Shown: positions 1 to 34,500 of the stretch, in pieces | How the letters are laid out: every line of letters starts with the position of its first letter | Numbering within the stretch: the first letter of the stretch is position 1 | Origin: Salinivirgaceae bacterium | GTDB taxonomy: Bacteria; Bacteroidota; Bacteroidia; Bacteroidales; SZUA-534 | Direction of reading: 5' to 3' | Assembly: GCA_016342715.1 (NCBI GenBank) | Contig: JAEINW010000027.1 | Coordinates: 1-34,500, forward strand | DNA: 34,500 nt | Made by a program: the position numbers and the translations under genes | The notes under the pieces: generated by a model | Database searches by the model: none | The model's input: the letters and a program-made list of their open reading frames with translations, nothing else | Told to the model about the DNA's origin: nothing

Positions 1-38
1 TGAGAGATTTTTCAGGCAAACCCGTAAAACGGTCTCTG

Positions 39-66
39 ACCACATTCAGAGAATGTGGTTTTTATT
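39..66 (+). terminator. Rho-independent terminator of an upstream gene
   Basis: A 9-bp perfect stem (ACCACATTC at 39-47 pairs with GAATGTGGT at 51-59) with a 3-base loop is followed by a T-rich run (TTTTTATTG). It probably ends a gene lying left of the window. Bases 1-38 may be the tail of that gene, but no reading frame can be assigned. Confidence 0.75.
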
Positions 67-146
67 GTCGTAATAAAAAACCTTAAAGATGCAAAATTGA
101 TTCATTATGATAAGATTCATTACATTTTTTTCAAGTAGTAATAATT

Positions 147-154
147 TATATTTG
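147..154 (+). promoter_or_regulatory. Candidate Bacteroidetes -7 promoter element before susC
   Basis: TATATTTG fits the Bacteroidetes -7 consensus TAnnTTTG. It lies about 220 bases before the SusC start, which would give a leader of roughly 210 bases. No convincing -33 TTTG is visible, so this is a candidate only. Apart from this motif and the inverted repeat at 263-335, I see nothing in the 67-371 gap. Confidence 0.35.
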
Positions 155-262
155 TGAAAAAAGATCATCTAATTGAAGTCTTTTGCAAACTACCACCAGT
201 TAAATAAATTTTTTTACGCACTGATATATAATGCATTACTCAGATTGTATAGGTAGTGTTGT

Positions 263-335
263 AGGCTTTTCTGAAAAAATAGTCGAGGTGTGAAACTGAA
301 ATGCAAGTCAATTATTGATTTATGGAGAAAAGCCT
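263..335 (+). repeat. 10-bp inverted repeat in the susC leader
   Basis: AGGCTTTTCT (263-272) is perfectly complementary to AGAAAAGCCT (326-335) across a 53-base loop, ending 36 bases before the SusC start codon. In RNA it would form a long-range hairpin in the 5' leader. It could be an operator or a leader regulatory structure; there is no direct evidence for either. Confidence 0.45.
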
Positions 336-371
336 TCTTAACTTAGCATAACAAATTATAATACTTGGCAC

Positions 372-3300
372 ATGAGCAAAAAACTACTTTTAATTTTGTT
401 GTTCTTCATTAGTACTCCATTTATTATTACTGCTCAGGTATTTAATATTAAGGGTAGTGTAACTGACGAACAAAAGAATCCATTACCCGGGGTTACTATT
501 CATATAAAAGGGACTACCGAAGGTGCTATTACTGACTTTGATGGTAATTTCACTATGAATGTTCCGAAAGATGGGGTGTTAATCTTTTCAATGGTGGGGA
601 TGGAGTCAAAAGAACTACCAATCCTCAATCAAAACCCTGTAATAGTAATCCTAGCTGAAGACGTGACGCAACTGGGAGAGGTGGTTGTAATTGGTTATGG
701 AACCATGAAATCGAAAGATCTGACTTCACCGATTGTATCTATTAAAGGTGACGAGCTTTCAAAGCAAGTTGCATCCAATCCCATGCAAGCTCTTCAAGGC
801 AAAGTTGCCGGGGTGCAAATAATTAATTCGGGAAAACCGGGTGGTGAATCGACAGTTAAAATTCGCGGAGTGGGTTCAATTGGTGATTATGCAAAACCTT
901 TATATGTTGTTGATGGAGTTTTTGTGGATAACATCGATTTTTTAAGCTCAAACGATATTGAAAGTCTTACTGTTTTAAAAGATGCCTCGTCAGCTGCCAT
1001 TTATGGGGTGAGGGCTGCAAATGGAGTTATTTTGGTTACTACTAAAAAGGGATATAGTGAAGTCCCAATTATAAATTATAGTGGGTATGTTGGGTTACAG
1101 GTACCTGTGAATATTATGCCCATGGCAACCAAAGATCAGTATATTGAACTTTATAACAAGGCTAATACCAATACCACCGGCTTTGTACCCAAAGATCCGA
1201 ATGCTTATCCTGCAAGTACCGACTGGTACAAAGAATTGGTTCGCACTGCGATAACCAATAGCCATAATCTGGACGTGTCGGGAGCTAGCGAAAAAACATC
1301 GTATTCCTTTGGCGTGAATTACTATTTTCAGGAAGGGATTATGGATGCAAAAAACGATTACGAAAGAGTAAATCTCCGTGCCCGCATCGACCAGAAAATT
1401 AATGATAGAATAAAAGTAGGGTTCAATACTGTTTATTCCAATTACAACAAGCAAATTCCTAACGATGGCTCCGCTTTTTTTAGTGCTTATGTTAATCCAC
1501 CTGTTTATTCGATATACGACGAAACAAATACCGAGGCTTATCCTATAAAATTTGGGGCACCTCAAACTTATGGATATGGAAATCAATATGGAAATCCGGT
1601 TGCAGCTGCGTATTACTACGATAATATTGAAAAAGGATATAAATTTCTTTTAAATGGGAGTATTGAGTTAAATTTGATTGAAGACAAACTATCATTTAAA
1701 ACATCATACAATCAGGATTTAAACAACTGGGATAACCGCAATTATATGCCAGAATTCTATGTTGGGGGTTCACAAGGGGTGCGTAAATCGAGCCTTACAA
1801 AATCATTTGGTAACTCATCGAATACTATCTTCGATAATCTTTTAACATTTCATGATCAAAATGGATCACATAGTTATACATTTTTATTAGGACAATCGAC
1901 CCGTGTGCAACGTTTATCGAAACTTTTCGGTTCAGCTATAGATGTTCCCGGGTTTGATGATGCCTCAAAATATTTAAGTACAGGATCGTATAAAGACCGC
2001 AATGCATGGGATGGCGGGGATGATTTCCCTTATTTGTACCATGGCCTATCCTATTTTGGTCGGGCTACCTACAACTATAGCGACAAATATTTGGCATCCT
2101 TTACTTTCAGAGCAGATGGCAGTTCAAAATATCAGGAAAAATGGGGTTATTTTCCTTCACTTGGTTTAGGTTGGGTTCTGACAAAAGAAGACTTTTTACA
2201 AAATGCTTCGATGCTGCAATTCTTGAAATTACGCGGTAGCTGGGGTTTGTTAGGTAACGATAATATACCATCTAACTCAGCAGTTACGTTAGGTACTTCA
2301 GGCGCTGAAAGTTCAGGTATTTTTGGTGACCAGCTTGTGGATGGTGTTGGAGCACAAACCGTAATTCAGAATTATTTACAATGGGAAGTGGTTGATGAAT
2401 TTGACTTTGGGATTGATTTTGTTATGCTACACAACAAGCTTTCGGGTGGGCTTGATTATTACCGCCGGGTAACCCACAATGTAGTATTTAAGGCACCGAT
2501 AGCCACTGGCGGAGGTGTTGCAGATTTACTTGCAAACAATGGCGATGTATTGAATACCGGTATCGAACTTAATTTAAACTGGAACGATAAAATTAACAAT
2601 GATTGGAGCTATCACACCGGAATGAATTTAACTACCATTCATAATGAAGTCCTCGCACTCGAAGGTCGCGAATATATTCCATCAGGTTTTGTGCGGGGAA
2701 ACTACACCAAACGTACGCAAGTTGGACAACCCATAGGCTCTTTTTATGGATATGAAATTGATGGGGTTTACGCAAGCGAAAGTGAGGCTCTACAGGATCC
2801 TGTTTCACAAACCATTAAAGACAAAGGATTCTTTAAATACAAAGACCAGAATGGAGATAATGTAATTGATGATAAAGACAAAGTATTTCTTGGAAGTTCA
2901 ACTCCGTGGCTTATTGCAGGTATCGATTTTGGAATGGAATACAAGCAGTTCGACTTTAGTCTTTCGCTTCAAGGTCAATTAGGCAATAAAATACTAAATG
3001 CCAAACGGATGAACCGCGATATTTTTGTTGACGGCAACTACGATCAGGATTTTTACGATAACTACTGGACTAAAGATAATAAATCAGATACCTATCCATC
3101 TGCCGAGGCTTATAATTCTTCATTTACACAACAAGCAAACGATTTCTTTGTCGAAGACGGTTCGTATATCAGGATTCAGAATGTACAGATTGGGTATACC
3201 ACAAAGAACATAAAATACATTCAAAGCCTGCGGCTTTATGCATCGGCACAAAGACCATTTACCTTGTTTTCATACAACGGGTTTACACCCGAAATAGGAG

Positions 3301-3383
3301 GTTCACCCATTGAAAGTGGCATCGATAACTCAGTTTATCCAATGCAAGCCATTTATACGATAGGAATGAAATTGACTTTTTGA
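372..3383 (+). CDS. susC: SusC-like TonB-dependent outer-membrane transporter
   Basis: Outer-membrane channel for TonB-driven import of oligosaccharides, working as a lid-and-barrel pair with the SusD protein encoded next. The 1003-residue length is normal for the family. A signal peptide (to about residue 22, ending ITAQ) is followed by a carboxypeptidase-D-regulatory-like domain (about 23-108), the SusC box region with VVVIGYGTMK (about 105-115), the plug domain (about 115-230, with YVVDG and ANGVILVTTKKG) and a long beta-barrel ending in aromatic Phe (GMKLTF). It is the first gene of the locus, 69 bases before the preferred SusD start. The substrate cannot be read from this protein; the GH144/GH94/GH3 genes downstream suggest beta-1,2-glucan oligosaccharides. 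Confident in the family; the substrate is inferred. Confidence 0.96.
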   Translation: MSKKLLLILLFFISTPFIITAQVFNIKGSVTDEQKNPLPGVTIHIKGTTEGAITDFDGNFTMNVPKDGVLIFSMVGMESKELPILNQNPVIVILAEDVTQLGEVVVIGYGTMKSKDLTSPIVSIKGDELSKQVASNPMQALQGKVAGVQIINSGKPGGESTVKIRGVGSIGDYAKPLYVVDGVFVDNIDFLSSNDIESLTVLKDASSAAIYGVRAANGVILVTTKKGYSEVPIINYSGYVGLQVPVNIMPMATKDQYIELYNKANTNTTGFVPKDPNAYPASTDWYKELVRTAITNSHNLDVSGASEKTSYSFGVNYYFQEGIMDAKNDYERVNLRARIDQKINDRIKVGFNTVYSNYNKQIPNDGSAFFSAYVNPPVYSIYDETNTEAYPIKFGAPQTYGYGNQYGNPVAAAYYYDNIEKGYKFLLNGSIELNLIEDKLSFKTSYNQDLNNWDNRNYMPEFYVGGSQGVRKSSLTKSFGNSSNTIFDNLLTFHDQNGSHSYTFLLGQSTRVQRLSKLFGSAIDVPGFDDASKYLSTGSYKDRNAWDGGDDFPYLYHGLSYFGRATYNYSDKYLASFTFRADGSSKYQEKWGYFPSLGLGWVLTKEDFLQNASMLQFLKLRGSWGLLGNDNIPSNSAVTLGTSGAESSGIFGDQLVDGVGAQTVIQNYLQWEVVDEFDFGIDFVMLHNKLSGGLDYYRRVTHNVVFKAPIATGGGVADLLANNGDVLNTGIELNLNWNDKINNDWSYHTGMNLTTIHNEVLALEGREYIPSGFVRGNYTKRTQVGQPIGSFYGYEIDGVYASESEALQDPVSQTIKDKGFFKYKDQNGDNVIDDKDKVFLGSSTPWLIAGIDFGMEYKQFDFSLSLQGQLGNKILNAKRMNRDIFVDGNYDQDFYDNYWTKDNKSDTYPSAEAYNSSFTQQANDFFVEDGSYIRIQNVQIGYTTKNIKYIQSLRLYASAQRPFTLFSYNGFTPEIGGSPIESGIDNSVYPMQAIYTIGMKLTF

Positions 3384-3452
3384 TAAAAAATTAGATACAA
3401 AGAGATGAGACATAATACACAAAACTTCAAAAAAGTACTAACTAATATAACT

Positions 3453-4943
3453 ATGAAAGCATCAATCAAATATTTACCATTTTTGTTGACAGGATTATTA
3501 TTAGTCGGTTGTGAAGACTTTTTAGATGTTCGTACCGAAGGGAGTCTTCCTACCACAGGTATCGACTATACCAAATCAGAAAATACTTTTAAACCGGTTA
3601 GTGCAGCCTATGCCAAATTGCGAAATTCTGGAGCTCATGTTTTTCCTTATATAGGTATGTTCGAAATTGCTGCCGATAATGCTGATAAAGGCAGTTCGCC
3701 CGACGATAATCCTACCATGGAGGAACTGGATAATTTAAGCTTTACATCCAGCAATGGCTTAATAAATGAATTATGGAGTGCTTATTTTGATATTGTGAGC
3801 GGCGCCAATTATGCCATCTACCAAATGCCTTTATATGAGGATGCCCAACTCAATAGCGCAGATAAATTGTATGCAAGGCAATGCCAAGGTGAAGCCAAAG
3901 TTATTCGGGCATATGCATATTTTAACTTAACCCGGGCTTTTGGAAACGTTCCAATAATTGACACTATTTTAAGCTCCGATCAACTGGCAAACGTTAAACA
4001 ATCAAATACCGAACAACTATATGCATTTATAGAAAAAGACCTGCGTGAGGCTATTGAAGTTTTACCCAATAGTTACATAGCTGATTGGGACGGTCGCATT
4101 AACAAATACACGGCGATGGCGATAAAAGCTAAAGTCCATTTTTATACCAATGAATGGGATTCAGTTGCCTCTCTCACCGATCAAATCATTGCCTCTGGAC
4201 AGTATGGATTATTGTCAACATTTCGAGATGTTTTTAGTGTGGATGGTGAAAACAGCAGAGAATCGCTATTTGAAATTCAAAGTTCTACTTTGGGAAAAAC
4301 AACTGGCGATATGACCTATTTAGAATATGGCTTCGTTCAAGGACCAAGAGGAAATTCACCCAGCAATATGCAGGGTTGGGGATTTTGTACTCCAAGCCAA
4401 AGTCTGCTTGATTTCTTTACGCAACGCGGAGAAACCATCAGGTCGGCCACCACTTTACTTTACCGAGGAACCAAAACGCCCGAAGGTGACAGTATTAAAG
4501 TATCTTGTACTAATCCAGTATATAACGGAAAAGTCTACACACCCAGTGCATACAATAAATGGAATTACAATGGCTATGGTTTTGACCTTAATGTACACAT
4601 AATTCGTTATTCCGATGTCCTGTTAATGTTTGCCGAAGCATTGGTTAATGGCGCTTCGGTGCATATTACTTCTGGACTGAATGCTTCCACAGCCATCAAC
4701 CAAGTTAGGTCTAGAGTTGAATTGGACAATATTGGGAATCCTACCTTACAGGAAATATGGGACGAAAGACGGGCTGAACTTGCCATGGAAGAAGATCGGT
4801 ATTTCGATTTGATACGAACTGGTCAGGCTGCCACAGTATTGCAAAGTAAAGGTTTTATAAGCGGTAAACACGAATTGTACCCCATTCCTTCGGCGCAAAT
4901 GCAACTCAATACAAATCTTATTCAAAACAGTGGATACAATTAA
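3453..4943 (+). CDS. susD: SusD-like surface glycan-binding lipoprotein (RagB/SusD family)
   Basis: Partner of the SusC transporter that binds glycan at the cell surface. The reading frame is open from 3405, but the Met at 3453 is preferred because it starts a clean lipoprotein signal (MKASIKYLPFLLTGLLLVGC, lipidated Cys20) followed by EDF. The mature protein has the SusD hallmarks: an N-terminal TPR-like region with RAYAYFNLTRAFGNVP, and a C-terminal block with IWDERRAELAMEEDRYFDLIRTG followed by a terminal LYPIPSAQMQLN segment. Length (496 aa) is normal. It lies between SusC and the LamG lipoprotein gene, the standard order for these loci. Confidence 0.96.
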   Translation: MKASIKYLPFLLTGLLLVGCEDFLDVRTEGSLPTTGIDYTKSENTFKPVSAAYAKLRNSGAHVFPYIGMFEIAADNADKGSSPDDNPTMEELDNLSFTSSNGLINELWSAYFDIVSGANYAIYQMPLYEDAQLNSADKLYARQCQGEAKVIRAYAYFNLTRAFGNVPIIDTILSSDQLANVKQSNTEQLYAFIEKDLREAIEVLPNSYIADWDGRINKYTAMAIKAKVHFYTNEWDSVASLTDQIIASGQYGLLSTFRDVFSVDGENSRESLFEIQSSTLGKTTGDMTYLEYGFVQGPRGNSPSNMQGWGFCTPSQSLLDFFTQRGETIRSATTLLYRGTKTPEGDSIKVSCTNPVYNGKVYTPSAYNKWNYNGYGFDLNVHIIRYSDVLLMFAEALVNGASVHITSGLNASTAINQVRSRVELDNIGNPTLQEIWDERRAELAMEEDRYFDLIRTGQAATVLQSKGFISGKHELYPIPSAQMQLNTNLIQNSGYN

Positions 4944-4980
4944 TAATTTATTACTCGAATCAACACTTAAATCTAAAATT

Positions 4981-5922
4981 ATGAAAAAATCATTTAAAGT
5001 AATTAGTGCATTCTTATTTGGAGCAATGCTCGTAAGTAGCCTAATAATAACTTCATGTAAAGAAGATGAAACTTCTCCTGACCCTAATGCTGGAAAAACG
5101 GATCCGAGTACCATTGCTCCAACAAACCTAGTAGCCTATTTCCCATTCGAAGACAATGGAACTGATAAAATCAGTGCAATAACCCCCAGCAATACCGCCA
5201 CCACAACAGGAACCTTTGCTACGGGACGACGCGGAAAAGCGTTTCAAGGGGCAACTGACAAGAATTCAGGCTTACTTTACACCTTGCCCACCGACAGCAA
5301 ACTGAAAACACTCAAAGCATTCAGTTTTTCTGTATGGTTAAAGCAAATTCCCAATACATTGGAAACTACCGATGCCCCAGAACAAATGGTTTTTCATTTA
5401 GACGGGAAGGGTGACTGGATTTGGGGTAACCTCTTCTTATTACAGCATAGGAATTGGCCCGAAGGTGCGACAGAAAAAGAACAAAACTATGCTGAAATGG
5501 ACTGCTACTTCTGGAAAGATGATGCCATCGCATGGAAGGGACAACGCGGTAGCGGCTGGTATGTGGATGTAACAGCTCCACAATGGCGTCTTATTACCTG
5601 TACATACGACAACGTAACTTCAACTTTCCATTCCTATGTGAATGGAGTGCACGTAACCGCTTTTGATGGCACTGAGTATATGGGCGTGAATCGTTGGCAA
5701 GCTGATGGAGAGACTACACCACTTGGCGATTTGAAGTTTAATAGTCCGGAGAAATTTGCTATTGGTGCATGGTGCGACCGTCTTGCAGGTACTGCTTTGG
5801 AGGCAGATGCTTGGGCGTCGCCTTTCAAAGGCTTAATCGACGAACTTCGCATTTACGATAGAGCTTTAACAGACACTGAAGTAAAAGCATTATACGATGC
5901 TGAAATAACTTGGGTAGAATAA
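4981..5922 (+). CDS. LamG/concanavalin A-like surface lipoprotein, probable glycan-binding protein
   Basis: The frame is open from 4930, but the start at 4981 is chosen because it gives a lipoprotein signal (MKKSFKVISAFLFGAMLVSS followed by LIITSC and acidic KEDE, the usual surface-export context). The rest (313 aa in all) is one concanavalin A-like/LamG sandwich: it opens with LVAYFPFEDNGTDK, has FSFSVWLK and HSYVNGVHV strands, and closes with the family-typical GLIDELRIYDRALTDTEV. No catalytic motif is visible. Its position right after SusD matches the surface glycan-binding protein slot of these loci, so a binding role on the polysaccharide is inferred. A hairpin terminator follows directly. 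Confidence 0.85.
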   Translation: MKKSFKVISAFLFGAMLVSSLIITSCKEDETSPDPNAGKTDPSTIAPTNLVAYFPFEDNGTDKISAITPSNTATTTGTFATGRRGKAFQGATDKNSGLLYTLPTDSKLKTLKAFSFSVWLKQIPNTLETTDAPEQMVFHLDGKGDWIWGNLFLLQHRNWPEGATEKEQNYAEMDCYFWKDDAIAWKGQRGSGWYVDVTAPQWRLITCTYDNVTSTFHSYVNGVHVTAFDGTEYMGVNRWQADGETTPLGDLKFNSPEKFAIGAWCDRLAGTALEADAWASPFKGLIDELRIYDRALTDTEVKALYDAEITWVE

Positions 5923-5933
5923 TTAATATGCTG

Positions 5934-5980
5934 GGAGGATGAATTCATAACATCCTCCTTTTCACTTTTCCTTTTTTTTA
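5934..5980 (+). terminator. Rho-independent terminator after the LamG lipoprotein gene
   Basis: GGAGGATG (5934-5941) pairs perfectly with CATCCTCC (5951-5958) over a 9-base loop, followed by TTTTCACTTTTCCTTTTTTTT. It sits between the SusC/SusD/LamG genes and the first GH144 gene on the same strand, so it may lower transcription of the enzyme genes relative to the binding and transport genes. Confidence 0.7.
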
Positions 5981-5993
5981 AACTCTAAATAAT

Positions 5994-7649
5994 ATGAAAC
6001 TATTCCTGCCTTTTTTATTGATTACAAGCCTCTTTTTGTCTTGTTGCCAAGAGGACGATCCAATCAATCCCATACCGATAAATGCGTTTGTTGAATCAGT
6101 ATACATAAACCAAAGGCTGGTGAACAACAATCAAAAAATATATAACATTCCTACCGATTCTGTTGTTATTCAAATTAACTTTTCAACGCTCATCGATGCA
6201 ACGCAAAATAATCCTCAAAAATGCTTTATTAGCAACGGTGTTGGAACCGATTTTACCATTATTCCTACAACTGACAACAAGCAATTTATATTTAAAATCA
6301 ATCCCAAGCTAAACTTTTTTTCGGATTACAAACTTTACATTCTTGATGGTGAGTATCTTGGAGTTAAATTAATTGATCCCCACAAGTATACCTTTACTAC
6401 CCAATTAGATTCAACGCCTAAATTTCCCATCATTTCTGATGATAGCCTGCTTACTCTGATACAAAAACAAACCTTCAACTACTTTTGGGATTATGCTCAT
6501 CCTGTTAGTGGACTTGCAAGGGAGCGATTAGGATCTGGCGATGTGATAACATCAGGGGGCAGTGGGTTTGGCCTAATGTCCATTTTAGTAGGCATGGAAC
6601 GTGGCTTTATAACACATCAGGAAGGATATGAACGCCTCAATAAAATTGTCACCTTTTTAAATAACACTGATACTGAAAAATTTCATGGAGCTTTTCCCCA
6701 TTGGTTAAATGGTTCTACAGGTAAGGTTATCCCATTTGGAACGAAAGATAATGGGGCTGATTTAGTAGAAACTTCCTATCTAATGCAAGGACTTTTGACA
6801 GTACGTGAATATTTTAAAAATGGTTCCGCCGAGGAACAGCAATTGTGTGAAACCATTACCCTCTTATGGGAAAATGTGGAATGGAGCTGGTTCCGCCGTG
6901 GAGATCAAAATGTATTGTATTGGCATTGGTCACCTAATTACGGTTGGGATATGAATATGCAAATACAAGGTTGGAGCGAATGCCTTATTACTTATGTATT
7001 GGCTGCCAGTTCACCAACATATAGTATTCCCAAAGTAGTTTATGATGAAGGATGGGCACGAAATGGCGCATTCCCCATGAAAAACGGGAAAACATTTTAT
7101 GGCATTACCTTGCCGTTAAGTTGGGACTATGGCGGTCCGCTATTTTGGGCGCATTATTCTTTTTTAGGACTTGACCCGCAGAATCTTTCCGATCAATATG
7201 CCAATTACTGGGAGCAGAATGTAGCCCATAGTTCAATAAATTTTGAATACTGTAAAGATAATCCTAAAAATTATGTTGGTTACAGTGCCGATTGCTGGGG
7301 GTTAACCGCTTGCGATGTCCCGAACGGATACTCCGCCAACGAACCCAACAACGATAATGGCGTAATTGCGCCTACCGCTGCAATTTCGTCAATTGCATAT
7401 ACTCCCGATGAATCAATGGCTGCCATTCGATATTTCTACTATATTCTGGGCGATAAACTTTGGGGTGAATATGGGTTTTACGACGCATTCGATGCTACTG
7501 AAAACTGGTGGGCCAGTTCTTATTTAGCCATCGACCAAGGTCCTGAAATATGCATGATTGAGAATTACCGGACAGCTTTATTATGGAATTTATTTATGTC
7601 GGCTCCTGAAACTCAGGCAGGACTTGATAAATTAGGTTTTACTTATTAA
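5994..7649 (+). CDS. GH144-type endo-beta-1,2-glucanase lipoprotein
   Basis: Predicted to cut beta-1,2-glucan internally at the cell surface. The lipoprotein signal runs to Cys17 (FLSC) and is followed by QEDD, a surface-export-like acidic stretch. Residues about 28-137 look like an Ig-like (Big_5 type) domain. Residues about 150-551 are the (alpha/alpha)6 'glucoamylase'/GH144 domain, with FNYFWDYAHP near its start, WHWSPNYGWDM, and a typical end (FYDAFDATENWW, AIDQGPEICMIENYRTALLWN). Acidic residues D256 and E259 (GADLVET) and E329 (GWSEC) are spaced as in characterised GH144 endo-beta-1,2-glucanase. It differs from the second GH144-type protein (9704-11101), which lacks the Asp of this DxxE pair. 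Family is confident; specificity follows from family and context. Confidence 0.88.
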   Translation: MKLFLPFLLITSLFLSCCQEDDPINPIPINAFVESVYINQRLVNNNQKIYNIPTDSVVIQINFSTLIDATQNNPQKCFISNGVGTDFTIIPTTDNKQFIFKINPKLNFFSDYKLYILDGEYLGVKLIDPHKYTFTTQLDSTPKFPIISDDSLLTLIQKQTFNYFWDYAHPVSGLARERLGSGDVITSGGSGFGLMSILVGMERGFITHQEGYERLNKIVTFLNNTDTEKFHGAFPHWLNGSTGKVIPFGTKDNGADLVETSYLMQGLLTVREYFKNGSAEEQQLCETITLLWENVEWSWFRRGDQNVLYWHWSPNYGWDMNMQIQGWSECLITYVLAASSPTYSIPKVVYDEGWARNGAFPMKNGKTFYGITLPLSWDYGGPLFWAHYSFLGLDPQNLSDQYANYWEQNVAHSSINFEYCKDNPKNYVGYSADCWGLTACDVPNGYSANEPNNDNGVIAPTAAISSIAYTPDESMAAIRYFYYILGDKLWGEYGFYDAFDATENWWASSYLAIDQGPEICMIENYRTALLWNLFMSAPETQAGLDKLGFTY

Positions 7650-7680
7650 TTAGCTTTTAGAATGACCTCTTTTAATAAAA

Positions 7681-7779
7681 ATGGAAATTAAAATGGATAA
7701 TCCGTGTGGTTATCTTTTAGATGAATTAAGATATAAACAAGAAAATAATTCAAACATTAATATTTCTAATATTCATTAA
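7681..7779 (+). other. Possible 32-codon leader ORF (doubtful)
   Basis: A short frame, ATG to TAA, encodes 32 residues (MEIKMDNPCGYLLDELRYKQ followed by 12 more) and ends 13 bases before the start of the next gene. It resembles no family I know and no ribosome-binding site stands out. It is recorded because it is co-directional and closely spaced; it may be chance. Confidence 0.15.
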
Positions 7780-7792
7780 AAATTTAAACGTT

Positions 7793-9148
7793 ATGAAAAA
7801 ACAACTACTTGCTTTTATTGCAATTTTTTCGATGGTTGGCTATTTGTCAGCACAAACCATTGTTGATTTTGAAGATGAAACTGCCGGTCCCTTAACTTTA
7901 CATGTACAAGGTAGTGGCGATTGGGATAACGATGCAATTCACCCTGTAAACGAAACTTTTATGGTAGTTGACAACCCTGATGCAACAGGTATCAACACCA
8001 GTAGCAAAGTGATGAAATTTATCCGTAGGGGAACAAGCAATGGTGGTCAGCCTTGGGGTGGATTTTGGGCAAATATTGATCCAACCGTTGATGTTACAAC
8101 CAATAAGTATGTTCACGTTAAAGTATTGAAAACACGTGTTAGCCCCTTAAAATTCAAATTAGAAGGAGCAGTAACACTTGAAACTGCTAGCATGAATACC
8201 CAAGCTGATGTGAATAAGTGGGTTGACATTGTATTTGATTTCAGCACATTAACAGGAGAATATGCTGTTTTATCTTTTATGCCCGATTTTGAAGATCCTT
8301 TGGTAATAACCGATGATATTGATATCTATTTTGATGATATTTATATTAGCAGTAATCCAAATCCTATAACAGAATCAATCGATTTCGAAAATGGAACTAC
8401 AGGTCCTTTAACGTTACATGTACAAGGATGTGGCGATTGGGATAACGATGCAATTCACCCTTCCACTGAAACATTTATGGTAGTTGATAATCCCGATGCA
8501 ACAGGTATCAACACCAGTAGCAAAGTGATGAAATTTATCCGTAGGGGAACAAGCAATGGTGGTCAGCCTTGGGGTGGATTTTGGGCAAATATTGATCCAA
8601 CCGTTGATGTTACAACCAATAAGTATGTTCACGTTAAAGTATTGAAAACACGTGTTAGCCCCTTAAAATTCAAATTAGAAGGAGCAGTAACTCTTGAAAC
8701 AGCAAGCATGAACACTCAAGCTGATGTGGATACGTGGGTTGACATTGTATTTGATTTCAGTACATTAACAGGTGAATATGCTGTTTTAAGTTTTATGCCC
8801 GATTTTGAAGATCCTTTGGTAATAACCGATGATATTGATATCTATTTTGATGATATTATTTTCAACAACGACCCAACACCAATCACAACCGATGTACTTG
8901 AGCCTAAACAAATGCTTCAATATAGCATCTATCCTAATCCAGCTTCAAGTGAAGTATTTGTAAGTGTTAATTCTGAAATTAATAGCATTTCAATTGTTAA
9001 TTTAATTGGACAAGAAGTTAAGACTATGCAAAACATTAAAATGGGAATTAATAATCTCAATATTTCCAATTTAAATGAAGGTATTTATATTATCCGCATC
9101 AAAGACAAAAACAATAGAATAGAATCAAGTAAATTATACATTTACTAA
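7793..9148 (+). CDS. Secreted two-domain protein with type IX secretion tail, probable carbohydrate-binding
   Basis: A signal peptide (to about residue 20, LSAQ) is followed by two copies of a domain of about 172 residues (about 22-193 and 196-365), each starting DFE(D/N)…GPLTLHVQG and ending DIDIYFDDI. The domains look like jelly-roll/galactose-binding-like folds. A C-terminal type IX sorting domain (about 375-451, YSIYPNPASSEVFV … GIYIIRI) predicts export by PorSS and surface attachment or release. No enzyme motif is visible, so a binding role on the target glycan is inferred. The two copies are offset by exactly 516 bases and share about 195 bases of identical DNA. A strong terminator follows, so this may be a separately tuned transcript within the locus. 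Confidence 0.75.
   Translation: MKKQLLAFIAIFSMVGYLSAQTIVDFEDETAGPLTLHVQGSGDWDNDAIHPVNETFMVVDNPDATGINTSSKVMKFIRRGTSNGGQPWGGFWANIDPTVDVTTNKYVHVKVLKTRVSPLKFKLEGAVTLETASMNTQADVNKWVDIVFDFSTLTGEYAVLSFMPDFEDPLVITDDIDIYFDDIYISSNPNPITESIDFENGTTGPLTLHVQGCGDWDNDAIHPSTETFMVVDNPDATGINTSSKVMKFIRRGTSNGGQPWGGFWANIDPTVDVTTNKYVHVKVLKTRVSPLKFKLEGAVTLETASMNTQADVDTWVDIVFDFSTLTGEYAVLSFMPDFEDPLVITDDIDIYFDDIIFNNDPTPITTDVLEPKQMLQYSIYPNPASSEVFVSVNSEINSISIVNLIGQEVKTMQNIKMGINNLNISNLNEGIYIIRIKDKNNRIESSKLYIY
7979..8691 (+). repeat. Recent in-gene tandem duplication (516-bp period)
   Basis: Bases about 7979-8175 are repeated without a visible change at about 8495-8691, including synonymous positions, while the flanking parts of each domain copy have drifted. 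This indicates recent duplication or gene conversion between the two domains. Confidence 0.85.
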
Positions 9149-9151
9149 TTT

Positions 9152-9187
9152 AAAAACCCCTGTAAGTCTTAATTTGCAGGGGTTTTT
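9152..9187 (+). terminator. Rho-independent terminator, possibly bidirectional
   Basis: AAAAACCCCTG (9152-9162) pairs perfectly with CAGGGGTTTTT (9177-9187) over a 14-base loop, directly after the type IX-secreted protein gene. The A-run and T-run flanks would let it work on both strands. Confidence 0.85.
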
Positions 9188-9202
9188 ATACTTAAAACAT
9201 TA

Positions 9203-9614
9203 TCAATTGCAATTTAGATTATCATCAAATTATGGGATAAATACGGGTTCTACTATTCCTTTAATATTAGCACTTATTAATGACTCGGATCACACCATGC
9301 TAGTGATAAGTCAAGCATTAAGTTTGGGGTGAGGATAGATAATTTCCCCTTTTCCGCTGGGGCGGATTCTCCTCTAGGGGAGAACGAACTCCGAATGAGA
9401 GGGCAAGTCTTCCCCTGGGGGAAGTGCCGACAGGCGAAGGGGGAATAATAAATACACATAATACACGTAATTATGCACTTAACTTGACACTATTGACCAA
9501 GATTCGGAAATATGCATGGTTTAAAATTACAACAGCGACTAATTTTGGAACATTTTTATGCAGAATCAAGAAGTACAATCAGGCTTGACAAAACCAAGCT
9601 TCACTTTCAAATAA
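9203..9614 (+). pseudogene. Decayed 3' end of a GH144 gene, interrupted by a dispersed repeat
   Basis: Reading 9492-9614 in one frame gives IDQDSEICMV*NYNSD*FWN, then IFMQNQEVQSGLTKPSFTFK and a stop. This lines up residue for residue with the end of the intact GH144 at 5994-7649 (IDQGPEICMIENYRTALLWN, LFMSAPETQAGLDKLGFTY), with two stop codons. Further left, about 9222-9268 reads KLWDKYGFYYSFNI against KLWGEYGFYDAFDA, and about 9207-9215 reads SIA. The part between (9277-9474) is the dispersed GC-rich repeat. Removing it and one GCACTTA copy restores the frame (FNIST*LDTIDQD). No full gene remains. This relic and the inserted repeat account for most of the 9149-9703 gap; 9615-9703 shows nothing else. 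Confidence 0.8.
9277..9474. mobile_element. Dispersed GC-rich palindromic repeat inserted in the GH144 relic
   Basis: About 198 bases, much more GC-rich than the surroundings, contain CTTCCCCTGGGGGAAG and CTCCTCTAGGGGAG palindromes and encode no protein I trust. It is flanked by a 7-base direct repeat GCACTTA (9270-9276 and 9475-9481) and splits a recognisable pseudogene, as expected of a small non-autonomous mobile element. Shorter relatives occur on the other orientation at about 29479-29545 and 30544-30610. Terminal inverted repeats are weak at best. Confidence 0.6.
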
Positions 9615-9703
9615 AAGTTAAAATAAGTGGATGGAAATATCTTTTCATACAAAAATGCTACTAAAGCATCAAAATATGAACTAATTATTAAGCAACTCTG
9701 AAT

Positions 9704-11101
9704 ATGAAAAATATATTAAAAATTAACCTACTGTTCTTGCTAACCCTAATTATTAGCAATTCGAGTTGTACAAAACCTAAGGAAACGGTGTATGAATCAT
9801 TCGGTAAAATCAATTATCCGGCTACATCCGACGAACTTGCGATGCTCGACTCCATTCAATACAAAACATTTCTTTATTTTTTAAATGAACACCATCCCGA
9901 AAAAGGTATTGTAAAAGACCGTGCTGCGGCCTGGGCTCCTGCCAGCATTGCAGCAACAGGTTTTGGAATTCCATCCTTCGCCATTGGCGTTGAACGGGAA
10001 TGGATTACGCGTGAGAAGGCTGCAGATATAACACTAAAGATGCTAAGATTTTTCACCAACTCAGTTCAAAGCGCTGATACCAATGTTACTGGTTATAAAG
10101 GATTTTATTATCACTTTTTGCGCATGGATTCAGGTACCCGAGAATGGAAATGCGAACTTTCAACCATCGATACTGGCATTCTAATGATGGGCTTCCTCTT
10201 TGCCCGCAACTATTACAACCTTGATAATGAAACTGAAAAGGAGATTCGTTTATTGACCGATGCTATTCTAGGTAAAATGGAGTGGGATTTTTTCCAATTG
10301 CCTGAAACAGCAAAGCATCCAAATACCATCTCCATGGCCTGGTCGCCTGAAGAAGGATTGCTAGACTACGGTTGGAGCGGTTATAACGAAGGTCTGTTTC
10401 TTTATGTGCTGGCTGCTGGTACCGGAATGAACGATGTTAAAACAAGTTACGATTCATGGTTATCTACCTACAAATGGAACACACCTTACGAAGGCCTTTC
10501 GCACGTTGCTTTTCCTCCATTATTTGGACATCAGTTTTCGCAAGCCTTTATCGATTTTCGTGGATTGGGCGATAAATACATGATGAAAAAAGGAATTGAC
10601 TACTTTGAAAACTCAAGGCGTGCTACCTATGTACAGCGCCAATATGCCATAGAAAACCCAAAAGGTTGGATTGGTTATGATTCGCTCTGCTGGGGAGTAA
10701 CAGCCAGTGACGGATGTGGTGACACATACAATTTCGATGATAAGAAATTTGAGGGTTATGCCGGCAGAGGAACCAGTGGCCCGGATTATACCATCGCAGA
10801 GGACGGAACAATTGCCCCTTATGGTTCAATTTCATCGTTAGCCTTTGCTCCCGAAATAGTTTTTCCAACTATTAGGTCATTAAATGAAAAGTACGGCACA
10901 AAAATTTGGGGCAAATACGGTTATTATGATTCTTTTAATCTTACTGCTAAATGGGTAGATAATGATTTTATAGGTATTGACGAAGGCCCAATGTTAATAA
11001 TGATTGAAAATTTCAGAACAGGACTGGTTTGGAATTACGTGATGAAAGATCCTATAATCCAGAAAGGCTTGAATACACTTGGCTTTGAATATTTAAAATA
11101 A
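9704..11101 (+). CDS. Second GH144-type (PF10091) beta-1,2-glucan-active lipoprotein
   Basis: 465 residues: a hydrophobic signal ending NSSC (probable lipidated Cys22) and then only the (alpha/alpha)6 domain, without the Ig-like domain of the first copy. The family ending is clear (KYGYYDSFNLTAKW, IGIDEGPMLIMIENFRTGLVWN). Where the first GH144 has GADLVET, this one has LSTIDTG, so the Asp is Ser153 and the Glu is Asp156; the later Glu is kept (E229 in GYNEG). A different mode of action is plausible, for example an exo-type sophorose-releasing enzyme as known within GH144, or a related family. It starts a tight run of genes: the next begins 9 bases downstream. Family confident, activity inferred. 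Confidence 0.8.
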   Translation: MKNILKINLLFLLTLIISNSSCTKPKETVYESFGKINYPATSDELAMLDSIQYKTFLYFLNEHHPEKGIVKDRAAAWAPASIAATGFGIPSFAIGVEREWITREKAADITLKMLRFFTNSVQSADTNVTGYKGFYYHFLRMDSGTREWKCELSTIDTGILMMGFLFARNYYNLDNETEKEIRLLTDAILGKMEWDFFQLPETAKHPNTISMAWSPEEGLLDYGWSGYNEGLFLYVLAAGTGMNDVKTSYDSWLSTYKWNTPYEGLSHVAFPPLFGHQFSQAFIDFRGLGDKYMMKKGIDYFENSRRATYVQRQYAIENPKGWIGYDSLCWGVTASDGCGDTYNFDDKKFEGYAGRGTSGPDYTIAEDGTIAPYGSISSLAFAPEIVFPTIRSLNEKYGTKIWGKYGYYDSFNLTAKWVDNDFIGIDEGPMLIMIENFRTGLVWNYVMKDPIIQKGLNTLGFEYLK

Positions 11102-11110
11102 TAATTATTT

Positions 11111-14100
11111 ATGAGAAACATTATCAAATCATCGATAGCAATTTTAATATTGGTTTTAGCTAGCCCTTTGGTTTATACTCAAACTAAAACGCTCGATGAT
11201 TTCGAGAACAAAAACGGATGGTATTTCATCCAATCTGATGGGGTTAAACTGAACCTAAGCAACGAAAAAGGCTTAACCGGTAATGCAATACGTTTCGATT
11301 ATGATTTCACCAAAGGAACCGGTTACGGAGGAATTCAGAAACTTTTCCCCATTGACCTACCCGATAATTACGAATTCACTTTTTATGTTAAGGCCGAATC
11401 TCCTTCAAATAACTTCGAAATAAAATTTATTGACAGCAGTGGTGACAATGTTTGGTGGGTAAGCAATCGAAACTATGACTTTCCTGCGGAATGGAAAAAA
11501 ATCAGCATAAAAAAAAGACATATCCAATTTGCTTGGGGACCCACAAGCGATCAAAATTTAAAACGAATCGACCGGATTGAATTTACCATTGCCTCGTTTG
11601 TAGGTGGTAAAGGAACTATTTGGCTTGATAATTTCAAGTTTGAACCTCTGCCACCTGAAAGCCAAACACACCAACCGCCTTCAATAACGGCTTCGTCATC
11701 TTTAAAAAAACATTTGCCTAATTTTATTGCCGATACCCTAAATGAAACTTATTGGCAAAGTGGTAAAAGCAAGGATCAATATCTTATTATTGACTTTAAA
11801 AACCGTAGAGAATTTGGAGGATTGCAGATTAATTGGCTGGAAAATAATTGTGCCCAGAGTTATGATATCCTTCTTTCGGGCGATGCTAAAAATTGGGAGA
11901 ATGTCTATTCCATTCAATCCAATCAAAGTGATTTCAGTTTTATAAGGTTGCCCGAAGCCGAAACTAGGTATCTTAAGTTAAAGTTTAAAGAAAACAATAA
12001 TACCAGTGGAATTGGCATAAGGGAGATAAGGTTTCTGAATATAAAAGAATCGTTAACAAAAAATGATTTTCTGATTTATAAAGCAAAGAATTCCCGCCAG
12101 GGAAATTATCCCAGATACTTTTCAGAACAAGCTTCGTATTGGACCATTTCCGGTGTAAACAACGATGCTAAGGAAGCCATGATAAACGAAGATGGAATGG
12201 TAGAAGTGGATAAAGGTCTTTTCTCCATCGAACCCATGATAAAAATGGGCGATTCACTTTTTAACTGGCACAATGTTCAATCCGTTCAATCGCTTGGTGA
12301 ACCAGGTCAAAACAAAACTTTTGATTTTACACCAACGCTTACTTGGAATTGCAACAATCTTAAATTCGAAACCTCAGTTACCGCAAGTGGCGAAGCCAAT
12401 AAAAATTCACAGCTTAATGTCCGCTATTCATTCACAAACAACTCGGATCACCCAAAAGATTTTGAATTTTACCTACTAATTCGACCTTACCAAGTTAATC
12501 CATACTACCAGTTTCTGAATTTTACCGGTGGTGCAGGAAAAATAAAATCCATAAAAGAAGAAGATGGCAATTATTTGTCAGTCGATGATAAAGTGGTGCT
12601 GTTTGAAAAAAAATACGATGCCTTTGGCGCAAGTAATTCCAATGAAGGGAATATGGTTGAATTTATCCGTGAAGGTAAGATCCCTGAAAATAAATCAGCC
12701 ACTGATAAAAACGGTATGGCTAATGGTGTTATAAAATACTCATTGCACCTGAATGCCCATGAGAACCTTAAATTATATGTTGCCGTTCCTTTTTATGAAA
12801 AAAATTCAGGGAACACCGCCAGTGCAAATTCTGATATTTCAAAGGAATTTGCTAAATCATCAGAATTCTGGAGCTCAAAAACAGGACACATCAATTTTAA
12901 TTTGCCATCATCGGCTCACCGAATTGTAAATACCTATAAGTCAAATCTGGCCTACATACTTATTAACAGAGACAAAGCAGGCATTCAGCCCGGTTCCCGT
13001 TCGTACGAACGCAGCTGGATACGCGATGGAGCCTTAACTTCGTCTGCCCTTTTGAAATCGGGTATTGTTCCTGAAGTAAAAGAATTTATTAATTGGTACA
13101 CAGGCTTCCAGTACGAAAATGGCAAAGTTCCCTGTGTTGTAGACCTGAGAGGTCCCGATCCGGTTCCTGAAAACGACAGTCATGGAGAATTGATTTACCT
13201 GATTCGTGAATATTTTAACTTCACGCATGATACTGTATTTCTACAAGCAAAAAATGCCTATGTATTAAAATCGGTAGCTTACATTGAATCACTGATTGCC
13301 GAGCGATCAACTGATTATTACAAAAATGGAAACGACAGCGTTCGTGCCTTTTATGGGTTGGTTCCGGAATCAATCAGCCACGAAGGATATTCTGCCAAAC
13401 CCATGCACTCCTATTGGGATAATTTCTTTACCATGAAAGGCTTGAAAGATGCCGCAGAAATTCAAAAAATTCTGGGTGAAAATGAATCCTATGAAAGAAT
13501 TCAAAAAGTTAGCGATACGTTTAAAGACAACCTTTACAATTCGCTTGAACTTGCCATGAAAAATAAAAATATTTCTTACTTGCCCGGGTGTGCTGAGTTA
13601 GGTGATTTTGATGCCACATCAACCACTATAGCATTAAGCCCTTGTAACGAACTAAATAACCTACCCAAACCTCAGGTTTACAACACGTTTGATAAGTATT
13701 ATGAATTCTTTAAAAACCGGCGAGATGATAAAATTGACTGGATTAATTATACGCCTTACGAAAATCGCCTGATTGGTTCATTTATTATTTTAGATCAACC
13801 CGAAAGAGCTCATGAACTGATTGAATTCTTCTTAAACGATCAACGCCCCCAGGGATGGAACCATTGGGCAGAAGTGGTATGGAAAGATTACAGAACTCCC
13901 AAATATATTGGTGATATGCCTCACACCTGGGTTGGCAGTGATTTTATTAATGCCATCCGCTCCATGTTTGTTTACGAAAATGAGTATGATCAATCGCTTG
14001 TTTTGGCATCGGCATTATACCAGGATTGGATTGATGCGCCTCAGGGAATGTCAGTTGAAAATTTGCCTACCTATTATGGTGAAATCTCCTATTCCATAAA

Positions 14101-14293
14101 GAAAGAAGATAGCCATTATCGTTTTTTAATATACGGAGATGTGAAAATTCCGTCGAACGGCATAAAAATAAAAAATTTCAACAGTTCAAGAGTTCCTAAA
14201 AAAGTAACTATAAACTCAAAAGAAATAAAAGACTTTAATGAAAAGGAAATTAGCATTAAGGAGTTTCCGGCAGAAGTAATCATTTACTACTAA
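11111..14293 (+). CDS. Modular secreted protein: CBM-like + F5/8-C (discoidin) + (alpha/alpha)6 domain, unassigned glycosidase
   Basis: 1060 residues with a type I signal peptide (to about residue 23, no lipobox), so probably periplasmic or secreted. Order of parts: a CBM11-like sandwich (about 26-180, LDDFENKNGWYF … GTIWLDNFKF), a discoidin/F5-8-C domain (about 190-310, DTLNETYWQSGKSKDQYLI … GIREIRFLN), a beta-sandwich linker region (about 330-600) and a helical toroid (about 600-1000) with YERSWIRDGALTSS (about 631-645), HGELIYLIREY (about 690), GWNHWAEVVW (about 915) and HTWVGSDFINAIRSM (about 935-950). The toroid resembles inverting (alpha/alpha)6 glycosidases (GH15/GH37/GH63/GH78-like) in general form, but I cannot assign a CAZy family. 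The gene lies between the second GH144 and the sugar symporter, arguing for a step in beta-1,2-glucan breakdown. Catalytic residues are not identified; Asp/Glu in RDGA and HGE are candidates. Confidence 0.75.
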   Translation: MRNIIKSSIAILILVLASPLVYTQTKTLDDFENKNGWYFIQSDGVKLNLSNEKGLTGNAIRFDYDFTKGTGYGGIQKLFPIDLPDNYEFTFYVKAESPSNNFEIKFIDSSGDNVWWVSNRNYDFPAEWKKISIKKRHIQFAWGPTSDQNLKRIDRIEFTIASFVGGKGTIWLDNFKFEPLPPESQTHQPPSITASSSLKKHLPNFIADTLNETYWQSGKSKDQYLIIDFKNRREFGGLQINWLENNCAQSYDILLSGDAKNWENVYSIQSNQSDFSFIRLPEAETRYLKLKFKENNNTSGIGIREIRFLNIKESLTKNDFLIYKAKNSRQGNYPRYFSEQASYWTISGVNNDAKEAMINEDGMVEVDKGLFSIEPMIKMGDSLFNWHNVQSVQSLGEPGQNKTFDFTPTLTWNCNNLKFETSVTASGEANKNSQLNVRYSFTNNSDHPKDFEFYLLIRPYQVNPYYQFLNFTGGAGKIKSIKEEDGNYLSVDDKVVLFEKKYDAFGASNSNEGNMVEFIREGKIPENKSATDKNGMANGVIKYSLHLNAHENLKLYVAVPFYEKNSGNTASANSDISKEFAKSSEFWSSKTGHINFNLPSSAHRIVNTYKSNLAYILINRDKAGIQPGSRSYERSWIRDGALTSSALLKSGIVPEVKEFINWYTGFQYENGKVPCVVDLRGPDPVPENDSHGELIYLIREYFNFTHDTVFLQAKNAYVLKSVAYIESLIAERSTDYYKNGNDSVRAFYGLVPESISHEGYSAKPMHSYWDNFFTMKGLKDAAEIQKILGENESYERIQKVSDTFKDNLYNSLELAMKNKNISYLPGCAELGDFDATSTTIALSPCNELNNLPKPQVYNTFDKYYEFFKNRRDDKIDWINYTPYENRLIGSFIILDQPERAHELIEFFLNDQRPQGWNHWAEVVWKDYRTPKYIGDMPHTWVGSDFINAIRSMFVYENEYDQSLVLASALYQDWIDAPQGMSVENLPTYYGEISYSIKKEDSHYRFLIYGDVKIPSNGIKIKNFNSSRVPKKVTINSKEIKDFNEKEISIKEFPAEVIIYY

Positions 14294-14316
14294 AATTTTA
14301 ATACTAAAAATTCCAG

Positions 14317-16362
14317 ATGAAAGAAATAGTTACTGGTGGCAAGAATATAACTACCGATGATAAAATACCTTTTTCGCAATTAGCAGCTTACGGTGCCGGA
14401 GGCATTATTCCTATTGCCTTGTTCAATGTAGCCGGAATCCTTGTGGGATTGATGGGTAATATAAGCCTTGGATTAAGCGCCTTCTGGCTTGGTGCTATTT
14501 TGATTGTTCCCCGTTTGTGGGATGCCATTTCAGATCCTATCATCGGTCATCTTTCGGATAATACCCGTACCCGCTGGGGACGTCGTCGTCCATACTTACT
14601 GCTTGGTGGAATAGCCGTTGCTCTTTCGTTCGTTGTTATCTGGTGGATACCAAAGGGAGCGCTGGTGCATAGTTGGTTTCCCACCGATTCGGGCTTCCAT
14701 GTGTTTCAGCTTGTGTATATCCTTATTTCCCTGCTTATATTTTTTACCGCTGTAACTGTATTCGAAATTCCTCATGGGGCTTTGGGAATGGAGATGACAA
14801 CCGACTATCACGAGCGAACCCGTCTGTTCAGTGCCAAGAGTTTTGTTGGAAACCTTTTTGCCATGAGCACCCCCTGGCTTTTTGCCCTTGCCAGCATGGA
14901 AATCTTTAAAGGCCCAGGAGGCAATGAAGTGGATGGTATGCGCTATGTATCCATTCTTATTGCTGCTGTTCTTATTCCGCTATCGTTCTGGTGGTTTTTT
15001 AAATTACGTGAACCCGGATTCAAAAAAGTGGCCACTCAGAAAAAAACGCCATTTTGGGAAGACATGAAACACACGGCCAGCAACCGAAATTTTATCATGC
15101 TTACCCTGACCATATTCACACTAGCGATGGGATTTAATTTTGTGAGTTTGATCGGATCATATATTCCTATATTCTTTATTTATGGAGGTGATAAAGTTGC
15201 AGGAGCCACACTATTGGGTATCAATGGTACCATTTGGGCCATCACTGGTGTGCTGGCCGTTTTTCCGCTCAACTGGATAAGTCCAAGGTTGGGTAAACGA
15301 AAAACTCTTACTATCGCTATCTTACTTATGGTTCTGGCACAGGTATCAAAGATTGTATGCTACAATCCAGCCCATCCTTATCTGGTTCTTTTACCCACAA
15401 TTCTGCTTTCAACTGGTATGTTATTTTTCTTTACGCTGGGTTCTTCCATGGTTGGTGATATTTGTGATGAAGATGAATTGAAGACGGGTCATCGCTCAGA
15501 AGGCAGCTTCTATTCCGTCTTTTGGTGGTTTATAAAACTGGGAACCGCACTCGCTAGCCTGGTTGCCGGTGCATTAATCGTATATACTCTGTTCGACGAA
15601 ACACAGGTCACCAAAGTTGACAGTCTGCAAGGCAATATCGGTAAACTTAGGAGTAAGATCGAATACTGGCAAGGCGATGAGGGCCTCAAAGGAACAAGCA
15701 CAACCTTGCTCGAAAATACAAAAGAAACAACTAATGAAGCAATCGATGAATCGAAACTATATTTAGTCGTCCTAGAAAAGGAAATTGTTAAAAAACAGAA
15801 CGAAACCTATCAAAACATTACCAAATACAAAACCCAGAGGAATGAAAAGCTTTCAGAGGCTATTTCAGTAACAAAATCCATCATAGCCGATTTGGAAAAA
15901 TTTAATCTTCAATTAGTCAACACAAATGCATCCACAGAAGATTCTTTAACTAAAAGAATTAGAACCGCTGCTATTCCCCTGTTCCTTAAACAAGACCTTG
16001 TAAAAGCAAGGCTGAATTCGTTTGAACTCTTGTCGCACCTTGAAGGACAATCTCTTAAAACAAAGAAAAGCAAGGAACACTATATAAAAATTCTTGAAAA
16101 CAGTGGAGGTGTTGATATTAGGCTTGCAAACATAAACACATATATGCCTTTAGAATTTCTTGATAATGAATTAAATACCATTGAAACTGAAATTGTGCAG
16201 CTCACCCAGCAATCGCCTTATACGCTATTAATGATGCGAGTGGTTGAGATTGGACTGCCTTTGTTTTTAAGTATTTTTTCAATATTCTTTATCATGAGGT
16301 ACAAACTCACAGAGAAGCGATCGCACGAAATCAAGAAGCTTCTTGAGCAAAAAAATCTCTAA
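14317..16362 (+). CDS. GPH-family sugar:cation symporter with large extra periplasmic segment
   Basis: Inner-membrane importer of the glycoside-pentoside-hexuronide branch of the major facilitator superfamily. The family signature is strong: LWDAISDPIIGHLSDNTRTR followed by WGRRRPYLL (about residues 68-95), then HGALGMEMTTDYHERTRL (about 153-170) and GDICDEDELKTGHRSEGSFY (about 378-397). GPH proteins are usually 450-500 residues; this one has 681. The surplus is a charged, helix-rich, coiled-coil-like insert (about 428-632) between the penultimate (FWWFIKLGTALASLVAGALI) and last (VVEIGLPLFLSIFSIFFIM) membrane segments. With the usual 12-helix, N-in topology the insert faces the periplasm. It probably imports beta-1,2-gluco-oligosaccharides for the GH94 and GH35 enzymes encoded just downstream. 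Confidence 0.88.
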   Translation: MKEIVTGGKNITTDDKIPFSQLAAYGAGGIIPIALFNVAGILVGLMGNISLGLSAFWLGAILIVPRLWDAISDPIIGHLSDNTRTRWGRRRPYLLLGGIAVALSFVVIWWIPKGALVHSWFPTDSGFHVFQLVYILISLLIFFTAVTVFEIPHGALGMEMTTDYHERTRLFSAKSFVGNLFAMSTPWLFALASMEIFKGPGGNEVDGMRYVSILIAAVLIPLSFWWFFKLREPGFKKVATQKKTPFWEDMKHTASNRNFIMLTLTIFTLAMGFNFVSLIGSYIPIFFIYGGDKVAGATLLGINGTIWAITGVLAVFPLNWISPRLGKRKTLTIAILLMVLAQVSKIVCYNPAHPYLVLLPTILLSTGMLFFFTLGSSMVGDICDEDELKTGHRSEGSFYSVFWWFIKLGTALASLVAGALIVYTLFDETQVTKVDSLQGNIGKLRSKIEYWQGDEGLKGTSTTLLENTKETTNEAIDESKLYLVVLEKEIVKKQNETYQNITKYKTQRNEKLSEAISVTKSIIADLEKFNLQLVNTNASTEDSLTKRIRTAAIPLFLKQDLVKARLNSFELLSHLEGQSLKTKKSKEHYIKILENSGGVDIRLANINTYMPLEFLDNELNTIETEIVQLTQQSPYTLLMMRVVEIGLPLFLSIFSIFFIMRYKLTEKRSHEIKKLLEQKNL

Positions 16363-16420
16363 CTATCAAATGATTATACAGATATATCCATCAATGTTAC
16401 AACTATAAAAAACTACAAAA

Positions 16421-18853
16421 ATGACATTTAGCATCAAAGAAAATAATTTTTACCTTAACAATAAAAAGGTATTTCTTAATTCAGGGGAAATCCACTATTT
16501 CAGAATCAAGCGTGAACTTTGGGATAAGCACCTTGAAGCAGCAAAGGAAGCCGGACTTACGACCATAAGCACCTATGTTCCATGGGCATTTCACGAATCG
16601 GTGGAGGGTGTTTTCGATTTTGATGGTACGTCGTGTCCTGAACGGGATCTGAAAGGATGGCTTAGTCGTTGTCAAGCCCACGGATTGCATTGCATTGTAA
16701 AACCGGGACCTTTTATCCTTGCTGAATATCGGGGAGCAGGATTGCCCGATTGGTTCATGGAACAATATGGCAGCGAAGTTAAGATGCGCAATAGCAAAGG
16801 TGAAATTGTCCCAAGTGAGGGGGTCAGCCTGTTTAATCAAAAATATCTGGAGAAAGTAACACTTTGGTACGATAACATCATGCCATTTATAAGCCAACGC
16901 CAACTATCAAACGATGGACCAATTATCATGATGCAGATATGTAATGAGATAGGTGTATTCCCATGGTTGGCGCATCAGGGAGATTACAACAATAATGTTA
17001 AGGATCGGTTCATTGTCTATTTATCGAAAAAATTTTCCGACCTTAAAGAACTGAACAGCCTTTGGGGAACCAATTATTCTGATTTTTCTCATGTTGAACT
17101 TCCTCCCGATGGAAAGCTTCCTTATGCATCAAAACAAGATCGTGGTCGCGATTATGAATGGCACATGTTCTGGAGAACTTACTACGGTGATTACTTAAAG
17201 ATGCTTACTGCTATGGCTCGGGAACGCGGAGTTAGCGTGCCATTATATCATAACCTTCCGGGCTGGATTTATGGTAGTGGTTATGAGTTTCCAGTGAATA
17301 TCACCATGTATGAAGATTTGTTCGAAGATAAGAGTGATATTATTTTTGGAGTCGATCATATTCCTGAATTTATGTCGTATCGTAACATGCACGACGATAG
17401 GATTATAAACGATATTACTTATGCCATGCAGGGCAATAAACCGCTGTTTGCCGCTGAATTCCAGAGTGGCTCACGCGAGTATCATGTGGTAACCAATCCG
17501 CGCGAAATGGAACTCTTTTACAAAGCGAGTGTTGCCAATGGACTTACCGGCTGGAATTATTATATGTTTTCGCAGGGACGCAATACAAGACACACCGGAT
17601 ATTCCGGCTCAACATTTTACTGGTTTAACCCGCTTACGCCCGAAGGCGAGCGCACCAGTGCTTACCCGCTGGTGAAACGGATGAATAAAATCATTAAAAC
17701 CTCCGAAAGCCTTATTGTTGATGCAAAACGTAAAGCAGAGGTATGTGTTCTTTTCTATCCTCCGTATTATGCCACAGAACTGGAACGTCCTGTTTCAGGA
17801 GCATGTGAACTTCAGTTCTCGGCTTCTGCCATTCGGAGACCTGCCTATTTCGACGGCTTATTAAAGGTTTTACAAATCCTTAATATCGACTACAATATGA
17901 TGGACTTAAGCAAGACTACGGCAGATAAATTGCAACACTACAAACAGGTCTGGGCCTTTAGTACCGATGAAATGAATGCTGCCGACCAACAAACCATTGT
18001 TAATTATACAAACGCAGGAGGTAGTATGGTAATTTTTCCATATCTCCCCGATCGCGAAATGTCGCAAAAACCCTGCACAATCATTCGCGATGCCCTTTCA
18101 ATACATCCATCGGGGAGTGAAATCATCGATTCTCCACTAATAGATGTTTATGACCTTAAGGATATCAAATGTGCCAATCCGCAAAGTATTTTTTCAGAAG
18201 AATCATTAGTTGATGCCGAAATAATTGCACGCAACATAAATGGTTCTGCTTGTGGGTTCACAAAAAAACTTGGAAATGGGTCGCTAACACATCTTGGAAC
18301 CTGGATTGGATTCGACACCGAAGGACAAAAACCGGTTTATGAAGCACTGCTAAACCAATCATCTGCAAAACTTCGACAGGCATCAACCAACAACGAAAAT
18401 ATTGCTGTACGCGAACGCTTCACAAGTGAGCAGGCTGCTGTGCTTTTTGTTGCCAATTACTACAACGAAGAACAAACATGCAACGCTAGTTATACACATC
18501 CTGAAACAGAAGAAACAATCAGCATACCCTATTCACAAGATGTGATGCTCATGCCGGCTTTATACGCCATTTTAACTCCGGTGTGTATGAAAGTTGCCCC
18601 CGGATTAAAAATTTTACACAGCACTTCTGACCTTCTAAATATTGAAGAAAAAAATGGACAACTTATCATTACTCTTTATGGAGATCGCGATCTCCCTGGA
18701 GAAATAGTTTTTGAAGGTACTGAAGTACAAAAAATTAGTACTGCAATAATGGATGGAGAAAACCTGAAAATTCAACACATCAAAAAAAATGTGGTTGTTG
18801 CATATACCCACAAACATAAAGTTGAAATGACTCTAAATGTATCTATTGGCTAA
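16421..18853 (+). CDS. GH35-family cytosolic enzyme, possible beta-1,2-glucosyltransferase
   Basis: 810 residues with no signal peptide, so cytosolic. The N-terminal TIM barrel is GH35: it opens VFLNSGEIHYFRIKRELW, has ISTYVPWAFHESVEGVFDF, the acid/base segment MQICNEIG (Glu176) and the nucleophile segment FAAEFQSGS (Glu346). After the barrel (about 430-600) comes a Rossmann-like segment (VCVLFYPPYYATE … GGSMVIFPYLP), then small beta domains. GH35 members are mostly beta-galactosidases, but a GH35 enzyme from Ignavibacterium album is an established transglycosylase acting on beta-1,2-gluco-oligosaccharides, and this gene sits between a sugar importer and a GH94 phosphorylase. A beta-1,2-glucosyltransferase or glucosidase is therefore as likely as a galactosidase. 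It lies in the same tight gene run (58 and 30 bases to neighbours). Confidence 0.82.
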   Translation: MTFSIKENNFYLNNKKVFLNSGEIHYFRIKRELWDKHLEAAKEAGLTTISTYVPWAFHESVEGVFDFDGTSCPERDLKGWLSRCQAHGLHCIVKPGPFILAEYRGAGLPDWFMEQYGSEVKMRNSKGEIVPSEGVSLFNQKYLEKVTLWYDNIMPFISQRQLSNDGPIIMMQICNEIGVFPWLAHQGDYNNNVKDRFIVYLSKKFSDLKELNSLWGTNYSDFSHVELPPDGKLPYASKQDRGRDYEWHMFWRTYYGDYLKMLTAMARERGVSVPLYHNLPGWIYGSGYEFPVNITMYEDLFEDKSDIIFGVDHIPEFMSYRNMHDDRIINDITYAMQGNKPLFAAEFQSGSREYHVVTNPREMELFYKASVANGLTGWNYYMFSQGRNTRHTGYSGSTFYWFNPLTPEGERTSAYPLVKRMNKIIKTSESLIVDAKRKAEVCVLFYPPYYATELERPVSGACELQFSASAIRRPAYFDGLLKVLQILNIDYNMMDLSKTTADKLQHYKQVWAFSTDEMNAADQQTIVNYTNAGGSMVIFPYLPDREMSQKPCTIIRDALSIHPSGSEIIDSPLIDVYDLKDIKCANPQSIFSEESLVDAEIIARNINGSACGFTKKLGNGSLTHLGTWIGFDTEGQKPVYEALLNQSSAKLRQASTNNENIAVRERFTSEQAAVLFVANYYNEEQTCNASYTHPETEETISIPYSQDVMLMPALYAILTPVCMKVAPGLKILHSTSDLLNIEEKNGQLIITLYGDRDLPGEIVFEGTEVQKISTAIMDGENLKIQHIKKNVVVAYTHKHKVEMTLNVSIG

Positions 18854-18883
18854 GCAACAGAAATTAAATAATACAAAGTTCAC

Positions 18884-21800
18884 ATGAAAATCAAAAATAA
18901 ATCAGGCCTTTGCTTCACATTTCTTGAGAATGGTTCCATCGAACATATCGAGGTTGAACCCATAAAGATAAGCCTTAAATCAACTACCTCATTTTCAAAA
19001 CCTGGCACCAATCTTTTTCTAAGAAAAAGAACAAACCCCATTGAATTCAAAGCCCTTTTGGGACCTGAAAGCAACAGTGTTTTCCAGATAAAGGACAATG
19101 TATTTATTGCTCAGGGCAGTTGGGATGGTCTTGAATATACCTGCGTTTTACAACTTTCACCTAAAAGTAAAACTTGGCAATGGCGTGTTGATATCACCAA
19201 TAATTCTGATAAAAAAGTTGAACTCGATTTAATTTATCTGCAGGATATCGGCTTAAAGCAAATAAACAATGGTTTGGTGAATGAATATTATGTAAGCCAG
19301 TATTTAGAAAGGCTAATTTTTGAAGACCAAAAACTCGGCTCTGTTATTTGTTGCAGGCAAAATATGAAAGAATCGGTGGGAAATCCATGGTTGATGATCG
19401 CATGTAAGAACAGTGCCGTAGCCGGAAGTACCGATGGTATGCAATTTTATGGTAATACCTGCCGTGAAACCGGGATTCCCGAAGGATTGCTTACTGAAAC
19501 ATTAGGAGGAAATTATGCCGGTGAATCATCGGTTCTCGCTTTACAGGAAAAACCTTTTCAACTTGAATCCGGTGCAAGACATACCAGTGTTTTTGTTGCG
19601 ACCTACTTGCCCAATCATCCCGAAGCCTCATCAACGGAAGATTTGCATCAGCTAACTGACCTTTTTTATGAATTTGATGATGGGATTAAATTATCGTTTA
19701 AAGAGAAAATGACTTCTCCTGTTAAAAACAGTTTCAACACGGCTACCTTTCTGCCTATCGATGATCTCACCAATGAGGAACTTAAGGGGTTTTTTGGAGA
19801 AATAAGACGTCATATTGAAGAGGAAAACGGCCATCTGCTTTCATTTTTCTGCAATGAGAATAACCATGTAGTGTTGCATGCAAAAGAAACAAAGGTTGAC
19901 CGTCCACATGGTCATATTATGCAAGCCAAAGTAGGGTTTACCCCCGACGAAAACGTTGTCTCCACAACCTCATTTGCTTCTGGTGTTTTTAACTCGCATC
20001 TTACTCAGGGCAACACCAATTTTAATACCTTGCTTTCCGTTTGCACCAGCCAGTTCAACCTTTCTGCGCAATCCGGTCAACGAATCTTTGTTGAAATAGA
20101 GGGTCGGCAATATCTGCTTGGAGTTCCTTCTGCCTATGAAATTGGATTAAACCACTGCCGGTGGATATATAAACACGGTAATCATTGTTTCCAAATCCGT
20201 ACATGGACATCACATTCAACACCGCAAATCCATATGGATTTTAAGGTTATCAGTGGCAACAATGTTAACCTGTTAATTACCCACGATTTTGATGAACTCA
20301 ATGGCTGGAAAATTAACCCTGGCAGCACTGCAGATGAATATGTAGCTATACCTAAAGAGAATAGCATGATTAAGGAAAAATTTACTGAGCCACAATTCAG
20401 GATCCGGGTCAACAGCCTTGATGCCAATTATAAAGATTGTGGGGATGAAGTGCTCTATTCTAACAATATTTTTGAGAAAGAGGGCTCTTTATTTGTCCTT
20501 GCTGTAAAGGAAACATCCAATTTCTTCATGAGTTTTATTGGTGAAGTATGTTCCACCTGGGAGATATCAACACCTAAAAATGCCGATGAACAATGGCTTG
20601 CCGATTTTCAGCATGCACAAACCTATTGGCATGACATGAGTTTAAACCTTTCGTTGCAAAGCGATCAGAAGGACTTGGCAGCCATAAAGGAAATACTTCC
20701 CTGGTATGCCATGAATGCTATTACCCACTTTTTAACGCCCTACGGTTTAGAACAATTTAGTGGAGCTGCCTGGGGTACGCGCGATGTATCGCAAGGCCCC
20801 ATTGATTTACTGCTGACCATGGAAAAATATGAGGAAGCAAAGCACCTTTTGTGCATCTTATTTTCAAATCAGAATCATGATGGCGGTTGGCCACAGTGGT
20901 GGATGTTCGACAGTTATTCAAAAATCCGTGCAGGCGATTCCCATGGTGATGTTTTTTATTGGGTTTTGATAGCACTAAGTGATTACATTAAAGTTACCGG
21001 CGATCTCAACATATTGGATGAGTTGCTTCCCTTTTATAATGAAAGCAATAATACGGCTAATGAAGTCAAATCCATCAGCGAACATGTGGACAGGCTCATC
21101 CAGATGATTGTGGATTCTTTTTTATCTGGCACCGCCTTAGTTCCATTCGGTGGCGGCGATTGGAATGACTCTCTGCAACCGGTAAGTAAACAATTGGCCG
21201 AACGCATGATTTCGAGCTGGACCGTTGAAATGAATTTTCAAGCCTTCAATCAGTATCATTTGGTTTATGAATTAATTGGTGATGTTGTAAAAGCAAATGA
21301 ATTAAAGGAAATATGTGCAAGAATCAGAAGCGATTTTAACAAACATCTTGTAAAAGATGGCGTTGTTGCAGGCTATGGTTTGGTTAACGATGATAAAACC
21401 ATCAGTGTACTGCTTCACCCGAGTGATACCAAAACCGGCATTCATTATAGTATTCTGCCAATGAATCGTGGAATAATAAGCGAAATATTTACAAAAGAAC
21501 AGGCTCAACATCACCAGAATATTATCGAACAACACCTAAAAGGCCCTGATGGTGCCCGCTTAATGGATCGTCCTCTAAAATATACTGGAGGCATTCAAAG
21601 CATTTTTCAACGTGCCGAAAGCAGTACATTCTTTGGGCGCGAAATCGGTTTAATGTACGTTCATGAGCACATTCGTTACGCTGAATCACAAGCTCGCATT
21701 GGCCATGCCGACGCATTCATTAAGGCGCTTCGACAGGCAATTCCGGTGGCTTACAAAGAAATTGTACCGTCCGGTGATATCCGCCAGGCAAATTGCTATT

Positions 21801-22231
21801 ACAGCAGCTCCGATGTTATTTTCGAAAGCCGATATGAAGCCGACGAACACTACGATAAAATTAAAACAGGCACCATTGCGTTAAAAGGTGGATGGCGGGT
21901 TTATAGCAGTGGACCTGGTATTTATGTGAGCATGATTGTAACACGTCTGCTTGGTTTGCGCATTGAATTCGATAATGTAATCATCGATCCCGTTATTCCT
22001 CTTGCGATGGATGGTTTTTCTGCATCACTAAAATTCATGGGTCGTAATGTAAGGTTCAATTATCATATAAAAGAAAGTTGTTTCAGTCCAAAAGCGGTTA
22101 CTGTAAATGGAAGTGCTTTAAAATTCCTTCATCAGGAAAACAAATATCGCCAAGGTGGAGCGCTTATAAAAGCGGACTCTTTTTTAAGTCTTTTAAACCA
22201 AAAGGAAAATGCGATTGACATAAGCATGTAA
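18884..22231 (+). CDS. GH94 phosphorylase, probable 1,2-beta-oligoglucan phosphorylase
   Basis: 1115 residues with no signal peptide, so cytosolic. N-terminal beta-sandwich domains are followed by the GH94 (alpha/alpha)6 barrel (about 590-1020), with WGTRDVSQGPIDLL (about 628-641), GGWPQWW, the catalytic-acid segment GGGDWNDSL (Asp759/Asp762) and SAS-type ending motifs such as YYSSSDVIFESRYEADEHY and GGWRVYSSGPGIY (phosphate-binding region). Cellobiose and chitobiose phosphorylases are about 800 residues; characterised 1,2-beta-oligoglucan phosphorylase (the Listeria innocua type) is about 1100, matching this protein. Predicted reaction: beta-1,2-oligoglucan plus phosphate gives a shorter oligoglucan plus alpha-glucose 1-phosphate, saving ATP. 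GH144 and GH3 neighbours support the linkage. Confidence 0.88.
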   Translation: MKIKNKSGLCFTFLENGSIEHIEVEPIKISLKSTTSFSKPGTNLFLRKRTNPIEFKALLGPESNSVFQIKDNVFIAQGSWDGLEYTCVLQLSPKSKTWQWRVDITNNSDKKVELDLIYLQDIGLKQINNGLVNEYYVSQYLERLIFEDQKLGSVICCRQNMKESVGNPWLMIACKNSAVAGSTDGMQFYGNTCRETGIPEGLLTETLGGNYAGESSVLALQEKPFQLESGARHTSVFVATYLPNHPEASSTEDLHQLTDLFYEFDDGIKLSFKEKMTSPVKNSFNTATFLPIDDLTNEELKGFFGEIRRHIEEENGHLLSFFCNENNHVVLHAKETKVDRPHGHIMQAKVGFTPDENVVSTTSFASGVFNSHLTQGNTNFNTLLSVCTSQFNLSAQSGQRIFVEIEGRQYLLGVPSAYEIGLNHCRWIYKHGNHCFQIRTWTSHSTPQIHMDFKVISGNNVNLLITHDFDELNGWKINPGSTADEYVAIPKENSMIKEKFTEPQFRIRVNSLDANYKDCGDEVLYSNNIFEKEGSLFVLAVKETSNFFMSFIGEVCSTWEISTPKNADEQWLADFQHAQTYWHDMSLNLSLQSDQKDLAAIKEILPWYAMNAITHFLTPYGLEQFSGAAWGTRDVSQGPIDLLLTMEKYEEAKHLLCILFSNQNHDGGWPQWWMFDSYSKIRAGDSHGDVFYWVLIALSDYIKVTGDLNILDELLPFYNESNNTANEVKSISEHVDRLIQMIVDSFLSGTALVPFGGGDWNDSLQPVSKQLAERMISSWTVEMNFQAFNQYHLVYELIGDVVKANELKEICARIRSDFNKHLVKDGVVAGYGLVNDDKTISVLLHPSDTKTGIHYSILPMNRGIISEIFTKEQAQHHQNIIEQHLKGPDGARLMDRPLKYTGGIQSIFQRAESSTFFGREIGLMYVHEHIRYAESQARIGHADAFIKALRQAIPVAYKEIVPSGDIRQANCYYSSSDVIFESRYEADEHYDKIKTGTIALKGGWRVYSSGPGIYVSMIVTRLLGLRIEFDNVIIDPVIPLAMDGFSASLKFMGRNVRFNYHIKESCFSPKAVTVNGSALKFLHQENKYRQGGALIKADSFLSLLNQKENAIDISM

Positions 22232-22290
22232 TAAAGCATGTTTATCACTATACTTTAAGAATTTGAAATTAAATATTTAAGACTTTAACT

Positions 22291-24540
22291 ATGAAAATCC
22301 AAAGTCATCTCTATATTTTCATTATCTTTTTTTCTATTCTTTTCTCAGGTTGTCACTCGGAACAAAAACAGAAAATTGGAAAGAGTGAATACCAACAAAA
22401 GATAGATTCACTGATAAAAATTATGACCCTTGACGAAAAAATTGGTCAACTCAACCTTTTATCCAGCGGTTGGGACATTACCGGACCAACTATGGATCCG
22501 AATTTTAAGCAGTTCATAAAACAAGGAAAAGTTGGAGCCATTTTTAACGCTTTAACGGTTGAATTTGTTACTGAATTACAAAGGTTGGCCGTTGAAGAAA
22601 CGAGATTAGGTATTCCATTACTTTTTGGATATGATGTAGTGCATGGGTATCGTACAATTTTTCCTATTCCCCTTGCTCAATCTTGTAGTTGGGATTTGTC
22701 AATGATTGAACAATCCGAAAGGATTGCTGCTACTGAAGCCTCCGCCGAAGGAATCAACTGGACATTTGCTCCCATGGTAGACATTTCACGTGATCCACGT
22801 TGGGGCAGAGTTTCAGAAGGCGCTGGTGAAGATACTTGGTTGGGAAGCCAAATGGGAGCAGCTCGCGTAAAAGGATTTCAGGGTAAGGATATGTCGGATG
22901 CTAATACAATATTGGCTTGTGTAAAACATTTTGCAGCCTACGGTGCACCTGAAGCTGGCCGCGATTACAATACCGTTGATATGTCGGAACGAACTCTTTT
23001 TGAATACTACCTGCCTCCTTATAAAGCGTGTATTGATGCCGGAGCCGGCAGCATAATGACCTCTTTTAATGAAATTTCCGGAGTTCCGTCCTCATCAAAT
23101 CGGTGGTTATTTACCGAATTATTACGAAACAAATGGGGATTTATAGGCTTTGTGGTTACCGATTACGCCTCCATTTTTGAGCTGATACCCCATGGTGTGG
23201 CCTCCGATTCAGCTATGGCAGGTGAATTGGCGTTGCATGCGGGAATTGAAATGGATATGCAAAGTACCGTATTTATTAACCATCTGAAAAAGTCGCTTGA
23301 AAACGAGAAAATTACCCTAAAAGAGATTGATGATGCCGTTAAGAATATTCTAATGGCAAAATACAATTTAGGACTTTTCGACGATCCGTATCGCTATTGT
23401 AATGCTCAAAGAGAAAAAGAGGAGCTGTTAACGCCCGTCTCACAGCAATTTGCCCGCGACTTTGTGACCAAAAGTTGTGTGTTGCTAAAAAACGAAAACC
23501 AAACCTTACCCATTCCAGCTAATATAAAAAAAATAGCCCTTATTGGTCCACTTGCCAATTCAAAAGAGGATATGTTGGGAAGTTGGTCTGCATCAGGTAA
23601 AGCAGTTCATTGCATAACACTTCTTGAAGCATTGGAAGAAAAAGCGACAAAATATAATTTCAAAATAGAGTATGCCGAAGGTTGCCAAATTCAAGACCCA
23701 TCGGTTAAAGGATTTGCCCGGGCAATGCATGCAGCAAAATCGGCCGATTTTGTTATTCTGGCCTTGGGTGAACACCGCAATATGTCCGGTGAGGCGGCAA
23801 GTCGTACAAATATTAACCTACCTGAGGTGCAACAGGAATTGGCAAATAAACTAATAGCGCTGGATAAACCTCTGGCTGTTGTTTTGTTCAATGGACGTCC
23901 TTTGACTATTACAGAGCTAAACAAAACAGCCCCGGCCATCCTGGAAACCTGGTTTGGCGGTACTCAAGCCGGAAACGGCATTGCCGATGTGCTTTTTGGA
24001 GAGGTTATTCCATCAGGAAAATTAACCATGACATTTCCACGTGAAGTGGGACAAATCCCCATACATTACAATGTTAAAAACACGGGGAGGCCTATTGATC
24101 CTAAAAACCCGGAATACAAATACCGGTCAAAATATATCGACTGCCCTAACGAACCCCTCTATCCCTTCGGTTATGGATTAAGTTATACCCAATTTGAATA
24201 TTCGAATCTCACCATTGACAAGCCAGAACTAAGCAAATCGGATACACTGCATATATCCATCGAGGTTTCTAATACAGGCAATTACGATGGATTTGAAATT
24301 GTACAACTTTATACGCGCGATTTAGTAGGCAGTGTAACCCGCCCCATTAAGGAACTGAAAGGATTTAAGAAGGTATTTATACCTAAAGGGCAAAAGGATA
24401 CCGTTACATTTAAATTAACGCCCAGAGATTTAAAATTCTACAATCTGAAGATGAAGTATGTCTGGGAGCCTGGAGAATTTTTACTATTTGTAGGACCCAA
24501 TTCCATTTCAGGACTATCTGCGGAGTTTAGAATTTTATAA
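22291..24540 (+). CDS. GH3 beta-glucosidase lipoprotein
   Basis: Typical 749-residue three-domain GH3 protein. Lipoprotein signal ends FSGC (about Cys21), so it is membrane-anchored, probably periplasmic. Barrel domain about 32-360 with GYDVVHGYRTIFPIPLAQ, NWTFAPMVDISRDPRWGR, CVKHFAAYGAPEAGRDYN and the nucleophile Asp291 in FVVTDYAS; alpha/beta sandwich about 385-610 with LLKNENQTLPI and LGEHRNMSGEAASRT; fibronectin-III-like end with VSNTGNYDGFEIVQLYTRD. Bacteroides enzymes of this kind in GH144-containing loci prefer sophorose and short beta-1,2-oligosaccharides, so release of glucose from GH144 products is the inferred role. Last enzyme gene of the tight run. Confidence 0.93.
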   Translation: MKIQSHLYIFIIFFSILFSGCHSEQKQKIGKSEYQQKIDSLIKIMTLDEKIGQLNLLSSGWDITGPTMDPNFKQFIKQGKVGAIFNALTVEFVTELQRLAVEETRLGIPLLFGYDVVHGYRTIFPIPLAQSCSWDLSMIEQSERIAATEASAEGINWTFAPMVDISRDPRWGRVSEGAGEDTWLGSQMGAARVKGFQGKDMSDANTILACVKHFAAYGAPEAGRDYNTVDMSERTLFEYYLPPYKACIDAGAGSIMTSFNEISGVPSSSNRWLFTELLRNKWGFIGFVVTDYASIFELIPHGVASDSAMAGELALHAGIEMDMQSTVFINHLKKSLENEKITLKEIDDAVKNILMAKYNLGLFDDPYRYCNAQREKEELLTPVSQQFARDFVTKSCVLLKNENQTLPIPANIKKIALIGPLANSKEDMLGSWSASGKAVHCITLLEALEEKATKYNFKIEYAEGCQIQDPSVKGFARAMHAAKSADFVILALGEHRNMSGEAASRTNINLPEVQQELANKLIALDKPLAVVLFNGRPLTITELNKTAPAILETWFGGTQAGNGIADVLFGEVIPSGKLTMTFPREVGQIPIHYNVKNTGRPIDPKNPEYKYRSKYIDCPNEPLYPFGYGLSYTQFEYSNLTIDKPELSKSDTLHISIEVSNTGNYDGFEIVQLYTRDLVGSVTRPIKELKGFKKVFIPKGQKDTVTFKLTPRDLKFYNLKMKYVWEPGEFLLFVGPNSISGLSAEFRIL

Positions 24541-24620
24541 ACTGAGAGGTGAAAAATATCACTTTTTGGAGATTCGGATATTTCCTTAATTTTACTTAAA
24601 TTCATCATGTTGTCAATTTT

Positions 24621-24655
24621 AGCAGAATCGATGAAAACAAATTGGGAATTCTGCT
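24621..24655 (+). promoter_or_regulatory. 8-bp inverted repeat before the regulator gene
   Basis: AGCAGAAT (24621-24628) and ATTCTGCT (24648-24655) are perfect inverted copies with a 19-base gap, 57 bases before the regulator start. It has no T-run, so it is an operator or leader hairpin candidate rather than a terminator. I did not see another copy before susC. Confidence 0.35.
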
Positions 24656-24712
24656 GGAATTATTGTGTTATAGGATCATTTTAAATGAGTTAATTAATCA
24701 ACGAGCAAAAGT

Positions 24713-27496
24713 ATGCCTTCTACTTTTTTTAAATTATTTATTGCTTTTATATCATCACTAATTGTTTTTAATGGATTCGGCAAGGTTACATCACGCGAAA
24801 ACATTATCAATTACCTGCAAAACACCTACAAAATAAAAAACCAGATTTGGGGTATTGAAAACGATCCCACCAATGGGATGGTATATTTTGCTACACATAC
24901 CGGACTGCTTGAATTCGACGGACTCACATTTCATCAATGGGAAACTCCCGAACAAAAATTCATTCGATCAATAAAAATCGATTCCACCGGCATCATCTTT
25001 ACCGGAGGATTTGAATCATTTGGCTATTGGGAACCCGACCCTTTATGTGCGCTGCGCTTCCACACGCTGTCCGACTCGATGGTTATGAATAGAAACGATG
25101 AAATATGGAAAATATACTTGGACACTAATGCAGTTTTATTTCAATCGTTTACCACCATTTACAAATACAATTACAAGACCATTGAGAAATTTCCAGCTCC
25201 GGGCTTTATGCTTTTTATGTTCAAAGTAAACAACCGTTTTATCGTTCAGATTCTGGATAAAGGACTCTATTATTTTAATAACAATGAGTATACCTTTATT
25301 GAGGGGAGTGAACAATTTCAAAATATAAAAATTCATTCCATAATCTCTTTCGATGAACAGAACCTTTTAATCTGTACCGAAAAAAAAGGGGTGTTCAAAT
25401 ACGATTTTAAAACTTTTTCGTATTGGGATACACCTATATCTGACTACCTGAAAATTCAGACCTGCAATGCTGCCTCTCAATTAAGCGATACCACCTTTGT
25501 TTTTGGGACCATTTTTGATGGAATTGTAATTGCCAACAAAAGCGGAAATATTGAAGACCACTATAATTTTGGAAATGGACTCAGCAATAATACAGTGCTC
25601 TCTTTCTGTGCATCAAAAGACCGTGGATTATGGGTGGGGCTCGATGAAGGCGTAAATTATATAAATCAAACTTCAAGTGTTTCCTATTATAGCACGGCCA
25701 ATGGTAGTCTGGGTACTATTTATTCTTTATTGAAAGATGGAAACACCCTCTATCTGGGATCAAATCATGGTCTCTTCAGGTCTGAAATTATTCAAAAAGG
25801 AAGTTCGCCAAGTTTCTCAAAACTTTCGTTTGTGCCAAACAGCCAGGGACAAGTATGGACCCTTTCCAAAATAGACGGAGAGATTCTTTGTGGACATAAT
25901 GAAGGAACCTATAAGGTTACTCCAACCAAATTCAAAAATATATCCACCATAACCGGAGGTTGGGTGCTTAAACCCTATGACGATCTATTACTTGAAGGTA
26001 CTTATACCGGATTAATCACCTTCAGTAAAAGCCCGAAGGGAGAATGGACCTATAGAAATAAGCTTAAGGGTTTTTCTGAACCCACAAGACATTTAGAAAT
26101 TGACTATCTTGGTTACATTTGGGTTTCACATCCACAAAAGGGCATTTATCGTTTAAAAGTTAACGATGCTAAAGATTCCATTGTCTCTATATCTGAATTT
26201 ACCCATTTAAAAAAAACCATGGGGTTAACCGATGTTTACAAACTCAACAACAGGGTGGTTTTTTTAGCGGAAAAGGAGTTTTACACCTTCGACTATGTAA
26301 ATGACAGCATGGTACCCTTTGATGCTCTTAATAACGCTCTGGGTGAATATAAGCAATCCTCCCAAATCATTCCTTTTGAAAAAAACATATACTGGTTTGT
26401 TTATAAAAACAAGCTGGCGCTCTTTCGCATTTCTATAGAATTTACACCCGTTAAACTTAGTGAATATCTCATTTCAGATGCCTGCATGCCCGGACAGGAT
26501 CTTGCCATTATGCCACTTAATTATGATGATTTTTTAATGTCGAATCGAAATGGCCTGGCGATTTTAAAAAAAATAAACAAAATTACTCCCTCGCAGGAAC
26601 CTGACATGTTCTTAAAGAATATATTTTTTCACGGACGAAAAAAATCAAAAACCATCTGTACTTGCGAAAAAGATATAATGGTTCCCTTTTACCTGAATAA
26701 CGTCACTTTTAGGTTTGCCGATCCTTCAACCATTGATCTTACCTCTACAAAATACAAATACAGGATTAAGGAGATTGATGATCAATGGATTTATACGGAA
26801 AGTCCAGAAATTCGATACTATCATTTAAAGCCGGATACCTATCACCTGCAAATTGCTAACGATTCAAACCTAAAGATTCTTACTCAGGTTTTTACAATTA
26901 AACCCCCTTTTTACTTCACCTACTGGGCTTTTATGCTTTATCTTGTTTTAGTTCTTGGCGCAGGATGGCTCTTCTATCGCATCGTTAAAATAAAACTGGC
27001 GAAACAACGAAAATTACTTGAATTTGAAGTGAAACAAACGACCTTGGAAAATCGACTTCAGAATACCAACGTGGAACTCATGTTAACTCTGCGGTATTTA
27101 ATTCAAAAAAATGAATCGCTGCAAAAATTACAGGATGAAATTAACCGGGTTAAAGAAACTCCGGGCAATATTCCCGTAAAATTTATTAAGCGATTAGATA
27201 CCTATATTTCGCAAGGATTGGAATTGCAAACCAAAGAATGGAAAATGGCTCTGCACAATTTAAAACTTTCACAGGAAGGATATTTTAAGCGGCTAAAAGA
27301 AAACTACCCGCTTCTCACCAATAATGATATTCGGCTCTGCTCATACCTGCGCATGAATTTTAGCTCAAAAGAGATTGCCCACTTGCTAAATATTTCGACC
27401 CGGGCGGTTGAAATAAGCCGCTACCGTCTGCGAAAAAAACTAAATATGGAACACGATAAAAATCTTTCAGACTTTCTGATGCAGGATGAAGTATAA
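24713..27496 (+). CDS. Membrane-spanning Reg_prop/Y_Y_Y sensor with direct LuxR-type DNA-binding domain
   Basis: 927 residues. A signal/anchor segment (about 1-22) precedes a periplasmic two-bladed-propeller-type sensor made of Reg_prop repeats (about 30-600, e.g. GLWVGLDEGVNYINQ and IWVSHPQKGIYRL). Then come a Y_Y_Y domain (about 680-730, YKYRIKEIDDQWIYTE), one membrane helix (about 734-758), a coiled coil (about 760-800) and a C-terminal helix-turn-helix (about 868-915, FSSKEIAHLLNISTRAVEIS followed by RYRLRKKL). No histidine-kinase or receiver domain is present, so this is a one-piece regulator in which periplasmic ligand binding acts directly on DNA binding. At the end of the locus on the same strand, it is the obvious candidate to sense beta-1,2-gluco-oligosaccharides and control the genes upstream. 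Confidence 0.88.
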   Translation: MPSTFFKLFIAFISSLIVFNGFGKVTSRENIINYLQNTYKIKNQIWGIENDPTNGMVYFATHTGLLEFDGLTFHQWETPEQKFIRSIKIDSTGIIFTGGFESFGYWEPDPLCALRFHTLSDSMVMNRNDEIWKIYLDTNAVLFQSFTTIYKYNYKTIEKFPAPGFMLFMFKVNNRFIVQILDKGLYYFNNNEYTFIEGSEQFQNIKIHSIISFDEQNLLICTEKKGVFKYDFKTFSYWDTPISDYLKIQTCNAASQLSDTTFVFGTIFDGIVIANKSGNIEDHYNFGNGLSNNTVLSFCASKDRGLWVGLDEGVNYINQTSSVSYYSTANGSLGTIYSLLKDGNTLYLGSNHGLFRSEIIQKGSSPSFSKLSFVPNSQGQVWTLSKIDGEILCGHNEGTYKVTPTKFKNISTITGGWVLKPYDDLLLEGTYTGLITFSKSPKGEWTYRNKLKGFSEPTRHLEIDYLGYIWVSHPQKGIYRLKVNDAKDSIVSISEFTHLKKTMGLTDVYKLNNRVVFLAEKEFYTFDYVNDSMVPFDALNNALGEYKQSSQIIPFEKNIYWFVYKNKLALFRISIEFTPVKLSEYLISDACMPGQDLAIMPLNYDDFLMSNRNGLAILKKINKITPSQEPDMFLKNIFFHGRKKSKTICTCEKDIMVPFYLNNVTFRFADPSTIDLTSTKYKYRIKEIDDQWIYTESPEIRYYHLKPDTYHLQIANDSNLKILTQVFTIKPPFYFTYWAFMLYLVLVLGAGWLFYRIVKIKLAKQRKLLEFEVKQTTLENRLQNTNVELMLTLRYLIQKNESLQKLQDEINRVKETPGNIPVKFIKRLDTYISQGLELQTKEWKMALHNLKLSQEGYFKRLKENYPLLTNNDIRLCSYLRMNFSSKEIAHLLNISTRAVEISRYRLRKKLNMEHDKNLSDFLMQDEV

Positions 27497-27902
27497 TAAT
27501 TTATCAATTCTGTGCAAAACCTTAAAGAATTAGGCAATATCTCTTGGGTTAAATGAGTCCAGTATAAAAAGCATTCGAATTAATATTTTCGACCAACTTC
27601 TTAAAATACTTCTATTTGCAACTTTGTAAATTAATTCTTGGCAAAGAAATAAAATTGCTAAATAAACGATTCAAATAAAATTAAAAAAATGCAGGTTGGA
27701 AAGGAAAAAGTATCTAATTTGGCAATAATCATAGTTAAGGGTTACTATTTGGAGATGAAATTATTAAAAAACCTTAATGAATGAAAAGTTGTTATCCTCC
27801 TACCAATCGACACTTAGGTTTTTTTTTGTAAATAATCTTTAAATTATGCCATTTGATTCAAAGAATAATGTTAAATTTGCAGTTCATATTAAATTATAAG
27901 TA
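27497..27902 (+). other. 406-base non-coding gap before the cold-shock gene
   Basis: AT-rich spacer without a credible gene. No clear terminator for the regulator gene is visible. The right part carries the presumed promoter and leader of the cold-shock gene (see 27872-27879). Confidence 0.5.
27872..27879 (+). promoter_or_regulatory. Candidate -7 element of the cold-shock gene
   Basis: TAAATTTG fits TAnnTTTG and lies 23 bases before the start codon. A TTTG occurs at 27852-27855, but the 16-base spacing is a little short for the usual -33 box. Confidence 0.4.
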
Positions 27903-28094
27903 ATGAGTAACGGAACAGTAAAATTTTTCAACAATTCAAAAGGTTTTGGATTTATTACCCCTGACGAAGGTGGTAAAGATTTATTTATCCACCAAAGTGG
28001 GTTAATTGATGACATTAGAGAAGGCGATACCGTAAGCTATGATGTAGAAGAAAGTCCAAAAGGATTAAATGCAGTAAATGTAAAAGTAGTATAA
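27903..28094 (+). CDS. Cold-shock domain protein (CspA family)
   Basis: 63 residues forming one cold-shock OB-fold. It starts [20 protein letters not shown] with the RNP1 motif KGFGFI, then RNP2 as DLFIHQS, and ends [10 protein letters not shown], like the usual Bacteroidetes cold-shock proteins. It binds single-stranded RNA/DNA and melts mRNA structure in the cytosol. Single gene with its own terminator; unrelated to the glucan locus. Confidence 0.95.
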
Positions 28095-28123
28095 TATTAC
28101 TCTTTGACCTTAAAGTATTGTCT

Positions 28124-28153
28124 AAGCTCTTCAGAATTGAGGAGCTTTTTTTT
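28124..28153 (+). terminator. Rho-independent terminator of the cold-shock gene
   Basis: AAGCTCTTCA (28124-28133) pairs with TGAGGAGCTT (28138-28147) with one mismatch, over a GAAT loop, followed by a run of Ts. The 28154-28373 spacer beyond it shows nothing else. Confidence 0.8.
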
Positions 28154-28373
28154 ATGCTTCCTCTATAAAAAAAATCTTTCCAGTTAAGTTTTGTGGGATA
28201 AAAAAGCGGTCCAAAAATTTAAAACAAAATTATTCTTCATATTAATTTCTCTTTGTGCATAGTTTACAAAAAGTAAATTAAAATTATAGTACAGAAGTCA
28301 CAACTGTTTTGTAAAGAATTTTTGGACAAACTTTATTTATAGAATACGTATTCCTATTAAATTCCCATTTATT

Positions 28374-29138
28374 TTACTTTTCCGACCAATAGTCTTTTAA
28401 GGCTTTTTTTACAATTTTCAAATCGTTGGCTTCATTACGGATGATATTATTTTTTTCATCGCATGAAAAATCAGTATTTGAAAAGCTTATTAAATTTATG
28501 CCGTGTACTGGTAATGTTTTGGCAATTCTTGCTGCATATCGCAATCGTTGTTCACTGCGTGGCATGCCACTTACCGTTTCTTTTTGATAGCGTTTTGAAC
28601 TCGATTCCGATTCCACATGCTGTTTGGTGTACTCAATGGCTAATTTAAAATCGTCGTAATAAGCATCTACCGGCAGTTCTGTTTTCGATTTTCCATTTTT
28701 ATGCATATCGCCCAAAAGGAAAGTAAACTTTTTTTGACGAGCTGCTTTTTGCTCCAACACCTTATCGCAAAGATCAATTACATAGTTTTCGTCGTTAATG
28801 TTTCGCGAGGCAAAGATTTCTTTTTGTTGGCTTACATTTTCATCTTGTTTGTAAATTGCCGTTGGTTTTGGCGCATTTTTAGGAATAAAATACCAATAAG
28901 TGTTTTCCTCTCTTCGTTCGGCATACACAAAAGGTATTTGTTGCAATTCATTGTTTTTATCTAATTCTCTGAGTATTTTACGTATGGGATGTCCTTTTTT
29001 TATGTCTTTGGTAAATATACCTGCGGCAATAAAAGCAGGCATGAGTTCTTTTACTGGAATTTGAGTAGCTGAAGTATTATTTGTAAAATAGTCTTCAATC
29101 ACTTTATTTATTTGGTCTATCGTTGTTTTATCAGTCAT
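28374..29138 (-). CDS. Uncharacterised protein with possible Vsr/DUF559-like PD-(D/E)xK nuclease core
   Basis: 254 residues, no signal peptide or membrane segment. The N-terminal half (about 1-90) is helical with a winged-helix-like look (ELMPAFIAAGIFTKDIKKGH … YWYFIPK). The C-terminal half contains LPVDAYYDDFKLAIEYTKQH (about 155-174), which resembles the 'DFYLPDLNLAIEYDGxQHY' core of Vsr/DUF559-like nucleases, with Asp158, Glu169 and Lys172/Gln173-His174 as candidate active-site residues, followed by basic SKRYQKE and RSEQRLRYAARIA segments and a strand HGINLISFS. I do not recognise a named family; a nuclease function is inference from the motif only. Single gene, convergent with the cold-shock gene. 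Confidence 0.6.
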   Translation of the reverse strand: MTDKTTIDQINKVIEDYFTNNTSATQIPVKELMPAFIAAGIFTKDIKKGHPIRKILRELDKNNELQQIPFVYAERREENTYWYFIPKNAPKPTAIYKQDENVSQQKEIFASRNINDENYVIDLCDKVLEQKAARQKKFTFLLGDMHKNGKSKTELPVDAYYDDFKLAIEYTKQHVESESSSKRYQKETVSGMPRSEQRLRYAARIAKTLPVHGINLISFSNTDFSCDEKNNIIRNEANDLKIVKKALKDYWSEK

Positions 29139-29405
29139 GATTATTCTAATTATCGGTTAGTCTATATTTATAATTACTACAAAAGTAACCATAAGATTGC
29201 TCATATTTATATTCATTAATAAATAATAGCTAGAATATTTAAATGAACGTGCTAACTGCAAGCAAACAAAGTGGCAAATTAATATTGTTTAGGCAAACAT
29301 GAAAAACCCTTATTTTCTAAAACTCCAGAAATTGATATTTGTTTAAACAGAAAAAATAATTTACTTTTTAGCTGTTACAATTAAACTTTTAACGGGCTCT
29401 GAAAG
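29139..29405. other. Non-coding spacer at the left edge of the cassette-like region
   Basis: AT-rich stretch without a gene or a clear signal, between the nuclease-like gene and the first cassette repeat. It may hold the promoter of the leftward 28374-29138 gene, but no clear TAnnTTTG element was assigned. Confidence 0.4.
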
Positions 29406-29619
29406 CCTTCAAAAAGAAGCTATACACACCGTTTATTGAGTTGTATTATTTTAAATATCGTAGTATTTAATAATTCACTCCACCGTCTGTCGACGACTGC
29501 TCTCAAGGGGAGACTTATTATCTGGGAGAATCTGCTTAATCAAAGAACTTATTTATTTGACTTTTCATTGTCAATTACTCATTAATAATTGTTCATTATT
29601 AATGGTGTTTCTAGCGACG
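29406..29619 (-). repeat. Cassette-associated structured repeat, copy 1 (long-loop form)
   Basis: On the + strand it runs from CTTCAAAAAGAAGCTATACACACC... to GGTGTTTCTAGCGACG. On the - strand this gives GCTA-GAA-ACACC … GGTGT-GTA-TAGC with a terminal loop of about 180 bases, then TTCTTTTTGAAG. The loop contains the dispersed GC-rich repeat (CCGTCTGTCGACGACTGC onwards). About 200 bases are nearly identical to copy 2, apart from a 14-base length difference and a few substitutions. The cassette side differs (GAAGGC instead of GAAAGTT), so this copy may mark the array end. Confidence 0.8.
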
Positions 29620-29715
29620 ATTTGCGGTATGGAACGTAAGGGAATTTGAAATACTTTCCTATCATGTCGTTCATAGCCAAAACTCGTTTTTTGTCAAATA
29701 TATTATTTTTTACAA

Positions 29716-29743
29716 GCCCGTCAAAACGTAGTTTTGGCGGGGC
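29716..29743 (-). terminator. Strong hairpin downstream of the 198-aa membrane-barrel gene
   Basis: GCCCGTCAAAAC (29716-29727) pairs with GTTTTGGCGGGGC (29731-29743) apart from one bulge and one wobble. On the - strand it lies about 80 bases after the stop codon of the 29821-30417 gene and is followed by T-containing sequence (TTGTAAAAAATAAT). It could be a terminator or part of the cassette 3' structure. Confidence 0.5.
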
Positions 29744-29820
29744 TAATTTATTGTGCAATCTTTTCGTAAAACACTAAAACCCTTATGTTTTATGACTGTG
29801 CTTTGGTGTGTCGTTCTTTT

Positions 29821-30417
29821 TTAAAATCCAAATATTAAATTTAATCCAACAGATAAGGATTTGATAATTTTGTCTTCAATAGGTATAAAATCATATTGAA
29901 TTATCCAATCATCAGTACCAAAGTCTAATTTCGTGAAAGTCATATTATAACTAGCATTTAATCCAATTTGCAAACCCTTAATTAAGTCAAAATTCAAATC
30001 TATTCCGGAGGCAAAATATATTGCTCCATTTTTTCCTTGATAAATTTCAATGTCTGTTGGTAAAAATGTATATCCAAGGTTAATATTAGGTTTAAAAGTA
30101 ACTATATTTTTTTGAAGATTTAATCCAATTAATAGAAAAGGACTTAAATCTGAAATAGTATTGTTGTCCGAATTATAATATCTAAACCACGAAATATAGT
30201 ATTTAGAATAATTTACACCTCCACCTATGGTTAACAAATCCTTATCATGGTAATATCTAAAACGAAAGTTTATTGGGTTTTCCCAATTACCAACTAGCCA
30301 ATGATTAGTCATGTTTATTGGATATCCAGCTGTTAAAGAAACTTTGTTTTCTTGTCCAATTAATTCATTTTGGATAACAAAGATTAACATCAAAATTATC
30401 AATAGAGCATTTTTCAT
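29821..30417 (-). CDS. Outer-membrane beta-barrel protein, uncharacterised (cassette gene)
   Basis: 198 residues: a signal peptide (about 1-21, ending LIGQ) followed by alternating hydrophobic/polar strands typical of a small outer-membrane barrel (for example FRFRYYHDKDLLTIGGGVNY, FKPNINLGYTF and the ending SLSVGLNLIFGF with a terminal Phe). I cannot assign a subfamily or function. It sits in the fourth cassette-like unit; its start is 60 bases after the copy 2 repeat, and an inverted repeat CGTACAT/ATGTACG (30437-30443, 30465-30471) lies in its leader. Its general form is like that of the 31443-32006 protein, but I do not see convincing sequence similarity between them. Confidence 0.7.
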   Translation of the reverse strand: MKNALLIILMLIFVIQNELIGQENKVSLTAGYPINMTNHWLVGNWENPINFRFRYYHDKDLLTIGGGVNYSKYYISWFRYYNSDNNTISDLSPFLLIGLNLQKNIVTFKPNINLGYTFLPTDIEIYQGKNGAIYFASGIDLNFDLIKGLQIGLNASYNMTFTKLDFGTDDWIIQYDFIPIEDKIIKSLSVGLNLIFGF

Positions 30418-30436
30418 AATCTTTTTTTCTTAATAA

Positions 30437-30471
30437 CGTACATCAGCTTGAATTAGTGTTTTTAATGTACG
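30437..30471. repeat. Inverted repeat at the start of the fourth cassette-like unit
   Basis: CGTACAT (30437-30443) and ATGTACG (30465-30471) are perfect inverted copies with a 21-base gap. They lie between the copy 2 repeat and the start codon of the 198-aa gene, overlapping the presumed start box of the unit. Confidence 0.5.
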
Positions 30472-30476
30472 ACCAA

Positions 30477-30677
30477 CTTTCAAAAAGAAGCTATACACAC
30501 CGTTTATTGAGTTGTATTATTTTAAATATCGTAGTATTTAATAATTCACCCCACCGTCTGTCGACGACTGCCCTCAAGGGGAGACTTATTATCTGGGAGA
30601 ATCTGCTTAATCAAAGAACTTATTTATTTGACTTTTCATTGTCAATTACTCATTGTTAATGGTGTTTCTAGCGACGG
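30477..30677 (-). repeat. Cassette-associated structured repeat, copy 2 (long-loop form)
   Basis: Same layout as copy 1: on the - strand CGTC-GCTA-GAA-ACACC, a loop of about 165 bases holding the dispersed GC-rich repeat, then GGTGT-GTA-TAGC, TTCTTTTTGAAA and GTT. It lies between the 128-aa gene and the 198-aa gene. Two small frames that the six-frame translation gives here (30456-30659 and 30628-30840) are the repeat itself and not genes. Confidence 0.85.
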
Positions 30678-30791
30678 TTTGAATATGGTGCGTTTGGCAT
30701 TTCAACACTTAAAGTTTTCAACTTACTACGATGCTTATTTGTCGCTAATATTTTCATATTTTACTCTATCTACCAAATGCAGTATTTTTTT

Positions 30792-31261
30792 GTTGTGTGG
30801 CGTATTTTTCACTTTGTCTTATTTAGTTTTAAGTCAATAAAGAATAACGGAATAAGAATCGAAACATATGCAAGTAGATCCCAAAGATCAAATGTAGAAT
30901 CGTAAATATTCAAATACTGCATTGTTTCAATCCCAAAACAGACTAAAAGAAAAAGAGTTAGAGTTCTTTTCGGTTTAAAAAAACGTGTCCATACATTATT
31001 GGTGTAAGATGTGAAAAGCCCGCGAAACAAAATGTAATTCCAGGCTGGACCAGTCATATCCAATACATATCCTTTCCAGAAAGCCCCCAAATCAACCCAT
31101 ATTGTTGACAATCCTGTTCCTACAAGAACAACAAGAGCTATTGCCCAATATGGTGCATATTTATCGTGTATGATTTTTAACCTGTTCTGTTTCATAAACT
31201 CAATTTAGAAAATCACTCTAATTATTTATTTTTGGAGTTTTTGTCTTATATGCCACACAAC
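30792..31261 (-). other. Cassette-like unit bounded by matching boxes (128-aa gene)
   Basis: On the - strand the unit opens with GTTGTGTGGC (31261-31252) and, after the gene, shows GCCACACAAC (30801-30792), a perfect 10-base complement. Beyond the end box, a stem with one mismatch (TGCATTTGG / CCAAACGCA) leads to repeat copy 2. A cassette start that is complementary to the box at its own gene's end is the logic of integron cassettes (attC R' and R''). Confidence 0.6.
30809..31195 (-). CDS. Small integral membrane protein, VanZ/DUF2809-like (cassette gene)
   Basis: 128 residues with four probable membrane helices (about 15-33, 50-62, 78-92, 105-122). The segment GIETMQYLNIYDSTFDLWDL resembles the glutamate/aspartate-containing motif of VanZ-like and DUF2809 proteins, which have about this length. 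Function unknown. The unit is bounded by a perfect 10-base inverted box: GCCACACAAC at 31252-31261 before the gene and GTTGTGTGGC at 30792-30801, 8 bases after the stop codon. Confidence 0.65.
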   Translation of the reverse strand: MKQNRLKIIHDKYAPYWAIALVVLVGTGLSTIWVDLGAFWKGYVLDMTGPAWNYILFRGLFTSYTNNVWTRFFKPKRTLTLFLLVCFGIETMQYLNIYDSTFDLWDLLAYVSILIPLFFIDLKLNKTK

Positions 31262-31332
31262 TTTCAAAAAGAAGCCATACACACCAATATCAAACAACTT
31301 GTAAAAAACAGTTGGGTGTTTCTAGCGTTGGC
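31261..31332 (-). repeat. Cassette-associated structured repeat, copy 3 (short-loop form)
   Basis: On the - strand: TGCCAAC-GCTA-GAA-ACACC, a loop of about 25 bases that itself has a CAACT…AGTTG hairpin, GGTGT-GTA-TGGC, TTCTTTTTGAAA and then GTT of the next unit. The A-to-G change in TGGC (TAGC in copies 1 and 2) keeps pairing as a G-T wobble with GCTA. Confidence 0.85.
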
Positions 31333-31441
31333 ACTAGATGTAGTTGCGCTTTTTATTTATAATTGTTGGTTTAAATTTACTCATAAGTTATTTTGAAAAC
31401 AAAAAACCACAAACACTTGGAACAATTACGTTTAAGCCCAG

Positions 31442-32069
31442 GTTAACGGCTGACTATTTTATAATTTAATCCTATTGAAACTGCAATATATTTCATATTA
31501 TCAGTTCCCCTATTTAATGGATAATAGATAACTGGAGTCCAACAATTAAAATATATTCTTAATTTTTTAATTATTTCATAGGACAATCCTAAATTAATAT
31601 CAATGCCATAACATCGAACCCTTCCGTATCTATACAGGTCATAATTCAGAACATTTGCAGTATTAGCAAAATCATCAGAGTTATTAATATGATACAAATT
31701 TTTTCCAGCTATAAATAATCCATAATTTAATTTCAATTGCCCTTGGTTTATTTTATAATTAAATTGTATTGGAATATACGTCGAAAAAGTATAATTATAT
31801 GTTTCAATGAATAATCCATATTTAAAATCCAATTTATTTTTTAATTCTTTGCTAAAATCTATTCCAAACTCAAATCCAAGTTTGCTAACCGAATTATTGC
31901 CTACATAACTAATTGGATAATTTGAACCAATATTCAATCCGATATCTGTTTGAGCGAATGATAATAAGGGAATGAATATTAAGGGAATTAAAATATTTTT
32001 TTTCATAATCTACTATTTTTGGTTACAATGAAACAACTATATTGAGGGTTGCATTAGTTTGCCGTTAAC
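31442..32069 (-). other. Cassette-like unit bounded by matching boxes (187-aa gene)
   Basis: The unit opens on the - strand with GTTAACGGC (32069-32061) and closes its gene with GCCGTTAAC (31450-31442), a perfect 9-base complement that contains the stop codon. An inverted pair TAATTGTT/AACAATTA lies between the end box and repeat copy 3. Confidence 0.6.
31443..32006 (-). CDS. Outer-membrane beta-barrel protein, uncharacterised (cassette gene)
   Basis: 187 residues with a signal peptide (about 1-18, LLSFAQ) and amphipathic strands of a small outer-membrane barrel (QTDIGLNIGSNYPISY, FGIDFSKELKNKLDFKYGLF, YGIDINLGLSYEI and the ending AVSIGLNYKIVSR). No family assigned. The stop codon TAA lies inside the unit's end box (GCCGTTAAC on the - strand), and the start codon is 54 bases after the matching start box at 32061-32069. 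Confidence 0.7.
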   Translation of the reverse strand: MKKNILIPLIFIPLLSFAQTDIGLNIGSNYPISYVGNNSVSKLGFEFGIDFSKELKNKLDFKYGLFIETYNYTFSTYIPIQFNYKINQGQLKLNYGLFIAGKNLYHINNSDDFANTANVLNYDLYRYGRVRCYGIDINLGLSYEIIKKLRIYFNCWTPVIYYPLNRGTDNMKYIAVSIGLNYKIVSR

Positions 32070-32141
32070 TTTCAAAAAGAAGCCATACACACCTTTTCAA
32101 TTCTTTATTATTATATTTAATGTGTTGTTTCTAGCGTTGGC
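32069..32141 (-). repeat. Cassette-associated structured repeat, copy 4 (short-loop form)
   Basis: Same core as copy 3 on the - strand (TGCCAAC-GCTA-GAA-ACA … GGTGT-GTA-TGGC, TTCTTTTTGAAA, GTT) with a different AT-rich loop. Left of it, GCAATATACG/CGCATATTGC forms a 10-base stem with one mismatch between the end of the 203-aa gene and the repeat. Confidence 0.85.
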
Positions 32142-32252
32142 AATATGCGGAGGCCTGTATTTCAAAGCTCCAACTTATCAAACCGTTAAAACTTTGAATA
32201 AAAGTATGAAACTTTAAAATAGCCACATTACCCGGTTTACGTATATTGCGTG

Positions 32253-32864
32253 TTATGCAGTCGGGCTTTTTGTCCTATTATTTCTATCATCAATTATTTT
32301 TAAAATTCTTTCAAAGTATTTCTCAAAAGTTTCTTTCTGATTAATAGGAATTGTTTCAACTGCTAATGAAAAAATATCTAATAGGGTTCCATTTTCTTTA
32401 AATTTCTGTTCGAGTAATTTTTCATCATTTGTTTCCCAATATTCTCCTTCATCGCTTAGGTTAAATTCTTCAAAATATGCTCTACTTTTTAAGTGTTTAA
32501 ATATTTCGATTATTGTTTTATGGATGTTTACCCCTGCAAACTGAGTCTTTGTTGAAAGCATATAAAGTAAGTTATGCTCACTTGGGTTTGTCAAATTACC
32601 ATAAAACTTTAAATGTACACTACTCGACATTCGGTAATTGGAAAGAAAGCAAATCGAAACAGTTTCGCATTCTGGAGGAAAAATGCTAATTCCATAAATT
32701 TTATTATCATGTGATTTGTTTTCTTTATATACTTTTGGTAATATCTCATGAAATATTTTATAGTCCCATTTCAGAGTTTCTGCAATCTCTTTAACTTCAG
32801 TTATCAAGTCAGAAAGAATTGCATTGCTGTTAAATTTTCCATTATAGTGTATACTTAACCCCAT
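32253..32864 (-). CDS. Uncharacterised protein in the same operon as HigB/HigA
   Basis: 203 residues, soluble, no signal peptide. It starts MGLSIHYNGKFN and ends in a charged helix (TFEKYFERILKIIDDRNN). I do not recognise the family. Its ATG follows the antitoxin stop codon after one base (TAAAATG), so it is translated together with HigA, which makes it a possible third part of the toxin-antitoxin unit. The stop codon lies inside the end box GCATAAC (32258-32252), complementary to the start box of the same unit (GTTATGC, 33845-33839). Confidence 0.65.
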   Translation of the reverse strand: MGLSIHYNGKFNSNAILSDLITEVKEIAETLKWDYKIFHEILPKVYKENKSHDNKIYGISIFPPECETVSICFLSNYRMSSSVHLKFYGNLTNPSEHNLLYMLSTKTQFAGVNIHKTIIEIFKHLKSRAYFEEFNLSDEGEYWETNDEKLLEQKFKENGTLLDIFSLAVETIPINQKETFEKYFERILKIIDDRNNRTKSPTA

Positions 32865-32865
32865 T

Positions 32866-33420
32866 TTAAACAGACTCTAAATCTTTAAATTTTAATCGAA
32901 TTCTTTTATTCTTCATTGCTCCAAGAGTCATTTTTATATGATTTGTAACTTCTTTTTTCAAGAAGGGAGGAATCAAATCATTAAAGTCAATTCCAAATAA
33001 TCGATGAATTACAACAATATCGTCTCGGGAAAATGGCCTGACACCATTCGTTAGTTCTGACATATAATTTGGTCTATGTCCCAATATCTTGGCTAAGTCC
33101 TTCTGTGATATTTCGTTTTCCTTAAGCTTTCTTTTTATTAGTTCTTTCCGTTTTTGAATGAAAATATTTTCTGCATTAATAATTTTTTCAGCATCATCGC
33201 TTTCTTTTATTTGTTCTTCAGTAATTTCTGATTCATTCTCCCAATGTTTTGATTCAAATTTTTCGATTAGAACTAATAAATGTTGACGTATCGGTATCAA
33301 AGAGCTATCTTCTTTTACCATCCATCGTAATTTTCCTTGAATTGAAGTTGCTTGTTCAAATTCAAGTTCATTATTCAATTCGTCAATCTTTAATATATTA
33401 TCAATTTCCAGTCTATCCAT
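32866..33420 (-). CDS. higA: HigA-like antitoxin with XRE helix-turn-helix
   Basis: The frame is open from 33459, but the Met at 33420 is preferred: it follows the toxin stop codon by one base and starts MDRLEIDNILKIDELNNELE, giving 184 residues. The N-terminal part is helical (about 1-85); the C-terminal part has a Cro/C1-type helix-turn-helix (about 105-160), ISQKDLAKILGHRPNYMSEL followed by TNGVRPFSRDD. It would neutralise the HigB toxin and repress the operon. Intact, although the toxin gene before it is frameshifted. Order toxin-antitoxin is the usual HigBA order. Confidence 0.85.
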   Translation of the reverse strand: MDRLEIDNILKIDELNNELEFEQATSIQGKLRWMVKEDSSLIPIRQHLLVLIEKFESKHWENESEITEEQIKESDDAEKIINAENIFIQKRKELIKRKLKENEISQKDLAKILGHRPNYMSELTNGVRPFSRDDIVVIHRLFGIDFNDLIPPFLKKEVTNHIKMTLGAMKNKRIRLKFKDLESV

Positions 33421-33421
33421 T

Positions 33422-33764
33422 TTACTTAATTTTTCCGTGATTACGCAACCAAGTCTCAATTGTTTTCTTATTCCCTTTGAATGTTAAATCATATTCGTCA
33501 TGATTCCCAACCCAAAGTATTTCAACATACTCTTGGTTAAATACAACTAGAGTCAAAGTTATATGAATATTTAATGTCCAAAAAGAAAATATCGTCACTA
33601 TGAACTCTATCTGCATCTGGTCTTGATTCAATTAGTTCTATCTTATCTTTCCAATTTGAATTTTCAATATCCTCAATCAATTCATCAATAGCTTTAAGAA
33701 GCTTCAAGTTTCCTTGATTCTTTCTTTTCAGCTTCAATAATTTGTCTTTACGCAATAATTTCAA
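33422..33764 (-). pseudogene. higB: HigB-type toxin gene with a frameshift
   Basis: Two overlapping frames together give one HigB-like mRNA interferase of about 113 residues. The first (from TTG at 33764) reads MKLLRKDKLLKLKRKNQGNL … RVHSDDIFFLDI, then loses the frame; the second carries on as NIHITLTLVVFNQEYVEILW, VGNHDEYDLTFKG and TIETWLRNHGKIK to 33422. The switch falls in TTAAATATT near 33565-33575, where one extra A would explain it. The start codon is also a weak TTG; no ATG is available in frame. A sequencing or assembly error is possible. If real, no full toxin is made without ribosomal slippage. Confidence 0.75.
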
Positions 33765-33838
33765 TTTTCAATCTTTTGGGACAAAGATAATTATTTAATT
33801 CCAATTAAAATGGAACTTGTCGCTTTTTCTTGCCTGCC

Positions 33839-33991
33839 GCATAACGACCGATATAAAAAACAGTACGGTTTTAATAACTTTTTTTGTATTGGTATTTTCA
33901 TAGTAAATTAATTTGCGGTAAATCCAGATACAAAAGAACTTTCAAGCTAAACATGAACCCGTATTTTTTTATATTTTGTTGTAAAAAGTGC
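33839..33991. other. Spacer between toxin-antitoxin units, diverged cassette junction
   Basis: AT-rich spacer without a gene. It contains the start box of the HigBA unit and, at 33937-33945, AACTTTCAA, the same bases that end the structured repeat elsewhere, but the rest of the repeat is not recognisable. Confidence 0.3.
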
Positions 33992-34294
33992 TTATTTAAT
34001 TTCTTTTCTCAATTTCTTAGGATTCATCCGATTATCAAAAATCGTTACAATGTTAATTGATTTTGAATCAGCCCTATAAAATATAGAAGTATGCTTTGTT
34101 ACAACCAACATGTGAAGTCCTTTTACTAAATCAGTCTTTTGTCAACTTTCAGGATATTTTTGTGCTTGTCGTAATGATTTATCTAGCTTTTTTATGAAAT
34201 CCTTTTTTACTTTAGTCGACCATTCCTATTCAAGATATTCAAGCAGTTTATCAAGTTTTTTTGATGCTCTTTTAGAAAGAATTATTTTTCTCAT
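33992..34294 (-). pseudogene. RelE/ParE-family toxin gene with two internal stop codons
   Basis: Read from the ATG at 34294 (overlapping the antitoxin TGA by one base), one frame gives MRKIILSKRASKKLDKLLEY then LE*EWSTKVKKDFIKKLDKS, LRQAQKYPES*QKTDLVKG, LHMLVVTKHTSIFYRADSKS, INIVTIFDNRMNPKKLRKEI and K: a full RelE/ParE-type toxin of 100 codons with TAG at codon 23 and TGA at codon 51. The family landmarks are present (W-S…FI.KLD, YR…I.I..IFDNR.NP.KL). The residues around each stop still match the family, so decay is recent. Not found by ordinary ORF calling. Confidence 0.8.
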
Positions 34295-34500
34295 CATCTA
34301 TGCTTCTTCATAAAATCATCATAGTCAACGATTTCTCCATTCTTTATTTCTTCTATTCCATGCAAAATATCTGCTTTCTGTTCTTGTGGTAGTGATTCCC
34401 AAAAATCAACAGTCGTTTCTTTTTTTAATCTCTTTGGGTATAATTCCCCGAGGCTTGCCTCGTAAATAATTAGTATTTTGTGACTCGATGTCACAGAATA
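34294..34500 (-). CDS. Antitoxin of the ParE/RelE pair (PF09720-like), 5' end cut by the window
   Basis: At least 66 residues, ending FWESLPQEQKADILHGIEEI followed by KNGEIVDYDDFMKKHR. The short W-x-x-LP … GxxxIxxGE(I/V) pattern is that of 'addiction module' antitoxins paired with RelE/ParE toxins. A GTG at 34494 could start it, but the frame is open to the window edge, so it is probably longer. The stop codon overlaps the toxin start by one base, which is the coupled order of such pairs. Intact as far as seen. Confidence 0.65.
   Translation of the reverse strand, partial: YSVTSSHKILIIYEASLGELYPKRLKKETTVDFWESLPQEQKADILHGIEEIKNGEIVDYDDFMKKHR

Follow-up and report, generated by a model that had tools for sequence, protein, structure and literature searches.

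A candidate GH15-like glycoside hydrolase family linked to GH144 in putative bacterial beta-1,2-glucan loci

The locus and its genes

The window, i.e., the whole stretch of 34,500 nucleotides analysed here, contains an open reading frame with an ATG start that encodes the 1060-aa protein called TOR in what follows. The genes are arranged in the order SusC, SusD, LamG lipoprotein, GH144a, T9SS-tailed protein, a hairpin with a 555-bp gap, and GH144b; from there on, the order is GH144b, TOR, GPH symporter, GH35, GH94, GH3, and a regulator (Table 1). The coding region of TOR is kept end to end in its homologues, most of which have ∼1047−1069 aa, so that TOR is a genuine gene and not a chance reading frame, and the three motifs quoted in the original prediction are all present in it. 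The source genome assembly holds a single copy of TOR, and its only GH144 genes are GH144a and GH144b.

Because GH35, GH94, GH144a, and GH144b all match solved beta-1,2-glucan enzymes, the sequences make a strong case for the locus being a beta-1,2-glucan system. GH144a is closest to the endo-beta-1,2-glucanase group that includes 5gzh, and the nearest solved relative of GH144b is XCC2207/XcSGL (PMC12102758). As for the GH35 protein, it resembles IaSGT, a solved GH35 beta-1,2-glucosyltransferase (PMC8861115).

TOR had been expected to be co-transcribed with two GH144 genes. This holds for GH144b: TOR starts 9 bp past it, and the symporter follows 23 bp past TOR. It does not hold for GH144a, which is separated from GH144b by the T9SS-type gene, the terminator-like hairpin, and the 555-bp gap, so that only GH144b is clearly in the transcription unit of TOR. 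The hairpin was missed by the terminator scanner because its loop is long.

Other features of the window are worth recording. The T9SS-tailed protein (7793−9148, plus strand) has two near-identical repeats of ∼165 residues each, suggesting that a beta-sandwich-like unit, which possibly binds glycans, was duplicated recently within the protein, and its homologues occur in only a few related loci. The gap before GH144b holds a 107-bp GC-rich element (9343−9449), the last 40−50 bases of which recur at six further sites of the genome with 84−100% identity. Downstream of the regulator, five small ORFs (28374−33459, minus strand) mostly have no Pfam matches, and one of them encodes an HTH protein.

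Table 1. Features of the TOR locus, with positions in the window
Feature	Position	Strand	Evidence
SusC, SusD, LamG-domain lipoprotein	372..5922	+	
GH144a, CpSGL-like lipoprotein	5994..7649	+	PF10091 1.4e-74; 5gzh 7e-158
Terminator-like hairpin, then T-run, 3' of T9SS gene	9150..9186 (approx.)	+	read in sequence, AAAAACCCCTG...CAGGGGTTTTT
GH144b, XCC2207/XcSGL-like, lipoprotein-type signal, first gene of operon	9704..11101	+	PF10091 4e-69; best PDB match 8xul (XCC2207), E 4e-100
TOR, candidate GH15-like glycoside hydrolase, 1060 aa	11111..14293	+	ORF, models, profiles, conservation
Signal peptide without lipobox Cys, residues 1-23 approx.	11111..11179	+	inspection
CBM11-like beta-sandwich, residues 25-176	11183..11638	+	1v0a (endoglucanase H), phmmer E 1.4e-4
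F5/8 type C (discoidin) domain, residues 191-305	11681..12025	+	PF00754 E 9.9e-15
Beta-supersandwich, residues 331-590 approx.	12101..12880	+	DSSP of AlphaFold2 models; aligns with GH15 dextran dextrinase
(alpha/alpha)6 toroid, residues 600-957 approx.	12908..13981	+	DSSP, VIA-align
R638-D639, GH15-type -1 subsite Arg-Asp (RSWIRDGAL)	13022..13027	+	invariant in 79 homologues, common to GH15
E758, candidate general acid (SISHEGYS)	13382..13384	+	unchanged in all 79 homologues and in three proteobacterial relatives
E921, candidate general base (HWAEVVWKD...IGDMPHTW)	13871..13873	+	invariant; precedes G(D/N)xP motif common to GH15
GPH/MFS_2 symporter	14317..16362	+	PF13347 2.9e-68
GH35, IaSGT (beta-1,2-glucosyltransferase)-like, no signal peptide	16421..18853	+	7vkw E 1.8e-149
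GH94, 1,2-beta-oligoglucan phosphorylase (SOGP)-like	18884..22231	+	5h3z E 3.4e-191
GH3, beta-glucosidase-type lipoprotein	22291..24540	+	PF00933 2.5e-69
Reg_prop/Y_Y_Y/LuxR-type regulator	24713..27496	+	PF00196, PF07494

Domains, fold, and conserved residues of TOR

On inspection, the N-terminus of TOR (MRNIIKSSIAILILVLASPLVYTQ) is signal-peptide-like and has no lipobox Cys, while a lipobox-like Cys is found in SusD, GH144a, GH144b, and GH3 of the same window. TOR thus appears to be exported and not lipidated, as had been proposed, and its location is probably periplasmic. The two N-terminal binding-type domains that had been predicted are also supported. PF00754 scores 55.2 bits against a gathering cutoff of 28.2, and the likeness of the preceding domain to CBM11 is weak, with no Pfam CBM match. 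The Pfam scan found F5/8C as the sole domain of TOR, leaving supersandwich and toroid without any Pfam family; a TfoX_C match (E 0.05) was discarded as spurious. Searches with phmmer and hmmsearch of the toroid against PDB sequences returned nothing useful.

The fold was modeled with AlphaFold2, both at full length (pLDDT 84, pTM 0.84) and for the toroid part (pLDDT 85.5, pTM 0.90), and the model has the GH15 architecture, i.e., an N-terminal supersandwich and an (alpha/alpha)6 toroid. In VIA-align, the top PDB match of both models is the GH15 dextran dextrinase (Z 26.3 for full length, 27.6 for the toroid part), and next in the lists are GH15 glucoamylases and glucodextranase, GH65, GH116, GH63, GH78, and GH125. 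For the toroid part, the values are Z 27.6 with 559 residues aligned at 3.9 Å for 9ju0, Z 25.2 with 536 at 3.9 Å for 1lf6, and Z 24.8 with 553 at 4.0 Å for 1ug9, the GH15 glucoamylases giving Z of about 25 at 3.2−3.9 Å. As ranks within 1 Z count as tied, these lists show a superfamily with GH15 nearest. GH144 and GH162 are absent from them; this absence alone excludes nothing, hence the use of profile comparison.

With hhalign, TOR matches GH15 at 95% (E 3e-8) when all GH15 are pooled and at 97.5% (E 6e-12) when related families are merged in, while the comparison with TIGR01535-type glucoamylases alone is not significant. The values are 88−95% for GH94 and 0.1−0.3% for GH144. PF00723 (GH15) has no match at E≤0.1, and TIGR01577, of the alpha-acting GH15 type, matches weakly (22.3 bits against a cutoff of 820.7). 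PF10091 (GH144) does not match either and, together with the hhalign value, this places TOR outside GH144 and clan GH-S. PF17167 and PF06165 (GH94) are also without a match, and the profile−profile value of 88% indicates distant homology. By fold and profile, the toroid belongs to a GH15/GH94-like superfamily in which GH15 is nearest. The view that it fits no nameable family is accordingly not supported at the superfamily level, while its separation from GH144 is upheld; with regard to GH94, the separation is true of Pfam matches and not of the superfamily. A clear match to an existing family, which would have spoken against the original prediction, was not found for the toroid in Pfam.

GH15 (glucoamylase, glucodextranase, dextran dextrinase; PF00723) is the best structural match and, beyond supersandwich and toroid, it has in common with TOR a W-x-RD motif, a D-x-x-G helix, an (F/L)DA(S/T) motif, and a Glu that precedes a G(D/N)xP motif, which is itself followed by the last helix. 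However, TOR lacks the PF00723 match, has about 11−14% identity in structural alignments, carries the CBM11-like and F5/8C domains in front, and is found in a beta-1,2-glucan rather than an alpha-glucan locus. GH94 phosphorylases, including SOGP (PF17167), are alike in superfamily fold and beta-1,2-glucan pathway; TOR differs from them by having no GH94 Pfam match and by keeping a Glu where GH15 has its base, a position at which, to our knowledge, phosphorylases have none. GH144 and the rest of clan GH-S (GH144, 162, 192−194) share the (alpha/alpha)6 fold and the substrate system and are encoded nearby, but no sequence relation exists. Moreover, a GH-S enzyme consists of one (alpha/alpha)6 domain and has no supersandwich (PMC12102758).

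In 79 homologues with 34−100% identity, R638, D639, D689, E758, D770, D832, D834, E921, and D935 are invariant, and the same nine polar residues are kept in three proteobacterial relatives with 27−33% identity. R638-D639, E758, and E921 are located in regions matching the GH15 −1 subsite and acid/base, and their strict invariance removes the objection that the acidic pocket residues might not be conserved. E921 reproduces a GH15 feature: it comes a little ahead of the G(D/N)xP motif and the last toroid helix, where GH15 has its general base. As for the acid, the automatic alignment puts the GH15 residue at P752/E753 and not at E758, which lies in the loop before helix 6; because of this ambiguity, the exact acid is uncertain. 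E753, five residues before E758, is 99% conserved and is A or P in some homologues, and E758 is preferred as the candidate because E753 is not invariant. Motif by motif, TOR RSYERSWIRDGAL aligns with GH15 WDYRFCWIRDASM, ENDSHGELIYLI with QNDSYGYLMDVI, GDFDATSTTIAL with EVDASLLLM, and AEVVW...IGDMPHTWVGSDFINA with SEDLDF...LGNFPQAYSHLALIN.

Relatives of TOR and their association with GH144

GTDB genomes, scanned with a back-translated pattern, contain at least 537 relatives of TOR. The best 80 of these belong to Bacteroidota and Ignavibacteria, and outlying ones occur in Xanthomonas, Croceibacterium, and Methylosinus. The loci of these best 80, many of them incomplete, contain GH144b, GH35, and the symporter in 68 cases each and GH94 in 49; the operon core GH144-TOR-MFS-GH35-GH94 is kept in Bacteroidales. 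Nearly all complete near loci contain GH144, and the association extends to divergent homologues. Among 296 surveyed genomes of the phylum, TOR was present in 17 besides the window's own, with 34−54% identity to it, and GH144 was in the locus of all 17; the 13 loci encoding toroid proteins of more distant kinship all lacked it. Counted by genome, GH144 occurs in 18/18 with TOR and in 105/296 overall (hypergeometric p 2.9e-9, kinship ignored). The predicted association of TOR with GH144 is borne out by both near and divergent loci.

Outside the phylum, a Croceibacterium plasmid record has a TOR relative directly after GH144, and a Xanthomonas sacchari plasmid record has a TOR homologue near a GH144 orthologous to XCC2207. 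The latter homologue (L197, 11704−15156) is split over several frames in its record, which may reflect a pseudogene or a sequencing error. In a Methylosinus plasmid record (L199, 6457−11358), a TOR relative with no evident signal peptide is next to an SOGP-type protein and to a GH15 that matches PF00723, an arrangement that suggests a cytosolic version of the pathway. No GH144 or SOGP-type neighbor was seen in the record of the Methylocystis relative. In Croceibacterium, Methylosinus, and Methylocystis, these relatives (27−33% identity) are called "discoidin domain-containing protein" by PGAP, a name that covers the binding domain only and gives no function.

Two types of GH144 locus can be distinguished: one with GH3 and without TOR (L203−L242), and one with TOR, ABC/GPH import, and GH94, GH35, or GH2 (L145−L161). 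GH3 is found within about 10 kb in 31 of 40 GH144 loci lacking TOR, but no divergent TOR locus, of 17 compared, has it (for the non-Bacteroidia classes, Fisher 6e-6); full-length near TOR loci have GH94 in 31/34, GH35 in 32/34, and GH3 in 13/34. From these counts, TOR marks a second locus type that relies on import and on cytosolic or other finishers. The simpler idea that TOR replaces GH3 is weakened by the GH2 or GH94 enzymes carried by several divergent TOR loci. Given these enzymes, and the presence of both TOR and GH3 in the window's operon, TOR may cut a bond beyond the reach of the beta-specific finishers.

Possible activity of TOR

In Proteobacteria, beta-1,2-glucans serve as factors in symbiosis, virulence, and osmotic stress, and little is known of their recycling in nature. 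On account of its glucoamylase-type fold and paired acidic residues, the TOR family is probably a new enzyme family that helps bacteria to eat the beta-1,2-glucans of other bacteria. Considering the fold, superfamily, invariant residues, and tight GH144 linkage computed here, it is rather likely that TOR is a member of an uncatalogued GH family with GH15-like architecture, working with GH144 on these glucans. The best reading is of an anomer-inverting, exo-acting family dedicated to beta-1,2-glucans, where catalysis, inversion, and exo action are what we infer. The GH144 enzymes would first cut the glucan into oligosaccharides, and TOR, probably in the periplasm, would bind these via its CBM11-like and F5/8C domains, with the sugar of the nonreducing end in a −1 pocket whose wall includes R638-D639. 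As the acid, E758 would then protonate the leaving bond while E921, as the base, would activate water, so that glucose leaves in inverted form; what is left might be imported by the GPH symporter, with SOGP and the GH35 enzyme finishing the process in the cytosol.

Which bond is cut? Alpha and beta attack cannot be told apart from the fold, because GH94 also matches by profile, and alpha-linked glucose on beta-1,2-glucan is slightly favored over terminal beta-1,2-glucose. The originally suggested type of substrate, a substituted, branched, or cyclic beta-1,2-glucan, would fit these data. Tentatively, TOR could be an exo-alpha-glucosidase that removes the alpha-linked glucose of beta-1,2-glucans, e.g., at an alpha-1,6 link exposed after GH144 cleavage. 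The closest folds and the weak NCBIfam matches are those of alpha-acting GH15 enzymes, and TOR stays the same from locus to locus, whereas the set of beta-acting finishers (GH3, GH2, GH94, GH35) changes. XCC2207, the nearest match of the partner GH144b, comes from an organism that makes alpha-1,6-cyclised beta-1,2-glucohexadecaose (PMC11228985), and a TOR homologue occurs in the XCC2207-type cluster of X. sacchari, although this copy is the frame-broken one. With the GH15 resemblance and this Xanthomonas link, the alpha-1,6 bond of cyclised glucans becomes the natural candidate, by analogy; still, the absence of GH3 from divergent TOR loci is not what such an activity predicts. That absence would instead suit an inverting exo-beta-1,2-glucosidase, one that takes glucose from sophoro-oligosaccharides and stands in for GH3 at many loci, and the Methylosinus relative, which has no evident signal peptide, adjoins an SOGP-type protein whose expected end product is sophorose, in line with the release of Sop2 by an SOGP homologue (PMC8861115). 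Beta-acting GH94 is also in the superfamily of TOR. Nevertheless, TOR and GH3 occur together in the window operon and in 13/34 near loci, and the GH2 or GH94 of several divergent loci could do the same job. Further, the characterized hydrolases with a GH15-type acid/base pair that we know of act on alpha bonds, and the exo-beta activity is, on the whole, somewhat unlikely.

Perhaps the bond is neither of these two, a case about as probable as the alpha-linked one. TOR might remove a sugar other than glucose or other decorations, such as the beta-1,6-linked glucosyl branches on glucans of the enterobacterial type, and a particular decorated substrate would suit its two binding domains and unusually many invariant polar residues; this is unlikely, as the operon core revealed no decoration-specific neighbor. 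It is very improbable that TOR has no catalytic role and serves for binding or as a scaffold, its toroid being a relic: the N-terminal binding domains would agree with such a role, but conservation is strongest in the toroid pocket motifs, both Glu included, across 34−100% identity.

For the preferred reading, TOR as a hydrolase working with GH144, the chances appear evenly balanced that it represents a new multi-phylum GH family supplying a missing beta-1,2-glucan step, as the first alpha-1,6 remover or the first inverting GH15-like beta-1,2-glucosidase. "New" denotes here a candidate status, set by Pfam and NCBIfam, neither of which has a family covering the toroid, and not by CAZy. No description of TOR was found in the searched literature, outside which lie subscription papers and preprints, nor within the searched beta-1,2-glucan papers PMC8861115, PMC12102758, PMC11842490, PMC11228985, and PMC11739564. 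The family has more than 500 relatives in sequenced genomes, is tied to GH144, and takes its present name from a binding domain alone, which makes it a promising candidate new CAZy family, and it would explain the second, GH3-independent type of beta-1,2-glucan locus. Should TOR turn out to cut the alpha-1,6 link, it could also serve in the analysis of the phytopathogen glucans bearing that link.

Beyond TOR, GH15-like toroid proteins form three additional sets: X1 (L162−L166, L168, L173), X2 (L167, L170, L174), and X3 (L169, L171). They have about 720−870 aa, no above-cutoff Pfam match among the families scanned, and no GH144 linkage, and they are homologous to TOR by profile (98−100%).

What the first reader, a model, noticed from the sequence alone, without database searches (positions are those of the whole stretch)
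15599..16220. GPH symporter with about 200 extra residues between its last two membrane helices
GPH carriers are normally 450-500 residues. Here a charged, coiled-coil-like segment (about residues 428-632) sits in the loop that standard topology places in the periplasm. It could capture oligosaccharides, dock a periplasmic enzyme of the locus, or mediate oligomerisation. Reading frame and flanking helices are intact, so it is not an assembly artefact.
Basis: partly seen in the sequence, partly recalled or inferred. Interest (0 to 1): 0.7.

Follow-up and report, generated by a model that had tools for sequence, protein, structure and literature searches.

The report
Sugar symporter with periplasmic helical domain
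A sugar importer in a beta-1,2-glucan degradation gene cluster carries an extra bundle of helices on the outer side of the membrane; close relatives of this importer almost all carry it and sit in the same kind of cluster, so it marks a specialised transporter subfamily whose extra part has no known function yet.

Summary
The ORF at 14317-16362 (681 aa) is a MelB-type GPH symporter with an extra ~205 residues (428-632) between TM11 and TM12, on the periplasmic side. More than 60 related genes share it, so it is not an artefact. The predicted structure is a six-helix bundle rather than one long coiled coil. GPH relatives without it have 11-14 residues there; carriers have 114-126 or 175-235, nothing in between. 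Carriers form one supported clade, and 62 of 63 loci fetched by similarity lie beside beta-1,2-glucan genes (GH144, a 1060-aa protein, GH35, SOGP). In a 295-genome survey of the order, all 16 carrier genomes also encode SOGP (18 do). Cation and sugar residues of MelB are kept. Several lineages lack an inner helical hairpin (~96 aa), so the indispensable part is small and membrane-proximal, where conservation is highest. The insert evolves fast, has one Trp, matches no known domain, and co-varies with periplasmic enzymes no more than with cytosolic ones; two genomes keep it with no detectable 1060-aa protein. I favour a cap/vestibule domain tuning oligosaccharide entry or the periplasmic gate; enzyme docking and oligomerisation remain open. 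New variant of a known kind.

The parts
14317..16362 (+). GPH (MFS_2) sugar:cation symporter gene, 681 aa
14371..15585 (+). TM1-TM11 core (residues 19-423), MelB-like fold
   Evidence: model; MelB Z 37.5, 444 aligned residues
15598..16212 (+). periplasmic insert (residues 428-632): six-helix bundle, helices 428-452, 461-491, 504-535, 541-581, 586-605, 612-630
15679..15966 (+). inner part of the insert (about residues 455-550; helices 2 and 3 plus start of helix 4), absent in the short class of relatives
16216..16296 (+). TM12 (residues 634-660)
9704..11101 (+). GH144-type (PF10091) protein with lipoprotein-like N-terminus, conserved operon neighbour
11111..14293 (+). 1060-aa protein with signal-peptide-like N-terminus and F5/8C domain, conserved upstream neighbour
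16421..18853 (+). GH35 protein, no signal peptide apparent; same GH family as the beta-1,2-glucooligosaccharide glycosyltransferase IaSGT of Ignavibacterium (PMC8861115)
18884..22231 (+). SOGP-type phosphorylase (PF21958, PF21250, GH94-like), conserved downstream neighbour

Best explanation
The gene encodes a MelB-type sugar:cation symporter that most likely carries beta-1,2-glucooligosaccharides from the periplasm to the cytosolic SOGP and GH35 enzymes of its operon. A helical-bundle domain was probably gained once in the short periplasmic loop between TM11 and TM12 and is kept in this subfamily. The domain most likely works close to the membrane, as a cap or vestibule wall beside the periplasmic mouth of the C-terminal half, tuning entry or gating for these oligosaccharides. 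Its outer and inner hairpin parts tolerate change and even removal. Shown by computation: the insert, its clade and its locus specificity. Predicted: the fold and topology. Inferred: the substrate and the cap/gate role (the role itself about 0.35).
For: Core: MFS_2 match; MelB structures are the best match, Z 37.5 over 444 residues. D69/D73, E150 and K407 align with MelB D55/D59, D124 and K377 and are invariant in 67-68 of 68 carriers, whereas E150 is S/A/N in nearly all insert-free relatives. Locus: 62 of 63 fetched loci have GH144/1060-aa/GH35/SOGP neighbours; 16 of 16 carrier genomes also have SOGP among 295 genomes, p about 1e-24. Single clade of all carriers in the core tree, local support 0.997. 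Bimodal scores: carriers at least 865 bits, the nearest insert-free gene 410 bits, others 300 or below. Fold: six helices, pLDDT 86.6. Membrane-proximal thirds of five of six helices are more conserved than the distal thirds; F426, Q430, D435, H588 and Q632 are invariant. The short class lacks the inner hairpin.
Against: No direct test of function. The conservation gradient can also reflect only the need to anchor the domain to the membrane helices. Helix height above the membrane was assigned from helix order, not measured on coordinates. The model rests on 56 sequences and its contacts with the core could not be inspected. Substrate is inferred from the locus; no transport data were found. 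An insert-free sister GPH (L056, 497 aa) sits next to a carrier in the same Planctomycetota beta-1,2-glucan cluster, so the insert may not be needed for that substrate.
Confidence: 0.4

Rival explanations
1. Docking platform: the bundle recruits a periplasmic enzyme (GH144 lipoprotein, 1060-aa protein or GH3) so that products are released at the transporter, as proposed for the trypsin-binding extracellular domain inserted in mammalian PepT1/PepT2.
For: Tight operon linkage with exported enzymes. Precedent: the PepT1/2 domain is inserted in an MFS loop, binds trypsin and is dispensable for transport (PMC4597091). The insert diverges fast.
Against: No 1060-aa homologue found in the genomes of L029 and L062 that keep the insert (draft assemblies). 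Partial correlation of insert distances with GH144b (0.07) and the 1060-aa protein (0.09) is no higher than with cytosolic GH35 (0.26) and SOGP (0.12). The most conserved residues are at the membrane end, not the tip.
Confidence: 0.2
2. Tethered capture domain: the bundle binds beta-1,2-glucooligosaccharides and hands them to the carrier, replacing the solute-binding protein of the ABC system found in the Ignavibacterium cluster.
For: Analogous clusters in Ignavibacterium and Listeria use an ABC transporter with a Sop-binding protein (PMC8861115); none of the window's scanned operon genes is an ABC component. H588 is invariant and Y589, Y482 nearly so.
Against: Only 1 Trp and 13 F/W/Y/H in 205 residues, no Trp in the short forms counted; no match to binding-protein folds; weak conservation.
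Confidence: 0.12
3. Oligomerisation or assembly/stability module: the bundle joins symporter copies or stabilises TM11-TM12.
For: Charged, moderately amphipathic helices as in bundles; partial PDB matches are generic helical bundles.
Against: MelB and other insert-free GPH carriers need no such module (general knowledge); no test of oligomeric state was possible.
Confidence: 0.18
4. Near-neutral passenger: a domain acquired once and kept with little function of its own.
For: Rapid divergence (mean log distance 1.03 versus 0.18 for the core); more than one change between long and short forms.
Against: No member of the carrier clade has lost the insert entirely among 68 aligned carriers, and junction residues and H588 are invariant.
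Confidence: 0.1

Closest known systems
MelB melibiose permease (GPH family, TC 2.A.2)
   Same: 12-TM fold (Z 37.5), aligned cation-site aspartates, acidic sugar-site residue and TM11 lysine
   Different: Short TM11-TM12 loop; no periplasmic domain
Insert-free GPH sister in L056 (Planctomycetota, 497 aa)
   Same: Nearest insert-free relative (410 bits, 43% identity) and in the same beta-1,2-glucan cluster
   Different: 13 residues where carriers have 114-235
PepT1/PepT2 extracellular domain (SLC15, MFS)
   Same: A folded domain inserted in an outward loop of an MFS symporter (PMC4597091)
   Different: Different loop (TM9-TM10, general knowledge), Ig-like folds instead of a helical bundle, different transporter family
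Ignavibacterium album beta-1,2-glucan cluster (IALB_1177-1187)
   Same: GH144, SOGP-like and GH35 genes together (PMC8861115)
   Different: Uses an ABC transporter with a binding protein, not a GPH symporter

Membership tests
GPH / MFS_2 symporters (MelB type) | Pfam MFS_2 above its cut-off | tested here: met
   230.8 bits against cut-off 27
GPH / MFS_2 symporters (MelB type) | NCBIfam TIGR00792 (gph) above its cut-off | tested here: not met
   168.4 bits against cut-off 231.35; best family but below its curated score, the match ending at the insert
GPH / MFS_2 symporters (MelB type) | 12-helix MFS fold with MelB as best structural match | tested here: met
   Z 37.5, 3.8 A, 444 aligned residues
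GPH / MFS_2 symporters (MelB type) | Cation-site aspartates and acidic sugar-site residue | tested here: met
   D69/D73 and E150 align with MelB D55/D59 and D124, invariant or nearly so in carriers
GPH / MFS_2 symporters (MelB type) | Cation-coupled sugar transport | not testable with these tools
   No transport data
Beta-1,2-glucan utilisation locus | Co-located GH144-type and SOGP-type genes | tested here: met
   PF10091 and PF21958/PF21250 in the window; conserved in relatives
Known domain family for the insert | Significant match to a Pfam family or PDB sequence | tested here: not met
   No Pfam family matches more than 3 of 35 members; best PDB E 0.16
Known fold for the insert | Structural match clearly above generic helical bundles | tested here: inconclusive
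   Best Foldseek E 0.05; best Z 9.7 over part of the domain

The most novel reading that the evidence does not exclude
An uncharacterised periplasmic helical domain, acquired once inside a GPH symporter, adapts this carrier class to importing oligosaccharides larger than the usual mono- and disaccharides, acting as an integral substitute for the binding protein of ABC systems.
Probability: 0.2. Interest if true: 0.75.

Novelty: new variant of a known kind. Interest (0 to 1): 0.5.

Why it matters
Inner-membrane import in beta-1,2-glucan utilisation by Bacteroidota is unstudied as far as the searches here show. A clade-wide domain in a canonical carrier, with natural short and long forms and an insert-free sister, makes it directly testable how an MFS symporter is adapted to a particular oligosaccharide, and gives a sequence marker for beta-1,2-glucan transporters.

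Tried and rejected
Assembly artefact or frameshift: rejected, more than 60 homologues from independent assemblies. Known domain in the insert: no sequence match; Foldseek and VIA-align gave only generic helical bundles. A free-standing copy of the domain: one weak class-wide hit (E 1.6e-6, 220-aa frame in G095), judged likely chance helical similarity and not pursued. Exchange of the insert between lineages: the shared part of the insert groups the short forms (97/75) while the core protein tree rejects one short clade (p 0.008), but the DNA trees are less decisive (p 0.003 and 0.10) and L040/L062/L046 are close along the whole gene, so I claim only about three length changes (up to 5 on the protein tree). 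Co-evolution with the 1060-aa or GH144 protein beyond the operon background: not seen. The two SOGP genomes without the carrier (G612, G624): in both the SOGP contig ends near the cluster, so absence is uncertain. Literature searches found no description of this insert, but the library lacks most subscription journals.

Full report
The reading frame at 14317-16362 encodes 681 residues. Pfam names it MFS_2 with E 2.9e-68, but the match stops at residue 432 of the protein, profile position 392 of 427. AlphaFold2 on an alignment of 56 relatives puts TM11 at 395-423 and TM12 at 634-660, with six helices between. Loop charges fit cytoplasmic termini and a periplasmic TM11-TM12 loop. The full model matches MelB crystal structures with Z 37.5 over 444 residues, so TM12 is regained after the insert.

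The insert is shared. A scan of genome contigs gave 63 relatives. In an alignment of 100 GPH proteins, residues 424-634 correspond to 11-14 residues in 32 insert-free members, 114-126 in 10 short-form members and 175-235 in 58 long-form members (the 175 is L033, a truncated gene), with nothing between 14 and 114. Carriers form one clade in a tree of the membrane core alone (local support 0.997), next to an insert-free 497-aa protein found beside a carrier in a Planctomycetota contig. In surveys of the order and the phylum, carriers scored 987 bits or more and other GPHs 300 or less; the Planctomycetota carrier scores 865 and its insert-free neighbour 410.

The insert tracks the beta-1,2-glucan locus. 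Of the 63 loci, 62 carry at least one of GH144a, GH144b, the 1060-aa gene, GH35 or SOGP. These loci were found by similarity to the carrier, so an independent survey is more telling: among 295 genomes of the order, 16 have a carrier and 18 have SOGP, and all 16 carrier genomes are among the 18 (Fisher p about 1.5e-24; genomes share ancestry, so this p is only indicative). The contigs of the two remaining SOGP genes end close to the cluster. Insert-free GPHs whose neighbourhoods were fetched show no such cluster, apart from the L056 sister. The GH35 neighbour belongs to the GH family of IaSGT, a glycosyltransferase on beta-1,2-glucooligosaccharides whose cluster uses an ABC transporter (PMC8861115).

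The carrier looks competent for transport. D69 and D73 align with MelB D55 and D59, E150 with D124, and K407 with K377; they are invariant or nearly so in carriers, and E150 is replaced by S, A or N in nearly all insert-free relatives surveyed. The roles of these MelB residues are from general knowledge.

The insert folded alone is a confident six-helix bundle (pLDDT 86.6, pTM 0.83) without a sequence relative and with only generic bundle matches. It diverges much faster than the core (mean log distance 1.03 against 0.18). Conservation in five of six helices is highest in the third nearest the membrane, as judged from helix order. F426, Q430, D435, H588 and Q632 are invariant. The short class lacks about 96 residues, roughly helices 2 and 3, so a smaller bundle suffices. 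The short form arose, or the long form was lost, more than once: one short clade is rejected on protein (p 0.008) and on first and second codon positions (p 0.003), though not on all positions (p 0.10).

Function. The 1060-aa protein is an unlikely obligatory partner: no homologue at E 1e-10 in the genomes of L029 and L062, which keep the insert (draft genomes). Once the core and the other genes are accounted for, insert distances correlate with GH144b (0.07) and the 1060-aa protein (0.09) no more than with cytosolic GH35 (0.26) and SOGP (0.12). Low aromatic content speaks against a classic sugar platform. I therefore favour a membrane-proximal cap or gate element, at about 0.35 for the role itself, with docking in the manner of PepT1/2 (PMC4597091), oligomerisation and capture as rivals.

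In short: a real, clade-defining periplasmic domain in a known carrier family, tied to one kind of locus; a new variant of a known kind, with its function open.

Noticed in passing
L086-L090, L092, L093, L097: GPH carriers of 782-846 aa in class Bacteroidia with extra C-terminal residues after TM12; three of them (L086, L090, L097) were scanned and end in a GH17 match.
   Followed up: partly
L056 2107-5593 (also L169): Planctomycetota contig with an insert-free and an insert-bearing GPH side by side and divergent in a beta-1,2-glucan cluster.
   Followed up: partly
L033 3990-5909: Carrier gene on a 6-kb contig labelled Thiodictyon, truncated before TM12, next to a sulfatase-like frame and without beta-1,2-glucan neighbours; possibly a chimeric contig or a decayed copy.
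   Followed up: partly
L055 988-2951: Carrier gene split into two frames (404 and 321 aa) on a 3-kb contig.
   Followed up: no
L029, L031: Carrier and beta-1,2-glucan operon at 67-68% identity in contigs labelled Limisphaerales (Verrucomicrobiota): transfer or mis-binning.
   Followed up: no
window 11111-14293: 1060-aa protein with an F5/8C domain and a weak match to an oligosaccharide amylase model; found in 55 of 63 loci, no assigned activity.
   Followed up: partly
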